NCBI RefSeq assembly: GCF_029581275.1
Contig: NZ_CP120742.1
Coordinates: forward strand, 3,084,001 to 3,148,000
DNA from: Micromonospora sp. WMMD1155
Lineage (GTDB): Bacteria; Actinomycetota; Actinomycetes; Mycobacteriales; Micromonosporaceae
Direction: 5' to 3'
Length of the DNA: 64,000 bases
This document shows, piece after piece, positions 1 through 64,000 of the stretch; position 1 is the stretch's first letter, and every line of letters begins with the position of its first letter. A program made the position numbers and the translations under genes. The notes below the pieces were generated by a model. The model saw only the letters and a list, made by a program, of their open reading frames with translations. It had not been told where the DNA came from and searched no databases.

Positions 1-1374
1 GCCGGCGTCGGAGTCGTCATCACCCGACCCGGCCCGGTCGCCGGCTGGCTGGGCGACGACGCCGGAGCCGGCCCCACGGCTGCCGGGGTGAACCCGGATC
101 CCGATCCGTCGGACGTTTTGGCCGGCCCGGACCAGAATGCGCCGTTGCCCACCGCCGACGGGGTTCGTGCCGTGCTCGACCCGCTGGTCGGCGTCGCCGC
201 CCTCGGCAGCCGGGTGAACGTCTCGGTGGCCGACGTGATCTCCGGCCAGACGCTGTTCGCCAAGGGGGCGGACGACGGCACGGTCCCCGCCTCGGTGACC
301 AAGCTGGCGACCGGGGTGACGGCGCTGGCCGCCCGTGGGCCCGGCTACCGGATACCCACCCGCGCGGTGGCCGGTGCGAAGGCCGGCGAAGTGGTGATCA
401 TCGGGGGCGGCGATCCCACCCTGGCGATCGACAAGAAGGGCTACTACCCGGGGGCGGCGCGCCTGGACGACCTGGCTGCCCAGGTGCGTACCGCGCTCGG
501 CGGGGCCACCCCGACCAGCGTGACGGTCGACGGCTCGGTCTACTCCGGCCCGGTCTACGGCCCGGGCTGGGACGACGACATCCCCACCGGCGGGTCCGGT
601 GGCGCGGTGACCGCTCTGATGACCGACGGCGCACGCAGGGATCCGGGGGTCGACCACGGGGCGGCCGAGCGGTTCGCCGAACCGGACCTGGCCGCGGGCA
701 AGGCGTTCGCCCGGTTGCTCGGGGTGCCGACCGACGCCGTGAAGCGCGGCACGGCGCCGGCTCCGGCCCAGGCCGCAGCCGGTGGCACTCCGGCACCCGG
801 TGCTGAGCTGGGGGTGGTGCAGTCCCCGCCGATGATCCGGCTGGTCGACATCATGATCAGCGAGAGTGACAACCTGGTGGCCGAGGCGTTGGCCCGCCAG
901 GTCGCGTTGGCCCGCAACCAGCCGGCCTCGTTCGACGGTGGCGCCGCCGCGATGGACGCGCAGGTGGCCGAGCTGGGCCTGCCCGCCGACGAGATCACCC
1001 TCTCCGACGGCAGCGGGTTGTCCCGCCGCAACCGGATCAGCCCCTCGCTACTGACCGACCTGGTCCGGCTGGCGGCCAGCCCGGACCATCCGGAGTTGGC
1101 GGGTGTGTTCGGCGGTCTGCCGGTGGGCGGCTGGTCCGGGACTCTGGACGAGCGCTACCGGAACACCCCCGGGACCGCCGCCGGGGCGGGCAGCGTCCGC
1201 GCCAAGACCGGCACGCTGACCGCCGTGCACTCCATCGCGGGTCTGGTCACCACCGCCGACGGTCGGTTGCTCACCTTCGCCGTGCTCACCGACCGGGTGC
1301 CGGGCGGGAAGGAGACCGCCCAACCGGCGTTGGACCGGATCACCGCCGCGCTGGCCGGCTGTGGCTGCGGCTGA
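1..1374 (+). CDS. dacB: D-alanyl-D-alanine carboxypeptidase / endopeptidase (PBP4 type), 5' end missing
   Basis: Serine peptidase S13 family, which trims or cuts peptidoglycan peptides outside the membrane. The frame is open from base 1, so the start lies outside the window. The first visible residues (AGVGVV, then a charged linker) look like the end of an N-terminal membrane anchor. All three active-site motifs are present: SVTK (bases 292-303, catalytic Ser), SDN (865-873) and KTG (1204-1212). The GTG at 88 is in frame but lies downstream of residues that belong to the protein, so it is probably not the start. The next genes are the metalloprotease, tilS and hpt, the same order as around the dacB gene of M. 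tuberculosis. The family assignment is secure; the upstream extent is unknown. Confidence 0.93.
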   Translation, partial: AGVGVVITRPGPVAGWLGDDAGAGPTAAGVNPDPDPSDVLAGPDQNAPLPTADGVRAVLDPLVGVAALGSRVNVSVADVISGQTLFAKGADDGTVPASVTKLATGVTALAARGPGYRIPTRAVAGAKAGEVVIIGGGDPTLAIDKKGYYPGAARLDDLAAQVRTALGGATPTSVTVDGSVYSGPVYGPGWDDDIPTGGSGGAVTALMTDGARRDPGVDHGAAERFAEPDLAAGKAFARLLGVPTDAVKRGTAPAPAQAAAGGTPAPGAELGVVQSPPMIRLVDIMISESDNLVAEALARQVALARNQPASFDGGAAAMDAQVAELGLPADEITLSDGSGLSRRNRISPSLLTDLVRLAASPDHPELAGVFGGLPVGGWSGTLDERYRNTPGTAAGAGSVRAKTGTLTAVHSIAGLVTTADGRLLTFAVLTDRVPGGKETAQPALDRITAALAGCGCG

Positions 1375-1449
1375 CCCGGGTCGTCCGGCCGAAGCCGTCA
1401 TCGGCGTCGATCGAGGACGCGAGGCCGGGCCGGGGTGTCGCGGCGCGGG

Positions 1450-1455
1450 TACGGT
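1450..1455 (+). promoter_or_regulatory. -10-like TACGGT, leaderless spacing
   Basis: TACGGT lies exactly 6 nt before the ATG at 1462. This matches TANNNT elements seen at the same distance before many other genes here and suggests a leaderless transcript. No -35 was identified. Confidence 0.45.
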
Positions 1456-1461
1456 GGGTTC

Positions 1462-2532
1462 ATGGCGCAGTTCGTGGACTGGGATCTGGCCGCCGCCACC
1501 GCGGGGGCGCTGAGCAAGTCGGGCCCTCGGGTGTCGTACGCCGAGGCCACCGACGTGGTCGGCGACCTGCGCCGGCTGACCGACGAGGCGGCCGGGCACG
1601 TGGCCGACTACACCGGGTTGACGGCGCAGGTGTCGCACCCGCCGGTGCGGGTGGTCGACCGCCGCGACTGGGCCGCGACCAACATCGCCGGCCTCCGTGA
1701 GGTGATCACCCCGCTGGTGAGCCGGCTCTCCGGTGACAAGCAGCCGGGCGCGTTGACCGAGGCGATCGGCTCCAGGTTGACCGGGGTGCAGGCCGGGACG
1801 GTGCTGGCCTACCTCTCCGGCCGGGTGCTCGGCCAGTACGAGGTCTTCTCTGCTGACCCGGGCCAACTGCTCCTGGTCGCGCCGAACATCGTCGAGGTGG
1901 AGCGCAAGCTCGGTGCCGACCCTCGGGACTTCCGTCTCTGGGTCTGCCTGCACGAGGTGACCCACCGGACCCAGTTCACCGCCGTTCCGTGGATGCGGGC
2001 CTACTTCCTGAGCGAGGTGCAGGCGTTCGTCGACGCCTCGTCCAGCGGGAGCGAGCACCTGGTCGAGCGGTTACGGCGCGGGGTGGCCACCCTGTCCGAG
2101 GCGGTTCGTGATCAGGACAGCCGCACCAGCGTGCTGGACATCGTGCAGACCCCGGCGCAGCGGGCCGTGCTGGACCGGCTCACCGCGTTGATGACCCTGC
2201 TGGAGGGGCACGCCGAGTTCGTCATGGACGGCGTCGGCCCGCAGGTGATCCCCAGCGTGGAGCGGATCCGGGCGTCGTTCAACCGACGCCGGGAGGCCGG
2301 CAACCCGCTGGAGAAGGCGATCCGCCGGCTGCTCGGGGTGGACGTCAAGATGCGCCAGTACGCCGAGGGGCGCAAGTTCGTGCACGGTGTGGTGGAACGG
2401 GTCGGCATGGAAGGGTTCAACTCGATCTTCAACTCGCCGCTCACCCTGCCGCGACTGTCGGAGTTGGGCGACCCGGACGCCTGGGTCGCCCGGGTGCACG
2501 GCCCGGCCGGTACCATCCCGGCCGCCGGCTGA
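1462..2532 (+). CDS. zinc-dependent metalloprotease, DUF2342 family
   Basis: A 356-aa protein with HEVTH at residues 164-168 (HExxH zinc motif) and a second cluster EGHAE at 248-252 that could supply the third ligand. This is the pattern of the actinobacterial family often labelled 'zinc-dependent metalloprotease' or 'coenzyme F420 biosynthesis-associated protein'; its substrate is not established. ATG 1462 was chosen because the protein then begins MAQFVDWD, and because a -10-like hexamer sits 6 nt upstream; an in-frame GTG at 1435 would add nine residues. tilS follows after 10 bp, so the two are probably co-transcribed. The order dacB-metalloprotease-tilS-hpt matches M. tuberculosis. Confidence 0.88.
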   Translation: MAQFVDWDLAAATAGALSKSGPRVSYAEATDVVGDLRRLTDEAAGHVADYTGLTAQVSHPPVRVVDRRDWAATNIAGLREVITPLVSRLSGDKQPGALTEAIGSRLTGVQAGTVLAYLSGRVLGQYEVFSADPGQLLLVAPNIVEVERKLGADPRDFRLWVCLHEVTHRTQFTAVPWMRAYFLSEVQAFVDASSSGSEHLVERLRRGVATLSEAVRDQDSRTSVLDIVQTPAQRAVLDRLTALMTLLEGHAEFVMDGVGPQVIPSVERIRASFNRRREAGNPLEKAIRRLLGVDVKMRQYAEGRKFVHGVVERVGMEGFNSIFNSPLTLPRLSELGDPDAWVARVHGPAGTIPAAG

Positions 2533-2542
2533 CCACCCGCCG

Positions 2543-3535
2543 GTGGCCGCGCTCGCCCCGCCGGTGGCCGCGATCCGGGTGGCGGTCCGCCGTGCTCTGA
2601 CCGGCCTGCCCCCGGACGGGCCGGTCCTCGTCGCCTGTTCGGGCGGTGCCGACTCGCTCGCCCTCGCGGCGGCGACCGTGTTCGTGGCACCCCGGCTGGG
2701 TCGCAGTACGGTGCTCGTCACCGTCGACCACGGCCTGCAGGTCGGGTCCGCGCAGCGGGCCGAGGCGGTGGCCGCCTGGGCCCGTGGGGCCGGTTTCACC
2801 GCCGCGTCGGTCGCCCGGGTGGAGGTGGCGGGGCGTCCTGGTGGGCCGGAGGCGGCTGCCCGGGAGGCCCGGTACGAGGCGCTGACCGAAGCCGCCCGGC
2901 AGCACGACGCGGTCGCGGTGCTCACCGGGCACACGCGTGACGACCAGGCCGAGACGGTGCTGCTGGCGCTCGCCCGGGGCGCCGGCCCGCGCGGGCTGGC
3001 CGGGATGCCGGCCCGGCGGGAGCTGGAGGGGGTGCCGCTGTTGCGTCCACTCCTGGAGATCGGTCGGGACCAGACGCGGGCCGCGTGCGCCGTGCTCGGG
3101 TTGAGCCCGTGGCAGGACCCGCACAACACCGACCCGTCGTACGCCCGCTCCCGGGTGCGGGCCGACCTGCTCCCGGCGTTGGTGCGGGCGCTCGGGCCCG
3201 GCGTGGTGGACAACCTCGCGCGTACCGCCCGGTTGGTGGCGGCCGACAACGCCGCCCTCGACGAGGTGGTGGCGGCGGCGCTGACGGCGGCTCGACACCC
3301 CGACGGAGGGCTCTCCGCGCCGACGCTGCTCGCCCTGCCCCCCGCGGTACGCGGCCGGGTGCTGCACTCCTGGGCCCGTGAGCTCGGTGCCCTACCGGGT
3401 GCCTTGTCGCACCGGCACGTGAGTGCCCTGGACGCCCTGGTCACCGCCTGGCGCGGGCAGGGCCCGGCCGACCTGCCCGGCGGCGTCCGGGTGCTCCGCC
3501 GAGCCGACCGGTTGTCAGTCGTCCCGCCCGGCTGA
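2543..3535 (+). CDS. tilS: tRNA(Ile)-lysidine synthetase TilS
   Basis: ATP-pyrophosphatase that converts the wobble C34 of tRNA-Ile(CAU) to lysidine so that it reads AUA. The PP-loop SGGADS is at residues 33-38 of a 330-aa product, followed by the family's TVDHGLQ and GHTRDDQAETVL segments. GTG 2543 gives the usual short lead before the PP-loop; later GTGs at 2564 and 2579 are possible. It lies 10 bp after the metalloprotease gene. The last 24 coding and stop bases are the first copy of a 29-bp tandem array that runs on for four more copies, so the stop codon itself is part of the repeat. Confidence 0.93.
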   Translation: MAALAPPVAAIRVAVRRALTGLPPDGPVLVACSGGADSLALAAATVFVAPRLGRSTVLVTVDHGLQVGSAQRAEAVAAWARGAGFTAASVARVEVAGRPGGPEAAAREARYEALTEAARQHDAVAVLTGHTRDDQAETVLLALARGAGPRGLAGMPARRELEGVPLLRPLLEIGRDQTRAACAVLGLSPWQDPHNTDPSYARSRVRADLLPALVRALGPGVVDNLARTARLVAADNAALDEVVAAALTAARHPDGGLSAPTLLALPPAVRGRVLHSWARELGALPGALSHRHVSALDALVTAWRGQGPADLPGGVRVLRRADRLSVVPPG

Positions 3536-3652
3536 GCTAGTTGGCAGTCGTCCCGCCCGGCTGAGCTAGTTGGCAGTCGTCCCGCCTGGCTGAGCTAGTT
3601 GGCAGTCGTCCCGCCCGGCTGAGCTAGTTGTCAGTCGTCCCGCCTGGCTGAG
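3512..3652 (+). repeat. 29-bp tandem repeat, 4 full copies plus a partial one, spanning the tilS stop
   Basis: Copies start at 3512, 3541, 3570, 3599 and 3628 (last one 25 bp). They differ at only two or three positions. Each contains CCCGCC(C/T)GGCTGAGCTAG; the first copy supplies the tilS stop TGA (3533-3535). The array fills the gap between the convergent tilS and regulator genes, which otherwise has no recognisable terminator. Confidence 0.95.
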
Positions 3653-3660
3653 CGGCCCGG

Positions 3661-4626
3661 TCAGCCGCTGTGGGCCCGGTCCCGGAAGGTGGTCCGGTAG
3701 CTGTGTGGGGTGGCACCGACGCGGCGGCTGAAGTGGTGACGCAGTGCCGCCGCGTCGCCGAAGCCGGCCTGGTCGGCGACCGCTTCCACGCTCAACGGGG
3801 TCTCCTCCAGCAGCCGTCGGGCCAGCAGCACCCGCTGGTTGGTGAGCCAGTCGTGCGGGGTGGTGCCGGTCTCGGCGCGGAACCGGCGGGCGAACGTACG
3901 CGGTGCCATGCCGGCACGCGCGGCCAGCTCCTCCACGGTGATCGTCCGGTCCAGGTGACCCATCAGCCACTCCAACACCGGTTCCAGGGTGGGTGCCTCG
4001 GGTGCCTTCGGGATGGGCGCCTCGACGTACTGGGACTGCCCGCCGTCACGGTGCGGCGGGACCACCATCCGTCGGGCCAGTCGGGTCGCCGTGGCCGAGC
4101 CGTGCTCCTGGCGGATCAGGTGCAGGCAGGCGTCGATGCCGGCCGCCGTGCCGGCGCTGGTGAGCAGCCGACCGTCCTGGACGTAGAGCGAGTTGCACCG
4201 TACGCGGGCGCGCGGGTGGCGGGCCTGCAACTCGTCCACGTGCCGCCAGTGGGTCGTGCACTCCCGGTCGTCGAGCAGCCCGGCCTCGCCGAGCAGGAAG
4301 GCTCCGGAGCAGACGCTGAACAGGTACGCGCCACGCGCGTCGGCGCGGCGTAGCGCGTCGAGCACCGGGCCGGGGACGGTGGTGGTGCCCTGGCTGTGCG
4401 CGGGGACGGCGACCAGGTCGGCCTCGTCGACCGGGCCGAGGTCGGCGTGCGGGGTGAGGTGGAACCCGGACGAGGTACGCACCGGAGCGCCGTCCGGGCT
4501 GCACACCTGGAAGCGGTAGCCGGGGAAGCCGTCGGCGGTGCGGTCGGTGCCGAACACCTCGGCGAGCACGCCGAGCTCGAACGGGGCGACCTGGTCCAGG
4601 GCGAGAACGGCGACGGATCGGAGCAT
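3661..4626 (-). CDS. GlxA-type transcriptional regulator (DJ-1/PfpI domain plus AraC HTH)
   Basis: A 321-aa regulator. Residues ~1-175 form a DJ-1/PfpI (GATase1-like) domain with the nucleophile-elbow-like sequence FSVCSGAFLLGEAGLL. Residues ~215-315 form two helix-turn-helix units of the AraC/HTH_18 type (ITVEELAARAGMAPRTFARRF, then LSVEAVADQAGFGDAAALRHHF). Proteins of this build control catabolic or stress genes, but the ligand and target cannot be read from the sequence. It converges on tilS across the 29-bp repeat array. A TACCCT hexamer 6 nt before the ATG suggests leaderless expression. It has no obvious functional link to its neighbours. Confidence 0.88.
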   Translation of the reverse strand: MLRSVAVLALDQVAPFELGVLAEVFGTDRTADGFPGYRFQVCSPDGAPVRTSSGFHLTPHADLGPVDEADLVAVPAHSQGTTTVPGPVLDALRRADARGAYLFSVCSGAFLLGEAGLLDDRECTTHWRHVDELQARHPRARVRCNSLYVQDGRLLTSAGTAAGIDACLHLIRQEHGSATATRLARRMVVPPHRDGGQSQYVEAPIPKAPEAPTLEPVLEWLMGHLDRTITVEELAARAGMAPRTFARRFRAETGTTPHDWLTNQRVLLARRLLEETPLSVEAVADQAGFGDAAALRHHFSRRVGATPHSYRTTFRDRAHSG

Positions 4627-4632
4627 GTGACG

Positions 4633-4638
4633 AGGGTA
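4633..4638 (-). promoter_or_regulatory. -10-like TACCCT for the GlxA-type regulator
   Basis: On the minus strand TACCCT is followed by 6 nt and then the ATG at 4626, the leaderless spacing seen elsewhere in the window. Confidence 0.45.
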
Positions 4639-4776
4639 ACCCGACCGGTGGCAGTAAATCGATGGTCAATGGCATTCCTGCCACTGTCCGGGTGATTCGA
4701 GGAGGCGCAGACTGGTCTCAGTCCGGTGCGCACCGGCGGCGAAACCGACAGCAACCATGCGAAAGTGAGCGCCGCC

Positions 4777-4914
4777 ATGGAGTTCCTGTTCCTTCTCCTG
4801 TTCCTCGTCCTGCTCGCCGCCGCCTCGGCGGCCGGACTCACCGCGGACAGCCACGATTCGGCCGACTGGAAGCCGAGCGATGGCGGTCGTCGATGGCGTT
4901 CCCGCACCAACTGA
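4777..4914 (+). CDS. small single-pass membrane protein, 45 aa
   Basis: The protein starts MEFLFLLLFLVLLAAASAA, one hydrophobic helix, followed by a short polar tail ending in WRSRTN. The ATG at 4777 is preferred over one at 4726 because the helix then begins directly after the start. No known function; I believe similar small proteins occur at this place in related genomes, but that is memory and not a search. It lies between the divergent regulator and hpt, with about 100 bp to the hpt start. It could also be a signal-peptide-only product with a 25-residue exported tail. Confidence 0.6.
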   Translation: MEFLFLLLFLVLLAAASAAGLTADSHDSADWKPSDGGRRWRSRTN

Positions 4915-5014
4915 TGTGATTAGCGAGATTTGCGCAGAAAATCCTCGGCGGGACCGCGCCGAAAGGTGCGGCCCCGCCGACGAAGGCCAACCGACGTACG
5001 GCAGGCTAGGAGTC

Positions 5015-5590
5015 ATGGCTGACGGCTCCTGGTACGACGCCGACATCGACCACGTGATCATTTCCGAGGCGCAGATCCGCGAGAAGACGGCGGAGCTGGC
5101 CAAGCAGGTCTCCGCCGACTACGCCCACGTGGGCGACGGGCTGCTGCTGGTGTGCGTACTCAAGGGTGCGGTGATGTTCATGGCGGACTTCGCGCGGGCG
5201 TTGGGCCGCAACGGCCCGCCGGCCGAACTGGACTTCATGGCCATCTCCTCCTACGGCCAGGGCACCACCTCGTCCGGGGTGGTCCGCATCCTCAAGGACC
5301 TGGACCGGGACATCGCCGGTCGGCACGTGGTGGTCGTCGAGGACATCGTCGACTCCGGGCTCACCCTCTCCTGGCTGCTGCGCTACCTGGAGTCGCGCTC
5401 GGCGGCGAGCGTCGAGGTGGTCGCTCTGTTCCGCAAGCCGGACGCGGTCAAGGTGCCGGTCCCGGTGAAGTACGTCGGCTTCGACATCCCCACCGAGTTC
5501 GTGGTCGGGTACGGGCTGGACTTCGGCGAGCGCTACCGGGAGCTGCCGTACGTCGGCGTGCTCAAGCCCGAGGTCTACGCGCGCTCCTGA
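5015..5590 (+). CDS. hpt: hypoxanthine-guanine phosphoribosyltransferase
   Basis: Purine salvage enzyme that joins hypoxanthine or guanine to PRPP. The PRPP loop VVVEDIVDSGLTL is present, with E109 and D110 in the 191-aa product, as is the conserved LLLVCVLKGAVMFMADF segment early on. ATG 5015 gives the usual MADGSWYDADIDHV-type start; the frame is open farther upstream, but that translation is not protein-like. It precedes ftsH, as in M. tuberculosis and Streptomyces, though here a 525-bp repeat-bearing gap lies between them. Confidence 0.94.
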   Translation: MADGSWYDADIDHVIISEAQIREKTAELAKQVSADYAHVGDGLLLVCVLKGAVMFMADFARALGRNGPPAELDFMAISSYGQGTTSSGVVRILKDLDRDIAGRHVVVVEDIVDSGLTLSWLLRYLESRSAASVEVVALFRKPDAVKVPVPVKYVGFDIPTEFVVGYGLDFGERYRELPYVGVLKPEVYARS

Positions 5591-6115
5591 CTCCCCCTTC
5601 CCGGCCGGCGAGCCGGCCCGGAGACGGCGTGAGGCCGACTCGCATCGGCATCCATCAAGCCGACGTTCAGCGCGCTCTCAGGTGTTGCGGTTACCGTGGA
5701 CCACGGTGGCCCGGAGGTTAATCCGCGCCCGACCCCCTCGACCGCGTGACCGGGCGTTCGGGTGGCCGGGCCGGACTCCCCGCCACGCCGGTTCCGATCC
5801 GGACCCGCCGCACGTTGGTTGCGGGGCTGGTGGGCCTGCCCACGGTGCGTGCCGATACCGAAGGTGCGCCGGTGCGGGGCTCGCCAGCTCGCTCCTCGCG
5901 TGCGCGGGGCGGTTCGATGGTGCACGACTGCGGGGCTCGCAAGCTCACTCCTCGCGTACACGGTGTACCGTCGAATGACCGCGGCGCGGCAGTTTTCGCG
6001 CCTCGGGGTCGAGCCGGCCCGCACGGCGGCTCCGGCCGCCGCTCACGCGGCGACACCATCAGACGGTCAGGACGTCGATCAGGAGGATGCGGGCGCCCCG
6101 GCGCTCGACAACAGT
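5591..6115. other. 525-bp gap between hpt and ftsH carrying a dispersed repeat
   Basis: No convincing gene. Two copies of a 27-bp sequence lie at 5874-5900 and 5930-5956. On the minus strand the second reads GCGAGGAGTGAGC followed by TTGCGAGCCCCGC. The same core, with a 5-nt insertion, appears three more times at 35703-35879, so it is a dispersed element. An AGGAGG at 6080-6085 lies about 30 nt upstream of the ftsH ATG, too far to be its ribosome site. The ftsH promoter must be in this gap, but I could not place it. Confidence 0.6.
5874..5956 (-). repeat. two copies of a dispersed 27-bp element
   Basis: Copies 5874-5900 and 5930-5956 differ at three positions. They share the core of the 59-bp tandem repeat before panC (35703-35879). 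Confidence 0.75.
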
Positions 6116-8134
6116 ATGGAACGTACGCGTTTCTTCCGCCGACCGGTGGTCTGGATCATCCTGGTCATCCTCGGCGCCGTTGTGCTCAGTCAACTGTTCA
6201 CCGCTGGTCCCAGCTACCACCGCGTGGACACTTCCGTTGCGCTCGATCAGCTGCACACCGCCAAGATCAATAAGGTCGTCTTCCAGGACAAGGAGCAGAC
6301 GGTCCAACTGGACCTCGCTCAGAAGACCAAGTTCGGCAAGACCGAGACCGACCGGATCGAGGCCCAGTTCCCGTACCAGGCCGGCGACCAGATCTGGAAC
6401 GAGGTGCTGGACGCCAAGGCGGCCAACCGCGTCACCGGCCCGGCCGACGTCAAGGTCTCCTCGGACAGCATCTGGGTGAGCCTGCTGGTCAACCTGCTGC
6501 CGATCGCGCTGCTCGTCCTTCTGCTGCTGTTCTTCATGTCGCAGATGCAGGGCGGCGGCTCCCGGGTGCTCAACTTCGGCAAGTCCAAGGCGAAGATGAT
6601 CACCAAGGACACCCCGAAGACGACCTTCGCGGACGTCGCGGGTGCCGAGGAGGCCGTCGAGGAACTGCACGAGATCAAGGACTTCCTGCAGAACCCCGCG
6701 AAGTACCAGGCTCTGGGCGCCAAGATCCCGAAGGGCGTGCTGCTGTTCGGCCCGCCCGGCACCGGCAAGACCCTGCTGGCCCGCGCGGTCGCCGGCGAGG
6801 CCGGGGTGCCCTTCTACTCCATCTCCGGCTCCGACTTCGTGGAGATGTTCGTCGGTGTCGGCGCCAGCCGGGTCCGCGACCTCTTCGAGCAGGCCAAGGC
6901 GAACGCCCCGGCGATCGTCTTCGTCGACGAGATCGACGCCGTCGGTCGGCACCGTGGCGCCGGCATGGGCGGCGGTCACGACGAGCGCGAGCAGACGCTC
7001 AACCAGCTCCTCGTCGAGATGGACGGCTTCGACACCAAGGGCGGGGTCATCCTGATCGCCGCCACCAACCGGCCGGACATCCTCGACCCGGCGCTGCTGC
7101 GCCCGGGCCGTTTCGACAGGCAGATCCCGGTGGACGCCCCCGACATGGAGGGCCGCAAGGCCATCCTGCGGGTGCACGCCAAGGGTAAGCCGTTCACCCC
7201 CGACGTCGACCTCGACTCGGTGGCACGGCGCACCCCGGGCTTCAGCGGCGCCGACCTGGCCAACGTGATCAACGAGTCGGCCCTGCTCACCGCCCGCAAG
7301 GACCAGCGCGCGATCACCAACGACTCGCTGGAAGAGTCGATCGACCGGGTGATCGCAGGTCCGCAGCGGCGCACCCGCGTGATGAGCGACCAGGAGAAGA
7401 AGATCACCGCGTACCACGAGGGTGGGCACGCGCTGGTCGCCTGGGCGCTGCCGCACGCCGCGCCGGTGCACAAGGTGACGATCCTGTCGCGTGGCCGTTC
7501 GCTGGGCCACACCCTGGTGCTCCCCACCGAGGACAAGTACACCCAGACGCGCGCCGAAATGATCGACACCCTGGCGTACGCGCTGGGTGGTCGGGCCGCC
7601 GAGGAACTGGTCTTCCACGAGCCGACCACCGGTGCCGGCAACGACATCGAGAAGGCCACCCAGTTGGCCCGCGCGATGATCACCCAGTACGGCATGAGCT
7701 CCAAGCTCGGCGCGATCAAGTACGGCACCAGCGGAGACGAGCCGTTCCTCGGCCGCAACATGGGCCACGAGCGGGACTACTCGGACTCGGTGGCCGCCGA
7801 GATCGACGGCGAGATGCGGGCACTCGTCGAGCTGGCGCACGACGAGGCCTGGGAGATCCTGGTGGAATACCGGGACGTCCTGGACAACATCGTGCTGGAG
7901 CTGATGGAGAAGGAGACCCTCTCCACGGCCGACATGGCGCGGATCTGCGCCCGAGTGGTGAAGCGCCCGCCGCTGGCCCCGTACAACGGCTTCGGCAAGC
8001 GCCAGCCCTCCACCGAGCCGCCCGTGCTCACCCCGGCGGAGAAGGACAAGCTCAAGGCGCAGGCCCAGGCTGACGGCGCGCAGGCGTCGGTCGGCGGTGG
8101 GGCGCCGTCGAACAACTCGGACGGCACGCACTGA
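6116..8134 (+). CDS. ftsH: ATP-dependent zinc metalloprotease FtsH
   Basis: Membrane-bound AAA+ protease that degrades damaged or regulatory membrane proteins. The 672-aa product has TM1 at residues ~10-30 ([19 protein letters not shown]), a periplasmic segment, TM2 ([20 protein letters not shown]), Walker A GPPGTGKT at 212-219, the [11 protein letters not shown]alker B region, and the zinc site HEGGH at 434-438. The tail after ~residue 620 is polar and low in complexity. ATG 6116 (MERTRFFRR) was chosen because the first TM follows it directly; the longer open frame has no better start. The stop TGA overlaps the proposed CTG start of folE by 4 nt. Confidence 0.95.
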
Positions 8135-8835
8135 GCAACGACCCGACGGCCAGCTCCCCCCACCGGGAGCTGGCCGTCTCCGCGACCGAACCCGACGGCG
8201 ACGACGAGCTGGACTACGTCGCCGCTCGACTGATCAGCGGCAAGCTGACCGGCCGCCCCGTCGAGGACGCCGTCGACCTGGGCCGGATCGAGAAGGCCGT
8301 CCGCGAGATCCTGATCGCGGTCGGCGAGGACCCGGACCGCGACGGCCTCCAACAGACCCCGGCCCGGGTCGCCCGCGCGTACGCCGAACTCTTCGCCGGG
8401 CTGCGCGTCGACCCGGCGCAGGTGCTCAGCACCACCTTCGAGGCCAACCACGAAGAGCTGGTGATCGTCCGGGACATCGACGTGATGAGCCTCTGCGAGC
8501 ACCACCTGCTGCCGTTCCGGGGCAGCGCGCACATCGGCTACATCCCCGGCCCGGACGGGCGGATCACCGGCCTGTCCAAGCTCGCCCGACTGGTCGAGGT
8601 CTTCGCCCGTCGACCCCAGGTGCAGGAGCGGCTCACCTCGCAGGTCGCCGACCTGCTGATGAGCAGACTCGCACCACGCGGGGTCGTCGTCGTGCTCGAA
8701 TGCGAGCACATGTGCATGGCGATGCGCGGCATCCAGAAATCCGGTGCCAAGACCATCACCTCAGCGGTACGCGGCATCCTGCAGACGGACTCGAAGTCGC
8801 GGGCCGAGGCGATGGCGCTGATCATCCCCCGCTGA
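8131..8835 (+). CDS. folE: GTP cyclohydrolase I, probable CTG start
   Basis: First enzyme of folate synthesis, GTP to dihydroneopterin triphosphate. Zinc ligands and motif are visible: C122-E-H-H ([18 protein letters not shown]) and C195 in HMCMAMRG. The conserved N-terminal helix region ([22 protein letters not shown]) must be translated, yet its frame holds no ATG, GTG or TTG between an upstream stop at 8071 and the GTG at 8422, which lies beyond those helices. The best start is CTG 8131, which overlaps the ftsH stop as CTGA, the place where related genes would have ATGA or GTGA. That gives 234 aa. In M. tuberculosis folP follows at once; here a 12.6-kb block intervenes. Confidence 0.9.
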
Positions 8836-8848
8836 CACCCCGACCGAC

Positions 8849-8885
8849 ACCGGCCGGCCGATCCCCTCCGGGGCGGCCGGCCGGT
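8849..8885. terminator. inverted repeat between convergent genes
   Basis: Perfect 11-bp arms 8849-8859 and 8875-8885 (ACCGGCCGGCC) with a 15-nt loop. It lies between folE (+) and the membrane gene (-) and could end transcription from both sides. There is no U-tract, as is common in high-GC actinobacteria. Confidence 0.55.
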
Positions 8886-8927
8886 TCCGTTCCTGCCCCA
8901 ACCGCGCCAGGCGAAGCCCTCGCCCGG

Positions 8928-9671
8928 TCAGCCGGCGAGCACGGCCAGCAGCAGACCCGCCGTGACCAGCACCGCCGGCACCAGGCACACCAGCGCGCCG
9001 AAGCGGACCGTGCGGTCCAGCCGCTCCGCCGGGCCGACGCGGAACAGCCGCCCGATGCCCAGCCAACCGGCGACGAACGCGACCGCCGGCATCGGCAGCC
9101 CACAGATCAGCGCGGCCACGGTGGCCGGCCCGATGCCCGTCGCCGCGTACACCGCGACCTGGATCAGCGGCACCAGCAGCGCCAACGGCCCGTACACCAG
9201 GAGGTTGCGCGCCCGGACCGACCACGACCCCGGCCGGAACCGACGGCGCGTGCCCAGCGCCGTGTCCGCCGCCTCGGCCCGGCCCCGCGCGGCGCGCAAC
9301 GCCGCCAACACCGCGGCCGGGCCGCCCGCCATCGACCGGGCCGCCTCGGTCAGCTCCGGCGGCGACGGCACCAGCGAGATCGCCGGTACGCCCAACTCCC
9401 GCAGCCGCTCCTGCTGACTCGCCAGCCCGGTTCGCACCACGGTCAACTCCTCCCGGGCGGCCTCCGCCGACCGGGCCTGCTCACCGGCTGCGGCAGCCGC
9501 GCTGCGGCGTACCCCGTCGAGCTGACGCGCCGCGGCCAGGTACTCCGCCCAGACCGTGCTCGGCTCGACCGCCGTCGGCGTGACGTCTCCGCTCGCCGAC
9601 GCGGCGCGCTGCCGTCCCGGCCCGGTCACCGTCGCGTTCGGACCCACCTCGACACCTCCCGCTCGCGCCAT
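8928..9671 (-). CDS. membrane protein with N-terminal coiled coil
   Basis: A 247-aa protein of unknown function. Residues ~35-110 are Ala/Arg/Glu-rich and helical, probably a coiled coil (EYLAAARQLDGVRRSAAAAA and following). The C-terminal third has two or three hydrophobic segments (NLLVYGPLALLVPLIQVAVY, AALICGLPMPAVAFVAGWLG, FGALVCLVPAVLVTAGLLLA). ATG 9671 follows the stop of the FtsK-like gene by 4 nt, so the pair is surely one operon and this protein is a likely membrane partner. The open frame extends to 9887, but only by overlapping the upstream gene. Confidence 0.75.
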   Translation of the reverse strand: MARAGGVEVGPNATVTGPGRQRAASASGDVTPTAVEPSTVWAEYLAAARQLDGVRRSAAAAAGEQARSAEAAREELTVVRTGLASQQERLRELGVPAISLVPSPPELTEAARSMAGGPAAVLAALRAARGRAEAADTALGTRRRFRPGSWSVRARNLLVYGPLALLVPLIQVAVYAATGIGPATVAALICGLPMPAVAFVAGWLGIGRLFRVGPAERLDRTVRFGALVCLVPAVLVTAGLLLAVLAG

Positions 9672-9675
9672 CGCG

Positions 9676-12237
9676 TCAGCCGGTCTCGTCCGCGAACGGC
9701 ACCAGGACCCGACCCCGCTCGTCGGGGCCGTCCCACAGCACCGCCCGGTCGGGGCGGACCCGCCACTCCACCGGCCGCCCGAAGACGGCGGTGAGCTGCG
9801 GGACCGGCACGTCCAGCACGACCACGGCGGCCAGCTTGTCGACCTCACCCGCCGGCTCGAACAACGCGGCGAACGGCGGCACCGCACGCCACCAGCCCAG
9901 CAGGTGCCTCCCCGCCGGCGGGCCGTCCCGCAGCAACGCCCGGAGCCGGTCCACCGGCAACTCCCGGGGACCCGGCCGGTCCAGACCGAAGACCACCAGG
10001 TACGTCGGCAACTCGTCGGCCGGGTCCGCCAGCAGCGTCGACAGGTCCACCATCTCGGCCGAATGCCGGGTGGCCAACTCGGCGGTCAACGCCTCCGCCA
10101 GCGCCCGCGAACTCGGATCCGGTGCCGCCACCAGGAAACGAGCGCTCCCCGGAGGGTGATGGTCGGCGGTGCTCCGGGCCGCCGTCGCCAGCAGCCCACC
10201 CGCCGCGGCACCCGACCCCAACACCGCCAGGTTGCGCCCGGCCGCCGGCCCCAACGGCACGGCGACAGTCGAACGGGCCACATCCACCGCGCGGCCCAGC
10301 AGGGCGGCCGGGCCGTGCGCCTGCCCCGCCAACGCCGCCCGGTGGCGCGGGTCGTTGCTCAGCAGGGGCCGGGCGTAACCGGCGAAGACCACCGGAGGCG
10401 CCGACCCGGCCGGGCGGGCCGCCCACAACTCGTGCCGAAGCTCCTCCACCACCTCCGGGTGGTCCTGCGGGTCCGGATAGCGGATCAACCGTTCGTGACC
10501 CCGGATCGCACCCCGAGGCCCGCCGAGCCCACCGGCGGTGTTGACCACCGCGCTGCCCACCGGCAGACCGGCCGCCGAGTCGTTCGTCGGCTCCAGCACC
10601 GGGCTGCCGCCCGGCAACGCCACCCGCACCGGAAACTGCCCGAGCACCGAATCCCGGTGGCCGGCATCCGCGCGGGCACTCAGCCCCAGCTCGCCCGCCC
10701 CGGCCAACACCAGGTGCACGCCGAACGCCCGACCGGCCCGGGCCAACCCGTCCAACTGGGCCGCCACCTCGGCGGCCAGTCGATCCCGTTCGGCGAAGAG
10801 CAGCGGCACATTCTCCAACACGCACACGATCCGCGGCAGCGACTGATGCTGACGCAGCTCCGCGAACCGTTGCCCACCAGCCCGCGTCGCCGCCTCCGCC
10901 CGCCGCCGCACCTCGGCCGTCAACTCGTCGAGCAGATCCCGCACGTACTCCCGGTCGGCGGCCATCGCCGCAGCGCGCACCTGCGGAATCCACGACCGGT
11001 CCCGCTCGGTCTGCAGGAACTCCACGAAGGACTCACCCTCGCCCAGATCCGCCAGGTAGAGCGACAGCTCGTCCGGGCCGTACCAAGCGGCCAGGCCCAG
11101 CAGCGCGGTGGTCAGGAAGGCGGCACGACCCCCCGCGGAACGACCACTCACCAACCAGTGCGGCGTCAGCTCGGTGAAACCCAGGGGCACCGACCGACCC
11201 CCGGCATCACCGACCGTGGTCGTCATCCCGTCCACGGACTCCGACTCCCACAGGTGCTCGCCCGTCGCTGGCAGCAGAGCCGCCAACGCCAACCGCGAAC
11301 CCGCCTCCACCTGCTCGGCCAGCCGTCGACAGACCGCGCCCACCAACTCGGCCGGCGGATCCGACTCCACGAAGACCGGTGAGTTCAACCCGCCCGGCGG
11401 ATCCGCGCCCGGCCCGGCGAAGGACGCCCCCGGCGGATCACCGAGCAGCGCGTACGCGTTGCGCAACGCCACAGCCGTGGTGCGCGGCAACGGTGCCCGG
11501 ACCGCGTACGGACCGGCCGGCGGCCAGCCGGCCACCACCAGGTGCAACCCCGCCGCCGGCCCCTGCTCGGCCAGCGCCTCAAGCCGCGCCAGATCACTCG
11601 GACCAGTCGACTCCGGCATCGCCGCGACCACCAACAGCAACGTACGGTCGTGGCGACGCCGGCCACTCGCACCCGGCGTCACCCACTGCTCCGCCTCGGT
11701 CAACACCGCGCGCAGGCCGGTCACGTCCACCGCAGGCGGCGGCAACAGACCGGCATCGGCGAGCGGACCGAACGACGTCAGCACGACACCGGTGGCGTCC
11801 ACCGCGCGAACCAACAAGGCACCCGCCGGTGTCGCACCCAACAACCGCAGGAGTACGGCCCGAAGCAACCCCGCCACCCGCGGCTCCCGCGCATCCGCGT
11901 CCACGCTCAGATGACCGGTGCCCACCAACGGCACCAACGCGGGGAAACGGGCATCATCCAGCGGCGCCGCCGTGCCGACCCGTACGAACGGCGGCGGACC
12001 GTCACCCGCCGCGGTGTCCACCGTCAGCGAATTCAATGCCGCACCCGACCAGCCCGGAGCCAGCCGTGCGGCAACCTCCCGCAGACGATCGGCCACCTCG
12101 TACTGGCGGCGCTGATCGGCCGGGGCCGGTCGCGTCTCGTCCAGGATCCCCGCGGCAGCGGTAGCGACTGCCGCCGCCCGACGGTGCAGAGCTGCGGCGC
12201 GGTTCGTACGTGCCTTCGGACCGGCCACCGCGTCCAC
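9676..12237 (-). CDS. FtsK/SpoIIIE-like protein with degenerate ATP sites
   Basis: A large soluble protein (853 aa). The central part resembles FtsK/SpoIIIE or EccC ATPase domains: HWLVSGRSAGGRAAFLTTAL at the Walker A position, then YLADLGEGESF, and LPRIVCVLENVPLLFAERDRLA with the spacing of a FtsK domain. The Walker A is broken: around R371 it reads G-RSAG-G-R-A, with Arg for the invariant Lys and Ala for Ser/Thr. A second domain near residue ~675 (VLGSGAAAGGLLATAA) also lacks the Lys. It therefore may bind but probably does not hydrolyse ATP, unless another site serves. GTG 12237 is the longest start; GTG 12228 has a better placed GAGGGG. Co-operonic with the downstream membrane protein. 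Confidence 0.75.
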   Translation of the reverse strand: MDAVAGPKARTNRAAALHRRAAAVATAAAGILDETRPAPADQRRQYEVADRLREVAARLAPGWSGAALNSLTVDTAAGDGPPPFVRVGTAAPLDDARFPALVPLVGTGHLSVDADAREPRVAGLLRAVLLRLLGATPAGALLVRAVDATGVVLTSFGPLADAGLLPPPAVDVTGLRAVLTEAEQWVTPGASGRRRHDRTLLLVVAAMPESTGPSDLARLEALAEQGPAAGLHLVVAGWPPAGPYAVRAPLPRTTAVALRNAYALLGDPPGASFAGPGADPPGGLNSPVFVESDPPAELVGAVCRRLAEQVEAGSRLALAALLPATGEHLWESESVDGMTTTVGDAGGRSVPLGFTELTPHWLVSGRSAGGRAAFLTTALLGLAAWYGPDELSLYLADLGEGESFVEFLQTERDRSWIPQVRAAAMAADREYVRDLLDELTAEVRRRAEAATRAGGQRFAELRQHQSLPRIVCVLENVPLLFAERDRLAAEVAAQLDGLARAGRAFGVHLVLAGAGELGLSARADAGHRDSVLGQFPVRVALPGGSPVLEPTNDSAAGLPVGSAVVNTAGGLGGPRGAIRGHERLIRYPDPQDHPEVVEELRHELWAARPAGSAPPVVFAGYARPLLSNDPRHRAALAGQAHGPAALLGRAVDVARSTVAVPLGPAAGRNLAVLGSGAAAGGLLATAARSTADHHPPGSARFLVAAPDPSSRALAEALTAELATRHSAEMVDLSTLLADPADELPTYLVVFGLDRPGPRELPVDRLRALLRDGPPAGRHLLGWWRAVPPFAALFEPAGEVDKLAAVVVLDVPVPQLTAVFGRPVEWRVRPDRAVLWDGPDERGRVLVPFADETG

Positions 12238-12431
12238 CCCCTCTGCCCGAGGTTGGCAACCCCTCCCGAGCAGAGACGGTATCCCAGCCGGCTCCCCTCC
12301 TCCGGGAGGTGCCTCGGCGGTGCGCCAGGGATGTCGTGGATCTCACCGGTGGGGAGGGGTCCGTCACGATCCGCTGGATCCGAGGCATTGGCTCCGGGGC
12401 GTCCAGCCGATAACTTCAGGAGGTGGAATCA

Positions 12432-12986
12432 GTGCAGCCCCCCGCCGGTTCCCAGGTCTCCCGCGTACCGGCCCAACGGGCACCGTCCGAGCAGCTGCCG
12501 CCGGCTGCGGCACCACCGGCGCCGCAGCCGCCGCGCCGCCGAATGCGGACCGTGCTCACGGTCGTCGGCGGTGTTCTCGCGTTGCTCTGTCTGGGCGGGG
12601 CCATCACGGGCTACGTGCTGTACAACCGCGCGGCAGCCCCCGACCGCAGCACGCCCGATGTGGCAGTAGTCAACTACCTCCAGGCGACGCTCGTCTCCCG
12701 CGATTTGAATCGGGCAAAGCTGTTTTCCTGCAATGGTGGGGTTCCCGCGGTCAATGAATTCGCTGCTCAAGTAGCCGGGCGTGAACAGGAATTGGGCGTG
12801 GCCTTCTCGATTAATATCGAGAATGTTGTGGTTTCCAAGACCGCCGTATCTGACGCGGTTGTAACCGCCGTAATCCGCCGAAGCGCATCGATCGATGGTG
12901 TTCACCAAAGCCTGGCGGACGCATGGCGGTTCGATGTGAAGGACAAGGAGGGGTGGCGCGTTTGCGCAGGCAATAGAGTGAGCTGA
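12432..12986 (+). CDS. single-pass membrane protein, NTF2-like C-terminus possible
   Basis: 184-aa protein: Pro/Ala-rich cytoplasmic N-terminus, one TM (RTVLTVVGGVLALLCLGGAITGYVLY) near residue 40-62, then an external domain of about 115 aa. That layout resembles small actinobacterial proteins with an NTF2-like or DUF4878-type domain, but I cannot assign it firmly. GTG 12432 is chosen because AGGAGGT lies 6 nt before it; a GTG at 12423 is inside that ribosome site. It is the only plus-strand gene in the 8.9-21.5 kb block. From about 12700 to 12970 it is visibly less GC-rich and uses codons such as GAA, AAT, ATT and GTT that its neighbours avoid. Confidence 0.7.
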   Translation: MQPPAGSQVSRVPAQRAPSEQLPPAAAPPAPQPPRRRMRTVLTVVGGVLALLCLGGAITGYVLYNRAAAPDRSTPDVAVVNYLQATLVSRDLNRAKLFSCNGGVPAVNEFAAQVAGREQELGVAFSINIENVVVSKTAVSDAVVTAVIRRSASIDGVHQSLADAWRFDVKDKEGWRVCAGNRVS

Positions 12987-12988
12987 CG

Positions 12989-13588
12989 TTACTCGATCCA
13001 CAACAGATGGACCGGTACCTCCAGGGTGGTGGGTGCCTGGCCGCGCCAGGCCCAGCGGTACCACTCCACCTCCGGCGTGATCCGCACGCAGATGTCCCCC
13101 TCGGCACCCGAGTAGGTCTCGGTGACCGCCCGCAGGTCGCGATGCTCAACGCCGTCCTCGACGTGCACGACCCTTCGACCGGTGACCGCGTCCGCCTCGA
13201 AGACGGGTGTGGGGTTGCGGTGCGCGGGTCCGTCCAGGGAGACCAACCGGATGCCGGTCTCCCGATCTTCCTCCGCGACCGGGCGGCTGCCGACCGTCTC
13301 CACCCAGACCCGCTCCACCGGCACCAGCGGGGCGAACACCTCCACCTGCTCGGCCTCGGCCCGGTACCACTCGTGCTCGGGGATCACCGGCACGTAGGTC
13401 CGGGCGTTCTGCACCACCCGGTCGTCCGCGCGCAGGTCGCCCCGCCAACCCAGCCCCGGCAGCCCGACCAGCACCCGTCGCCCGCGTAGTTCCACCCGGT
13501 CGGTGGCGGGCACGACGGCCAGTGGCCGGGGCGGCCGGGGTGCCCAGTCCGGCTGGTCGGCGAACGGGTCCGGCAATGGTCCGGTCAT
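12989..13588 (-). CDS. hypothetical protein, 199 aa
   Basis: No family recognised. The protein is soluble-looking, rich in Trp, Glu and Val, without a signal or TM segment. It has a Pro-rich start (MTGPLPDPFADQPDWAPRPP) and two similar stretches, PEHEWYRAEAEQVEVFAPLVPV and PEVEWYRWAWRG, which hint at an internal duplication. ATG 13588 is preferred to the longer frame up to 13627 because the extension overlaps the hydrolase gene upstream. It is last in the minus-strand run from the pilin-like gene and converges on 12432-12986 with a 2-bp gap. Position suggests a role with the secretion-like genes; nothing in the sequence proves it. Confidence 0.65.
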   Translation of the reverse strand: MTGPLPDPFADQPDWAPRPPRPLAVVPATDRVELRGRRVLVGLPGLGWRGDLRADDRVVQNARTYVPVIPEHEWYRAEAEQVEVFAPLVPVERVWVETVGSRPVAEEDRETGIRLVSLDGPAHRNPTPVFEADAVTGRRVVHVEDGVEHRDLRAVTETYSGAEGDICVRITPEVEWYRWAWRGQAPTTLEVPVHLLWIE

Positions 13589-13601
13589 GCCAGTGGTGAC
13601 C

Positions 13602-14774
13602 TTACTCGGCGGCGCGCAGCGGGGCACCCCGCTCGCGCATGAACGGAACCGGGTCGATGGCTCCGGAGCTCTTCCGGTTGTTGCGCTCGTGCACCTCGAA
13701 GTGCAGATGCGGGCCGGAGGAATTGCCGCTGCTGCCGACCTGCCCGATCACGTCGCCCGCCGAAACGATCTGATGCACCTTGACGCGTGGCTGGACCACC
13801 ATGTGGCAGTAGCGGGTGATGTAACCACCGGCGTGCAGCAGGTCGACGAACCAACCGCAGCCGCCCTTGTCCGGGTACCCGTCCACGTCACAGTCCCGCC
13901 GATTCCGGTTGTCCGGATCGCACTGGGCGACCAGCACCCGACCGGATGCCGCAGCGCGGATCTCGGTGCCCTTCGCCGCGCCGATGTCCACCCCGTGGTG
14001 GCTGGGTCGGCTGGCGGTGCGGAAGCCGGAGCCGACGTCGCCGGGGATCGGAGCGGTCCAGCCGGAGGCGGCGATCTCGCCGCGCTCGGCCGCGTCACAC
14101 ACCGCCTTGCCGTTGATCTCGACGGTGCGGGCCGCGCCTCCGGCCAGCGCGTTCACAAGCTTGCTGGCCAACTCCTCGTGCTTGGCGTAGGCGTCCGGAT
14201 AGGCGCTGACCTGGACCTGCTGTGCCACCACAGTCAGCGGTCGGCGCTGCCAACTGCGGACCTTGACGAGCTTCTCGTAGAACTTCCGAGCTGCGTACGA
14301 GGGCGTCATCCGTTCGGCGACCGACCCCCAACCGGGCCGCTGCTGGAACAGCCCCAGCGAGTCGTGGTCAGCCCCGACGCCCTCGTTCGGCAGGCTGAGG
14401 GATTCGGGCTCGGCTCTGTTGGCCAGGTTGCGCAGATTTGACTCCTGCATGGCGGTCGCCAGGGCGATGACCCAACCCCGCGACGGCACACCCAGGTCCT
14501 GGCCGACCTTGATGATGATCGCAGCGTTGCGGACCTGCGCGTCGCCGTACTCGGTGAACCGCGGCAGCTCGCCCACGATGTCCACCGGACGGACCGGTCC
14601 GCAACCCCAGCCGGCCAGGTTGTCCCCGTCCTCCGCGTCGCCGCCGAGCCCACTCAGGAAGAACGCCGCGGTCCCGCCGGTGCAGCAGAGCAGAAGCAGC
14701 ACACCGGTGAGCATCGTGGCGATCACGCCGACCCGCACCGGTCGGCGGAGGGCGGCACCCCTGTCGGCGCTCAC
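13602..14774 (-). CDS. two-domain peptidoglycan hydrolase: lysozyme-like plus M23 endopeptidase (VirB1-like role)
   Basis: A 390-aa exported enzyme. GTG 14774 overlaps the stop of the upstream gene as GTGA. After a TM/signal segment (VGVIATMLTGVLLLLCCTGG) comes a lysozyme/transglycosylase-like domain with AMQESNLRNL (probable catalytic Glu) and HDSLGLFQQRPGWG. The C-terminal ~140 aa are a peptidase M23 domain with both zinc motifs, HHGVD and HLHFEVH. Cell-wall hydrolases of this two-domain type open the wall for type IV secretion machines in Gram-positive bacteria. Its place at the end of the VirB-like run supports that role. It could also serve general wall turnover. Confidence 0.87.
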   Translation of the reverse strand: MSADRGAALRRPVRVGVIATMLTGVLLLLCCTGGTAAFFLSGLGGDAEDGDNLAGWGCGPVRPVDIVGELPRFTEYGDAQVRNAAIIIKVGQDLGVPSRGWVIALATAMQESNLRNLANRAEPESLSLPNEGVGADHDSLGLFQQRPGWGSVAERMTPSYAARKFYEKLVKVRSWQRRPLTVVAQQVQVSAYPDAYAKHEELASKLVNALAGGAARTVEINGKAVCDAAERGEIAASGWTAPIPGDVGSGFRTASRPSHHGVDIGAAKGTEIRAAASGRVLVAQCDPDNRNRRDCDVDGYPDKGGCGWFVDLLHAGGYITRYCHMVVQPRVKVHQIVSAGDVIGQVGSSGNSSGPHLHFEVHERNNRKSSGAIDPVPFMRERGAPLRAAE

Positions 14775-15328
14775 GGCCGCTCCCAATCCACCACGTCGAC
14801 CATCCACCCCTCGTCGGAGGTGACGAGTTCCAGCCTCAGCCGGCCGTTGTCCAGCGGAAGTAGCAACTCGACGAACGTCTCGGTGCGCTCCCGCATGGTC
14901 GGCGGCCCGGTGACCTGCTCGGCGGGCACAGTCTCGGGTTCGGCACCGGCCAGCTTCTCGGTCAGGGCAGGCGTGGAAAGCGGCCGGAGGCCGGTCTGCC
15001 ATTCCTCCGTGGTCATCCCGGGGCGGCCCAGCCACGCCTTGGTGAATCGGTCCGCGGTCTGTTCGGGCGTCCGGGCACCCGGCGATGTCACCGGTGACGG
15101 CGGAGCCTCGTCGGAGAGCACCCCGTCGTCGCCGGTCGTCGGGTCCACTGTGGTGATCGGTTGGTTCGGGCGGCTGCTCAAGCCGTCGGTCGGATCGAGG
15201 GGACCAGACATCAAGCGAGCCGCGCCGAGCACACCGAAGACGAGTACCGCGATGACGAGCGCCACGCCCAGCCGGGACCGCAGCGCCCGGGTGAAGAGAA
15301 ACTCAAGCGCCCGTCGCATCCCCGTCAC
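14771..15328 (-). CDS. membrane-anchored protein, VirB8/TcpC-like by position and layout
   Basis: 185 aa: a short cytoplasmic start, one TM (LGVALVIAVLVFGVLGAARL) and an external domain. The region TPEQTADRFTKAWLGRPGMTTEEWQTGL to the end (ELVTSDEGWMVDVVDWERP) has the look of an NTF2-like fold, as in VirB8 or TcpC. GTG 15328 overlaps the upstream stop as GTGA and has AGAGG seven nt before it; ATG 15319 is the alternative. It is translationally coupled on both sides. The VirB8 assignment rests on layout and neighbours, not on a clear motif. Confidence 0.6.
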   Translation of the reverse strand: MTGMRRALEFLFTRALRSRLGVALVIAVLVFGVLGAARLMSGPLDPTDGLSSRPNQPITTVDPTTGDDGVLSDEAPPSPVTSPGARTPEQTADRFTKAWLGRPGMTTEEWQTGLRPLSTPALTEKLAGAEPETVPAEQVTGPPTMRERTETFVELLLPLDNGRLRLELVTSDEGWMVDVVDWERP

Positions 15329-17334
15329 CGTGCCTCTGAGCGCACCCGAGGTCCGGAACGGTCCGGCGTGCGCTCCGTCGACCCGGGCCGGTAGACGACG
15401 AACGACGGGTTCTCGGCCGGCACGTCCGGCTCGGTCCACGTCGCCGGCTGACGGCGACGTGGCTGGGGGGCGACGGGACGGCCCCGGCCTCTGGTCTCGG
15501 CCGCCGGCGTCTCATCGGGGCGTTCCCGGCCGTCGGGGCGCCCGCTGTCGCGCTGGCCCGCGCCGACAGCCGACGGCGTCGAGACCGGATCCTCCCGGCG
15601 GGCCTCCGGGCGCAGTCGGGTCTGTTCCACGTCGGGTGACCGTCGACGCCCGCCCACCGGCTCGGCTGTGCCGCCCGGCTCCGCCACGTCCAGTCGGGCG
15701 GCGGTCCGCATGTCCCGGAAGAACCGGCGGTGCCAGGAGCCGGCCGAACTCACCGCCTCGCTGCTGTCCTTGCCGCCGAGTTGGGTGATCCGTCGGTACG
15801 GCCGCAGCAATAGCCAGCCGACCACCCCGCAGAGCCAGACCAGCACCACCTGGAGCCAACCTGCCAGGGTTGGCGTGCTCATGATCAGGTCGACGGCGAA
15901 CAGGTAGATCGCGGCCCCGGTGCCGAAGATGGCGATGTTGAACACCGCCGCAACTACGGCGTTCGCCAACCGCCGTAGGCCGGCGCTGGCCGGCCGGAGC
16001 AGGCCGATGGTGCCCAGGATGGGTGCCGCGATCACCGCCCACCGGAAGATGAGGAAGCCCAGCAGGACGAGCACCGACGCGGTCAGGTCGAACATCGCGA
16101 AGAGCAACGCGGCCAGCACCGCGATGAACCCAGCACCGACGCGGTCCATGTCGCGCACGCCCTGGAGGTATTCGTACGCCTCCGGGTCCTCGGTCTGGAT
16201 CTGCTGGGCCACCCGTGCCCACTGCTGCTGCTTGGCCTTGATCGTCGCCTCCCGGGTAGCCGGGTTGGCGCGCATGGATTGGGCCTCGCCCCATGTCAGA
16301 GACCGTGCGTCGTACAAGGCCGGGCCGTACTTACGGGCGGTTTCGCTGTCCGCCGAGCCCAGTACTCCGCGGAGCCAGTTCCGGTAGAGCATGGTCTCGG
16401 TAGCGGTGTCGCTGGCTCGGACGGCGGGCGTGCGGAGGTCCTTACAGCGGTTCGGGTCGGGGTCGATGCACCGCCCTGGGTCCGGCTCCTTCGCCTGCGG
16501 ACCGACCGCGTCGTGGACGACTCCGAGACTTGTGACAAGTGCACCGTCGGCGACATTGGCCGACTTGACCGGCCAGGCAGCGAGGGCGGTGACCGCGACC
16601 ATCACCAGCAGTGCCCACCCCGCGGTGGTCATCGCGTTGCTCATGTCTGACTGGCGGGATCGCCAGAGCAGATAGAGCCCCACCACGCAGAGGGTGATGA
16701 TGCCGAAGACGCTGAACACCTTCTCGTACACGGCCTTGGTGGCCTGCTCGACCAGCGGGTCCGCCCAGCCCCACATCGAGCCGGGGTCCCAGGCACGCTC
16801 ACGAAGTGCGTTGGACGCACCGATGATTGCCGTAGCGGCCATGAATTCGCCATTGGCGATCGTGGTGGTGAACTTGTAGTCCGGATGCAGCACGCTGGAC
16901 GCGCAGCCACCCTCGATGTCATAGGTGTTGTAGCTGTAGCCACCGTAGCCGTAGAGGCTGTACCGGCCAGCCACTCCGTTCGCTGCTTCCGTTGGCGGCG
17001 CTGCGGCGAACCAGCCGGCGAGGCCCGAGTCCGGTGTGCCCGGCGTCGGAGCGTTACGGCACTTGACCTCGTCCTCGCTGACCGTCTGGAGCTTCTGCAC
17101 GCAGGCCCGGAAGTCGGCCTGCCATTCGGCTGTCGTGCAGAGGTCGGCGCGGGCCTGGGCGACGGGTGGGGCCGCCGCTGCGGCCTCCGCCCCGATCAGC
17201 GGCCAGGTGAGGGTCGCTCCGGCCAGGACGCCGAGGGCGAGCAGGAACGACGTGATCCTTGCCCGGGCCCCGGGGCTTGGGGCCCGGCCCTTCGCCTCGG
17301 CTCGACCGAGGACCTTGACCCAGGCCCTAGCCAT
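15325..17334 (-). CDS. polytopic membrane protein, VirB6/TrbL-like
   Basis: 669 aa. Signal-like helix at ~25-55 ending in AEAAAAAPP, then a Cys-containing extracellular loop of about 130 aa. Several TM helices follow: VFSVFGIITLCVVGLYLLW, TAGWALLVMVAVTALAAWP, a long hydrophobic pair around FIAVLAALLFAMFDLTASVL, ANAVVAAVFNIAIFGTGAAIYLFAVDLI, and LQVVLVWLCGVVGWLLL. The tail of about 130 aa is charged and disordered. This is the build of VirB6/TrbL channel subunits. ATG 17334 starts 1 nt after the VirB4-like stop, so the genes are coupled. The family is inferred from topology and context. Confidence 0.65.
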   Translation of the reverse strand: MARAWVKVLGRAEAKGRAPSPGARARITSFLLALGVLAGATLTWPLIGAEAAAAAPPVAQARADLCTTAEWQADFRACVQKLQTVSEDEVKCRNAPTPGTPDSGLAGWFAAAPPTEAANGVAGRYSLYGYGGYSYNTYDIEGGCASSVLHPDYKFTTTIANGEFMAATAIIGASNALRERAWDPGSMWGWADPLVEQATKAVYEKVFSVFGIITLCVVGLYLLWRSRQSDMSNAMTTAGWALLVMVAVTALAAWPVKSANVADGALVTSLGVVHDAVGPQAKEPDPGRCIDPDPNRCKDLRTPAVRASDTATETMLYRNWLRGVLGSADSETARKYGPALYDARSLTWGEAQSMRANPATREATIKAKQQQWARVAQQIQTEDPEAYEYLQGVRDMDRVGAGFIAVLAALLFAMFDLTASVLVLLGFLIFRWAVIAAPILGTIGLLRPASAGLRRLANAVVAAVFNIAIFGTGAAIYLFAVDLIMSTPTLAGWLQVVLVWLCGVVGWLLLRPYRRITQLGGKDSSEAVSSAGSWHRRFFRDMRTAARLDVAEPGGTAEPVGGRRRSPDVEQTRLRPEARREDPVSTPSAVGAGQRDSGRPDGRERPDETPAAETRGRGRPVAPQPRRRQPATWTEPDVPAENPSFVVYRPGSTERTPDRSGPRVRSEAR

Positions 17335-17335
17335 G

Positions 17336-20300
17336 TCACGCCTCCAGATCCGGAAGGGGGATGCTCGGCAGGACTCCGGCCGCAGCGGCGATCGCGGCGG
17401 GCGTCGTATCGAGGTGATCCAGCAGCCCTTCGACGTACGAGACGTCGACGCGGACCTTCTGCACCCTGCCGTCGACGTCGCGCATCACGAACTCGCGGAA
17501 GCCGAGGCGGGAGGCCGAGTTGGTGTCGGCGGCGGAGAGGGAGGCGAGAGTGGCCTCGTACCCGTCGTTGACCGGCACCCGCAGCAGCCGCAGCGCTTCG
17601 GAGGCGATCTCGGTGTCCTCGGCGATGCGGCCGACGAAGACGGTGGAGACGAGGTTCTGCACGTCGAGGCCGAGGATGTCGCGGGGGTTCTGCGAGGCGA
17701 CGAGCGCGGCGAGGTTCCACTTGCGGGAGTCGCGGGCGAGTCGGACCAGGAACGAACGCCCGGACCGCCAGCCCTCCATGAAGTGCGCCTCGTCCAGGCC
17801 GACCAGTTTGCGCGACGACATCGAGCCGCCGTAGCAGCGCCGGACGGCGAGCCGGTGCGCGGTGTGCAGCATCGGCAGGGCCAGCGCCTCCTCGGCCGAC
17901 CAGTACTCGCGTTCGATCTTGAGGTCGGGCAGCCGCAGCCCGGCCATGGTGATCACCGTGAGTGCGGCGTCGGCGCCGAGCAGCCCCTCCGGGGGACGGC
18001 CGAAGAAGAGCATGGCCAGGGGCATCTCGGCGGTGTCGAGGAGGAGATTGGCCAGTTCCTTGCCGGCGTCGTCGTCGAGGCGCCCGAGGCAGCTCACGAC
18101 GTCGTCCAGGGTGGACGTCTCCTCGGCGGGAACCTGACGGACGGCGTGCCGGAACAGGGTGGCGGTGGACGCCTCCCTGGCCACCTGCGGCGGGACCAGC
18201 ATCATGCAGATGTCCTGGACCAGCATCCGCCGCTCGGCCCGCGCGTTGGAGACCGCGATCTCGAACTCGCGGTCACCGGCGGCCCCGGTGCCGAATTCGG
18301 TGCGCAGGGGCGTCGGGATGAGCGAGTAGGGCGCCAGGGTGCCGTGCTCCGAGCCGGTCAGGTTCAACACCCGGGAGTACGGCCGCAGCTCGGGCATCGC
18401 GCAGAGGCGGGCCAGCGGCCCGGACGGGTCGAGCAGGGTCACCTGGACACCCCGGCGGGCGGCCAGGTAGCCCAGTGCCCCGAGCAGGGTCGACTTGCCA
18501 CCACCCGGTTCGGCGACGAAGACCGCGAGCCCGGAGCGTTCCCGGACCTCCATGGGGAAGTGCAGGTCGAGGAAGACCGGGCGGCGGCAGGTGCCGGCGG
18601 TCCGGCCGATCAGGTCGCCCCGACGGTCGCCCACGTTCGACGCGGCCTGGGGGAGCGCGGCTGCGAGCAACGGCACCGGCATGCGCCGGACGTAGCCGGT
18701 GTTGGCGATCGGCTCCCCGGGGATGAACTCGCGGGCCAACCAGTCCTGGTTCTTCGGGTGTTGCAGCGAGATGCGCAGCTCCCGGGAGTAGAGCTGGATG
18801 AGCCGGCGGGCCCGCTCCAGGCATTCCTCCCTGGTCCGGCCGCCGACCGCGATCCGGTGCCAGCCGTGCGCACGGGCCGAGTCGACCGGCAGGCCGGTGG
18901 TCATCTCGTCGCCGATCACCAGCGCCCGCTTGGCGAGTCGTTCCAGCTCCGGGGGTGCGTCGATGCCGTGCTCGGCGTAGTCGAGCTGTTGGGAGCGGAT
19001 CATCCGTAGCCGGTGTTCGAGGTTACGGAAGGAGTCGCCGGAGCCGAGGATGTCGACGCGGGTGGAGATCTCCATCGGCCAGGGCAGCCGCTCGTGGAAG
19101 TGCAGCCAGGGCTCGTGCCGTTCCGGGATCTCCAGCGGCTCCATCCGGCCGACCGCGAGCACTGCCACGTGCCGCTCCTCGCCGGTCATCCGGTTGACCA
19201 GCTTGACCGTCGAGCCGTACGGGGTGCGGTAGCGCTCCACCTGCTCGGTCAGGGCGAGCAGGTCACCGCGTTCCCAGCGGCCGTCGGTCACCGGCGAGAG
19301 CGTGCCGGGGGGTGCCATGCACAGCGCCACCGACCGGTAGAGGAGCCACTCCAACTCCTGTGCGGTGACCCGTCGACCCCGCATGCCGAACGCGCCGAGC
19401 ACCTCGTCGAACTGTTCGACGGTGCGGCCCAGCTTGCGGCGTTCGCCCTCGGCGGTGCCCCGACCGAAGGTGCGCAGCATCCGTTCGGTGAGGGAGTCGC
19501 CGAGGGAGCGGCGGGCGAAGGTGACACCCAGGTAGGTCTGGCCCTCGGCGTGGTTGACCGCCATCAGGTGTCGTTGGGCGGCGACCAGGTGATCTGCCCA
19601 GCCGGTGGTGCCGGGAACGTCGGCGAGCGGCGCGGCGGTGTGGGCGTCGATGGTGCGCGCCCACTCGTCGGCGGGGAACGGCCGGGTGGTGCGGCGCAGG
19701 TGCAGCCGGAAGCCGGCCAGGCCCGCGTACTGCTCGGAGATCGCCGACAGGAGTGCTTCGCGTTCGGCGTCCGGCCGGAATGCCCAACGGACCTCGGGCA
19801 GCCAATACCAGGCGGTGACCGTGTTGGGGGTGAAGGTGAGGTGACCGGCGATCTCGGTGATGGCCAGCTCGACCGACGGGTCCCGATCACCGAACTTGAT
19901 CTTCGGTGCGCGGATCCGGGTCGGCTTCGTCGGTCGGTCCTGGCGACCGGCGGCGCGCCCTCGGGGCGGGGCGACCTCCTTGCCGACACCCTTGGCTCGA
20001 TCCGAGCCGGCGGCGCGGCGTTGGGGCCGTTCCAGGGCCGGCCGGTCGGTCGGAGCGGCGTTGGCCGGACGCTCGACAGGAGCGGTCGACCGCTCCACGG
20101 GCTGAGTGTGGGCCGGGGCTCGTTCCACGGGTGCCGTGGGTCGACCGGACGCCGCGGTCGGCCGGGCGGGTGACGTGGTGTCGGGTGGGCGGGTCGCCGG
20201 GCCCTGGGCCCTCGAGACGGACGTGCCCTCGGTGACCGGCTCGGGCTCTGCGGTCGGCCGGAGGATCGGCAACCGGTCGCCGGCCTGATGCGGCACCCGC

Positions 20301-20770
20301 GACTCGTTGCCCGGGTGGCCGCCGACGTGTCGTGGCTCGACGCGTCGGCCCCCATTGCCGGGCTGGTCCTCGGGGGTCCACGGTGGCTCCAGGTCGGGAA
20401 CGGGTGGAGCTGGTGTCGGACCGGCCGTGGGCGGCTGCTGCTGCGGGATCGCCGGTTGCTCCCGGGTGGTCGGGCCTGCCGAAACGGCTCGTGGGCCGGG
20501 CCGGGCTCCGCCGAAGAGGTCGAGGAAGGGCGAGTCGATGTCGGCGTTGTCCCCGGCCGAGACCGCGCTCGGCTCGGCGGGTGCCGGCCGACGAGAGACC
20601 GGGCGGGGTGCCTGGAACACGCCGACCGCGCCGTGGCCGGGCGAAGTCACCAGTGCGGGGTCGAGCGCCACCTCGTCCTCGTCTTCGGTGTAGTCGAATG
20701 AGTGCGCACGGTGACCTGCCGGCACGGCCGGGCGGCCGGCCGGAGAACCCGGCGTGGACGAGCGACTCAT
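17336..20770 (-). CDS. VirB4/TraC-like secretion ATPase
   Basis: A 1144-aa protein. The first ~290 residues are Pro/Arg/Thr-rich and disordered. The rest resembles VirB4-type ATPases as found in actinobacterial and Gram-positive conjugation systems: Walker A AEPGGGKST at ~753-761 (K759) and Walker B LDEAH at ~992-996, both intact, in the phrase KLVGLDEAHFMEG. The final part (LVASQNPRDILGLDVQNLVSTVFVGRI) fits motor-domain sequences that sense the nucleotide state. The ATG overlaps the stop of a 25-codon ORF as ATGA. It is the energy source expected for the neighbouring membrane proteins and the best-supported member of the set. Confidence 0.82.
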   Translation of the reverse strand: MSRSSTPGSPAGRPAVPAGHRAHSFDYTEDEDEVALDPALVTSPGHGAVGVFQAPRPVSRRPAPAEPSAVSAGDNADIDSPFLDLFGGARPGPRAVSAGPTTREQPAIPQQQPPTAGPTPAPPVPDLEPPWTPEDQPGNGGRRVEPRHVGGHPGNESRVPHQAGDRLPILRPTAEPEPVTEGTSVSRAQGPATRPPDTTSPARPTAASGRPTAPVERAPAHTQPVERSTAPVERPANAAPTDRPALERPQRRAAGSDRAKGVGKEVAPPRGRAAGRQDRPTKPTRIRAPKIKFGDRDPSVELAITEIAGHLTFTPNTVTAWYWLPEVRWAFRPDAEREALLSAISEQYAGLAGFRLHLRRTTRPFPADEWARTIDAHTAAPLADVPGTTGWADHLVAAQRHLMAVNHAEGQTYLGVTFARRSLGDSLTERMLRTFGRGTAEGERRKLGRTVEQFDEVLGAFGMRGRRVTAQELEWLLYRSVALCMAPPGTLSPVTDGRWERGDLLALTEQVERYRTPYGSTVKLVNRMTGEERHVAVLAVGRMEPLEIPERHEPWLHFHERLPWPMEISTRVDILGSGDSFRNLEHRLRMIRSQQLDYAEHGIDAPPELERLAKRALVIGDEMTTGLPVDSARAHGWHRIAVGGRTREECLERARRLIQLYSRELRISLQHPKNQDWLAREFIPGEPIANTGYVRRMPVPLLAAALPQAASNVGDRRGDLIGRTAGTCRRPVFLDLHFPMEVRERSGLAVFVAEPGGGKSTLLGALGYLAARRGVQVTLLDPSGPLARLCAMPELRPYSRVLNLTGSEHGTLAPYSLIPTPLRTEFGTGAAGDREFEIAVSNARAERRMLVQDICMMLVPPQVAREASTATLFRHAVRQVPAEETSTLDDVVSCLGRLDDDAGKELANLLLDTAEMPLAMLFFGRPPEGLLGADAALTVITMAGLRLPDLKIEREYWSAEEALALPMLHTAHRLAVRRCYGGSMSSRKLVGLDEAHFMEGWRSGRSFLVRLARDSRKWNLAALVASQNPRDILGLDVQNLVSTVFVGRIAEDTEIASEALRLLRVPVNDGYEATLASLSAADTNSASRLGFREFVMRDVDGRVQKVRVDVSYVEGLLDHLDTTPAAIAAAAGVLPSIPLPDLEA

Positions 20771-20844
20771 GCGACCGCCTTAGCGACTGTCGACAGACTG
20801 TTACCCGCGTCCTGCGACGCACCGATCGGCGTACGCCCGGTCAT
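20767..20844 (-). CDS. 25-aa micro-ORF bridging two secretion genes
   Basis: ATG 20844 overlaps the TGA of the VirB3-like gene (ATGA), and its own TGA overlaps the ATG of the VirB4-like gene (ATGA). It begins MTGRTPIGASQDAG and ends in KAVA. GGGAGGAG lies 5 nt before its ATG, a far stronger ribosome site than the one before the VirB4-like start, so ribosomes are likely to translate it. Its function may be only to carry ribosomes to the next gene; the peptide itself is unlike anything I know. Confidence 0.6.
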   Translation of the reverse strand: MTGRTPIGASQDAGNSLSTVAKAVA

Positions 20845-21203
20845 GCCAGCTCCTCCCGGATCCTGATCCGACTGCCGACCAGACGCGGATCGCGCTGTTC
20901 GACCGCCGGCTCCCGGGTGCGTCGCCAGTCGGTCAACGCGGTGCGGATGACCACCCGCGCCGGCCGATCGGGGTCGACGTGCCGGAAGATGAACGACGTG
21001 GTCACGATGGCGAGCGCGATCTCCCAGGCCGGGAAGAGCTCGACCGTCAACGTGAACAGCCAGTGGATGAACATGTAGAGGGGGACCAGCAGCATGAAGA
21101 GCCCGTACTGGGCGTAGGGCAGGTGGACCGGAAGGGTGTAGCCGGGCGGCCCGAGGTAGACCAGGCGGGCCCGGTAGATGTCGTCGTCGGTGCGCAGCCG
21201 CAT
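20841..21203 (-). CDS. small membrane protein, VirB3/PrgI-like
   Basis: 120 aa with two adjacent TM helices (YGLFMLLVPLYMFIHWLFTLTV and WEIALAIVTTSFIFRHV) in the first two thirds and a basic cytoplasmic tail. PrgI/VirB3 proteins have this size and topology and sit directly before VirB4, as here. ATG 21203 follows the upstream stop by 12 nt. The end overlaps the micro-ORF start. The assignment is by size, topology and position. Confidence 0.65.
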   Translation of the reverse strand: MRLRTDDDIYRARLVYLGPPGYTLPVHLPYAQYGLFMLLVPLYMFIHWLFTLTVELFPAWEIALAIVTTSFIFRHVDPDRPARVVIRTALTDWRRTREPAVEQRDPRLVGSRIRIREELA

Positions 21204-21215
21204 GTGGGAACGCGC

Positions 21216-21530
21216 CTATTCGAAGATCAGGTCGATCAGGTAATCGCCGACGAAGAAGAGCGTTGCCGCGCCGGCGATGAAGGCGAGGCCGACGATGGCG
21301 ATCGCGGAGCTGGTCAGCACCTTGGAGATCTCGCCCCGGCTGGCACGACCGATGAAGATGACGCCGAGGACGGCGAGCAGGATCGGCGCGATCTTGCTGG
21401 CGAAGAAGGTGACGACACCGTTGGTGTCGATCCCCTTCGGTGCCGGCTCGGCGAGCGGAGCCGACGCCAGGGTGGAGAGCGCGTGGGCGACGCCGGACGA
21501 CGCCGTCTCCATGAGCTCGAAGGCGATCAC
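21216..21530 (-). CDS. small pilin-like (VirB2/TrbC-like) membrane protein
   Basis: 104 aa. A GTG start at 21530 has GGGAGG six nt before it. The first part (VIAFELMETASSGVAHALST) is followed by two strong TM helices, FASKIAPILLAVLGVIFIGRA and LTSSAIAIVGLAFIAGAATLFFVGDYLI, separated by a short polar loop with a conserved-looking RASRGEIS. VirB2/TrbC pilins have two such helices joined by a short loop. First gene of the minus-strand run, divergent from folP. It could instead be a non-pilus membrane subunit. Confidence 0.65.
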   Translation of the reverse strand: MIAFELMETASSGVAHALSTLASAPLAEPAPKGIDTNGVVTFFASKIAPILLAVLGVIFIGRASRGEISKVLTSSAIAIVGLAFIAGAATLFFVGDYLIDLIFE

Positions 21531-21886
21531 TGGAACCTCCCCATAGCGCGGCCGGCGGTGCCGCGGCGGTGCAATTGGCGAACCTGGCGGGAAAAGTGCT
21601 CCACAGGGCGCAGCGTTCTTGACCCTGTGTTCGTTACTCACCACAGAGCGTGGCGAGGTTTGGGCGGTTTTCCCCCGCTTCGGCCCTCCCTCCAAGCTTC
21701 GCCATCTCGATGCTGGCCGATTCCAAAGCGTACGGCCCGCCCCGGATTGCGACAAGCTGCGAAGGGACTGCCCGACGCTGCCCGAATGACCTATCGTACA
21801 CCTGTTCTAATTTGCACGTCAGGGGTGGTGGTGCGAGGCTGACCCGGGGCGGTGGGCGCCGCCGTGGCGACCGGTACCGTCTAGTC
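21531..21886. other. 356-bp divergent promoter region, pilin-like gene / folP
   Basis: No gene is supported; an open frame upstream of folP (from 21650) is an in-frame extension without protein-like content. The region is locally lower in GC. It holds a 7-bp inverted repeat CACAGGG (21602-21608) / CCCTGTG (21623-21629) that could be an operator, and the folP -10-like element at its right end. Confidence 0.5.
21875..21880 (+). promoter_or_regulatory. -10-like TACCGT for folP
   Basis: TACCGT ends 6 nt before GTG 21887. This supports that GTG over the upstream in-frame ATG at 21650 and implies a leaderless folP transcript. Confidence 0.45.
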
Positions 21887-23017
21887 GTGACTGATCTGGT
21901 GCGGGCTCCGGGCCCGGTGGTGATGGGCGTCCTCAACGTCACGCCGGACTCCTTCTCCGACGGCGGACGGTACGCCGACCTCGACGCCGCCGTCGGACAC
22001 GGCGTCCGTCTGCGCGACGCCGGCGCGCACCTGGTGGACATCGGCGGCGAGTCGACTCGCCCGGGCGCCGAGCGGATCGACGCCACGACCGAGGTCGAGC
22101 GGGTGTTGCCGGTCATCCGTGAGCTGACCGCCGCCGGCGTGCTGGTCAGCATCGACACCAGCCGGGCGCGGGTGGCGGAGGCCGCCCTGGCGGCCGGTGC
22201 GGCGGTCGTCAACGACGTGTCCGGCGGGCTCGCCGACCCGGACATGGCCCGTGTGGTCCGCGACGCGGACTGCCCCTGGGTGTTGATGCACTGGCGGGGT
22301 CACTCCCGTGAGATGCGTGAACTGGCCACCTACACCGACGTGGTGGCCGACGTGCGGGCCGAGTTGACCCAACGCGTCGACGCGGCGCTGGCCGCCGGGG
22401 TGGCCGCCGAACGCCTCATCGTCGACCCCGGCCTCGGCTTCGCCAAGACGGCGGCGCACAACTGGGAGCTCAGCACCCGACTGCCGGAGCTGCTGGACCT
22501 CGGTTACCCGCTGCTCTTCGGCGCCAGCCGCAAGTCGTACCTCGGCCGACTGCTCGCCGCCCCGGACGGGACACCACGGCCGACCGCCCAGCGGGAGGCG
22601 GCGACAGTGGCCACCAGCGTGCTGGCGGTCGCCGCCGGTGCCTGGGGCGTCCGCGTGCACGACGTGCGGGCCACCGCCGACGCGCTCGCCGTCTGGGCCG
22701 CGACCGGCAGCCCGTGCCTGACCAGCGCGCGCCACGCCCACGCGCACGAGGGCCGCGCGCACCAGGACCACGCGCAGGACGGCCAGGCGCAGGACGGCCA
22801 GGCGCACGAGGGCCACGCGCAGGACGGCCAGGCGCACGAGGGCCGCGCGCACCAGGACCACGCGCAGGACGGCCAGGCGCACGAGGGCCGCGCGCACCAG
22901 GACCACGCGCAGGACGGCCAGGCGCACGAGGGCCGCGCGCACGAGGGCCACGCGCACGAGGGCCGCGCGCAGGATGGCCACGCGCACCAGGACCGAGCGC
23001 AGGGAGCGCGGCGATGA
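21887..23017 (+). CDS. folP: dihydropteroate synthase with His-rich pentapeptide-repeat tail
   Basis: Joins p-aminobenzoate to the pterin pyrophosphate; the target of sulfonamides. Conserved TIM-barrel motifs are present: MGVLNVTPDSFSDGG at ~14-28, GGESTRPGA, DPGLGFAKT and FGASRKSYLG. The enzyme core ends near residue 280 (TADALAVWAATG), the normal family length. A further ~95 residues follow, of which 85 are seventeen pentads of the form A-(H/Q)-(E/Q/D)-(G/D)-(R/H/Q). The tail is in frame, without stops, and its last codons overlap the folB ATG (ATGA), so it is translated if folP is. It could be a slippage-grown passenger or a metal-binding tail. Confidence 0.93.
   Translation: MTDLVRAPGPVVMGVLNVTPDSFSDGGRYADLDAAVGHGVRLRDAGAHLVDIGGESTRPGAERIDATTEVERVLPVIRELTAAGVLVSIDTSRARVAEAALAAGAAVVNDVSGGLADPDMARVVRDADCPWVLMHWRGHSREMRELATYTDVVADVRAELTQRVDAALAAGVAAERLIVDPGLGFAKTAAHNWELSTRLPELLDLGYPLLFGASRKSYLGRLLAAPDGTPRPTAQREAATVATSVLAVAAGAWGVRVHDVRATADALAVWAATGSPCLTSARHAHAHEGRAHQDHAQDGQAQDGQAHEGHAQDGQAHEGRAHQDHAQDGQAHEGRAHQDHAQDGQAHEGRAHEGHAHEGRAQDGHAHQDRAQGARR
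22742..22996 (+). repeat. 15-bp coding minisatellite, 17 units, in folP
   Basis: Seventeen 15-bp units encode pentapeptides such as AHEGR, AHQDH and AQDGQ. A 45-bp higher-order unit (AHEGR-AHQDH-AQDGQ) recurs three times. Unit length is a multiple of three, so changes in copy number keep the frame. Confidence 0.95.
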
Positions 23018-23382
23018 GGACGGACCGGATCGAGCTGACCGGCCTGCGGGCCCGCGGCCGGCACGGGGTGTACGACTTCGAGCGGGCGCAGGGGCAGGAC
23101 TTCGTCGTCGACGCCGTCCTGGAGATGGACCTGGCGCCGGCCGCCGCCAGCGACGACGTCACCGACACCGTCCACTACGGCGAGTTGGCCGAACGTCTGG
23201 TCGCGGTGGTGACCGGTGAGCCGGTCAACCTGATCGAGACTCTCGCGGACCGGCTCCTCGCCGTCTGCCTGGCCGACGAGCGGGTCGCCGCCGCCACGGT
23301 CACCGTGCACAAGCCGGAGGCCCCGGTGCCGCACACCTTCACCGACGTGGCCGTCACCATGACCCGGACGCGGGCCCGATGA
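23014..23382 (+). CDS. folB: dihydroneopterin aldolase
   Basis: 122-aa aldolase/epimerase that makes 6-hydroxymethyl-dihydropterin in folate synthesis. Family motifs are visible: RIELTGLRARGRHGVYDFERAQGQ at the start, the DTVHYGELAE segment, and VTVHKPEAPVPHTF near the end. ATG 23014 overlaps the folP stop and its own stop overlaps the folK start, both as ATGA, so folP-folB-folK are translationally coupled. Confidence 0.93.
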   Translation: MRTDRIELTGLRARGRHGVYDFERAQGQDFVVDAVLEMDLAPAAASDDVTDTVHYGELAERLVAVVTGEPVNLIETLADRLLAVCLADERVAAATVTVHKPEAPVPHTFTDVAVTMTRTRAR

Positions 23383-23906
23383 CCCGGGCCGTGTTGTCGC
23401 TCGGCAGCAACCTGGGCGACCGTCTGGAGCACCTGCGCACCGCTGTCGCCACGCTCGGAGACGCCGTACTCGTGTTGTCCGGGGTGTACGAGACTCCACC
23501 GTGGGGCGACGCCGACCAGCCCGCGTACCTCAACGCGGTAGTGCTGGTCCAGGACGGGACCGCGACCCCGCGCGACTGGCTGGAGCGGGCCCGCGACGCG
23601 GAGCGCGCGGCCGGGCGGGTGCGTGACCCGCAGCGGCGGTTCGGGCCGCGCACCCTCGACGTGGACGTGATCGCGGTGTGGGGCGACGACGACGAGCCGG
23701 TGCTCAGCGACGACCCGGAGCTGACCCTGCCGCATCCGCGGGCGCACCTGCGCGCGTTCGTGTTGCGACCGTGGATCGACATCCAGCCGTACGGTCGGCT
23801 GCCCGGTCACGGCTGGCTGACCGACCTGCTGACCACCGGTCCGGTGGCGGACGAGGCGCTGGAACTGCGTCCCCGGCCGGAGTTGGCGTTAGAGTCGACG
23901 GCATGA
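23379..23906 (+). CDS. folK: 2-amino-4-hydroxy-6-hydroxymethyldihydropteridine pyrophosphokinase
   Basis: HPPK moves pyrophosphate from ATP to the pterin, giving the substrate of FolP. 175 aa with the typical LSLGSNLGDR start, YETPPWG, YLNAVV, and the catalytic RRFGPRTLDVDVI segment followed by LPHPRAHLRAFVL. The ATG overlaps the folB stop. Its own stop TGA is overlapped by the ATG of a tiny ORF that leads into the DUF3180 gene. Confidence 0.94.
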   Translation: MTRAVLSLGSNLGDRLEHLRTAVATLGDAVLVLSGVYETPPWGDADQPAYLNAVVLVQDGTATPRDWLERARDAERAAGRVRDPQRRFGPRTLDVDVIAVWGDDDEPVLSDDPELTLPHPRAHLRAFVLRPWIDIQPYGRLPGHGWLTDLLTTGPVADEALELRPRPELALESTA

Positions 23907-23929
23907 CCGAGCGGAGCCGGCCGGCATGA
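23903..23929 (+). CDS. 8-aa micro-ORF between folK and DUF3180 gene
   Basis: ATG 23903 overlaps the folK stop (ATGA). After eight codons (MTERSRPA) its TGA overlaps ATG 23926 of the next gene (ATGA). There is no good ribosome site, but TAGAGT at 23890-23895 lies 7 nt upstream. It could act as a re-initiation bridge; it may also be chance. Confidence 0.35.
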   Translation: MTERSRPA

Positions 23930-24465
23930 CGCAGGCGAAGTCCCCACCACCGGGCGGGTCCGGCCCGGATCGGTCCCGGATGGGCCCCACCCGGATCTCG
24001 ACTCTCGTCGTGGCCGCCCTGGCCGCCGCGGCGGTGGCCTGGCTGCTGATCAGCACGCTCTACTACAGCGGCATTCCGCGACTGCCCTGGCTGCCGGTGG
24101 TGACGCTGGCCGGGCTGGCCGTGCTCGAGGCGTACGCGGCGATCAACACCCGGGGCCGCATCGAGCGCAAGCCCGGCCGGGACCCGGTCAACCCGCTGCT
24201 GGTCGCCCGTTTCGTGGTGCTGGCCAAAGCGTCGGCTCTGGCTGCGGCGATCTTCGCCGGCTTCTACGCGGGGCTCACCGGTTGGCTCTTCGTGGAGACC
24301 ACCCGCGCCGCCCTTGACGATCGTCCGGCGGCGGGTGGAGGGCTGCTCGCCTCGCTGGCTCTGGTCGGTGCCGCGTTGTGGCTGGAGCGCTCCTGCCGGG
24401 TGCCGGAGCGTCCGGACGACGACCGCGAGCAGGACCCACGGGACAGCCGCCCCGGCCAGCGCTGA
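23926..24465 (+). CDS. DUF3180 membrane protein
   Basis: 179 aa with four probable TM helices (STLVVAALAAAAVAWLLIST, LPVVTLAGLAVLEAYAA, ASALAAAIFAGFYAGLTGWLF, GGGLLASLALVGAALWL) and a polar C-terminus. The conserved RKPGRDPVNPLLVARFVVLAKA motif between TM2 and TM3 identifies DUF3180, which follows folK in actinobacteria (Rv3605c region of M. tuberculosis). Function unknown. ATG 23926 is in an ATGA overlap with a micro-ORF; a later in-frame ATG (MGPTRIST) is also possible. Confidence 0.85.
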   Translation: MTQAKSPPPGGSGPDRSRMGPTRISTLVVAALAAAAVAWLLISTLYYSGIPRLPWLPVVTLAGLAVLEAYAAINTRGRIERKPGRDPVNPLLVARFVVLAKASALAAAIFAGFYAGLTGWLFVETTRAALDDRPAAGGGLLASLALVGAALWLERSCRVPERPDDDREQDPRDSRPGQR

Positions 24466-24583
24466 GCAGGGGGTTACGCCCGGCTGCGGGCGCGGGTACG
24501 GTGCCTGCGATCGGGTGCAAGGGCCACCCACGGTTCGTCCGCGCGCCGGACCGGAGGCGGCCGGCCACTGGGGAGGCGGCGTC

Positions 24584-25798
24584 ATGGGGTACGAAGAAGT
24601 GGGCCGGGAACGGTCGGCGGAAGCCTCGTCCGGGGTGCCCGCCGCCGTTCTGGAGAACGTCTTCGACGACCCCACCCACGGTGAACCCGGCCGGGACCGG
24701 ATCGGCGTACATCTGGGGTGGGAGTTCCTGCTGCTGGCCGGGCTGGCTGCCCTGGGCTGGCTGCTCTGGCAGGACGACCCGTCCGCCCTACGCGGCGGCA
24801 ACCTGCGGACGTTGCTGGTGGCCGCGGTCGGGTTGGGGTTGCTCGCGCTGGCCGCCGGGCTGAGCCTGCGCACCGCGGCGCCGAACCTGGCCGTGGGGCC
24901 GATCGCGGTCGCCGCCGCCCTGCACTACGCCGAGCAGGGTGATCGGGGTCTGCCGGCGTCGGTCGGGCCGGCCGTGGCGGTCGCCGCGCTGGGCGGGCTC
25001 GCGTTGGCGCTGGTCGTGGTGGTACTGCACGTGCCGGGCTGGGCGGCCAGCCTGGCCGGCGCGGCGGGCGTGGTGGTGTACATCGAACGGCGTTCCGCGC
25101 CGGTGCTGGTGCAGGGCGACTACGACCCGGGGCGCAGCGCCGGTTACCTGTTCGCCGGCTTCGCCGCGGTGGCCGTCCTCGGTGGGTTGTTCGGTGCCGT
25201 CCGGGCCATCCGGCGGCTGGTCGGCAGGTACCGGCCGGTCGCCGACCCGGCCCGACGTCGGGGTGTGCTGGCCGCGGTGGTCACCGCCGTCGCGTTGGTC
25301 GGTTCCAGCGTGCTGGCGGCCCTGGCCGGTGTCCTGCTCGCCGCCAACGGCCCCGAACTCGTCGCGCCCACCTCGGGCCTCGACTGGACGGTGCTGGCGG
25401 TGGGGGTGACCCTGCTCGCGGGCACCAGCGCGTACGGCCGTCGGGGCGGTGTGTTCGGCACGCTGCTGGCGGTGGGTGTGGTGACCCTCTTCCAGACGTA
25501 CGCGCCGGAGCGCGGTTGGACCCTGAGCAACTGGGCGGTCGGTGGGGCCGTGCTCGGCATCGGACTGCTGGTGACCCGGCTGGTCGAAACGTTCGGGCGG
25601 CCCCGGCCGGGCAGCGTCGACAAGCCCGAGCCGGTCGGCGACGGCACGATCAGCACGGGGTGGACCATGCCGCAGCCCCAGCCGGTCGACAACTGGCCTC
25701 CGACGTTGCCGACTCCCGCCGCGCCCCAACCGGTCGATCCGTGGCGGGATCCGCGGTGGGAGGACGGCCCGCGCCGCTGGGACACCGACGAGCGGTGA
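24584..25798 (+). CDS. membrane protein resembling RbsC-type ABC permeases
   Basis: 404 aa with about ten hydrophobic helices from residue 45 to ~340 and a Pro-rich tail of ~55 aa. The segment LAALAGVLLAANG and the later GRRGGVFGTLLAVGVVTLFQTY match the pattern of ribose/branched-chain-type permeases (BPD_transp_2). ATG 24584 has GGGAGG 8 nt upstream. No ATPase or sugar-binding gene is nearby, so a transport partner, if any, is elsewhere, and the protein might have another role. Confidence in the family is moderate. Confidence 0.65.
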   Translation: MGYEEVGRERSAEASSGVPAAVLENVFDDPTHGEPGRDRIGVHLGWEFLLLAGLAALGWLLWQDDPSALRGGNLRTLLVAAVGLGLLALAAGLSLRTAAPNLAVGPIAVAAALHYAEQGDRGLPASVGPAVAVAALGGLALALVVVVLHVPGWAASLAGAAGVVVYIERRSAPVLVQGDYDPGRSAGYLFAGFAAVAVLGGLFGAVRAIRRLVGRYRPVADPARRRGVLAAVVTAVALVGSSVLAALAGVLLAANGPELVAPTSGLDWTVLAVGVTLLAGTSAYGRRGGVFGTLLAVGVVTLFQTYAPERGWTLSNWAVGGAVLGIGLLVTRLVETFGRPRPGSVDKPEPVGDGTISTGWTMPQPQPVDNWPPTLPTPAAPQPVDPWRDPRWEDGPRRWDTDER

Positions 25799-25843
25799 CC
25801 GGTGTCGCGTCGCGTCCGCCGAGCCGGGGCTGATCTCGACGGT

Positions 25844-25849
25844 TAGGCT
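25844..25849 (+). promoter_or_regulatory. -10-like TAGGCT, leaderless spacing
   Basis: TAGGCT ends 7 nt before ATG 25857. Confidence 0.45.
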
Positions 25850-25856
25850 CGGCGAC

Positions 25857-26165
25857 ATGACCGACACACCTGCCGCCACCCCCGGCGGAACCTCCTTCGA
25901 GGAGCTTGACGCGTTGCCCACCGAGGAGCTGCGGGAGCGGGCGTTCGCCCTGGCCCGGGAGCGTCGCGACGTCGGGTTCTACTGGTCGGTGATACGACAC
26001 CTGCCGAACGCGGACGAGGCCACGGTCCTGGACGGCGCACCGAACTCGATCGGCCCGACGATCGACGAGGCCAACGCGTTGTGGCGGGAGTTGACGGGTC
26101 ACGGCTACGAGGAGTCCGCTCCGTTGCTGCGGGCGGCCTTCATCGACTACCTGATGAAGCACTGA
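25857..26165 (+). CDS. small conserved hypothetical protein, 102 aa
   Basis: A soluble, helical, acidic protein (FEELDALPTEELRERAFALARERRDVGFYWSVIRHLPNADE...). No catalytic motif or TM segment is seen. I recognise it only as a conserved actinobacterial hypothetical at this position. The start is supported by a TAGGCT hexamer 7 nt upstream. Its last codons overlap the proposed CTG start of the next gene. Confidence 0.75.
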   Translation: MTDTPAATPGGTSFEELDALPTEELRERAFALARERRDVGFYWSVIRHLPNADEATVLDGAPNSIGPTIDEANALWRELTGHGYEESAPLLRAAFIDYLMKH

Positions 26166-26722
26166 GCCGCTCGGGGCAGTCCAGGTCCGCCCGAGCGGCC
26201 GGTTCGGGGCCTGGGCGTATCGCGTCGCTCCTGCACCGTTCCGGCCCGGTCGGCCGTTACGGCACGGCGGCCGGGACCGGCGCGCTCGCCGTGTTGCTGC
26301 TGGTCGGCATCGCCGGCAGCCCGGCGTTCACCGGCTGGGCCGCCACGCAGACCGACCCGGAGTCCGCCGCCGCGTACTACGTGCGCCTGCTCGCCTGGCC
26401 GGCCTGGCGACTCGACGCGGACGGGCAGGCCGGCGGGTTGTTCGCCGCCGACCTGCGAGCCGTGCTGCTGGTCGTCCTCGCGGTGGGCCTGCTCTACCTG
26501 CTGCCCGCCGCCCAGGTGGCCCGGGTGCCCGGCTCGGTCAGCCAGTTCTTCTCCGGCTGGGCCGCGTACGTGTTGGCCGGCGGGCTCGCCGCCGTGCTCG
26601 CGGCGCTGCTCGGCCCCACCCCGTCGCTGTTGAACGCTCTCCAGGACGCGAGCACCGGTGCCGGTTACGGCTTCCTCACCGGGTGGATCATCGGCACCGC
26701 CAGCCTCGGCGGACGCGCCTGA
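26162..26722 (+). CDS. polytopic membrane protein, probable CTG start
   Basis: About 186 aa with four TM helices (TGALAVLLLVGIAGSPAF, LRAVLLVVLAVGLLYLLPA, AAYVLAGGLAAVLAALLGP, GYGFLTGWIIGTASLGG). Function unknown. The only standard upstream start in frame (GTG 26081) would overlap the previous gene by 85 nt with unlikely sequence, and the next GTG lies inside TM1. CTG 26162, in a CTGA overlap with the previous stop, is the natural start, as proposed for folE. The Arg/Ser/Gly-rich lead then sits before TM1. Confidence 0.7.
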   Translation: MSRSGQSRSARAAGSGPGRIASLLHRSGPVGRYGTAAGTGALAVLLLVGIAGSPAFTGWAATQTDPESAAAYYVRLLAWPAWRLDADGQAGGLFAADLRAVLLVVLAVGLLYLLPAAQVARVPGSVSQFFSGWAAYVLAGGLAAVLAALLGPTPSLLNALQDASTGAGYGFLTGWIIGTASLGGRA

Positions 26723-26776
26723 CCCGGGGCCGGCCGGAATCCGGATCGGCCCCGGGCGGGATCGGTCGACCCCGGG

Positions 26777-27781
26777 TCAGTTCGTCGGACGGCCGAGGTC
26801 GAGCAGTCGCTGTCGGGTGAGCGTCCCCACCGGTCGGCCGGCGTCGGTCACCACGAGCTGGTCCTGACCCGAGGTGAGCAGCACCGCCAAAGCGTCGTAC
26901 GCGGAGCCGTCCAGTGCGACGGTGGGCAGGTCCGCGGCGGCGTCGCCGGGCACCGGCTCCAGTGCCTCCCGGTCGAGTGGGGTGACCGCCAATCGGCGGA
27001 TGCCCCGGTCGGCGCCGACGAACTCGCGGACGAACGGGGTGGCGGGAGTGCCGAGCAACGCGGCCGGTGTGTCGTACTGCTCCAGGTGCCCGCCCGAGGA
27101 GAGCACCGCGATGCGGTCGCCGAGCCGTACGGCCTCGTCGAGGTCGTGGGTGACCAGCACGATCGTCTTGCGGACCTCGGCCTGGAGGCGGAGGAACTCC
27201 TCCTGGAGGCGGGCCCGCACGATCGGGTCGACGGCCGAGAACGGCTCGTCCATCAGCAGCACCACCGGGTCGGCGGCGAGCGCCCGCGCCACGCCGACCC
27301 GCTGCCGCTGGCCGCCGGACAGCTCGTTCGGGTAGCGACCGCCGAACTGGGCCGGGTCCAACCCGACCAGGTCGAGCAGTTCGTCGACCCGCGCCCTGGT
27401 CCGGCCCTTGGGCCAGCGGAGCAGATTCGGCACGGTGGCCACGTTGGCCCGGACCGTCTGGTGTGGAAAGAGGCCGACGTTCTGGATCACGTAGCCGATC
27501 CGGCGGCGGAGCCGCACCGGGTCGACGTCGGTGACGTCCTCGTCGCCGAGCATGATCCGGCCGGCGGTCGGCTCGATCAGACGGTTGATCATGCGCAGCA
27601 CCGTCGACTTGCCGCAGCCGGACGGCCCGATCAGCACCACCAGCTCCCCGGCCCGGACGTCCAGGCTGAGATCCTGGACGGCCTCGGTGCCGTTCGGATA
27701 GCGCTTCTGAATGCCCTGCAGGGAGATCGACGCCGCACGAGGGGATTCGGCCACGTCGGCAGCCTCCGGGGTAACGTCCAC
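26777..27781 (-). CDS. glycine betaine/choline-type ABC transporter ATPase (OpuCA/ProV-like)
   Basis: 334-aa ATP-binding subunit of an osmoprotectant importer. Walker A GPSGCGKST, signature LSGGQRQRVGVARALA, Walker B VVLLMDEPFSAVD and the H-loop VTHDLDEA are intact. After the ABC domain the C-terminus (TVALDGSAYDALAVLLTSGQDQLVVTDAGRPVGTLT) looks like one CBS unit, as in OpuCA. GTG 27781 is only 2 bp from the divergent permease ATG; GTG 27754, with GGAGG 8 nt upstream, is a better spaced alternative. It completes the system with the two permeases and binding protein on the plus strand. Confidence 0.92.
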   Translation of the reverse strand: MDVTPEAADVAESPRAASISLQGIQKRYPNGTEAVQDLSLDVRAGELVVLIGPSGCGKSTVLRMINRLIEPTAGRIMLGDEDVTDVDPVRLRRRIGYVIQNVGLFPHQTVRANVATVPNLLRWPKGRTRARVDELLDLVGLDPAQFGGRYPNELSGGQRQRVGVARALAADPVVLLMDEPFSAVDPIVRARLQEEFLRLQAEVRKTIVLVTHDLDEAVRLGDRIAVLSSGGHLEQYDTPAALLGTPATPFVREFVGADRGIRRLAVTPLDREALEPVPGDAAADLPTVALDGSAYDALAVLLTSGQDQLVVTDAGRPVGTLTRQRLLDLGRPTN

Positions 27782-27783
27782 GT

Positions 27784-28470
27784 ATGTCCTTCCGCCTGAG
27801 CTACCGGGCCGACCCGGGTAACCCCTGGTTCTCCTGGCAGTACGTGCGGGACAACTCTGACACGATCCTCGCCGCGGTGCGCGAACACGCCTCCCTCACC
27901 GGGCGCGCGGTGTTGATCGCGGTGCTGATCGCCCTGCCGCTGTCCGTCCTGGCGTACTGGTTCCGTCCGCTCGCCGGTCCGATCCTCGCGGTCAGCGGGG
28001 TGGTGTACACCATCCCGTCGTTGGCGCTCTTCGCGTTCATCGCCCCCTACCTGGGCACCGGCGCGACCACGGTGCTCGTCGGGCTCGTCCTGTACGCGCT
28101 GCTGCTGATCGTGCGCAACGTGGTGGCCGGGCTCAACCAGGTGCCTCCGGAGGTCGGCGAGGCCGCCGAGGGCATGGGTTACGGCCGGTGGGGGCGCTTG
28201 TTCCGGATCGACCTGCCGCTGGCCCTCCCGGGCATCGTGACCGGCGTCCGGCTGGCGACCGTCTCGACGGTGGCGTTGGTCACGGTCGGGGTGCTGGTCG
28301 GGCACGGCGGCCTCGGTCAGTTGATCTTCGCGGGCTTCCAGAACAACCTCTACAAGGCCGAGATCATGACCGCCGCGTTGCTCTGCGTGGCGCTCGCGGT
28401 CGTGCTGGACCTGCTCCTCGTCCTGGTCGCCCGGCTGGTGACCCCCTGGTCCAACCGGAGGGCACGGTGA
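27784..28470 (+). CDS. osmoprotectant ABC transporter permease 1 (OpuCB/ProW-like)
   Basis: 228 aa, about five TM helices, with the binding-protein-dependent permease loop EAAEGMGYGRWGRLFRIDLPLALPGI that docks on the ATPase. It starts MSFRLSYRADPGNPWFSWQYV, the usual lead of this family. It is divergent from the ATPase gene, with start codons 2 bp apart, so each promoter must lie inside the other gene unless the ATPase starts at 27754. Its stop overlaps the next permease start as GTGA. Confidence 0.9.
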   Translation: MSFRLSYRADPGNPWFSWQYVRDNSDTILAAVREHASLTGRAVLIAVLIALPLSVLAYWFRPLAGPILAVSGVVYTIPSLALFAFIAPYLGTGATTVLVGLVLYALLLIVRNVVAGLNQVPPEVGEAAEGMGYGRWGRLFRIDLPLALPGIVTGVRLATVSTVALVTVGVLVGHGGLGQLIFAGFQNNLYKAEIMTAALLCVALAVVLDLLLVLVARLVTPWSNRRAR

Positions 28471-29207
28471 CCGTCGCGGCGAACCCGATCAGCCAGGCCA
28501 TCGTCTGGATCAACGACCCGCTGAACTGGACCAACCCCGGCGGGATGCTGGACCGGCTCGGCGAGCACCTGACGATCTCCGCGCTGGCGGTGGCGCTCGG
28601 CTGCCTGGTGGCCTGGCCGCTCGGGCTCTGGCTGGGGCACGTCGGTCGGGGCGGTGGCCTGGTGGTGCTGGTGTCCAACGCCACCCTGGCGATCCCCACC
28701 CTGGCGTTGCTGACCATCCTGCCGGTGGTGTTCGCCAGCGGTTTCGGAAAGACGCCGGTCGTGGTGGCGCTGGCCGTCTTCGCCGTACCGCCGCTGCTCG
28801 CCAACGCGTACACCGGGGTGCGGCAGGTGGACCCGGAGGCCCGTGACGCGGCCCGGGGGATGGGCCTGTCCGGCGGTCAGCTGCTGCGGCGCGTCGAGCT
28901 GCCGCTCGCGGTGCCCTACCTGGCGGCCGGGTTCCGGACGGCCGCGGTCCAGGTGATCGCGACCGCGGCGCTGGCGTCGTTCGTCAACGGTGGTGGCCTC
29001 GGCCAGATCATCCGGACCGGCTTCGGCATCGGTATCGCGGCCGGCGGCGGGCAGATCGTCGCCGGCGGTGTGCTGGTGGCCGGGCTGGCGCTGCTGGCCG
29101 AGGTCGTCCTCGGTGGCGTCGAACGGCTGGTCACCCCCCGCCCACTGCGACGCGCGCGGCGGGGCGCGGCCCGGCCCCGGCCCGCCGACGCCACCGGGCG
29201 CGCCTGA
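28467..29207 (+). CDS. osmoprotectant ABC transporter permease 2
   Basis: 246 aa, about six TM helices, second permease of the same importer. The cytoplasmic docking loop DPEARDAARGMGLSGGQLLRRVELPLAVPYL is present. GTG 28467 overlaps the stop of permease 1 (GTGA), so the two subunits are made in fixed ratio. A longer frame exists upstream but would run inside permease 1. Confidence 0.9.
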   Translation: MTVAANPISQAIVWINDPLNWTNPGGMLDRLGEHLTISALAVALGCLVAWPLGLWLGHVGRGGGLVVLVSNATLAIPTLALLTILPVVFASGFGKTPVVVALAVFAVPPLLANAYTGVRQVDPEARDAARGMGLSGGQLLRRVELPLAVPYLAAGFRTAAVQVIATAALASFVNGGGLGQIIRTGFGIGIAAGGGQIVAGGVLVAGLALLAEVVLGGVERLVTPRPLRRARRGAARPRPADATGRA

Positions 29208-29415
29208 CCCGCTGACTCGTACGGGTGAGCCCCGCGTCGAGCCGGCGGCCGGCGGTGGGCCGATCGGTGACGATGCGGTGACGAAGTCCACCTAAAGTTG
29301 TCGGTCGCTTCCGGACCATGTTGGGTGGATATTCGCGGGCGGCCGACAGTCAGGACGCCCGTCGGACACGCGGCCGGCCCGGAACGGGTCGCGCCGGGAC
29401 ACGGAAGGCGGGCAC

Positions 29416-30420
29416 ATGCGCGCACGCACACGTCTGGCCATCGGCGCGGTCAGTGCCGTCGCCGGGGCGGCACTCCTCACCGGCTGCGGTGACGCCGGCT
29501 CGTCCGGCACCGACGCACCCCAGACCAGCGCCTCCGGCGCCGGTTGCGCCCCGGTCGCCGGTCAGCAGCTCATCGCCCTGCAGGACGACAAGAAGCTCCA
29601 GAACTCCGACAACGTCATCCCGGCGGTCAACAGCAAGGCCGCCAACCCGCAGCTGATCGCGGCACTCGACAAGGTCTCCGCCGCGCTGGACACCCCGAAG
29701 CTGATCCAGCTCAACAAGGCCGTCAACGACGACCGGAAGACCCCCAAGGTGGCGGCCGAGGAGTTCGCCGCCGCCAACAACCTCACCGCGGGCATCGCCA
29801 AGGGCCCGGGTGGTCAGATCACCGTGGGCGCCGGCAACTTCGCCGAGAGCCAGACGCTGGGCGAGCTGTACCGGATCGCGCTCACCGCCGCCGGCTACCA
29901 GGTCAAGGTGCAGCAGATCGGCAACCGGGAGCTGTACGAGCCGGCGCTGGAGAAGGGCGAGATCCAGGTCGTCCCGGAGTACGCGGCGACCATGGCCGAG
30001 TTCCTCAACACCAAGGCGAAGGGTGGCACTCCTCCGCCGATCTCCTCGCCGGACATCAACACGACGGTGACCGCGCTCAAGGCCGAGGGCGACAAGGTGG
30101 GCATCACCTTCGGTGCCCCGGCTGCCGCGCAGGACCAGAACGCCTTCGCGGTGACCCAGGCATTCGCCGACAAGTACGGCGTGCGGACCCTGTCCGAGCT
30201 GGCCGCGAAGTGCTCCGGCAGCGCTACCGTGCTGGGCGGCCCGCCGGAGTGCGAGCAGCGCCCGTTCTGCAAGCCGGGCCTGGAGAAGACGTACGGGCTG
30301 TCGGTGGGCAAGTTCTCCTCGCTGGACCAGGGCGGGCCGCTGACCAAAAGCGGGCTGCGTGACGGCTCGATCAGCGTCGGCCTGATCTTCTCGTCGGACG
30401 GCGCTTTCGCCACCAGTTGA
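29416..30420 (+). CDS. osmoprotectant ABC transporter binding lipoprotein, apparently circularly permuted
   Basis: 334 aa. Signal peptide with lipobox LLTGC (Cys24), so anchored outside the membrane. The mature part is an OpuAC/YehZ-type binding protein, but its halves are swapped. Residues ~52-125 (LIALQDDKK, DNVIPAVN, ALDKVSAALDT, LNKAVNDD, VAAEEFAAANNL) read like the C-terminal end of this family. Residues ~134-334 (ITVGAGNFAESQTLGELY, GNRELYEPALEKGEIQVVPEY, ending in VGLIFSSDGAFATS) read like its N-terminal and middle parts. The permuted order would still form both lobes. It is 208 bp after permease 2 and is followed by a strong hairpin. Confidence 0.88.
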   Translation: MRARTRLAIGAVSAVAGAALLTGCGDAGSSGTDAPQTSASGAGCAPVAGQQLIALQDDKKLQNSDNVIPAVNSKAANPQLIAALDKVSAALDTPKLIQLNKAVNDDRKTPKVAAEEFAAANNLTAGIAKGPGGQITVGAGNFAESQTLGELYRIALTAAGYQVKVQQIGNRELYEPALEKGEIQVVPEYAATMAEFLNTKAKGGTPPPISSPDINTTVTALKAEGDKVGITFGAPAAAQDQNAFAVTQAFADKYGVRTLSELAAKCSGSATVLGGPPECEQRPFCKPGLEKTYGLSVGKFSSLDQGGPLTKSGLRDGSISVGLIFSSDGAFATS

Positions 30421-30440
30421 GCCCTCTCCTGAGATGCTGA

Positions 30441-30473
30441 GGACGCCCCCGCCCGGATCGGGCGGGGGCGTCC
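30441..30473 (+). terminator. 15-bp-stem hairpin after the transporter operon
   Basis: Perfect arms 30441-30455 and 30459-30473 with a 3-nt loop (GAT); no U-tract. Confidence 0.8.
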
Positions 30474-30513
30474 GCGCGTCCGGGACCCCGTTCCCTCCGG
30501 CGAATCTCCTCGG

Positions 30514-30519
30514 TAGGCT
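30514..30519 (+). promoter_or_regulatory. -10-like TAGGCT, leaderless spacing
   Basis: TAGGCT ends 8 nt before ATG 30528. Confidence 0.4.
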
Positions 30520-30527
30520 GCACAGCC

Positions 30528-32138
30528 ATGCCAGCCCCGGTCACCTCTGACGCCCGGCGTCAACCACCGCTGCTGACGTTGCTCTTCTGGGCGGGCGTCG
30601 CCCTCGCGCCGGTGGCGGCACTGATCCTGCTGGTCGCCGACGGCAACGGCCCGCTGCGTTTCGCCGCGGTGCTCGCCATCGTCGCGGTTGTGCTGATCGG
30701 CCTCTCCATCGCGCTGCGCCCCGACTCGGACGGCGCCTCGGCACGGGCCGACGAGCTGATGGACGAGATCGAGGAACTCCGCCGGGAGTTGCGCGCCGAG
30801 ATCGTGGCCGCCGCGCAGCGCGGCAACCAGGCGCTCGACCAGGCGCAACGGGCGCAGGAGGGGATCGCCGCGGTCCGCCGCCGTCTCGACGCCAGCGGGG
30901 CCGCCCTCGCCGGTGCCGTCCCCGCCGGCGAGGCGGTGGGTGCCGGGCGGGCTCGGGTGCCGGTCGGTGAGCCGCCGATGGACGAGGTGCCGGTGGCCCG
31001 TAGCCGGGTTCAGGCGCCGGGTGACGCGTCGGCGGGCCGTGCCCGGGTCTCCGGCCCGGACGACGTACCCCGACGGGGTCGCTCCGAACGGTCGGTCGAC
31101 GACGAGTCGGTGTACCCCCGGGAGGCCGCCGAACCGCCGGCCGCCGGGGTGTACGGCGGGGAACGGTCGGCGGGCACCGCCTACGGCTCGGCCCGGCCTC
31201 GGGAGCACGACCGTCCGGAACCGGGACCCCGGCCGCCCGGTGTCGTCCGGCACACCGAGACCGTGCACGTCACCACCCGGCACACGGTGGTGGACGGCGG
31301 GCACCCGGAATCCGCCGGGCGCTACGGCGGTGGGTACGCCGGCCAGTGGAACCCGCCGGCGCAGGAGTGGAGCCGGGGTCCCGAGCGGCACGCGCCGGAC
31401 TTCGAGGAGGGTGAGCCGGGCTGGACGGGCCGCCCGGACGAGCCGGAGTGGACCGATCCGCGCGACGCGTACGCCCGAGCGGACGAGCCGGGCCCGGCCC
31501 GGTCGCACCGCACGCCGGAAAGGCCAGCGGCGCGCTCCTGGGACAGCCCGGATGATCGCGGTTGGTCGGAGCAGCGTGACCGGGCGGCCGCCGCCGCCCC
31601 GGAGCCCGGGCCACCGTTGCGGGCCGACGACACCGGGGAGTACTGGTCGCAGTTGCGGGCCGGTGACCGGTGGGCCGCCGTCCGCGACGACGAGAACGGC
31701 CGTGAGCTGCGGGTCGGCGAACGCAGGGCCGAGGTGCACGCCGATGCCACCGGCACCGAGTACCGGATGGCCGACCGCTGGGCCACCGTCCGCCACGATG
31801 AGCCCCGCCGTTACGACGAGCCGCGCGGTTACGACGAGCCGCGCGGTTACGACGAGCCCCGCCGTCACGGGGAGCCCGACGCGTACCACCGGGACGAGCC
31901 GGCGCGCCGGCACGACCGCGACGGTGGCCGGCGGGGCGAGCCGGAGGACCGGCGGTCGCTGCCGGCGGGCGGTGTCCCGGTGCCGGACGAGTGGCGTCCA
32001 CCGCGCCAGCGCGGCCACCAGGCGGAACCCGCCCCGGAGCGGCCCGGCCGCCGCCGGGTGGACGAGCGTTACGGCTATCCGCCGCAGGACGACGTACCGC
32101 GTGCCGGCGGCGCCCAGCCCGGTGACCGCTGGCGCTGA
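30528..32138 (+). CDS. membrane-anchored, mostly disordered repeat protein
   Basis: 536 aa. Two TM helices at ~17-65 (LLFWAGVALAPVAALILLV and FAAVLAIVAVVLIGLSIAL), a charged coiled coil at ~75-125 (DELMDEIEELRRELRAEIVAAA), then about 400 residues rich in Arg, Pro, Glu, Asp and Gly. That tail holds a degenerate repeat around DRWA(A/T)VR(D/H)DE and three YDEPRG units. The build recalls cytoskeletal or cell-wall scaffold proteins, but there is no motif to prove it, and the function is unknown. It lies between two operons and is convergent with nuoD2. Confidence 0.72.
   Translation: MPAPVTSDARRQPPLLTLLFWAGVALAPVAALILLVADGNGPLRFAAVLAIVAVVLIGLSIALRPDSDGASARADELMDEIEELRRELRAEIVAAAQRGNQALDQAQRAQEGIAAVRRRLDASGAALAGAVPAGEAVGAGRARVPVGEPPMDEVPVARSRVQAPGDASAGRARVSGPDDVPRRGRSERSVDDESVYPREAAEPPAAGVYGGERSAGTAYGSARPREHDRPEPGPRPPGVVRHTETVHVTTRHTVVDGGHPESAGRYGGGYAGQWNPPAQEWSRGPERHAPDFEEGEPGWTGRPDEPEWTDPRDAYARADEPGPARSHRTPERPAARSWDSPDDRGWSEQRDRAAAAAPEPGPPLRADDTGEYWSQLRAGDRWAAVRDDENGRELRVGERRAEVHADATGTEYRMADRWATVRHDEPRRYDEPRGYDEPRGYDEPRRHGEPDAYHRDEPARRHDRDGGRRGEPEDRRSLPAGGVPVPDEWRPPRQRGHQAEPAPERPGRRRVDERYGYPPQDDVPRAGGAQPGDRWR
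31806..31866 (+). repeat. 18-bp coding tandem repeat (YDEPRG units)
   Basis: About three units of CGCGGTTACGACGAGCCG with small changes, in frame in the disordered protein. Confidence 0.8.
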
Positions 32139-32156
32139 CCGGTCAGGCGGTTCGGG

Positions 32157-33344
32157 TCATTTGTCGATGTCGCCGACGACGAAGAACATCGACCCGAGAA
32201 TCGCGATCAGATCCGGGACCAGGCAGCCGGGGAGCAGTGTGGCCAACGCCTGCACGTTCGCGTACGAGGCGGTGCGCAACTTCAGCCGCCACGGCGTCTT
32301 CTCACCCCGCGACACCAGGTAGTAGCCGTTGATGCCGAGCGGGTTCTCCGTCCAGGCGTAGGTGTGCCCCTCCGGCGCCTTGAGCACCTTCGGCAGTCGG
32401 GTGTTGATCGGCCCGGTCAGCTGGTCCACCCGGTCCAGGCACTGCTCGGCGAGGTCCAGCGACGCGTACACCTGGTCGAGCAGCACCTCGAAGCGGGCAT
32501 GGCAGTCCCCGGCCGTGCGGGTGACCACCGGCACGTCCAGCTCGTCGTACGCCAGGTAGGGGTCGTCGCGGCGCAGGTCCAGGTCGAGCCCGGAGGCGCG
32601 GGCCACCGGCCCGGACGCCCCGAACGCGGCGGCGTCCGCGGCGGTGAGCACGCCCACGCCCACGGTCCGGGCCAGGAAGATCTCGTTACGCCGGATCAGG
32701 TGGTCCAGGTCGGGTAGCCGCCGACGGACCTCGCCGATCGCCGCGCGGGCCCGGCCGGTCCACCCGTAGGGCACCTCCTCCTTGAGGCCACCCACCCGGT
32801 TGAACATGTAGTGGATCCGGCCGCCGGAGACCTCCTCCATGACCGCCTGGATGGTCTCCCGTTCCCGGAAGGCGTAGAAGATCGGCGTGATCGCCCCGAT
32901 CTCCAACGGGTACGAACCGAGGAACATCAGGTGGTTGAGCACGCGGTTCAGCTCCGCGAGGGCCATCCGCAGCCAGGTGGCCCGCTCCGGCACCTCCATG
33001 CCCATCAGGCGTTCCACAGCGAGCACCACACCCAGCTCGTTGGAGAACGCCGACAGCCAGTCGTGCCGGTTGGCCAACACGATGATCTGCCGGTAGTCGC
33101 GCACCTCGAACAGCTTCTCCGCGCCCCGGTGCATGTAGCCGACGATCGGTTCGCAGGCGACCACCCGCTCGCCGTCGAGCACCAGCTTCAGCCGCAGCAC
33201 ACCGTGCGTCGAGGGGTGCTGCGGGCCGATGTTGAGCACCATGTCGGTGCCGAGCTGCTGATCATCGGTGCCGGCGACCAGGCCGGCCCCGGTGCCGACG
33301 GTCAGTTCACGGAGGTCCCCGGCGTCGGTGGTCATGCCCGTCAT
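32157..33344 (-). CDS. NADH-quinone oxidoreductase subunit D homologue (stand-alone NuoD2)
   Basis: 395 aa, the 49-kDa subunit that helps form the quinone site of complex I. The start [19 protein letters not shown], the [12 protein letters not shown] segment, the FRERETIQ region and [12 protein letters not shown] all match NuoD. No other nuo gene is nearby, so this is a stand-alone copy; Streptomyces coelicolor keeps a nuoD2 in the same neighbourhood. ATG 33344 overlaps the stop of the methyltransferase gene (ATGA), so the two are made together. It may replace NuoD in the main complex or serve another oxidoreductase. Confidence 0.9.
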
Positions 33345-34528
33345 CGTGCCACGGCCGGGCCGAGCGGGATGCCGACCGGTTGGCGCAGCCACAGGTGCCC
33401 GCCGAGCCCGGCCGGGTCGGTCAGCTCGGCCACCGCCGACGCGGCGGCCAACGCCCGCAGGTAACCGGCCGGGTCGGAACCGGCCAGACTCAGCGGCGGT
33501 CGGCCGCCGTCGGCCCCGAGCGCCCGCAGCGCCTCCCGCTGCGAGACCAGTGAGTACGCGCACCCGGCGACCTCCGCACCGGCGGAGGCGACCGAGTCCA
33601 TGGCCACGTGCGCTGTCACATCAGCCGAACCGTCCGGAACCGGAGGCACCTGCCGCCCACCCCGGTACCCGGTCAACGTCCCGTCGACCGGCCTGTTGTC
33701 CCGCAGGTGCCCGTAGTCGACGGCGACGGCCATGCCTCGGCTGACTTGTCGTATCGCGTGGGCCCAGGCTTCGTCTCTGGTCCGGCCTATCTCCGCTCTC
33801 CGGCAGCGGTGTGGTGTTTCGCGTGTCACGTCGGGCGAGGTCAGACCTCGGGCCGCTGCGGGTGCATTCGTCGGGATGGGCTCCCATCTGTTGAGCCAGT
33901 CGAGGTCGTCCGGGCTGACCGGTCCACCGATCGACTCGGTGCCACTGGCGGGGTCGACCAGCACGTACCGCCAGCCGTCCTCGGTGTGGACCGCCACGTC
34001 GAGGGGGACGTTGTCCAGCCACTCGGTGGCGATCAACAGTCCGGTGATGCCCCGGGGGATCTCGGACACCCAGTTGATCTCCTCAGGCAGGTTCTCCGGG
34101 CGAGGTGCGTACTCGACGGCAGTCAAATGCACTCGTTCGGCGAGGGTCGGGCGGGCGGCGACCAACGACGGCTCGTCGGATGACCGACGGGCGGCGGCCG
34201 TGGGAGTCAGGGTTTCCGGGGAGCCCGACCACGAAGGGATCAAGCCTGACCGCCCGGAGTGGGCGGGCTCCCCGGAAACCCCCACCGCGAGCGGGGCGAG
34301 AGCCAGCAGCAGTTCACCGCGGCCCGCGCCCACGTCGACCACGTCCAGCCGTGGCGGGTGACCGAGGGTCGCGTCGACCTGCGTGAGCACGCGCAGCAGC
34401 GCGGTGGCGAAGGCCGGGGAGGCGTGCACGCTGGTGCGGAAGTGGTCGGCCGGTCCGCTGCCGCTGACGAAGAAGCCGCCCGGCCCGTAGAGGGCTCGGC
34501 TCATCGCGTCCCGCCAGGTGATCGACAT
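33341..34528 (-). CDS. MidA/NDUFAF7-type SAM-dependent methyltransferase
   Basis: 395 aa. The start ([40 protein letters not shown]), the SAM-binding [16 protein letters not shown], the [13 protein letters not shown] motif and AVDYGHL are those of the MidA/NDUFAF7 family. Human NDUFAF7 methylates an arginine of NDUFS2, the NuoD homologue, for complex I assembly. Here the gene is translationally coupled to a NuoD homologue, so the same pair is likely. The family core is interrupted by two in-frame Ser/Pro/Arg-rich insertions, one of which coincides with a 70-bp inverted repeat at 34211-34280. Confidence 0.87.
34211..34280. repeat. 70-bp inverted-repeat insertion inside the MidA-type gene
   Basis: Arms 34211-34230 and 34261-34280 are 20 bp with one mismatch, around a 30-bp centre. 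The element adds residues [20 protein letters not shown] to the methyltransferase without breaking the frame. It looks like a small palindromic mobile repeat. Confidence 0.8.
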
Positions 34529-34560
34529 CGTGTCAACTCCGAGTCCACGCCGTGCACGGT

Positions 34561-34620
34561 GATCAGGTGATGAAAAGTAGGTGAGAAACGACTGTGACGC
34601 CTACTTTTCATCAGTTGATC
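34561..34620. repeat. AT-rich inverted repeat in the divergent promoter region
   Basis: Arms 34561-34581 and 34600-34620 are 21 bp with two mismatches; the inner 14 bp (TGATGAAAAGTAGG) are perfect. The spacer is 18 nt. It lies 33 bp upstream of the methyltransferase start and 122 bp upstream of the DUF2520 start. An operator or a folded RNA element are both possible. Confidence 0.75.
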
Positions 34621-34742
34621 GAGCAGGGGGTCTGGGGCTTCGGCCAGTGGTGAAGGTTTTCACACATGCTTGTCCTGGTTCGGCGGGCCGGGCGCATACT
34701 TGCCATCGACCGGTACCCCTTCTCGAGGACTGGATCATCGTC

Positions 34743-35717
34743 ATGAGCGCACCGTTGCGCCCGCGTCCGGCCGCCCCGCACGGGCCCGCCGCATCGCGGG
34801 ATCGCGCCGTTCCCGGCGCGTCAGTCGCCCCCCGCCTGCTCACCGTCGGTGTCATCGGCGCCGGTCGGGTCGGAGCCGTGCTGGGTGCCGCACTCGCCGC
34901 CGCCGGGCACCGGGTGGTCGCCGTCGCCGGCGGCTCCGGAGCGAGCCGTGCCCGACTGGCTCTGCTGCTGCCCGAGGTGCCGCGACGCCCGGTCGCCGCC
35001 GTGGCACACGCCGCCGTCGACCTGCTGCTGATCGCGGTGCCGGACGACGCCTTGGCCGCCGTGGTGGCCGACCTCGCCGAGCGGGGTGCGCTGCGCCCCG
35101 GCCAGGTGGTCGCGCACACCTCCGGTGCGCACGGCCTGGCCGTCCTGGCACCGGCCACCGAGGTGGGTGCCCGTCCGCTCGCCCTGCACCCCGCGATGAC
35201 CTTCACCGGTACGCCTGACGACCTGGCCCGGCTGGCCGGTATCTCGTACGGGGTGACCGCCCCGGCCCCGCTGCGTCCCCTGGCCGCCCGGCTGGTCGCC
35301 GACCTGGGCGGGGTGCCCGAGTGGGTGGCCGAGTCGGACCGTCCGCTGTACCACGCCGCTCTGGCGCACGGTGCGAACCACCTGGTGACCCTCGTGAACG
35401 AGGCGACCGACCGGCTGCGTGACGCCGGGGTGGACCGGCCGGAGAAGGTGCTCGCCCCGCTGCTGCGGGCCGCCCTGGAGAACGCCTTGCGGCTCGGCGA
35501 CGACGCCCTGACCGGGCCGGTCTCCCGGGGCGACGCGGGCACCGTCGAGCGGCACCTGGCGCGGCTGGCGGCCACCGCCCCGGAGTCCGTCCCCGCGTAC
35601 CTGGCGTTGGCCCGGCGTACCGCCGACCGGGCGATCGCCGCCGGACGGCTGCGTCCGGTGGACGCGCAGTCGCTGCTCGGCGTGCTGGCCGACAGCAGTC
35701 GGGAGGTGCCGCTGTGA
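34743..35717 (+). CDS. Rossmann-like plus DUF2520 protein
   Basis: 324 aa. NAD(P)-binding GVIGAGRVGAVLGAALAAAGH near residues 37-57 begins a Rossmann fold. The C-terminal DUF2520 helical domain contains YHAALAHGANHLVTLVNEA. The family sits before panC in actinobacteria (Rv3603c in M. tuberculosis) and resembles small dehydrogenases such as pyrroline-5-carboxylate or ketopantoate reductases, but its substrate is not settled. ATG 34743 is chosen over the long upstream frame, which is not protein-like. The stop lies inside the first 59-bp repeat, and its TGA overlaps the GTG of the first bridging micro-ORF. Confidence 0.87.
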   Translation: MSAPLRPRPAAPHGPAASRDRAVPGASVAPRLLTVGVIGAGRVGAVLGAALAAAGHRVVAVAGGSGASRARLALLLPEVPRRPVAAVAHAAVDLLLIAVPDDALAAVVADLAERGALRPGQVVAHTSGAHGLAVLAPATEVGARPLALHPAMTFTGTPDDLARLAGISYGVTAPAPLRPLAARLVADLGGVPEWVAESDRPLYHAALAHGANHLVTLVNEATDRLRDAGVDRPEKVLAPLLRAALENALRLGDDALTGPVSRGDAGTVERHLARLAATAPESVPAYLALARRTADRAIAAGRLRPVDAQSLLGVLADSSREVPL

Positions 35718-35890
35718 GCGCGAGGAGTGAGCCGGTGTTGCGAGCCCCGCAGTCGCGAACCGAGGTGCCGCTGTGAGCGCGAGGAGTGAGCCGGTGTTGC
35801 GAGCCCCGCAGTCGCGAACCGAGGTGCCGCTGTGAGCGCGAGGAGTGAGCCGGTGTTGCGAGCCCCGCAGTCGCGAACCGAGGTGCCGCT
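35703..35890 (+). repeat. 59-bp tandem repeat, three copies plus 11 bp, between DUF2520 gene and panC
   Basis: Copies 35703-35761, 35762-35820 and 35821-35879 are identical by eye; an 11-bp remnant (GAGGTGCCGCT) at 35880-35890 abuts the panC ATG. The core (GCGAGGAGTGAGC ... TTGCGAGCCCCGC) is shared with 5874-5956. Confidence 0.96.
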
Positions 35891-35894
35891 ATGA
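35714..35894 (+). other. chain of three 20-codon micro-ORFs linked by 4-nt overlaps
   Basis: Micro-ORFs 35714-35776, 35773-35835 and 35832-35894 encode the same 20-residue peptide, beginning [13 protein letters not shown]. Each GTG overlaps the previous stop as GTGA, and the last stop overlaps the panC ATG (ATGA). Each start has GAGG about 7 nt upstream. The repeat length, 59 nt, is exactly 63 minus the 4-nt overlap, so the chain from DUF2520 to panC is unbroken. Whether the peptides are made is unknown. Confidence 0.6.
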
Positions 35895-36739
35895 CGGAGG
35901 TCGTGCACACGCGTGCCGAGTTGGCCGAGGCCCGGGCCGCCCTGAAGGGCACGGTCGGGGTCGTGATGACCATGGGCGCGCTGCACTCCGGGCACGAGAC
36001 GTTGCTGCGCGCGGCCCGGGAACAAGCCGACCACGTGCTGGTGACGATCTTCGTGAACCCGTTGCAGTTCGGGCCGAACGAGGACTTCGACAGGTACCCG
36101 CGCACTCTCGACGCGGACCTGGAGGTGTGCCGGAGGGCCGGTGCCGACCTGGTCTTCGCGCCGTCGGTGGCCGACATGTATCCGGACGGCCAGCCCCGCG
36201 TCAGCCTCGATCCGGGTCGACTGGGCGCGGAGTTGGAGGGCGCGAGTCGTCCCGGCTTCTTCCACGGCGTCCTCACCGTGGTGTTGAAGCTGCTCCAGCT
36301 CACCCAGCCTGACCTGGCGTTCTTCGGCGAGAAGGACTACCAGCAGTTGACCCTGGTCCGGCGGATGACCCGGGACCTGGACGTGCCGGTCGAGGTGGTC
36401 GGTGTGCCGACCGTCCGGGAGCCGGACGGGTTGGCGCTCTCCAGCCGTAACCGCTACCTGAGTGAGCCGGAGCGGGCCGCCGCGCTGAGCCTGTCCGCCG
36501 CGCTGCGGGCCGGTGCGCGGGCGGCCGACGAGGGCCGTGACGCGGGGGCGGTGCTGACCGCCGCGCACGCCGCGTTCGGTGCCGGTACGCCCGGCGCCCG
36601 CCTGGACTACCTGGTGCTGACCGACCCCGAGTTGGAGCCGGGGCCGGTGTCCGGGCCGGCCCGGCTGGTGATCGCCGCCTGGGTGGGCGCCACCCGGTTG
36701 ATCGACAACGCGGCCATCCACCTCGCCCCGCGTCCCTGA
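35891..36739 (+). CDS. panC: pantothenate synthetase
   Basis: Joins pantoate and beta-alanine with ATP. 282 aa with [17 protein letters not shown] (HxGH-type nucleotidyl transferase motif), [31 protein letters not shown] and [14 protein letters not shown] 35891 overlaps the stop of the last bridging micro-ORF. panD follows after 43 bp. With the DUF2520 gene and panD it forms a pantothenate group, and coaX (pantothenate kinase) lies downstream after nadBC. Confidence 0.95.
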
Positions 36740-36782
36740 CCGGCCGCACCGACCTCCACCAACCTTGTGAAAGGCCACCCCG

Positions 36783-37211
36783 ATGTTGCGGACCATGCTC
36801 AAGTCGAAGATCCACCGGGCCACGGTGACGCAGGCCGACCTGCACTATGTCGGCTCTGTGACAGTTGACGAGGATCTGCTCGACGCTGCCGACCTGCTCC
36901 CCGGCGAGCAGGTGGCGATCGTGGACATCACCAACGGCGCCCGACTGGAGACGTACGTGATCCCGGGCGAGCGAGGCAGCGGCGTGATCGGCATCAACGG
37001 TGCCGCCGCGCACCTGGTGCACCCCGGTGACCTGGTCATCCTCATCTCGTACGGGCAGATGGACGACGCCGCGGCTCGGGCGTACCGGCCTCGGGTGGTG
37101 CACGTGGACGCCGACAACCGGGTGATCGAGTTGGGTGCTGACGCGGCTGCGGTGGCACCCGGCATGGTCGGTGACCCGGTGCCGAGCCCGCTGGCCGTGT
37201 CCGCTGTCTGA
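36783..37211 (+). CDS. panD: aspartate 1-decarboxylase proenzyme
   Basis: Makes beta-alanine for PanC. 142 aa. Self-cleavage site G24-S25 in HYVGSVTVD, where Ser25 becomes the pyruvoyl group; the start [16 protein letters not shown] and [10 protein letters not shown] are typical. Co-transcribed with panC. Confidence 0.95.
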
Positions 37212-37258
37212 ACCTCTGCGAGGCGATTCCGGTCTGTCACCGGAAGGTCATTTGCGGT

Positions 37259-37264
37259 TACCCT
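37259..37264 (+). promoter_or_regulatory. -10-like TACCCT upstream of the septum-formation lipoprotein
   Basis: TTACCCTGGGG at 37258-37268; the gene starts at 37307, leaving a leader of about 35 nt with GGGGGAGG before the ATG. Confidence 0.35.
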
Positions 37265-37306
37265 GGGGTACTGGCGTAAGCCGGTCGGTGGCTGGGGGAG
37301 GCCGCG

Positions 37307-38203
37307 ATGCGCCGTGCCATCACGACAGTGCTCGCCGCTGCCGGGGCAGCGTTGTTGCTGGTCGGCTGCGCCGGTTCCGGTGGCCTGGACGGTGACCTGA
37401 CCGACGACTGGAAGGCGCTGCCGCCACCGTCGGCGTTCACCCCGTCCGCCGGTGTGTGTCACGCCGCCGACTTCACCGAGGTCGTCACCCTGGCCGGTTA
37501 CGAGCCGGTGGACTGCGCCGGTCCGCACCGGGTGGAGACAGTGCACGTGGGGGCGTTCCCCGTCGAGCGGGCGAGTGCCCCGGCGGGCGGCTCACCGGAG
37601 TTGCGGGGCGCGTTCGCCGAGTGTGACACCCGGGCGACCGGCTACGTGGGCGACGACTGGCGGGCGGGTCGGTTGCGGCTGTCCGTGGCGTTGCCCTCCG
37701 GGCCGGGCTGGAGTGTGGGTTCCCGCTGGTTCCGGTGTGATCTGTCCGAGTTGAGCACGACCGAGGCGGGGGCCACCGTGGTCGTCCGGTCCGGCAGCCT
37801 GCGGGACGCGTTGAAGAGGCCATCCGGCCTGCGCCTCGGTTGTCAGCAGACCCGGATGGGAGCCGGCCGGAGTGTGCAGACGCTGGTGCCGGTGGAGTGC
37901 GGTCGACAGCACGACGCCGAGTTCGTCGGGGTGTGGCGCGCGCCGGACACGGCGTACCCGACGCGGGACACCGACTGGGCTCCGCTCTACAACGGTTGTC
38001 GCACCGCCCTCAGCCGGTACGTGGGCGTGCCCGACGACGCCGACCTGCGCTTTCGCAGTGGGGTGGTGGTCCGTCCACCGGGTGCGGGGCGTTGGAGGGT
38101 CGGTGACCGGGGTGTGCGCTGCTACCTGTGGCTCAGCGACCGTACGGTGACCGCCTCGCTGAAGGGCGCGGGCCCAGCCGGCCTTCCGGTCCGGACGAAG
38201 TGA
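37307..38203 (+). CDS. Septum_form-domain lipoprotein
   Basis: 298 aa. Signal peptide with lipobox LLVGC (Cys23 region). The mature protein has two halves of similar pattern: (i) GVCHAADF, VDCAGPHRVETVHVGAF, FAECDTR; (ii) VECGRQHDAEFVGVWRAP, YNGCRTALSRYVG, GVRCYLW. This Cys/His pattern is that of the septum formation family, PF13845. The name comes from weak association with division in related bacteria; the function is unproven. GGGGGAGG lies just upstream of ATG 37307. Confidence 0.78.
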   Translation: MRRAITTVLAAAGAALLLVGCAGSGGLDGDLTDDWKALPPPSAFTPSAGVCHAADFTEVVTLAGYEPVDCAGPHRVETVHVGAFPVERASAPAGGSPELRGAFAECDTRATGYVGDDWRAGRLRLSVALPSGPGWSVGSRWFRCDLSELSTTEAGATVVVRSGSLRDALKRPSGLRLGCQQTRMGAGRSVQTLVPVECGRQHDAEFVGVWRAPDTAYPTRDTDWAPLYNGCRTALSRYVGVPDDADLRFRSGVVVRPPGAGRWRVGDRGVRCYLWLSDRTVTASLKGAGPAGLPVRTK

Positions 38204-38311
38204 CAGCGAGCCCCCGGCCGGCGCGACGCGGACGGTGGCGGACGGGGTAGCCGAAAACACTCGTCCCGCCCCCGCCGCCCCGGGCGAGGATCGTTCGGGT
38301 TGACTGGGAGG

Positions 38312-40006
38312 ATGGACGTTCCGACCGTCGACCTGCCGGCCCTGCCCGCGTTGCTGGCCGCGCCGGCGCCCGGCTGGGTGGAGACCACCGACGTGATCGT
38401 GGTCGGTTCCGGGGTGGCCGGGCTGACGGCGGCGCTGCACCTGCGCGAGGCGGGCCTGCACGTCACGGTGGTCACCAAGGTCAACATCGATGACGGCTCG
38501 ACGAGGTGGGCGCAGGGCGGCATCGCCGCAGTGCTCGACCCGGCGGACACCCCGGCGGCGCATGCCCGGGACACCGAGATCGCCGGTGTCGGGCTCTGCG
38601 ATCCGGCGGCGGTCCGGGTGCTGGTCGAGGAGGGCCCGACCCGGCTCCGCGAACTGATCCGCATCGGTGCCGAGTTCGACCGCCACCCGGACGGCTCCCT
38701 CATGCTGACCCGCGAGGGCGGGCACCGGGCGGACCGCATCGTGCACGCGGGTGGGGACGCGACCGGTGCGGAGGTGCAGCGGGCCCTGCACGCCGCGGTG
38801 CAGCGCGACCCGTGGATCCGGCTGTTCGAGCACGCCCTGGTGCTGGACCTGCTGCGCGCGCCCGGAGACGGCCCGGACGGGCTCGGCCCGGCCTGCGGGA
38901 TCACCCTGCACGTGCTCGGCGAGGGCAGCGAGGACGGCGTCGGCGCGTTGCTGGCCCGGGCGGTGGTGCTCGCCACCGGGGGAATGGGGCAGGTCTTCTC
39001 GGCCACCACCAACCCGGCGGTCTCCACCGGGGACGGGGTGGCACTCGCGATGCGCGCCGGCGCTGCGGTGACCGACGTGGAGTTCGTCCAGTTCCACCCG
39101 ACCGCCCTGATCACTCCGTCCGCCGCGGGGGTGCCCGGCGCCGGGTACGCCCAGCAGCCGTTGGTCTCCGAGGCGCTGCGTGGCGAGGGCGCGTACCTGG
39201 TGGACTCAGACGGCAAGCGGTTCATGGTCGGCCAGCACGAGTTGGCCGAGCTGGCACCCCGGGACGTGGTGGCCAAGGGCATCCACCGGGTGTTGCTGGC
39301 GTCCGGCGCGGACCACGTGTTCCTCGACGCGCGGCACCTGGGCGGGGACTTCCTGGCCGGGCGGTTCCCCACCATCGTGGCGTCCTGCCTGGCGATCGGC
39401 GTGGACCCGGCGACCGACCTGATCCCGGTGGCGCCCGCCGCGCACTACGCCTCCGGGGGTGTCCGCACCGACCTGCGCGGCCGGACCTCCATCCCCGGCC
39501 TGTACGCGTGCGGCGAGGTGGCCTGCACCGGCGTGCACGGCGCGAATCGGCTGGCCAGCAACTCGCTGCTGGAGGGCCTGGTCTTCTCCCGGCGGATCGC
39601 CGAGGACATCGCGGCCGGCCTGCCCGAGCAGGTTCAGCCGGCCGACACCGGTGCCTGGCGAGGCGGTGTGGGTTGGGTGCTGCCCGCCGAGGTGACGCCG
39701 ACCCTGCAACGGTCGATGACCCGGGGCGCCGGGGTGCTCCGGTCCGCGACGACGCTGGCCGAGACGGCCGGAACACTCACCGAGCTGGGCGCTGCCCGGG
39801 GCCGACCGCGGACCGCCGACTGGGAGGCGACGAACCTGCTCACCGTGGCGTCGACGCTCGTGGCTGCCGCGTACACCCGCGGTGAGACCCGGGGTTGCCA
39901 CTGGCGGGAGGACTTCCCGACGGCCGACGAGCGGTGGCTGGGCCACCTGGTCGGGTCGGTCGGGGCGCAGGGCCGGGTGACGCAGCAATGGGAGGAACGG
40001 TCATGA
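38312..40006 (+). CDS. nadB: L-aspartate oxidase
   Basis: FAD enzyme that oxidises aspartate to iminoaspartate, the first step of de novo NAD synthesis. 564 aa: FAD-binding DVIVVGSGVAGLTAALHLREAG, STRWAQGGIAAVL, VQFHPTAL and HYASGGVRTDLRGRTSIPGLYACGEVACTGVHGANRLASNSLLEGLVF. ATG 38312 is taken; a TTG at 38300 with GAGGA nine nt upstream is possible. The stop overlaps the nadC start (ATGA). nadA is not in the window. Confidence 0.93.
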   Translation: MDVPTVDLPALPALLAAPAPGWVETTDVIVVGSGVAGLTAALHLREAGLHVTVVTKVNIDDGSTRWAQGGIAAVLDPADTPAAHARDTEIAGVGLCDPAAVRVLVEEGPTRLRELIRIGAEFDRHPDGSLMLTREGGHRADRIVHAGGDATGAEVQRALHAAVQRDPWIRLFEHALVLDLLRAPGDGPDGLGPACGITLHVLGEGSEDGVGALLARAVVLATGGMGQVFSATTNPAVSTGDGVALAMRAGAAVTDVEFVQFHPTALITPSAAGVPGAGYAQQPLVSEALRGEGAYLVDSDGKRFMVGQHELAELAPRDVVAKGIHRVLLASGADHVFLDARHLGGDFLAGRFPTIVASCLAIGVDPATDLIPVAPAAHYASGGVRTDLRGRTSIPGLYACGEVACTGVHGANRLASNSLLEGLVFSRRIAEDIAAGLPEQVQPADTGAWRGGVGWVLPAEVTPTLQRSMTRGAGVLRSATTLAETAGTLTELGAARGRPRTADWEATNLLTVASTLVAAAYTRGETRGCHWREDFPTADERWLGHLVGSVGAQGRVTQQWEERS

Positions 40007-40899
40007 CGGAGTCGACTGACACGGCGTTGCGTGCGGCCGGACTGGACCCGGTGCAGGTGCGGCGGGTGATCGAGAACGCACTGGTCGAGGATCTGGGTCC
40101 GGATTTCCTGGACGTCACCAGCGTGGCCACCATCCCGGCGGAGCAGACCGACACCGCCGACCTGGTGGCCCGCGCGGACGGCGTGCTGGCCGGGGTGGCC
40201 GTGGCCGCAGCCGTGTTCGAGCTGGTAGGCGAGGTGACGGGCTTCGGTCGTACCGTCGAGGTGTCGGTCCTGGTCCGCGACGGCGAGCGGGTGGCCCGCG
40301 GTGACGTGCTGGCGACGGTGACCGGCCCGACCCGGTTGCTGCTGACCGCCGAGCGGACGGCGCTCAACCTGCTCTGCCGGATGTCCGGGGTGGCCACCCA
40401 CACCCGCGCCTGGGCGGACGCTCTGGCCGGCACGAAGGCGATGGTGCTGGACACCCGTAAGACGACGCCGGGCCTGCGGGCGCTGGAGAAGTACGCGGTG
40501 CGGGCCGGTGGTGGCACCAACAAGCGCATGGGCCTCTACGACGTCGCCATGATCAAGGACAACCACAAGCTGGCGGCCGGGAGTATCACGGCGGCGTACC
40601 GGCGGGTCCGGGAGGCGTTCCCGGAGGTGCCGGTGCAGGTCGAGGTGACCACTGTCGACGAGGCGGTGGAGGCCGTGGAGGCCGGGGCGGATTTCCTCCT
40701 CTGCGACAACATGACGCCCGAGGTGTTGGCCGAGGCGGTGGCCGCGGTGGGCGACCGGGCGGAGTTGGAGGCGACCGGCGGCCTGACCCTGGAGGTGGCG
40801 GGCCGGTACGCGGCGACCGGTGTCGACTTCCTCTCGGTGGGAGCCCTGACCCACTCGTCGCCGATCCTGGACATCGCGCTGGACCTGCGTACGGAGTAG
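40003..40899 (+). CDS. nadC: nicotinate-nucleotide pyrophosphorylase (carboxylating)
   Basis: Turns quinolinate and PRPP into nicotinate mononucleotide. 298 aa with ALVEDLGPDFLDVTS, ERTALNLLCRMSGVAT, VLDTRKTTPGLRALEKYAVRAGGGTNKRMGLYDVAMIKDNH and LLCDNM. ATG 40003 overlaps the nadB stop, so NadB and NadC are coupled. coaX follows after 17 bp. Confidence 0.95.
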   Translation: MTESTDTALRAAGLDPVQVRRVIENALVEDLGPDFLDVTSVATIPAEQTDTADLVARADGVLAGVAVAAAVFELVGEVTGFGRTVEVSVLVRDGERVARGDVLATVTGPTRLLLTAERTALNLLCRMSGVATHTRAWADALAGTKAMVLDTRKTTPGLRALEKYAVRAGGGTNKRMGLYDVAMIKDNHKLAAGSITAAYRRVREAFPEVPVQVEVTTVDEAVEAVEAGADFLLCDNMTPEVLAEAVAAVGDRAELEATGGLTLEVAGRYAATGVDFLSVGALTHSSPILDIALDLRTE

Positions 40900-40904
40900 T
40901 TGTC

Positions 40905-40910
40905 TAGGCT
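40905..40910 (+). promoter_or_regulatory. -10-like TAGGCT for coaX
   Basis: TAGGCT ends 6 nt before GTG 40917, in the 17-bp gap after nadC, so coaX may have its own leaderless promoter. Confidence 0.45.
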
Positions 40911-40916
40911 GCGTGG

Positions 40917-41675
40917 GTGCTGCTCTGCATCGACATCGGAAACACCAACACCGTGCTGGCGACCTTCGACGGCGACAAGCTCGTGCACTCCTGGCGGGTC
41001 AAGACCGATGCCCGCTCGACGGCTGACGAACTGGGCCTGATGTTCCGGGGCCTGCTCGCCGGGGACAACGTCGAGATCACCGGGGTGGCCGCCTGCTCCA
41101 CGGTGCCGGCGGCGCTGCGGTCGCTGCGCACGATGCTGAGCCGCTACTACGCCGACCTGCCGAGCGTCGTGGTCGAGCCCGGGGTGCGCACCGGGGTGCA
41201 GTTGGCGATCGACAATCCGAAGGAGGTGGGCTCGGACCGGGTGGTGAACACCCTGGCCGCCTACACCCTCTACGGGGGGCCGTCGATCGTCGTCGATTTC
41301 GGCACCACCACCAACTTCGACGTGATCAGCGAGCGGGGTGAGTTCCTCGGCGGCGCGTTCGCCCCGGGCATCGAGATCTCGTTCGACGCGTTGGCCGCCC
41401 GCGCCGCGCAGCTGCGGAAGGTCGAGGCCACCAAGCCCCGATCGGTGATCGGCAAGAACACCGTGGAATGCCTCCAGGCCGGCCTGTACTTCGGCTTCGC
41501 GGGCCAGGTGGACCGGATCGTCGAGCGGATGACCGAGGAGTTGGGCGAGGTGCGGGCGGTGATCGCCACCGGCGGCCTCGCCTCCTTGGTGATCAACGAG
41601 TGCCGCAGCATCACCCACCACGAGCCGATGATCACGCTCATCGGCCTACGCATGGTCTACGAACGCAACCTGTGA
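40917..41675 (+). CDS. coaX: type III pantothenate kinase
   Basis: First enzyme of CoA synthesis, converting pantothenate to 4'-phosphopantothenate. 252 aa, ASKHA fold: DIGNTNTVLA at residues 6-15, GSDRVVN, VDFGTTTNFDVI, and the late IATGGLASLVI. It lies downstream of panC-panD and directly after nadBC, joining the pantothenate and NAD genes. GTG 40917 agrees with the promoter element 6 nt upstream. Confidence 0.94.
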   Translation: MLLCIDIGNTNTVLATFDGDKLVHSWRVKTDARSTADELGLMFRGLLAGDNVEITGVAACSTVPAALRSLRTMLSRYYADLPSVVVEPGVRTGVQLAIDNPKEVGSDRVVNTLAAYTLYGGPSIVVDFGTTTNFDVISERGEFLGGAFAPGIEISFDALAARAAQLRKVEATKPRSVIGKNTVECLQAGLYFGFAGQVDRIVERMTEELGEVRAVIATGGLASLVINECRSITHHEPMITLIGLRMVYERNL

Positions 41676-41710
41676 CCCGGCCGCCGCCGGAGTCGGTGAC
41701 CGCGCGGGGT

Positions 41711-41766
41711 GTCAGCGCCGCCGGGCCGGGTCAGCGCCGCCGGGCCGGGTCAGCGCCGCCGGGCCC
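41711..41766. repeat. 19-bp tandem repeat across the stop of the methyltransferase
   Basis: GTCAGCGCCGCCGGGCCGG at 41711, 41730 and (18 bp) 41749. The third copy contains the stop codon of the minus-strand gene, the same situation as at tilS. Confidence 0.9.
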
Positions 41767-42490
41767 GCAGGACGATCGTGCGGTACGGCAGTTCGACGGT
41801 CTCCCGGCCGGTCAGGTCGGGGTGGGTGGCCAGGAGGTGCCGGATCTCCTGGTCGATTCTCGCCCGCCGTTCGGCCGGGGCGGTGAGCCAGTACGAGCGG
41901 GTGTGCAGCATGGCGACGATGTCGTCCGGCGTGAGCGTGGTGTGGTGGCTGAACTCGCCCGCCTCGATCGGCTCGAACGCGAGGCCGAAGTCGGCGTATT
42001 TCCCGACCACGTCGTCGGCGTTGTCGCCCGGGTGCGCGATCCGTCCCAGCTCGGCGACCCAGCTCACCCGATCGTCCCGGATGTTCCAGATCGGGGCGAA
42101 CGTCCCACCGGGCCGCAACACCCGCGCGATCTCGGCGTGCGCCGGCTCCCGGTCGAACCAGTGGTACGCCTGCCCCACCACCACCGCGTCGGCGGCTTGG
42201 TCGGGCAGGGGCACCGACTCCGCGCCGCCCGCCAGCGCCGTGCGACCCGGGGTGGCGGCGGCCAGCTGGGCCCGCATGCCGGGGTCCGGCTCCACCGGGG
42301 TCACCTCGTGGCCCAGGGCCAGCACGCCGCGGGTGAGGATGCCGGTGCCCGCGCCCAGGTCCACCACGTGCGCGGAGGCCGGCAACCCGTTCAGTGCCCA
42401 CCGCACGGCCGGCTCCGGGTAGCGGGGCCGAAACCGGTCGTACTCGGCTGCCGCCGCGCCGAACGAGAGGGCCTGAGTGTGATCCGCCAT
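41750..42490 (-). CDS. class I SAM-dependent methyltransferase
   Basis: 246 aa, Methyltransf_11 type: HVVDLGAGTGILTRGVLALGHEVTPVEPDPGMRAQL (motifs I and II), QAYHWFD, and IARVLRPGGTFAPIWNIRDD. The substrate is unknown; similar proteins are often compared to small-molecule methyltransferases. ATG 42490 with a TAACCT hexamer 7 nt upstream is taken rather than the long frame that continues into lysS territory. It converges on coaX and is divergent from lysS. Confidence 0.85.
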   Translation of the reverse strand: MADHTQALSFGAAAAEYDRFRPRYPEPAVRWALNGLPASAHVVDLGAGTGILTRGVLALGHEVTPVEPDPGMRAQLAAATPGRTALAGGAESVPLPDQAADAVVVGQAYHWFDREPAHAEIARVLRPGGTFAPIWNIRDDRVSWVAELGRIAHPGDNADDVVGKYADFGLAFEPIEAGEFSHHTTLTPDDIVAMLHTRSYWLTAPAERRARIDQEIRHLLATHPDLTGRETVELPYRTIVLRARRR

Positions 42491-42497
42491 GCCGGGC

Positions 42498-42503
42498 AGG
42501 TTA
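42498..42503 (-). promoter_or_regulatory. -10-like TAACCT for the methyltransferase
   Basis: On the minus strand TAACCT is followed by 7 nt and ATG 42490. Confidence 0.4.
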
Positions 42504-42580
42504 TCCGGTAACGACCTCCAGAGGGCTTGAGTACGCTCGGGCCTGACCCCGCCGACAATCCTTCGTTGAGGAAGCGTGCC

Positions 42581-44089
42581 GTGAGCGAGCAGAACGCCGT
42601 GCCAGTGGACCCCGCCGACGACCTTCCCGAGCAGATGAAGGTCCGCCGTGAGAAGCGGGACCGGATGCTCGCCGAGGGCGTCGAGCCGTACCCGGTCGGT
42701 TTCTCCCGGACGACCACCCTGGCGCAGGTCCGGGAGCGCTACGCGGATCTGCCCACCGACACCGCGACCGGTGACCAGGTCGCAGTCACCGGCCGGGTGA
42801 TCTTCGTGCGTAACACCGGCAAGCTGTGCTTCGCGACCCTCCGCGACGGCGACGGCACCGAGTTGCAGGCGATGCTCTCCCTGGACCGGGTCGGGCCGGA
42901 GCGGTTGGAGGCGTGGAAGCGCCTGGTCGACCTCGGTGACCACGTCGGTGTCACCGGTGAGGTGATCACCAGCCGCCGCGGTGAGCTGTCGGTGCTGGCC
43001 CAGCAGTGGGAGATGACCGCGAAGGCGCTGCGTCCGCTGCCGGTGGCACACAAGCCGCTCTCCGAGGAGGCCCGCGTCCGGCAGCGGTACGTCGACCTGA
43101 TCGTCCGGCCGCAGGCGCGGGAGATGGTCCGTACCCGGGCGGCCACCGTACGCAGTCTGCGCGATTCACTGCACGGGCAGGGCTTCATCGAGGTGGAAAC
43201 GCCGATGTTGCAACTGCTGCATGGTGGTGCGGCGGCCCGACCGTTCGTGACCCACAGCAATGCGTTGAACACCGATCTGTATCTGCGAATCGCGCCGGAA
43301 CTGTTTCTCAAGCGCGCCGTGGTTGGTGGCGTAGACCGCGTCTTCGAGATCAACCGCAACTTCCGTAATGAGGGTGTCGACTCTTCGCACTCGCCGGAGT
43401 TCGCGATGCTGGAGACGTACCAGGCGTACGGGGACTACGACACGATCGGCGAGCTGACCCGTAATCTCGTGCAACAGGCGGCGATCGCGGTGAGCGGTTC
43501 GATGGTGGTGACCCACGCCGACGGGCGAGAGTTCGACCTGGGCGGCGAGTGGCGATCCGTGACGCTGTTCGGTGTGCTTTCCGAAGCGCTGGGTGAGGAG
43601 GTCACGGTCCGCACCGAGCGTTCCCGCCTGGTGGAGTACGCGGACAAGGTGGGATTGGCCGTCGACCCGAAGTGGGGGCCGGGCAAGCTGGCCGAGGAAC
43701 TGTTCGAGGAACTCGTCGTTCCCAGCCTCGAGGCGCCCACCTTCGTGCGGGACTACCCGGAGGAGACCAGCCCGCTCACCCGAGGGCATCGCAGCGAGCC
43801 GGGTCTGGCCGAGAAGTGGGACCTCTACGTGCTCGGCTTCGAGCTGGGCACCGGGTATTCCGAGCTGGTCGACCCGGTCGTGCAGCGCGAGCGGCTGCTG
43901 GCCCAGGCGCAGCTCGCGGCCCGTGGCGACGACGAGGCGATGCGTCTCGACGAGGACTTTCTTCGGGCGATGGAGTACGGAATGCCGCCGGCCGGCGGTA
44001 TGGGAATGGGAATCGACCGCCTGTTGATGGCCCTGACCGGGCTTGGAATTCGGGAAACGATCCTCTTCCCGTTGGTCCGCCCCGAGTAG
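42581..44089 (+). CDS. lysS: lysyl-tRNA synthetase, class II
   Basis: Charges tRNA-Lys. 502 aa: OB-fold anticodon domain ([24 protein letters not shown]), then the catalytic core with motif 1-2 ([30 protein letters not shown]) and motif 3 ([16 protein letters not shown]). GTG 42581 is preceded by GAGGA; the longer start at 42527 adds non-conserved residues. There is no N-terminal membrane domain, so this is LysS and not LysX. A TACGCT at 42532-42537 may be its -10. Confidence 0.94.
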
Positions 44090-44126
44090 TCCCACCCGGC
44101 TCGCGCCGAGCCGTAACGGCATCCTA

Positions 44127-44156
44127 TTGACGCGGGAAGCGGCTTACGGGTTATTG
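44127..44156 (+). promoter_or_regulatory. probable sigma-70-type promoter of lsr2
   Basis: TTGACG (44127-44132), 18-nt spacer, TTATTG (44151-44156), in a locally AT-rich stretch about 45 bp before the start. Confidence 0.5.
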
Positions 44157-44201
44157 TGCTCTCGTTAAGCAGGAGCACCCTGCTCGAAAGGAATGTGGGA
44201 C

Positions 44202-44546
44202 GTGGCCAAGCAGATCATTCACAAGCTGGTCGATGACCTGGACGGCGGGGACGCTGACGAGACCGTCAAGTTCGCCCTCGACGGCGTTCAGTACGAGATC
44301 GACCTGTCGAAGGCCAACGCCGCGAAATTGCGCGACGCTTTTGCCTCGTACGTTGCCGCCGGCACCAAGGTCGGTCGTGGTGGCGTCGTGATCGGTGGGC
44401 GTGCGGCCCGCGGTCGGGGTGGCGCGACCGCCGACCGGGAGCAGAACAAGGCGATCCGGGAGTGGGCCAAGAAGTCCGGCAAGGACATCTCGGACCGGGG
44501 TCGTATCCCCCAGGAGATCGTCGACGAGTACCACGCCAAGCGCTGA
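44202..44546 (+). CDS. lsr2: Lsr2 nucleoid-associated protein
   Basis: H-NS-like DNA-bridging protein that silences AT-rich, often horizontally acquired DNA. 114 aa: N-terminal dimerisation part (AKQIIHKLVDDLDGGDADETVKFALDGVQYEIDL), linker, and C-terminal DNA-binding part with the AT-hook-like RGR in ISDRGRIPQEIVDEYHAKR. GTG 44202 gives the normal MAKQIIHKL start; ATG 44193 would add three residues. It lies between lysS and clpC as in M. tuberculosis. Confidence 0.95.
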   Translation: MAKQIIHKLVDDLDGGDADETVKFALDGVQYEIDLSKANAAKLRDAFASYVAAGTKVGRGGVVIGGRAARGRGGATADREQNKAIREWAKKSGKDISDRGRIPQEIVDEYHAKR

Positions 44547-44588
44547 CCAGATCAGCAACCGGTGGCGCGCAGCCACCGCAGGCGACAC

Positions 44589-44625
44589 CGACGCCGGGCC
44601 GGAGCACCTCTCCGGGCCGGCGTCG
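44589..44625 (+). terminator. hairpin after lsr2
   Basis: Arms 44589-44604 and 44610-44625, 16 bp with one mismatch, loop 5 nt. Confidence 0.7.
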
Positions 44626-44630
44626 CCGTA

Positions 44631-44696
44631 TCCGGGAGCAGGGTGGCCGCTCCTCCCCGGCGCGGGCGTGTCCGGGAGCGGGGTGGCCGCTCCTCC
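44631..44696 (+). repeat. two 26-bp direct repeats, 40-bp period
   Basis: Copies 44631-44656 and 44671-44696 differ at one base (TCCGGGAGC(A/G)GGGTGGCCGC...). Confidence 0.85.
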
Positions 44697-44791
44697 TCGC
44701 GCTGGCGGGTCCGGAGCCGCTTCTTCCTGGCGCCGGCGAGCGACGGCCGGAAGGCGGTGAGCGGGCGGGAAGCATTCGAGGCCCGGCGGCG

Positions 44792-44834
44792 TTGTCCACA
44801 ACCAGTGGAGCAGCCATCCACAGCCTGTGGACAA
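44792..44834. promoter_or_regulatory. facing pair of TTGTCCACA DnaA boxes
   Basis: TTGTCCACA at 44792-44800 and TGTGGACAA at 44826-44834; the 25-bp spacer includes another CATCCACAG. TTGTCCACA is the consensus DnaA box of Streptomyces and mycobacteria. There is no oriC context, so this would be a regulatory or DnaA-titration site. Confidence 0.5.
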
Positions 44835-45064
44835 CCTCTCCGAGGCCGGGCGCGGCGCTCGCCGCGACTCCCGATCCGCCCTCTCCGAGCCCCCGGAAGC
44901 GCCTTCGGGGCCCGGATCGGGCACCTGTAGCGCCCGTCGGATTTCGCTCTGCGCGTAGCGACGGGGCTACCGGAACACCTCCTGAGCGCGGACGGTTGTC
45001 CAAAACGACGTGGAACCGACCCAGAGCAGAGACACACGACCTCAGCTGAGTCGGTCGGCGACGA

Positions 45065-45070
45065 TAGAGT
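45065..45070 (+). promoter_or_regulatory. -10-like TAGAGT for clpC
   Basis: TAGAGT about 95 nt before the clpC ATG; no clear -35 at standard distance. Confidence 0.35.
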
Positions 45071-45163
45071 AAGGAGGCACGGACGCCCGTCCCGGACGTT
45101 CGTGCACCGGCCCCGCCAAGATCTTGACCATCAAGGCGCACGGCACGTGAGGAGCACGAGGGC

Positions 45164-47707
45164 ATGTTCGAGCGGTTCACCGACCGAGCGCGACGGGTTG
45201 TCGTCCTGGCCCAAGAAGAGGCCCGGATGCTCAACCACAACTACATCGGTACGGAACACATCCTGCTGGGCCTGATCCACGAAGGTGAAGGCGTCGCGGC
45301 AAAGGCCCTGGAGAGCCTCGGCATCTCCCTGGAGGGCGTCCGCCAGCAGGTCGAGGAGATCATCGGCCAGGGCCAGCAGGCGCCGAGCGGGCACATCCCG
45401 TTCACGCCGCGGGCCAAGAAGGTGCTTGAGCTGTCGCTGCGCGAGGCGCTGCAGCTCGGCCACAACTACATCGGCACCGAGCACATCCTGCTCGGGCTGA
45501 TCCGTGAGGGCGAGGGCGTTGCCGCCCAGGTGCTGGTCAAGCTCGGCGCCGACCTCAACCGGGTCCGCCAGCAGGTGATCCAGCTGCTCTCCGGCTACCA
45601 GGGCAAGGAGCCCGCCGCCGCGGGTGCCGCGCCGGGTGAGGCCGCGCCGTCGACCAGCCTGGTGCTGGACCAGTTCGGCCGCAACCTGACCCAGGCCGCC
45701 CGCGAGGGCAAGCTCGACCCGGTCATCGGGCGCGAGAAGGAAATCGAGCGGGTCATGCAGGTGCTCTCCCGCCGTACCAAGAACAACCCGGTCCTGATCG
45801 GTGAGCCCGGCGTCGGTAAGACCGCCGTGGTCGAGGGGCTGTCCCAGAAGATCATCAAGGGCGAGGTGCCCGAGACTCTGAAGGACAAGCAGCTCTACAC
45901 GCTCGACCTGGGTGCGCTGGTCGCCGGCTCCCGCTACCGCGGTGACTTCGAGGAGCGCCTCAAGAAGGTGCTCAAGGAGATCCGCACCCGCGGCGACATC
46001 ATCCTGTTCATCGACGAGATCCACACCCTGGTGGGTGCGGGTGCCGCCGAGGGCGCGATCGACGCCGCGAGCATCCTCAAGCCGATGCTGGCCCGTGGTG
46101 AGCTGCAGACCATCGGTGCCACCACCCTGGATGAATACCGCAAGCACCTGGAGAAGGACGCCGCTCTCGAGCGCCGCTTCCAGCCGATCCAGGTGGGTGA
46201 GCCGTCGCTGGCGCACACCATCGAGATCCTCAAGGGCCTGCGCGACCGCTACGAGGCGCACCACCGCGTGAGCATCACCGACGCGGCTCTCGTCGCGGCG
46301 GCGACTCTGGCCGACCGGTACATCTCCGACCGCTTCCTGCCGGACAAGGCGATCGACCTGATCGACGAGGCCGGTGCCCGGATGCGCATCCGTCGGATGA
46401 CCGCGCCGCCAGACCTGCGTGACTTCGACGAGCGCATCGCCCAGGTGCGTCGCGACAAGGAGTCCGCGATCGACGCTCAGGACTTCGAGCGCGCCGCTCA
46501 GCTGCGTGACAAGGAGAAGCAGCTCCTCGGCCAGAAGGCTCAGCGGGAGAAGGAGTGGAAGGCCGGTGACCTGGACGTCGTCAGCGAGGTCGACGACGAG
46601 CAGATCGCCGAGGTGCTCGGCAACTGGACCGGCATCCCGGTCTACAAGCTGACCGAGGAGGAGACCTCGCGCCTGCTGCGCATGGAGGACGAGCTGCACA
46701 AGCGCGTCATCGGCCAGGAGGACGCGGTCAAGGCGGTCTCGAAGGCGATCCGGCGTACCCGGGCCGGCCTGAAGGACCCGAAGCGCCCGTCGGGCTCGTT
46801 CATCTTCGCCGGTCCTTCCGGTGTCGGTAAGACCGAGCTGTCCAAGGCGCTCGCCGAGTTCCTCTTCGGCAGCGAGGACGCCCTCATCCAGCTGGACATG
46901 TCCGAGTTCCACGACCGTTACACGGTCTCCCGGCTCGTGGGTGCCCCCCCCGGCTACGTCGGCTACGACGAGGGCGGGCAGCTGACCGAGAAGGTGCGGC
47001 GTCGGCCGTTCTCGGTGGTCCTCTTCGACGAGATCGAGAAGGCCCACCCGGACGTGTTCAACACGCTCCTGCAGATCCTCGAAGACGGTCGGCTCACCGA
47101 CGGTCAGGGTCGGATCGTGGACTTCAAGAACACGGTCATCATCCTGACCACCAACCTGGGCACCCGTGACGTCGCCAAGGCGGTGTCGCTCGGCTTCCAG
47201 GCGTCGGAGGACTCCGAGTCCAACTACGACCGGATGAAGCAGAAGGTCAACGACGAGCTCAAGCAGCACTTCCGGCCTGAGTTCCTCAACCGGATCGACG
47301 ACACCATCGTCTTCCACCAGCTGCGTCAGACCGAGATCCTCTCGATCGTGGACATCATGATCCAGCGGATCGAGACGCAGCTGCGCAACAAGGACATGGG
47401 TCTGGAGCTGACCGACAACGCCAAGAAGTACCTGGCGGCGAAGGGCTTCGACCCGGTGCTCGGTGCCCGTCCGCTTCGTCGCACGATCCAGCGCGACATC
47501 GAGGACAACCTCTCCGAGCGGATCCTGTTCAACGAGCTGACCCCGGGTCAGATCGTCGTGGTGGACTGCGAGGGCGACCCGAACGATATCGACAAGTCCA
47601 AGCTCGTCTTCCGGGGCGCGGAGAAGCCGGTCGAGGTTCCGGACGCCGTTCCGGCCGACCTCGGCGGCACCGCCGCCGGCACCGCGGCAGCGGCCACCGA
47701 CGAGTAG
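45164..47707 (+). CDS. clpC: ATP-dependent Clp protease ATP-binding subunit ClpC
   Basis: AAA+ unfoldase that feeds substrates to ClpP. 847 aa: two N-terminal Clp_N repeats (each with [14 protein letters not shown]), Walker A GEPGVGKT at 213-220 in D1, a UVR-like middle domain ([20 protein letters not shown]), Walker A GPSGVGKT at 550-557 in D2, and the ClpP-docking region LGFQASE. ATG 45164 has GAGGAG upstream (GTGAGGAGCACGAGGGC). A strong terminator follows, so the gene is transcribed alone. Confidence 0.97.
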
Positions 47708-47724
47708 CACGACCAGCAACAAGG

Positions 47725-47766
47725 GGCGGGGCCCCGGTGGCATGAGCCACCGGGGCCCCGCCTTTT
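47725..47766 (+). terminator. Rho-independent terminator of clpC
   Basis: Perfect 17-bp arms 47725-47741 and 47746-47762, 4-nt loop (ATGA), followed by TTTT. Confidence 0.93.
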
Positions 47767-47876
47767 CCGCGGTACGCACCGTCGCGTCCGATCCTGCCGC
47801 GTCCCCGATGCTGCCGCGCGTCGCGCCCGCCGCGTGGGGGCCGACCGCGCCGCCTCCGAGGATCACAAGATCCGCG

Positions 47877-47934
47877 CAACATCAGGGAAACTGCTGGCTC
47901 GCGGCGTCCGGAGGCAGCACTTTCCCTGATGTTG
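47877..47934. repeat. long inverted repeat between clpC and mutY
   Basis: Perfect 14-bp arms CAACATCAGGGAAA (47877-47890) and TTTCCCTGATGTTG (47921-47934), with the stem continuing 5 bp more after one mismatch. It is AT-richer than its surroundings and separate from the clpC terminator. The gap 47767-48118 holds no supported gene. Confidence 0.85.
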
Positions 47935-48036
47935 TGGGCGGAGTGACGCTCAGGGCGTCGAGGGTAGGGCGCGCGGCGGGCAGGGCGGGTCGGCGCGGGG
48001 GTGTGGGATGTGGTGGCTTCACGCGGGGCGCGGTCC

Positions 48037-48096
48037 AACGCCGAACGGGCCATCACCGGGCCGGCTAACGCCGAACGGGCCATCACCGGGCGGGCT
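48037..48096 (+). repeat. two 30-bp tandem repeats downstream of mutY
   Basis: AACGCCGAACGGGCCATCAC... at 48037-48066 and 48067-48096, one mismatch, then a decayed third start. Confidence 0.85.
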
Positions 48097-48118
48097 ACCG
48101 CCGGGCGGTGTGGGTCGT

Positions 48119-49030
48119 TCAGGTGGTCAGGTCAGCGGTGGGGTGGGACGGGCCGTCACCGACCAGGCGGAAGCTGTCGGCGCCGGCTGCTTCGACGAGT
48201 CCGTCCTGGACCAGGCCGGCCAGGGCGCGGGCGCGTTGAACGTCGTCGGTCCACACCTGGTCCAACCGTTGGTGCGGGACCGGCTCGGTGGACTCCCGGA
48301 GCACCCCGAGCAGCAGGCCGCGTACCTGTCGGTCGGTGCCCGCGTACCGCTGGGGTCGGCGGGTCGGCCCGGCCGGTGCTTCCTGGCCGGAGGCCCGCCA
48401 CGCGCAGATCGACTCGACCGGGCAGGCCGTGCAGCGCGGTGACCGGGCCGTGCAGATCACCGCGCCCAGCTCCATGAACGCGGCGCTGGCGAGGGCCGCC
48501 GCGGTTGGTTGCGCGGGGAGGAGTTCTTCGGTGGCGACCAGGTCGGCGGGCCGGGTGACCGGTCCGGCGTCCGGCTCGCCGGCCACCGCTCGGCAGACCA
48601 CCCGGCGCACGTTGGTGTCGACCACCGGGTGCCGCTGCCCGTACGCGAAGGCGGCCACCGCACGGGCGGTGTAGGTGCCGACGCCGGGCAGTGCCAGCAG
48701 CTGCTCCAACCGGTCCGGCACCTGGCCGCCGTGGCGGTCCACGATGGCGACTGCGCATTCCCGCAGCCGGACCGCCCGGCGGGGGTAGCCGAGGCGTCCC
48801 CACATCCGGATCGCCTCGGCGGGGGTGTCGGCCGCCAGCGCCGCCGGGTCCGGCCAGCGCTCCAACCACGCCTGCCAGGCCGGTACGACGCGGACGACGG
48901 GCGTCTGCTGGAGCATGACCTCGCTGACCAGGATGGCCCACGGAGTGACCCCGGGTTCACGCCACGGCAGCTTACGGGCGTGCTGCTGGAACCATCGGCT
49001 GACCAGTGCGGCGAAATCGGGTTGAGTCAT
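48119..49030 (-). CDS. mutY: A/G-specific adenine DNA glycosylase
   Basis: Removes A paired with 8-oxoguanine. 303 aa: WREPGVTPWAILVSEVMLQQTPV near the start, helix-hairpin-helix LPGVGTYTARAVAAFAYG, catalytic Asp in VVDTNVRRV, and a [4Fe-4S] cluster CTARSPRCTACPVESIC (C-x6-C-x2-C-x5-C). The C-terminus is short, without a clear full NUDIX-like domain, as in other actinobacterial forms. ATG 49030 gives the usual MTQPDFAALV-type start. It is divergent from the ACT-domain gene by 96 bp. Confidence 0.94.
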   Translation of the reverse strand: MTQPDFAALVSRWFQQHARKLPWREPGVTPWAILVSEVMLQQTPVVRVVPAWQAWLERWPDPAALAADTPAEAIRMWGRLGYPRRAVRLRECAVAIVDRHGGQVPDRLEQLLALPGVGTYTARAVAAFAYGQRHPVVDTNVRRVVCRAVAGEPDAGPVTRPADLVATEELLPAQPTAAALASAAFMELGAVICTARSPRCTACPVESICAWRASGQEAPAGPTRRPQRYAGTDRQVRGLLLGVLRESTEPVPHQRLDQVWTDDVQRARALAGLVQDGLVEAAGADSFRLVGDGPSHPTADLTT

Positions 49031-49126
49031 GGCGTCGTCGATGATGTCACGCTCGGCGATCCCGCTGGATGGGCGGCTCGGGCGGGGTGTCACGGCAGGT
49101 CTCGCCGGATCGGGGAGAATGCGCGG

Positions 49127-49639
49127 ATGAACGAGCTCGCGATCACCGTCATCGGTCGGGACCGGCCGGGCATCGTGGCCGACGTCGCCGAGGTGCTGGC
49201 CGGACTCGGTGCGAACCTGACCGACAGCACGATGACGCGGCTGCGGGGGCATTTCGCGATGACCCTGATCTGCACCGGGCCGGCCGCCGCCGAGGTCGAG
49301 GTGGCGTTGGCCCCGTTGGCCGCCGAGGGGCAACTGCTGGCGACGGTACGCGCGGTGACGCCGGACGGTGACGTGCCTCCGGCGGGTGAGCCGTACGTGA
49401 TGGCGGTGCACGGATCGGACCGGATGGGCATCGTCGCGGCGATGACCCGGGTGCTCGTCGACGCCGGGGGGAACGTCACCGACCTGAGTACGCGGTTGGC
49501 GGGTTCGCTCTACGTGGTGCTGGCCGAGGTGGAGTTGCCGGCCGGTGTGGCCGACACACTGGTCGACCGGTTGCACCGGACTGCTGGTGAGTTGGGCGTG
49601 GAGGTCACGCTTCGACCGGCGGACCCGGATCTGTTGTGA
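49127..49639 (+). CDS. two-ACT-domain protein, GcvR-like
   Basis: 170 aa with two ACT domains: NELAITVIGRDRPGIVADVAEVLAGLGANLTDS and YVMAVHGSDRMGIVAAMTRVLVDAGGNVTDLS. This is the layout of the glycine cleavage repressor accessory GcvR and related amino-acid sensors. ATG 49127 has GAGAAT 6 nt upstream, close to the leaderless pattern. Its stop overlaps the def start (GTGA), linking it to peptide deformylase. The ligand is unknown. Confidence 0.85.
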   Translation: MNELAITVIGRDRPGIVADVAEVLAGLGANLTDSTMTRLRGHFAMTLICTGPAAAEVEVALAPLAAEGQLLATVRAVTPDGDVPPAGEPYVMAVHGSDRMGIVAAMTRVLVDAGGNVTDLSTRLAGSLYVVLAEVELPAGVADTLVDRLHRTAGELGVEVTLRPADPDLL

Positions 49640-50208
49640 CGGCCGAGGAGAGCGGGCCGGTTGCCGGTCTGGGCGGGTGGACACCGGAGTCGCTGGGCGT
49701 GTCGGGTGAGGTGCGGCCGGTGGTGTCGGCCCCGCACCCGGTGTTGAGCCGGGCGTCCGAGGCGGTCGATCCGACCGCGAAGGAGACGGTCCAGCTCGCG
49801 GCCGACCTGGTGGCGACGATGCGGGTGTCGCCGGGCTGCGTGGGGCTGGCCGCGCCACAGGTCGGGGTGGGCGCGCACGTGTTCGCCGTCGACGTGACGG
49901 GGCACCCGAAGGCGGTGACGGTGCACGGCACGTTCGTGTTGTGCAACGCCCGTGTGGTCGAGGCGACGCGGTGGAAGCCGGGCCGGGAGGGGTGCATGTC
50001 GGTGCCCGACCTGACCGGTGACGTGAAGCGGGCCAGTCGACTCGTGGTGGAGGGTGACCTGCCGGGCACGGGCGAGCCGGTCCGCCTGGTCACCGACGGG
50101 TTCGAGGCGCGGGCGTTGCAGCACGAGATCGATCACTGCACCGGCCTGCTCTTCCTGGATCGGGTGGCCGGTGCGCACGCCGTCTACCAGCGGAAGGTCT
50201 ATCTCTGA
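49636..50208 (+). CDS. def: peptide deformylase
   Basis: Removes the formyl group from new proteins. 190 aa: motif 1 GCVGLAAPQVG, motif 2 REGCMSVP (metal Cys), motif 3 HEIDH at 163-167. About 25 residues precede the usual family start, so an internal start is possible, but GTG 49636 is fixed by the GTGA overlap with the ACT gene. Other def copies probably exist in the genome. Confidence 0.93.
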   Translation: MTAEESGPVAGLGGWTPESLGVSGEVRPVVSAPHPVLSRASEAVDPTAKETVQLAADLVATMRVSPGCVGLAAPQVGVGAHVFAVDVTGHPKAVTVHGTFVLCNARVVEATRWKPGREGCMSVPDLTGDVKRASRLVVEGDLPGTGEPVRLVTDGFEARALQHEIDHCTGLLFLDRVAGAHAVYQRKVYL

Positions 50209-50325
50209 TCGGCCGTCGGGCGGTCCGCATGTCCGTCCTCAGTGGAGGATGGCACGCGTGCCCGGGAACGGCTCCGGCGCGTCGCACCGTGTTGACGGGC
50301 GAAGCGCGACTACGGTGAGGGCATC

Positions 50326-51045
50326 ATGCGTCTGACGGTCGGCCCCCTGCCACCCGCTGTGTACTGGCGGCGTCGTGTCGTCGTACTCGGAGCGGGGCTT
50401 CTCTTCCTGATTGTCCTGCTTTATTCCTGCACCCAGTCGGGTCGTTCCGGCGGTCAGGATCCGAAGGCGGGAGGCTCGCCGTCGGGGACGTCCGCTGCGA
50501 CGTCCGATCCCGGCGGGCCGGTGCTGACACCGCAGACCGGGGCGCCCTCGCCGTCCGCATCCGCCGACTCGGGTGCGACGACTCCGAGCCCGGCGATGAC
50601 CAGCAACGACCCTCCGCTGGGCGCGGCGGCCGGCGCGGAAGATGACGGCACCTGCACCAACGACGAGATCAGCGTCGTCTCGGTGGCGAGCCCGACCTCC
50701 GTCCAGCGGGGGGCCGTGGTCGACCTGCAACTCAAGGTCAAGAACACCTCGGACCGGACGTGCAGCCGGAATGTCGGTGCCGAGGCACAGGAGATCTTCA
50801 TCAAGTCCGGTGCGGAGAAGATCTGGTCGTCCGACACCTGCGGCAAGGTCCAGGGCTCGGACGTGCAGTCCTTCACACCGAATTTCGAGCGCTCCTACCA
50901 GGTGGCCTGGAACGGGCGGGACACCAGCCGGTGCGACGGCAGCGGGCTGGCGGCCGGGCCGTTCCCGCCCGCCGGGTCGTACCAGGTGTTCGCCCGGGTC
51001 GGCACGAAGCTCAGCTCGCCCACGAAGCTCACCGTCACCGGCTGA
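50326..51045 (+). CDS. membrane-anchored exported protein, Rv3587c-like position
   Basis: 239 aa: short cytoplasmic start, one TM (VVVLGAGLLFLIVLLYSC), a Ser/Pro/Thr/Gly-rich linker to ~105, then a beta-rich extracellular domain with four Cys (GTCTNDEIS, DRTCSRNVG, SSDTCGKV, DTSRCDGSG) that probably form two disulfides. In M. tuberculosis Rv3587c, a membrane protein next to disA, sits here. The function is not known. TACGGT at 50311-50316 may be the -10. Confidence 0.75.
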   Translation: MRLTVGPLPPAVYWRRRVVVLGAGLLFLIVLLYSCTQSGRSGGQDPKAGGSPSGTSAATSDPGGPVLTPQTGAPSPSASADSGATTPSPAMTSNDPPLGAAAGAEDDGTCTNDEISVVSVASPTSVQRGAVVDLQLKVKNTSDRTCSRNVGAEAQEIFIKSGAEKIWSSDTCGKVQGSDVQSFTPNFERSYQVAWNGRDTSRCDGSGLAAGPFPPAGSYQVFARVGTKLSSPTKLTVTG

Positions 51046-51071
51046 GCCGGGTCAGGCGTGAGGTCGCCGGC

Positions 51072-52256
51072 TCAGACGTAGCGTTCGAGGATGGATGCCT
51101 CGGCGAGCCGGGACAGCCCTTCGCGGACGCCCCGGGCCCGGGCGTCGCCGACCCCCTCGACAGCCTGCAGATCCTCGACTGTCGCGCCCAGCAGCCGTTG
51201 GAGGCTGCCGAAGTGCACCACCAGGCGGTCGACGACCGCCACCGGTAGGCGGGGCACCTTGGCCAGCAGCCGGAAGCCGCGTGGGCTGACCGCGGCGTCC
51301 AGCGCGTCGGACGCGGCCGGGTAGCCGATCGCCTTGGCCACCGACACCAGGTCGATCAACTCGGTCGCGCCGAGCAGATCCAGCTCGACCAGCGCCTCGT
51401 CCAGGGTGCGCGACTTGCGGCCGACCGGGAGGTAGTCCCGGATGACGAGCGTCCGGTCGGCGTCCACGCCGGCCATCAGCTCGTCGAGTTGGAGGGCGAG
51501 CAGACGGCCGTCGGTGCCCAGCTCCACCACGTAACCGGCGATCTCGTCGGCGATCCGGCGAACCATCTCCAGGCGCTGGACCACGGCGACCGCGTCCCGG
51601 ACGGTCACCAGATCCTCGATCTCCAGTGCGGAGAGCGTGCCGGAGACCTCGTCCAGCCGGAGCTTGTAGCGCTCCAGGGTGGCGAGCGCCTGGTTGGCCC
51701 GGGAGAGGATGGCCGCCGAGTCGTCCAGCACGTGCCGCTGGCCGCTGACGTAGAGGCTGATGATCCGCATGGACTGGCTGACCGAGATGACCGGGTAGCC
51801 GGTCTGCCGGGCCACCCGCTCGGCGGTGCGGTGCCGGGTGCCGGACTCCTCGGTCGGGATGGACGGGTCGGGCATCAGGTGCACCGCCGCCCGGACGATC
51901 CGGGTGCCGTCGCTGGAGAGCACGACGGCGCCGTCCATCTTGCACAGCTCGCGCACCCGGGTCGCGGAGAACTCCACGTCCAGCGGGAAACCGCCGGTGC
52001 ACAGACCCTCGACGACCTTGTCGTAGCCGAGCACGATCAGGGCACCGGTGCGACCCCGCAGGATGCGCTCCAGACCGTCGCGCAACGCGGTGCCCGGGGC
52101 CATCAGGGCGAGGTTGGCCCGCAACGGGTCCCCGGCGCCCCCGGCGGAGCCTGCGGCCACGCTCACGCTGATCGGGCGGGCAGGCGAGCCCACGGCGCCG
52201 GTGCGGGCCTGGGGCGGCGCGCCGGCTGGCTTGGTGGTATCGCGGTCGATCGGCAC
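51072..52256 (-). CDS. disA: DNA integrity scanning diadenylate cyclase DisA
   Basis: Makes the second messenger c-di-AMP from two ATP and slows when bound to branched DNA. 394 aa: DAC domain with the catalytic DGA (108-110) and RHR (141-143, in [11 protein letters not shown]), linker helices, and a C-terminal helix-hairpin-helix DNA-binding part ([19 protein letters not shown]). Start GTG 52256 is chosen because TAGACT lies exactly 6 nt upstream; GTG 52262 would abut that hexamer. radA is upstream in the same direction, the conserved pair. Confidence 0.95.
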
Positions 52257-52262
52257 GGGCAC

Positions 52263-52268
52263 AGTCTA
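52263..52268 (-). promoter_or_regulatory. -10-like TAGACT for disA
   Basis: On the minus strand TAGACT, 6 nt, then GTG 52256. disA therefore has its own probable leaderless promoter in the 120-bp gap after radA. Confidence 0.5.
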
Positions 52269-52388
52269 CGGACTGCCGTGCGGTGGGTGCTGTCGTGGTT
52301 ACTGTGATGTGTCACGATGCGGCCCTTCGAACCGGTTTCCCTCTTGCGACGTGCTGTCCGGTATCGCCACCCTCGTCGGCACGGTGGG

Positions 52389-53846
52389 TCACTCCGCGGA
52401 CGCGCGAGCCGCATGTTGCAACGCCGAACGCACATCGGTGACCTCGGTCACCCGCATCTGCTCGGGCCCGGCGCCGGTGCTGGCCGGGCCGCAACCGGGC
52501 GGCACCAGGGCCACCTTGAACCCCAGCCGGGCCGCCTCGGCCAGCCGACGCGGCACCGCCCCGACCCGACGCACCTCACCCGTCAACCCCACCTCGCCGA
52601 TCGCCACCAGATGCGGCGCGATGGCCAGGTTGAGCCCGCCGGAGGCGACCGCCAACGCGACCGCCAGGTCGGCGGCCGGCTCCACCACCCGGATGCCGCC
52701 GACCGTGGCGGCGAAGACCTCCCGGTCGTGCAGCGTCAGCCGTTCGGTGCGCCGTTGCAGCACCGCGAGCACCATCGCCAGCCGCGCCGAGTCGAGTCCG
52801 GAGACGGTGCGTCGGGGTGACCCGGCCACCGTCGCGCCGATCAGGGCCTGCACCTCGGTGACCAGGGCCCGTCGCCCCTCCATGGCCACTGTCACGCAGG
52901 TGCCCGGGACCGGCTCCGCGTAGCGCGTCAGGAAGAGCCCGGACGGGTCGGCCAGACTGCTGATGCCGCCCTCGTGCATCTCGAAGCAGCCGACCTCGTC
53001 GGCCGCGCCGAACCGGTTCTTCACGCCGCGCACCAGGCGCAGTGAGGAATGCTTGTCGCCCTCGAAGTGCAGCACCACGTCGACCAGGTGCTCGAGCACC
53101 CGAGGCCCGGCCACCTGGCCGTCCTTGGTGACGTGCCCGACCAGCACGGTGGCGATGCCGCGCTCCTTGGCGACCGAGACCAGCGCGGCGGTGACCGCAC
53201 GAACCTGGGTCACCCCGCCGGGCACCCCCTCGGTGCCGGTGGTCGAGATGGTCTGCACCGAGTCGAGCACGAGCAGGCCCGGCTTGACCGCGTCGAGGTG
53301 ACCGAGCACCGAGGCCAGGTCGCTCTCGGCGGCGAGGTAGAGCTGGTCGTGCAGAGTGCCCATCCGCTCGGCGCGTAGGCGCACCTGGCTGACCGACTCT
53401 TCCCCGCTGACCACCAGGGAGGGGCTGCCGGCGCCCACCGCCCACTGCTGGGCGACGTCGAGCAGCAGGGTCGACTTGCCCACGCCGGGCTCCCCGGCGA
53501 GCAGCACCACCGCGCCGGGGACCAGGCCGCCGCCGAGCACCCGGTCCAGCTCGCTGACGCCGGTGGGGCGGGCGCGGGCCGGAGCGGCGCTGATGGTGGC
53601 GATCGGGCGGGCCGGCTCGGACGGCATCCGGGAGCTGACCACCCGGCCGGAGACGGTCGGGCCGGTGATGGTGCTCTCGACCACCGAACCCCACTCGCCG
53701 CACTCCGGGCAGCGCCCCACCCACTTGGGCGGCTGGTGCCCGCAGGCGTCGCACTCGTAGGCCGGACGCGGCTCGCGGGCGCTGGACCGACCACGGGCGG
53801 CACCGGCCGCGCCGCCACGGGCAGGGGTTGATCGGGAGGTGGTCAC
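52389..53846 (-). CDS. radA: DNA repair protein RadA
   Basis: RecA-related helicase for branch migration. 485 aa: zinc finger C32-x2-C35 ... C46-x2-C49 (ECDACGHQPPKWVGRCPECG), Walker A GEPGVGKST, the RadA-specific KNRFG motif, and a Lon-protease-like C-terminal domain. GTG 53846 has TAGCGT 6 nt upstream. It lies with disA and the LpqE-like gene as in M. tuberculosis. Confidence 0.95.
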   Translation of the reverse strand: MTTSRSTPARGGAAGAARGRSSAREPRPAYECDACGHQPPKWVGRCPECGEWGSVVESTITGPTVSGRVVSSRMPSEPARPIATISAAPARARPTGVSELDRVLGGGLVPGAVVLLAGEPGVGKSTLLLDVAQQWAVGAGSPSLVVSGEESVSQVRLRAERMGTLHDQLYLAAESDLASVLGHLDAVKPGLLVLDSVQTISTTGTEGVPGGVTQVRAVTAALVSVAKERGIATVLVGHVTKDGQVAGPRVLEHLVDVVLHFEGDKHSSLRLVRGVKNRFGAADEVGCFEMHEGGISSLADPSGLFLTRYAEPVPGTCVTVAMEGRRALVTEVQALIGATVAGSPRRTVSGLDSARLAMVLAVLQRRTERLTLHDREVFAATVGGIRVVEPAADLAVALAVASGGLNLAIAPHLVAIGEVGLTGEVRRVGAVPRRLAEAARLGFKVALVPPGCGPASTGAGPEQMRVTEVTDVRSALQHAARASAE

Positions 53847-53852
53847 GTCAGG

Positions 53853-53858
53853 ACGCTA
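53853..53858 (-). promoter_or_regulatory. -10-like TAGCGT for radA
   Basis: On the minus strand TAGCGT, 6 nt, then GTG 53846. Confidence 0.45.
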
Positions 53859-53876
53859 GCCCTCGCGTACGACGAA

Positions 53877-53912
53877 AACACCCCGGCGTGGTGGTCACCA
53901 CGCCGGGGTGTT
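53877..53912 (-). terminator. hairpin after the LpqE-like gene
   Basis: Nearly continuous arms (53877-53893 / 53896-53912) with minimal loop, between the LpqE-like stop and radA; on the minus strand it is followed by TCGTCGTAC. It separates the two genes. Confidence 0.75.
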
Positions 53913-53931
53913 CGTCGATGTGACGGTCGGG

Positions 53932-54708
53932 TCACTCGTGGGTCGTGCCACCCTCGTCGCCCTCGTAACCGCCCTCGCGCTCGATGATCGGCGAGGGAGG
54001 CGCGGCCGGGGTGAGCGGCACCGCGATCGGCGCCTGGCCGGTGACGGTGTTGCCGTTGCCGAAGTCGAAGGTCACGACGACGTTCTGCCCGGAGCGCAGC
54101 GCCTCGGTCAGGCCGATCAGTCGGAGCTGCGAGGTGGCCTCGGAGTTGAACTGGATGTAGCTCAGCGGCGCCAACTCGATCCGGGCCGGCTGGCCCGGCG
54201 CGGCCGGGCTGGCCGAACCCGACGCCCGCGCCGACTCCGGGGCGGACGGGGTGGCCGAGGACGAACCGGTCTCGGAGGGCGTCACCGACGGGCTGGCCGA
54301 GCGGGACGTCGGGGTCGACGGGCTGACCGATCCGGACGGGGACGGGCTCGTCGAGGTGGACTCTGCCGACGGCGACGGGCTCGCCGAGCCACCGCTGATC
54401 ACGACCTCGCGGGCGCTCTCGGTGGTGACGGTGACAGTCACCGTCTCCTTCGAGTCGTTGTAGATCACGGCACCGAGCGTCGCGTCCTGGCCGGCCCGGT
54501 AGCCCTCGGCGCCCGGGTAGTCGACCAGCAGGCCGCGTACCGAGAAGGAACCGTTGTCGGTGGTGAGGTTGACGCCCTGGACCGACGGCTCCTTCAACGC
54601 GGTCTCGGCGATCTGACCGGTGCCGCATCCGGACGCCAGCAGGCTGGCCGCCGCAATCCCGGACAGCAACAGGGCCGCCCGCCGGGATCCCCTGATCGAG
54701 CGCGTCAC
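53932..54708 (-). CDS. exported lipoprotein, LpqE-like
   Basis: 258 aa. Signal peptide with lipobox LLASGC, a beta-sandwich-like domain (VNLTTDNGSFSVRGLLVDYPG, DATLGAVIYNDSKETVTVTVTTES), a ~75-residue Ser/Pro/Thr linker in the middle, and the second half of the domain (LIGLTEALRSGQNVVVTFDFGNGNTVTGQAPIAVPL). The Ser/Pro stretch is an insertion compared with a compact copper-chaperone-like fold. By synteny it is LpqE, which sits next to radA in mycobacteria. GTG 54708 has GAGGAGG upstream. Ligand unknown. Confidence 0.8.
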   Translation of the reverse strand: MTRSIRGSRRAALLLSGIAAASLLASGCGTGQIAETALKEPSVQGVNLTTDNGSFSVRGLLVDYPGAEGYRAGQDATLGAVIYNDSKETVTVTVTTESAREVVISGGSASPSPSAESTSTSPSPSGSVSPSTPTSRSASPSVTPSETGSSSATPSAPESARASGSASPAAPGQPARIELAPLSYIQFNSEATSQLRLIGLTEALRSGQNVVVTFDFGNGNTVTGQAPIAVPLTPAAPPSPIIEREGGYEGDEGGTTHE

Positions 54709-54847
54709 GTCGGTCCTCCTCGTCACAATCCCCACCCGGCCGCACGCCGGGCACGGTGGCCATACCCGCGCAGACCGCGCTCCAGGGTAGTTGGAGCTGA
54801 TCGAGGCCCGCACGCGGACCCGGCATTGCCACCTGCCCGGGTGCGCC

Positions 54848-55687
54848 TCACACCACCCGACCGCTCGCCACCAGCAGCACCACGTCGATCAGGGCCACCA
54901 GCAGCACCGCCCGGAAGGCCGACACCGGCCGCCGGCCGGCCCGGACCGCCGAGCGGCCGGCGTACCAGCTCAGCGGTGGCACCACCGCGGCCGTGCCGAC
55001 CGCCGCCAGGCCGACCGCCGACGGCGGCCCGGGTGGTCCGAGGACCAGCACCGCGGTCGCGGCGAGGAGCAGACCGGCCGCCGCGGCCCGGCTGCCGGTG
55101 GCGCCCAACCGGTGGGGTAGGCCGCGCACCCCGGTCCGCGCGTCGTCGGCCAGGTCGGGCAGCACGTTGGCGAAGTGCGCGCCGGCACCGAGGCACGCCG
55201 CCGCGACCACCAGCCAGGCGGGCGGGGTCGGCTGACCGGGCAGCGCCAGCACCACGAAGGCGGGCAGCGCGCCGAAGGAGACGGCGTACGGCAGCACCGA
55301 GAACACGGTGGCCTTCAGCGGCCAGTCGTAGAGCAGCGCGGAGACCAGGGCGACGGTGAGCCAGAACGCCGCCGTCGGGTTCGTGGTCAGGGCGAGCAAC
55401 GGGCAGGCCACCGCGGCCACCGCCGCGGCCCAGGCCGTGGTGCGCCGACCGACCGCGCCGGAGGCCACCGGTTTGTCGGTACGCCCCACAGTGGCGTCTC
55501 GCTCGGCGTCCAGGGCGTCGTTGGTCCAGCCGACGGCGAGCTGGCTGGCCAGCACGGCGAGGACGACGGAGACGATTCCGGCGGGCCGGTGACCCACCCC
55601 CCACGCCAGCAGACCGGAAACGGCGGTGACCGCTGCGGCCGGTTCCGGATGGCTCGCTCTGACCAGCCCTAACACCCTGGACGACAT
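54848..55687 (-). CDS. UbiA-family prenyltransferase
   Basis: 279 aa, eight or nine TM helices. The first Asp-rich motif is NDALDAERD in GWTNDALDAERDATVGRTDKP; the second is less regular, NVLPDLADDARTG. These bind the prenyl-diphosphate magnesium. ATG 55687 is chosen because the protein then begins MSSRVLGLVRASHPEP, the usual lead; CAGACT sits 6 nt upstream. It is divergent by 46 bp from a methyltransferase that heads a group with a flavoprotein and a type III PKS, so it probably prenylates their product. Quinone synthesis is the alternative. Confidence 0.88.
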   Translation of the reverse strand: MSSRVLGLVRASHPEPAAAVTAVSGLLAWGVGHRPAGIVSVVLAVLASQLAVGWTNDALDAERDATVGRTDKPVASGAVGRRTTAWAAAVAAVACPLLALTTNPTAAFWLTVALVSALLYDWPLKATVFSVLPYAVSFGALPAFVVLALPGQPTPPAWLVVAAACLGAGAHFANVLPDLADDARTGVRGLPHRLGATGSRAAAAGLLLAATAVLVLGPPGPPSAVGLAAVGTAAVVPPLSWYAGRSAVRAGRRPVSAFRAVLLVALIDVVLLVASGRVV

Positions 55688-55733
55688 AAGGGAAGTCTGG
55701 TCGTTACCGAGCAGTCGTGCCACGCTCGGTTCC

Positions 55734-56498
55734 ATGCGAGACGTGGCTGCGGCTGCGGCGTCCACCGGCCCCAGGGTGCTGCCGCGTAACGATCCGCGCC
55801 AGTACGACGACCTGGCCGGTGAGTGGTGGCGGCCCGACGGCGCGTTCGCGATGCTGCACTGGCTGGCCGAGGCCCGCGCGGCGCTGGTGCCACCGGCCGA
55901 CCGCCCGGGCGCGGTGCTCGTCGATCTGGGCTGCGGCGCCGGTCTGCTCGCGCCGCACCTGGCCGGTAAGGGCTACCACCACATCGGAGTCGACCTGACC
56001 CGATCGGCGCTGGTCCAGGCAGCCGAGCACGGGGTAGGCGTGGTCCAGGGCGACGCCACCGCGGTCCCGTTGCCCAGCGGTTGCGCCGACGTGGTCTCGG
56101 CGGGTGAGCTGCTGGAGCACGTGCCGGCCTGGCCCCGGGTGGTGGCCGAGGCGTGCCGGCTGCTCCGCCCGGGTGGCCTGCTGGTGTTGGACACCCTGAA
56201 CGACACGGCGGTGGCCCGGCTCGTCGCGGTGCGGATCGCCGAGCGGCTGCCGACGGTGCCGCGTGGCATCCACGACCCTCGGTTGTTCGTGGACGCTCAG
56301 GCTCTGGTGGCCGAGTGTGCCCGGCACGGCGTCGACCTGCGGGTGTGGGGCGTCCGTCCGCAGGTCGGTGGCCTGCTCGCCTGGTTGGTGCGCCGCGCCC
56401 GCGTGTCCGGCGCGGGACCTGCCGGCCGTGCGCCCCGGATCGTGCCGACCCGGTCCACCGCCGTTCTCTACCAGGGCCGGGGGGTCCGCAAAGGATAG
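55734..56498 (+). CDS. UbiG-like SAM-dependent methyltransferase
   Basis: 254 aa: NDPRQYDDLAGEWWRPDGAFAMLHWL is the UbiG-type N-terminus, and VLVDLGCGAGLLAPHLAGKGYHHIGVDLT is the SAM site, followed by ELLEHVPAWPRVVAEACRLLRPGGLLVLDTLN. UbiG enzymes O-methylate polyphenols or quinone precursors. It lies between a UbiA prenyltransferase and a type III PKS, which fits O-methylation of a resorcinol or hydroquinone. Confidence 0.85.
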   Translation: MRDVAAAAASTGPRVLPRNDPRQYDDLAGEWWRPDGAFAMLHWLAEARAALVPPADRPGAVLVDLGCGAGLLAPHLAGKGYHHIGVDLTRSALVQAAEHGVGVVQGDATAVPLPSGCADVVSAGELLEHVPAWPRVVAEACRLLRPGGLLVLDTLNDTAVARLVAVRIAERLPTVPRGIHDPRLFVDAQALVAECARHGVDLRVWGVRPQVGGLLAWLVRRARVSGAGPAGRAPRIVPTRSTAVLYQGRGVRKG

Positions 56499-56539
56499 TC
56501 GGGCCGTGGCGGGGTATGGGACGCCGAGGAGGAGACGAT

Positions 56540-57706
56540 ATGACGGTTCAGGCGCTTGAGGCAGCCCGCCGGTTGGCGCCGCGGTTCGCCGCGCGAGCGG
56601 CGGAGCACGACCGGGACGGTTCCTTCCCCGCCGAGGACTTCCGTGATCTGCGGGAGGCCGGCCTGTTCGGGTTGATGGTTCCCCAGGCCCTGGGAGGTCT
56701 GGGGGCGAGCTTCGCCGAGTACGCCGCGGTGGCCACCGAGCTTGCCCGGGGCAACGGTGCGACCGCCCTGGTGTTCAACATGCACGCCTCGGTGACCGGT
56801 GCCCTGGGCGCGGTCACCGAGGAGTTGGCCGAGGCGCTCGGTGTGCCGGACGAGGCGCTGGCCGCCCGGGACCGCCTGCTGACCGCCGCGGCGGAGGGTG
56901 CCTGGTACGCGGTCGCGATGAGCGAGCGCGGCGCGGGGGCTCGGCTGTCCCAGCTCAGCACGGTCTACGAGGCGACCGACGGAGGTTGGCACCTCAAGGG
57001 CAGCAAGACCTTCTGTTCGGGCGCCGGGCATGCCGACGGTTACCTGGTGGCGGCCCGCAGTGCGGCTGACCAGTCGGTGGTGTCGCAGTTCCTGGTGCCG
57101 GCCGGTGACGGGCTGACCGTGGAGCCGACCTGGGATTCACTGGGCATGCGGGCGACCTCGTCGCACGACCTGCACCTGGACGTCACGGTGCCGACCGACC
57201 GGCTGCTCGGCGGTGTGGAGGGGCTGGCGTTGGTGGTCGCCCAACTGATGCCGCACTGGTTGGTGGCCAGTTACGCGGCCGTCTACGTGGGAGTGGCCCG
57301 GGCGGCGATCGACGCGGCGGCCGAGCATCTGAACGCCCGCAACCTGGGCGGTCTGCCGGCGGTGCGGGCCCGCCTGGGCCGGGCGGACGCGGCGACGGCC
57401 GCCGCGCAGTTGGTGGTCGCCGAGGCCGCCCGCCGGGTGGACGAGGCACCGGGCGACGAGGAGACCAACCGCTGGGTGTGGCGCGCGAAGCTGCTGGCGG
57501 GCACCACTGCCGCCGAGGTGGCGGCGTCGGTGTTGGAGGCGGCGGGCACCTCGGCGACCCGCCGTGGTCATCCGTTGGAGCGGCTCTACCGGGATGCCCG
57601 TTGTGGCTCACTGCACCCGGCCACGTCGGACGTGTGCGCCGACTGGTTGGGCATCGCCGCGCTGGGCGGCGACCCGGATCGCGACGGATCGGCACCACGT
57701 TGGTGA
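56540..57706 (+). CDS. acyl-CoA dehydrogenase-like flavoprotein
   Basis: 388 aa, all three ACAD domains: helical N-terminus (FRDLREAGLFGLMVPQALGGLG), beta domain with FAD contacts (AVAMSERGAGARLSQLSTVYE, WHLKGSKTFCSGAGHADGYLV, DSLGMRATSSHDLHLDV) and helical C-terminus. I cannot place the usual catalytic Glu with confidence, and some relatives are flavin-dependent hydroxylases. In this locus it may oxidise or hydroxylate the polyketide ring. GAGGAGGAG precedes ATG 56540. Confidence 0.85.
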   Translation: MTVQALEAARRLAPRFAARAAEHDRDGSFPAEDFRDLREAGLFGLMVPQALGGLGASFAEYAAVATELARGNGATALVFNMHASVTGALGAVTEELAEALGVPDEALAARDRLLTAAAEGAWYAVAMSERGAGARLSQLSTVYEATDGGWHLKGSKTFCSGAGHADGYLVAARSAADQSVVSQFLVPAGDGLTVEPTWDSLGMRATSSHDLHLDVTVPTDRLLGGVEGLALVVAQLMPHWLVASYAAVYVGVARAAIDAAAEHLNARNLGGLPAVRARLGRADAATAAAQLVVAEAARRVDEAPGDEETNRWVWRAKLLAGTTAAEVAASVLEAAGTSATRRGHPLERLYRDARCGSLHPATSDVCADWLGIAALGGDPDRDGSAPRW

Positions 57707-57803
57707 GCCGGCCGGCTGCGACCCGTGCGGAGGAGGAAAGGCCGGCCGCGATGGCCGGTGGGACGACCAGGGGGAGGACGGCATCTGACGAGAGGTGGGG
57801 ATC

Positions 57804-58853
57804 GTGTCCGTACCAGTGATCGCGGGGCTCGGGGCTGCGCAGCCGCCGTCCGCTCGCCAAGACGAGTTGTGGGAGGGCTTCTTCTCCCGGCATTTCTCCG
57901 GCACCACCCGGTCGTTGGCCCAGCGCATCTTCGCGAACTCGGGGGTGACCCGGCGGCAGGCCGCGGTCAACCCCTTGTTGGAGGACGTGTCGGACTGGCC
58001 GACCGAGCGCCGGATGCGTCGCTACCAGGTGGAGGCTCTTCCGCTCGGCAAGGAGGCGGTGGGTCGTGCGTTGACCGCGGCCGGGCTGGGTGCCGGCGAC
58101 ATCGGGCTGTTCATCGTCTGTTCCTGCACGGGGTACGCCACCCCCGGTCTGGACATCCTGCTCGCCCGGGACCTCGGCATGGCCGCCGACACCCAGCGGA
58201 TGTTCGTCGGCCACATGGGCTGCTACGCGGCGCTGCCGGGGCTGGGCGCGGCGAGTGACTTCGTCACCGCGCGAGGGCGGCCGGCGCTGCTGCTCTGCGC
58301 GGAGCTGACCAGTCTGCACATCCAACCGTCGAGCGCCAGGGTGGACACCCAGCAGATCGTCTCCCACGCGCTCTTCTCGGACGCCGCGGTCGCCGCCGTG
58401 GTCGTTCCGAGCGGCCCGGGGTACGCGCTGCGTGAGGTGACGTCCGTCACCGATACCTCGACGGCTGATCACATGACCTGGGATGTCACCGACGCGGGTT
58501 TCCGGATGGGGTTGTCGCCCAAGGTGCCGCAGGTGTTGTCGAGGCATGTCCGCAAGTTGGTCGACGACCTGCTGGCGCGGCACGGCGTCTCCATCTCCGA
58601 GGTGGACGGTTGGGCGGTGCACCCGGGCGGGCCGCGGATTCTCAACGTGGTCGAGCGCGAGCTGGCGTTGCCCCCGGAAGGGCTGGCGGCGTCCCGGGCG
58701 ACGCTGGACGAGCACGGCAACTGCTCGTCTCCGACGGTGCTGCTGATCCTGGACCGGCTGAGCCGTACGACGCCTGTCGCTCGGCGCGTGGTCATGCTGG
58801 CGTTCGGCCCCGGCCTCACCCTGTACGCCGCTCTGCTCGATCGACAGGACTGA
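57804..58853 (+). CDS. type III polyketide synthase
   Basis: 349 aa, chalcone-synthase fold. The catalytic triad is complete: C140 in GHMGCYAALPGL, H273 in WAVHPGGPRI and N306 in EHGNCSSPTV. Such enzymes in actinobacteria make alkylresorcinols, alkylpyrones or tetrahydroxynaphthalene. With the UbiA, methyltransferase and flavoprotein next door, a prenylated, methylated resorcinol/hydroquinone lipid is the likeliest product. GTG 57804 has AGAGG eight nt upstream; GTG 57795 lies within that site. Confidence 0.93.
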   Translation: MSVPVIAGLGAAQPPSARQDELWEGFFSRHFSGTTRSLAQRIFANSGVTRRQAAVNPLLEDVSDWPTERRMRRYQVEALPLGKEAVGRALTAAGLGAGDIGLFIVCSCTGYATPGLDILLARDLGMAADTQRMFVGHMGCYAALPGLGAASDFVTARGRPALLLCAELTSLHIQPSSARVDTQQIVSHALFSDAAVAAVVVPSGPGYALREVTSVTDTSTADHMTWDVTDAGFRMGLSPKVPQVLSRHVRKLVDDLLARHGVSISEVDGWAVHPGGPRILNVVERELALPPEGLAASRATLDEHGNCSSPTVLLILDRLSRTTPVARRVVMLAFGPGLTLYAALLDRQD

Positions 58854-58865
58854 TCGTCCGGTCGG

Positions 58866-58871
58866 TACGCT
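58866..58871 (+). promoter_or_regulatory. -10-like TACGCT, leaderless spacing
   Basis: TACGCT ends 6 nt before ATG 58878. Confidence 0.45.
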
Positions 58872-58877
58872 CACCGC

Positions 58878-59474
58878 ATGGATCCAACGGCGGACGATCG
58901 GTTGCGATCGGCGGTGTTGTTCGGCGCTGCGGTGGCCGTCCTGGCGGTCGCCGGCTGGTGGTGGCGGGCCGCCGCTCCCACCCCGGCGGCCAGTTCGGCG
59001 CGTCCACCAGCGGCCCCGCCGAGCGTCGAGCCGACCGTCAGCACCGCGTTGGAACGTCTCCTGGCGTCGTCGGGTCCCGATGCGTCGGTGACCTTTCGGG
59101 TGGACGCAGAGACGGGCGAGGTCGTCGAGCTCGAACGCCGCCCGACGGGTCCCACCGGCGACGCTCCGGGTGATCTGCCCGTCTTCGAAGAGACGATCTG
59201 GCGGCACCAGGGGGAGATCACCCCTGGTCGGGACGTGACCAGGCAGTCGACCAATGACGGAAGGCCCTACCTGCTCCAATATCGGTGCACCCGACCGGGC
59301 ACGATGGTGGTGACGAGCACCGGGGCCGTGATCGAGGGGCCGTCACGCATCGATTGCGACGGCGCGACCACGCTCGCTCAGGTGGCGCCCACTGGCGGGC
59401 CGATCCGGGTGACCCTGTCGGCCGTGGGCGACAGGCCGATCGACGCTGAGGCGCAACTCTTCGCGGGGCCGTGA
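58878..59474 (+). CDS. membrane-anchored hypothetical protein, 198 aa
   Basis: One TM near the start (SAVLFGAAVAVLAVAGWWWRAA), a Pro/Ala linker, then an external domain of about 140 aa with two Cys (LQYRCTRPG, RIDCDGAT) that could pair. No family recognised. It is transcribed toward the redoxin-like gene, and an inverted repeat lies between them. Only 24 bp separate it from the PKS, but a leaderless promoter element suggests separate expression. Confidence 0.72.
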   Translation: MDPTADDRLRSAVLFGAAVAVLAVAGWWWRAAAPTPAASSARPPAAPPSVEPTVSTALERLLASSGPDASVTFRVDAETGEVVELERRPTGPTGDAPGDLPVFEETIWRHQGEITPGRDVTRQSTNDGRPYLLQYRCTRPGTMVVTSTGAVIEGPSRIDCDGATTLAQVAPTGGPIRVTLSAVGDRPIDAEAQLFAGP

Positions 59475-59587
59475 GCCTGAGCCCCGCGTCTCGACCGTCG
59501 CGTACCCACGGATCCCGCACTGGCCCCGCCGGCCTGACCGGCCAGCGGTTCCAGCGACCGCCAGGGCGCAAGATCAAATTAGCGGCG

Positions 59588-59613
59588 CCGGCATGGTTGC
59601 AACCACGTGCCGG
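59588..59613. terminator. inverted repeat between convergent genes
   Basis: TGGTTGCAACCA (59594-59605) is a perfect palindrome flanked by CCGGCA and TGCCGG. It lies in the 183-bp convergent gap, just after a short AT-rich stretch. Confidence 0.45.
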
Positions 59614-59657
59614 GAAACCGCCACCTCGCCGATACGAGTCGATCTGACTCGGGCAGG

Positions 59658-60347
59658 TCAGGCCGTGAGGGCGGTCAGGTCCTGCCGGTACGTCTCGGCC
59701 GGCCCCAGGTCGGGCAGCACCCTGGTCACCGTGCCGCTGCGGTCGACCAGCAGGGCTGTCACGACGCCGGGACGGGCCGGTTGACCGAGGAACGAGCGCA
59801 GCCCTCCGGCGGGGTCGGCCAGCGCTCGGACCTGCCGCTGGTCGGGCGGTGGGCTGGGGACCGTCCTCCCGCCGGTGACGGTCACCACGGAGACCCCGGC
59901 GGGTGCGGCGGCCAGGGCGTCGCCGACGCGATCGGGGCACTGGCAGCCGTCCAGCAGGATGATCATGGCGGGGAGCAGGCCGCGTAGCGGCACGGGTGCC
60001 TGACCCGTGTCGACCAGGTCGAGTGCGGGCAGCGCCCGCCCGGTCAGGGTCGCGGGCGGCGAGTGGGGCGCCGGGGTCGGACGGTCGGTGCGACCGGCTC
60101 GCGGCCAGGTGACCACGAGCAGGCCGGCAAGCGTGGTGAGGACCGCCACCGCCAGGACCAGGAGCGGCAGGCGCAGCGCCCGGTCGCCGCCGGGTGGGCC
60201 GGTGGTCCTGCCGAGTTCCCGGCGGACCTGGGCGGCCTCGGCGGCGAGGGCGGAGGCGTCGTCGGGGACCACGACCCGGCCCCACTCGGGTGGCAGGCCG
60301 GGCAGCCCGTCGGCCGGCCCGTGGCCCTCGGCATCCGGCTTGCCCAT
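59658..60347 (-). CDS. membrane-anchored redoxin-like protein
   Basis: 229 aa. Cytoplasmic N-terminus of ~60 aa, one TM (LRLPLLVLAVAVLTTLAGLLVVTW), then an exported domain resembling the thioredoxin/TlpA fold (PALDLVDTGQAPVPLRGLLPAMIILLDGCQCPDRV ... VVTALLVDRSGTVTRVL). The active-site region reads GCQC, C-x-C rather than C-x2-C, so it may be a metal or thiol-binding variant. ATG 60347 has GGAGG upstream. Confidence 0.72.
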   Translation of the reverse strand: MGKPDAEGHGPADGLPGLPPEWGRVVVPDDASALAAEAAQVRRELGRTTGPPGGDRALRLPLLVLAVAVLTTLAGLLVVTWPRAGRTDRPTPAPHSPPATLTGRALPALDLVDTGQAPVPLRGLLPAMIILLDGCQCPDRVGDALAAAPAGVSVVTVTGGRTVPSPPPDQRQVRALADPAGGLRSFLGQPARPGVVTALLVDRSGTVTRVLPDLGPAETYRQDLTALTA

Positions 60348-60603
60348 CGGACCTCCTGAAAGGGTCTCGAGAGCGGCGTACGGCTCGGTGTCCAGGGTCG
60401 CGCACCGGGGGCCGCTCCCGCTACACCTGGGCGCAGTCCGGTCAACCGGGCTACCATGGGAGGAGCGCATAGCCCTTGATCTCGACGTTCTGTTCACCCG
60501 TGCCGGGCAGTCATCCGCACGTTACGGAGCGTGTTCGGACCATTGGTTTGACCGCCTGTCAAGCTGAAGAAAGACCTCTCACAGGGCCCCTGAGCTGCGC
60601 CAA

Positions 60604-60639
60604 CGGTCAGGACATCGGTGAGACATCGGTGCCTGACCG
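60604..60639. promoter_or_regulatory. operator-like repeat upstream of carD
   Basis: Inverted arms CGGTCAGG (60604-60611) and CCTGACCG (60632-60639) enclose two direct copies of ACATCGGTG. It sits just upstream of the -10-like TACCCT, where a regulator would act. Confidence 0.45.
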
Positions 60640-60642
60640 TGT

Positions 60643-60648
60643 TACCCT
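60643..60648 (+). promoter_or_regulatory. -10-like TACCCT for carD
   Basis: TTACCCTAGACA at 60642-60653; transcription would start near 60655, leaving a leader of about 20 nt with AAAGGGG before ATG 60676. Confidence 0.45.
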
Positions 60649-60675
60649 AGACACAGCGAAAGGGGTTTCGAACCT

Positions 60676-61161
60676 ATGGTTTTCAGTGTCGGCGAGACCG
60701 TTGTCTACCCCCACCACGGGGCCGCACTCATCGAGGCAATCGAGACTCGGGTCATCAAGGGCGAGCCTAAGCAATACCTCGTCCTGAGGGTCGCGCAGGG
60801 TGACCTGACGGTCCGGGTGCCGGCCGAGAACGCCGAGATCGTGGGCGTTCGAGAGGTGGTCGGCGAAGAAGGCCTCGGTAAGGTCTTCGACGTTCTGCGG
60901 GCTCCGCACACCGAGGAGCCGACCAACTGGTCGCGGCGTTACAAGGCAAACCTGGAGAAGCTGGCCTCCGGAAACCCGCTGAAGGTCGCCGAGGTCGTTC
61001 GTGACCTGTGGCGCCGGGAGCGGGAGCGGGGCCTGTCCGCGGGCGAGAAGCGGATGCTCGCCAAGGCCCGTGACATTCTCGTCGGCGAGGTCGCGCTGGC
61101 TGAGAAGAGCACCAAGGACGAGGCGGAGACGCTGCTCGACAAGGTCCTCACCGAGGCCTAG
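60676..61161 (+). CDS. carD: CarD/CdnL transcription regulator
   Basis: Binds the RNA polymerase beta subunit and steadies open promoter complexes, chiefly for rRNA and other stable RNAs; essential in mycobacteria. 161 aa: N-terminal RNAP-interaction Tudor-like domain ([21 protein letters not shown]) and a helical C-terminal DNA-binding domain with the key Trp in [14 protein letters not shown]. Next to ispD-ispF as in M. tuberculosis (Rv3583c-Rv3581c). Confidence 0.95.
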
Positions 61162-61203
61162 TCCGCACAGCATCGTCGTACCACTTCGTAGTGAAGAAAC
61201 CAC

Positions 61204-61259
61204 CGAGGACCGCGACGTGACCGCGCAGCTCAATCCGCGCGGTGACGTCGCGGTCCTCG
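61204..61259 (+). promoter_or_regulatory. large hairpin covering the ispD start codon
   Basis: Arms 61204-61226 and 61237-61259 are 23 bp with one mismatch and a 10-nt loop. The ispD GTG (61217-61219) lies in the left arm. In RNA it would bury the start and its upstream region; it could also act as an attenuator after carD. Confidence 0.6.
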
Positions 61260-61912
61260 TGCCTGCGGCGGGTGCCGGTGTGCGCCTGGGGCCGGGCCGA
61301 CCCAAGGCGCTGCGCCTGCTCGCCGGCGAGCCGCTGCTGGTGCACGCGGTGCGTCGGCTGGTCGCCGCTCCCTCGGTGCACACGATCGTGGTGGCCGCCC
61401 CGGTCGCCGAGGTGACGGCCGTCCGCGAGTTGCTGACCCCGGTCGCGCCGGTGATCGTCGTCCCGGGCGGCGCGGAGCGGCAGGCGTCGGTCGCCGCCGC
61501 GCTGGCCGCGGTGCCTGACGGCCCGACGATCATCCTGGTGCACGACGCCGCTCGTGCGCTCACCCCACCCGAGCTGGTCGAATCGGTCGCGGCGGCGGTC
61601 CGTGACGGGTGTGACGCGGTGATCCCGGTTCTGCCGGTGGTGGACACGATCAAGGAGGTCGGTGCCGACGAGGTGGTGCTCGGCACCGTCGACCGGTCCG
61701 CCCTGCGCGCGGTGCAGACGCCGCAGGGTTTCCGCCGTGCCGTGCTCAGTGCCGCGCACGCCGCAGCCGGTGACCCCCTCACCGACGACGCCGGGCTGGT
61801 CGAGAAGCAGGGTGTCGCGGTGAGCTGCGTGCCGGGCTCGGAGTACGCGCTGAAGATCACCCGACCCTTCGACCTGGCTCTGGCGGAGCATCTGCTCGCC
61901 TCCGGCGGTTGA
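61217..61912 (+). CDS. ispD: 2-C-methyl-D-erythritol 4-phosphate cytidylyltransferase
   Basis: Third step of the MEP isoprenoid pathway. 231 aa: [20 protein letters not shown] (CTP loop), [19 protein letters not shown] and [15 protein letters not shown] 61217 gives a normal N-terminus, but no ribosome site is seen and the start sits in a long hairpin. It lies 55 bp after carD and is followed by ispF. Confidence 0.94.
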
Positions 61913-61916
61913 CGCG

Positions 61917-61922
61917 TACGCT
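61917..61922 (+). promoter_or_regulatory. -10-like TACGCT for ispF
   Basis: TACGCT, 6 nt, then ATG 61929, within the 16-bp ispD-ispF gap. Confidence 0.45.
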
Positions 61923-61928
61923 CTGATC

Positions 61929-62411
61929 ATGATCGTTCCCCGGGTGGCCATCGGCACCGACGTGCACGCGTTCGAGCCGGGTCGACCCTGTTGGGTGGCC
62001 GGGCTGCTCTGGCCTGACCAGGACGGTCTCGCCGGGCACTCGGACGCCGACGTCGTCGCGCACGCGGCCTGCAACGCGCTGCTCTCCGCCGCCGGTCTCG
62101 GCGATCTCGGTGCGGTCTTCGGGGTGGGTGAGCCGGAGTGGGCGGGCGCGTCCGGTGTGGCACTGCTGACCGAGACGGCCCGCCGGGTGCGGGCCGCCGG
62201 CCTGGAGATCGGCAACGTGTCCGTGCAGGTCGTCGGCAACCGCCCCAAGATCGGTCGTCGCCGTGCGGAGGCGCAGGAGGTGCTCTCCTCCGCCGTCGGC
62301 GCCCCGGTCACCCTGTCCGGCGCGACCACCGACGGGCTCGGCTTTCCCGGGCGCGAGGAAGGGCTGGCGGGCATCGCGGTGGCTCTGGTGTACGACGCGC
62401 CGGCCGCCTAA
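61929..62411 (+). CDS. ispF: 2-C-methyl-D-erythritol 2,4-cyclodiphosphate synthase
   Basis: Fifth step of the MEP pathway. 160 aa with the metal site [33 protein letters not shown] and the later [23 protein letters not shown]. Its stop TAA is part of the TAAGCT hexamer that precedes the next gene. Confidence 0.95.
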
Positions 62412-62414
62412 GCT
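62409..62414 (+). promoter_or_regulatory. -10-like TAAGCT for the TPR gene
   Basis: TAAGCT overlaps the ispF stop and ends 7 nt before ATG 62422. Confidence 0.35.
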
Positions 62415-62421
62415 CGCCGCG

Positions 62422-63450
62422 ATGTCCACCGACCCCGCCCCCGACCGGTCCGCCGCCGACGGCTACGTCCAGCGCGCCCAACTCCTCGCCGAACTCGGCC
62501 GCCACGACGAGGCGGCCGGTGAACTGACCTACGGGCTGGCGCTCCAGCCGGACGACGTGGATGCCCTCACCATGCTGGCCCGGGTGCAGCTGGCCGCCCG
62601 CCGCCCGGCCGAGGCGCTCACCGCCGCCGACAGGGCCGTGGCGGCCGCACCGGAGGCACTGCCACCACTCGTCGTCCGGGCGATGGCGCTGGCCGACCTG
62701 GAGCGTTACTCCGAGTCGGCGGCCACCGCCGACCGGATCCTCGCCCTGGGCCCGGCCGACGCGTACGCCCAGCGCAGCGCCGCGGCGATCCTGGCCGACG
62801 CTCGCAACGGGCAGCCGGCGCTCAACGCGGCCTGGCGTGGGGTCGAGTTGGCCCCGGACGAGCCGCAGGCGCATCTGGTGCTCAGCCTGGTCGCCGCCCG
62901 GCTGGACCTGTTCGACCTGGCGGAGCGGGCCTACCGGGAGGCGCTGCGGCTCGATCCCCGCGTCGCCGAGGCCGGGCACGACGTCGGCGTGATGCGACTG
63001 GAGCAGCGTCGCTGGTCGGAGGCGTTGGAGCACGTCGCCGAGGCGGTCACGATCAGCCCGAGCCGGATCGACTCGCCGCGGACCCTCGCGTACGGACTGC
63101 ACCGCCTGGTGCTCTACGGCGCGGGTTGGTCGCTGGTGGCGGCGGTGCTGGTCGCGGTCGCGGCTGCGGCGAACGGCGGGTTCTCCCGGGTCCTGGCGGT
63201 GCTCGCCGCGCTCACCGGTGGGATCGTCGTCTGGCAGCTCGCGGCCCGGCTGCCGGGGCTCACCCGGACCGTCCTACCGGCCATGCTGCACTCGGACCGG
63301 GCGATGGCCCTGGCGGTCTACGCCGTGGCCGCCGCACCGCTGTTGCTGCTGGTGTACGCGGTGGTCGGCTCCCCGTGGCCGCTGGTGCTGGCCATCGCGG
63401 TCACGGCGGTGGCCGAGCTGGCCGTCTTCACCAGAACCGCCATCCGCTAA
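62422..63450 (+). CDS. tetratricopeptide-repeat membrane protein
   Basis: 342 aa. Residues ~15-220 hold about five TPR units (YVQRAQLLAELGRHDEAAGELTYGLALQPDDVDAL; ARVQLAARRPAEALTAADRAV; VAARLDLFDLAERAYREALRLDPRVAEA; GVMRLEQRRWSEALEHVAEAVTISP). The C-terminal third has four TM helices. TPRs bind partner proteins, so this may be a membrane scaffold; the partner is unknown. Confidence 0.83.
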   Translation: MSTDPAPDRSAADGYVQRAQLLAELGRHDEAAGELTYGLALQPDDVDALTMLARVQLAARRPAEALTAADRAVAAAPEALPPLVVRAMALADLERYSESAATADRILALGPADAYAQRSAAAILADARNGQPALNAAWRGVELAPDEPQAHLVLSLVAARLDLFDLAERAYREALRLDPRVAEAGHDVGVMRLEQRRWSEALEHVAEAVTISPSRIDSPRTLAYGLHRLVLYGAGWSLVAAVLVAVAAAANGGFSRVLAVLAALTGGIVVWQLAARLPGLTRTVLPAMLHSDRAMALAVYAVAAAPLLLLVYAVVGSPWPLVLAIAVTAVAELAVFTRTAIR

Positions 63451-63463
63451 CCCCCAAGGCCGA

Positions 63464-64000
63464 CTAGACCGAACGCGCCCACGTCCAGGCGTACCCCTCG
63501 TCCTCGCAGGCGCCTGCGGCATCGCAGAGGTCGAGGGGACGGAAGGTGTCGACCATGACGGCCAGCTCGTCGAAGTAGTCGGCACCGATGGAACGCTCGG
63601 CCGCACCCGGCTGGGGGCCGTGGGTGAAACCGGACGGGTGCAGGGAGATCGAGCCCTGCTCGATGCCGGAGCCGCGCCGCGCCTCGTAGTTGCCGCCGGT
63701 GTAGAAGAGCATCTCGTCGGAGTCGACGTTGTGGTGGTTGTACGGCACCGGGATCGAGTCCGGGTGGTAGTCGACCTTGCGGGGCACGAACGAGCAGATG
63801 ACGAAGTTGGGGCCCTGGAAGGTCTGGTGCACCGGCGGGGGCTGGTGGATGCGGCCGGTGATCGGCTCGAAGTCGTGGATGGAGAACGCCCACGGGTAGA
63901 GGTGCCCGTCCCAGCCCACCACGTCGAACGGGTGCTGGGCGTAGACGTAGCGGGTCCAACCCCGTCGGTGGCGGACCAGCACCTCCACCTCCTCGCCGTC
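63464..64000 (-). CDS. hmgA: homogentisate 1,2-dioxygenase, 5' end outside window
   Basis: Iron enzyme that opens the homogentisate ring in tyrosine breakdown. The C-terminal ~178 residues are visible and the frame is open to the window edge. Fe ligands are in YNHHNVDSDEMLFYTGGNYEARRG and SLHPSGFTHGPQPGA (His, Glu, His pattern); the lead AQHPFDVVGWDGHLYPWAFSIHDFEPITGRIHQPPP is typical. It converges on the TPR gene across 13 bp. Confidence 0.93.
   Translation of the reverse strand, partial: DGEEVEVLVRHRRGWTRYVYAQHPFDVVGWDGHLYPWAFSIHDFEPITGRIHQPPPVHQTFQGPNFVICSFVPRKVDYHPDSIPVPYNHHNVDSDEMLFYTGGNYEARRGSGIEQGSISLHPSGFTHGPQPGAAERSIGADYFDELAVMVDTFRPLDLCDAAGACEDEGYAWTWARSV

Follow-up and report, generated by a model that had tools for sequence, protein, structure and literature searches.

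The window, a stretch of 64,000 nucleotides from Micromonospora sp. WMMD1155, carries a block of genes for membrane proteins, ATPases and a wall hydrolase between folE and folP (Table 1). All genes named in the earlier note sit where it had placed them, on the minus strand except g9. The block comprises a core operon, g1–g8, the opposite-strand gene g9 and, behind it, a separate gene pair, g10–g11.

Table 1. Features of the block and its flanks, with positions counted from the first nucleotide of the window
Feature	Position	Strand	Basis
folE, flank, with ftsH upstream	8101..8835	+	flank gene
g11, C-terminal multi-TM, predicted coiled-coil N-terminus, paired with g10	8928..9671	-	sequence features
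g10, EccC/FtsK-like tandem ATPase	9676..12237	-	PF01580, 4nh0
g9, single-pass protein	12423..12986	+	weak Rv0361_Cterm match
g8, hypothetical soluble protein, closing the operon	12989..13588	-	plasmid homologues
g7, membrane-anchored muramidase + M23 endopeptidase	13602..14774	-	PF01551, 8b2h, 8b2e
g6, VirB8-like, one TM helix and C-terminal NTF2-like domain	14771..15328	-	hhalign, fold
g5, VirB6/TrbL-like polytopic membrane protein, 669 aa	15325..17334	-	hhalign to plasmid/second-family VirB6
g4, VirB4-like ATPase, 1144 aa	17336..20770	-	PF12846, Walker motifs
micro-ORF, 25 aa	20767..20844	-	4-nt overlaps with g2 stop and g4 start
g2, 120-aa membrane protein, VirB3/PrgI position	20841..21203	-	position and plasmid homologues
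g1, 105-aa two-TM small protein, VirB2 (pilin) position	21216..21533	-	position and plasmid homologues
folP reading frame, flank (true start later than 21650)	21650..23017	+	flank gene
folK, beyond folP	23379-23906		flank gene

The core operon is led by g1, which has a GTG start codon with GGGAGG upstream and TM segments at residues 38–66 and 68–100 by hydropathy. HMM searches with g1 matched proteins of plasmids (L085–L087, E 3e-3 to 5e-7; L125, E 3e-5), and its alignment with the plasmid B2 set scored P 94 in hhalign; no Pfam pilin match was found in 24 aligned g1 members. The next protein, g2, is the most conserved marker of the locus and aligned with the plasmid protein set from the same position at P 98.6. 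Against the TcpE-containing protein from a second family g2 scored P 5.6, which does not support a TcpE identity. A short peptide comparable to the micro-ORF is present in the Micromonospora loci inspected and in neither Salinispora (L046) nor Plantactinospora (L054). The ATPase g4 matches PF12846 (E 9e-24) and the NCBIfam model TcpF (E 4e-19, far below the curated cut-off of TcpF), and carries Walker A AEPGGGKST (753–761) and Walker B LVGLDEAH (989–996). Across the aligned VirB4 sequences the Walker lysine is kept in 120 of 121, the remaining one having a gap, and the Walker B Asp-Glu pair is present in all 121. The VirB4-family ATPase with intact Walker motifs that characterizes a type IV secretion system (T4SS) of the monoderm type is thus found here, in line with the earlier reading.

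The VirB2-, VirB3-, VirB6- and VirB8-like proteins of the window have no relevant Pfam match themselves, and they were assigned by other routes. In hhalign, g5 reached P 100 against the plasmid VirB6 set and P 99 against the second-family VirB6, which in turn matches TrbL (PF04610, E 7e-9); none of 19 aligned g5 members has a direct Pfam match. Through this link, g5 represents the VirB6/TrbL polytopic protein of a T4SS. g6 aligned with the plasmid VirB8 set at P 99.4, and a Pfam scan of 41 aligned relatives gave two weak TpcC matches and nothing else relevant; with its NTF2-like domain, it represents the VirB8-type single-pass protein. The VirB6 and VirB8 labels proposed earlier are therefore borne out by profile comparisons and, for VirB8, by the fold, whereas the putative VirB2 and VirB3 labels of g1 and g2 draw solely on where the genes lie and on their plasmid homologues in the corresponding place. 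The predicted lysozyme plus M23 hydrolase, g7, was recovered as such (PF01551, E 3e-24; muramidase domain, 8b2h E 4e-24 and 8b2e E 1e-21) and fits the role of a VirB1-like wall hydrolase. Matches of g7 to phage endolysin and tape-measure families are confined to its lytic domains. Homologues of g8 were found at the Streptomyces plasmid locus L085 and at L135 (E 3e-18 and 7e-6), in the latter downstream of the hydrolase.

The remaining genes are of a different kind. The match of g9 to Rv0361_Cterm (E 4e-5) is below the curated cut-off, and a scan of 12150-12520 for a Sigma-70 promoter and a terminator found nothing. g10 matches PF01580 (E 1e-11) and the EccC structure 4nh0, both by sequence (E 3e-29) and by Foldseek (E 2e-26); its Walker A lysine is replaced by arginine and the acidic Walker B pair is degenerate. 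The 'pseudo-FtsK' of the earlier note is correct in that the Walker residues are lost, but g10 is not simply a decayed conjugation coupling protein, being nearest to EccC by profile and predicted fold. Judged from the sequences, these residues were lost in the Micromonospora/Salinispora group and not in the system as a whole. Micromonospora g10 thereby offers a clean example of an EccC-like ATPase that lacks the catalytic lysine genus-wide and is still under selection. Its tandem ATPase domains resemble EccC of type VII secretion and FtsK; however, no EccB/EccD or WXG100 partner, nor any other ESX component, was found among the block proteins, and the Walker A lysine is lost in Micromonospora/Salinispora.

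As had been claimed, the setting of the block is the folate operon: folE and folP flank it, and in three genomes of other families (L241, L242 and L244) ftsH, folE and folP are adjacent, with gaps of 6–129 bp between the folE and folP matches. The fol site is usual rather than universal. In eight Micromonosporaceae stretches taken around folP (L233–L240), folE is not next to folP, and the VirB4 tree does not discriminate between the fol site and another place as ancestral for the operon. Marks of mobility were not found. The GC content of the block is not distinct from its surroundings, no tRNA or Rfam match was found at or in it, and no direct repeat pair brackets it. No relaxase, rolling-circle initiator or integrase domain was detected among the 11 block proteins of at least 60 aa, g11 being covered by one of the two domain searches used, and the flanks are ftsH/folE and folP/folK. 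The block thus has neither the relaxase or initiator plus integrase nor the bracketing att-type repeats and patchy distribution of an ICE or AICE, which agrees with the earlier statement that relaxase, integrase and att repeats are missing.

A survey of Micromonosporaceae genomes showed the core to be nearly family-wide, with the system in 195 of 200 genomes and 41 of 42 genera; the fol position is less general. Of 40 stretches from other genera, nine contain no fol gene, including two that are truncated or filled with Ns. All three genomes of one genus (g102) are without the system, which is therefore not essential everywhere, and genome G182 has the 120-aa protein and no VirB4 match. The order of the six core genes is constant, both in the named loci having all six (66/66) and in those from other genera (37/37). 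g1/g2 are missing in 14 of 80 named loci, 12 of which have a contig that ends at VirB4; the other two are L045 and L075. Close pairs gave dN/dS values of 0.03 for g1, up to 0.06 for g2 and 0.12–0.14 for g4, and distant pairs gave 0.30–0.47 for the hydrolase and 0.24–0.33 for VirB8, which are less constrained. Constraint is strongest on the catalytic motifs of VirB4 and on g1 and g2, the small membrane proteins, and the hydrolase is among the least constrained parts. The gene distances follow those of ftsH and folK (r 0.54–0.65, 57 loci). In the VirB4 tree, the Micromonosporaceae sequences form a single clade without other families (support 100/100); a row missing from the alignment listing was not counted against any family. 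The support for this clade and the plasmid clade as sisters (91/87) falls short of the starred level, and among the plasmid sequences several branches are long.

The nearest known kin are the transfer modules of actinobacterial plasmids, such as linear pSM17C, pRVR2, pSSFR2, pNSL1 and the Nonomuraea NBC_00507 plasmid. In nine of ten records viewed around the module (eight of the ten being linear), the order is small protein, protein of about 120 aa, VirB4, VirB6, VirB8 and lytic enzyme, and the plasmid VirB4 proteins are 28–37% identical to g4 over 71–86% of the query among the 30 matches listed. Unlike these modules, which are usually paired with an FtsK/SpoIIIE-type gene and ParA, the Micromonosporaceae locus is chromosomal and vertically inherited, and its hydrolase is usually M23 rather than NlpC/P60. 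None of the ten plasmid stretches has a relaxase annotated beside the module; one plasmid, pLRE138, has been typed as mobilizable and carries MOBP relaxases in other parts of the record. The earlier note had deduced a domesticated, non-mobile machine from the missing relaxase and coupling ATPase, an argument that is weak because the plasmid modules viewed also lack an annotated adjacent relaxase. Its conclusion is nevertheless supported on other grounds, namely the family-wide presence, the constant order, the purifying selection and the Micromonosporaceae-only VirB4 clade.

These results suggest that the host retains for its own use the central part of a DNA-transfer machine of plasmid type, probably to move something through the cell wall. 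In its full form, the reading is that g1-g2-g4-g5-g6-g7 constitute a minimal monoderm T4SS, which the Micromonosporaceae ancestor would have acquired from an actinobacterial conjugative plasmid and passed on by vertical descent, and which would move a substrate in the service of the host; we give this an even chance of being right. Gene-by-gene homology and the same order on plasmids argue for the plasmid origin. Lacking a relaxase, a recombinase and a dedicated coupling ATPase, the locus could not transfer its own DNA by known routes, and the system would therefore serve the host. In the assembly that we propose, the VirB3-position protein and VirB6 would anchor VirB4 hexamers beneath a ring of VirB8, the lysozyme/M23 enzyme would open the wall locally, and g1 may form a short pilus or line the channel. 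ATP would then power the passage of a substrate chosen by the host, more likely a protein than DNA, across membrane and wall. As to timing, the service would most likely fall in hyphal growth or sporulation.

The locus could instead be a resident mating channel. Hyphae would exchange chromosomal or plasmid DNA through it, and a plasmid or AICE would contribute an FtsK/TraB-type translocase in trans. An annotated FtsK/SpoIIIE gene lies near the module in six of the ten plasmid stretches, in a seventh (the 22-kb linear pSM17C) the gene just upstream is annotated 'type IV secretory system conjugative DNA transfer', and in many genera an EccC/FtsK-like gene adjoins the fol-site core, with the Walker lysine in 12 of 19 loci. 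However, g10, closest to EccC, aligns with plasmid FtsK proteins around the P-loop only (P 82), was not found in 18 of the 37 core loci of other genera, and is catalytically degenerate in Micromonospora/Salinispora, where the core persists; we consider this channel unlikely. Next in plausibility, and unlikely as well, is an envelope-remodelling complex that has lost translocation and now serves just to place the lysozyme/M23 enzyme or to stabilise cross-walls, with VirB4 powering assembly. While every complete core has the two-domain hydrolase and the locus lacks a coupling ATPase or obvious effector, the ranking of constraint given above is the reverse of what delivery of a hydrolase predicts. 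ComB of Helicobacter is a T4SS-derived competence machine, and a relaxase-free T4SS with VirB2/3/4/6/8-type parts only would suit DNA uptake of this kind, yet neither the block nor its immediate neighbours hold a DNA-uptake gene, which leaves this reading little probability. A decaying ICE or plasmid insertion has plasmid-like parts in its favour and scarcely any probability, being ruled out on distribution (195/200 genomes, with conserved order, purifying selection, and no integrase or bracketing repeats), provided that the sampled genomes represent the family.

Other known systems were compared with the proposed host-serving T4SS core. A defence system was rejected, with nothing beyond weak P-loop matches to mad8, HerA and SspH models; so was a phage origin, with VirB4 relatives in just two phage records out of 50,697, each at about 22% identity. 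No published account of a family-wide Micromonosporaceae system was found in the PMC literature searched; the available text on M. lupini lists one VirB4-like gene among unknown genes, which may or may not be the fol-site locus (PMC4182475). The T4SS of Patescibacteria is likewise chromosomal, lineage-wide, relaxase-free and monoderm, with VirB2-like proteins, and is described in the available accounts as essential for epibiotic growth; it differs in phylum and VirB4 lineage and in its reported VirD4 and pilin arrays (PMC12102498, PMC12857230). Streptomyces cmdABCDEF (SCO4126-4131) is also a membrane cluster on the chromosome that occurs lineage-wide and includes a VirB4-like ATPase, and its deletion, as far as the available text reports, harms sporulation, branching and chromosome segregation and not plasmid transfer (PMC2782261). 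However, CmdB has only about 475 aa and CmdA weakly matches TraG-D_C; CmdB orthologues at 91–100% are limited to f19/g22 among 196 class genomes, with one f8 genome at 78%. The expected orthology was rejected, with P of at most 11 for the six core proteins against the cmd sets and P 7 for VirB4 against CmdB. The cmd phenotype is therefore an analogy, a non-orthologous precedent by which a developmental role may be envisaged (PMC2782261).

The T4SS operon of Microbispora, Nonomuraea, Streptosporangium and Actinomadura is comparable in composition, as it brings together pilin-like, TcpE-domain, AAA_10, TrbL, TcpC-like and NlpC/P60 proteins, and its VirB4 is present in 150 of 150 genomes and 62 of 62 genera. 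This VirB4 is about 33% identical to that of Micromonosporaceae, falls in a separate clade and has another genome place, and its TcpE protein is fused to a long extension, unlike g2. It is a tentative possibility, which we hold rather less likely than its opposite, that mycelial actinobacteria turned conjugative T4SS cores into family-wide developmental machines on independent occasions, in Micromonosporaceae at the folate site, in the Microbispora/Nonomuraea/Actinomadura family and, more remotely, as Streptomyces cmd. If so, each recruited core would act as an organelle of the host rather than a transfer system, carrying protein or DNA through cross-walls or spore envelopes, and such cores could explain part of actinobacterial development. 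With a relaxase-free, vertically inherited, family-wide T4SS core in culturable Micromonosporaceae and a second independent case in Microbispora/Nonomuraea, the two families provide a tractable study system.

The source genome of the window is a single contig of 7.34 Mb, and the M. chokoriensis and M. taraxaci entries carry a VirB4 region identical to the window's. As the earlier note had described, the block lies between folE and folP and is minus-strand bar one gene: two minus-strand units, A and B, fill the interval between ftsH-folE and folP-folK, and g9, encoding a single-pass protein, is on the plus strand. Block GC tracks that of the flanks, and the genes of unit A are joined by 4-nt overlaps or gaps of ≤13 nt. 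Six of them form the core: g1 (two-TM, VirB2 position), g2 (120 aa, VirB3/PrgI position), g4 (VirB4-like ATPase), g5 (VirB6/TrbL-like), g6 (VirB8-like) and g7 (muramidase plus M23).

Gene units of the block in the window
Unit	Position	Strand	Genes	Remark
A	21533 to 12989	minus	g1, g2, micro-ORF, g4, g5, g6, g7, g8	
B		minus	g10-g11	separated from unit A by plus-strand g9

The micro-ORF (20767-20844; 25 aa) overlaps each neighbour by 4 nt, resembles short peptides at the Micromonospora loci examined, and is possibly a translational coupling leader. Homologues of the hypothetical g8 occur on a Streptomyces plasmid (L085, 24271-25053) and, in a plasmid-like module, behind its hydrolase (L135, 15199-15540), which suggests that g8 may have belonged to the system from early on. 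In the flank, the open folE frame and its homology extend upstream of 8422 (8101-8421), yet ATG, GTG and TTG are absent from that part, and the related locus L004 looks similar; translation of folE may start at a rare codon, or the gene may be misread.

The Micromonosporaceae locus is very probably a domesticated T4SS core. g2 was present in 195/200 genomes and 41/42 genera of the family, the misses being all three genomes of genus g102 and two of g90, one of which has a VirB4 piece adjoining an N-filled stretch. Outside the family, VirB4 identity did not exceed 44% across 296 genomes sampled from the whole class. All six core genes were found in 66 of 80 named Micromonosporaceae loci, with order kept and g1 adjoining folP in 66/66, and in 37 of the 40 loci that represent 35 further genera, with order kept in 37/37 and folP adjoining g1 in 30/37. 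Placement between folP and folE held in 57/57 named loci whose stretch covers both, but a fol gene was absent from 9/40 further-genera stretches (2 of the 9 cut short or N-filled). Among 14 stretches around folP from 13 genomes, ftsH-folE-folP were adjacent and uninterrupted in three, all from other families.

Pairwise dN/dS was calculated for the window against four close and three distant loci. Close values were 0.03 for g1, 0 to 0.06 for g2, 0.12-0.14 for g4, 0.05-0.13 for g5, 0.13-0.17 for g6, 0.11-0.20 for g7 and 0.10-0.12 for g10 (0.01-0.04 for ftsH as comparison); distant values were raised for g6 (0.24-0.33), g7 (0.30-0.47), g9 (0.39-0.42) and the coiled-coil protein g11 (0.33-0.52). 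Across 57 loci, g4, g5 and g10 distances correlated with ftsH and folK distances (r 0.54-0.80; 999 permutations, each p 0.001); the reference correlation of ftsH with folK was 0.48.

By tblastn, 286 plasmid records matched g4, every one below 60% identity; the best 30 were actinobacterial, at 28-37%. Of ten examined, eight were linear replicons and nine kept the window's gene order, small protein through lytic enzyme; an FtsK/SpoIIIE gene was annotated close by in six, and a T4SS-type DNA-transfer gene in one. An annotated relaxase was found in 0/10 within the stretch around the module, and pLRE138 is typed MOBP elsewhere on its record. Relaxase absence in the window is therefore typical of this plasmid family and not itself a sign of domestication: the earlier note's conclusion of domestication is supported, whereas its argument from the missing relaxase is weak.

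In a VirB4 tree of 44 rows (17 Micromonosporaceae, 10 plasmid), the 17 formed one clade (support 100/100), joined (91/87) by a clade of 9/10 plasmid rows plus two of unknown replicon. The class-wide sample flagged another family with one VirB4 each; VirB4 was present in 150/150 of its genomes and 62/62 of its genera, close relatives being named Microbispora, Nonomuraea, Streptosporangium, Actinomadura and kin; this VirB4 falls elsewhere, with a Nocardiopsis plasmid. The simplest reading is two separate recruitments. In the second family, the order pilin-like, TcpE, VirB4, VirB6, VirB8, NlpC/P60 was seen in 10/16 loci examined, and sdhA lay nearby in 6/16. Its distinct operon, with TcpE, AAA_10, TrbL and NlpC/P60 domains, is seen in L125, L207, L209, L210, L212-L214, L216, L220 and L221.

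The earlier note's 'pseudo-FtsK', the tandem ATPase g10, has indeed lost its Walker A lysine (Arg in the window) but is nearer to EccC (4nh0; E 3e-29 by sequence profile, 2e-26 by Foldseek) than to TcpA and FtsK, which came next; its predicted model has pLDDT 74.5 and pTM 0.56. At the lysine position, 76 named loci have Arg in 66, Lys in 8 (Plantactinospora, Asanoa, Phytohabitans), Val in 1 and a gap in 1, every Arg row being Micromonospora, Salinispora, Verrucosispora or another family member; 19 loci of other genera have Lys in 12, Val in 3, Arg in 2, and Thr and Ala in 1 each. Outside the named set, g10 accompanied 19 of the 37 complete cores, and no g10-like frame above 8 bits was found in ~20 kb at nine of the loci lacking it. 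This patchy presence and the lysine changes argue that g10 is a later or separable neighbour of the core, kept under selection after catalysis was lost in Micromonospora.

Other VirB4-like genes were also seen. The source genome has two further VirB4-like frames, at ~2.89 Mb (L002) and 0.16 Mb (L003). A longer frame lies behind each of them, and the one at L003 has a P-loop resembling a coupling protein; these are separate systems, probably mobile conjugative elements. In families f2, f10, f18 and f20, other AAA_10 proteins encoded on the chromosome (L127-L134; 840-1080 aa) make up a separate VirB4-like clade. A distant CmdB-like frame of the source genome (G000:C1:4967686-4968975, at 4.97 Mb; 32% to Streptomyces CmdB) was not found in two genomes of the same genus, G095 and G189.

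Among the matches listed, CmdB-like proteins at 91-100% identity occurred in 18 genomes of f19/g22, taken to be Streptomyces, and that of L117 has Lys 90, matching CmdB in PMC2782261. Profile comparison of the cmd proteins with the Micromonosporaceae core gave no significant match. In that paper, cmd deletion impairs sporulation and chromosome segregation and leaves SLP2-derived plasmid transfer unaffected. From this analogy we hypothesize, at about even confidence, that the core serves the host as a translocator during hyphal growth or sporulation. Relaxase-free chromosomal T4SSs are already a known class (PMC3158045), with a lineage-wide one in Patescibacteria (PMC12102498); the Micromonosporaceae core is therefore a variant within a known class, not a new kind of system.
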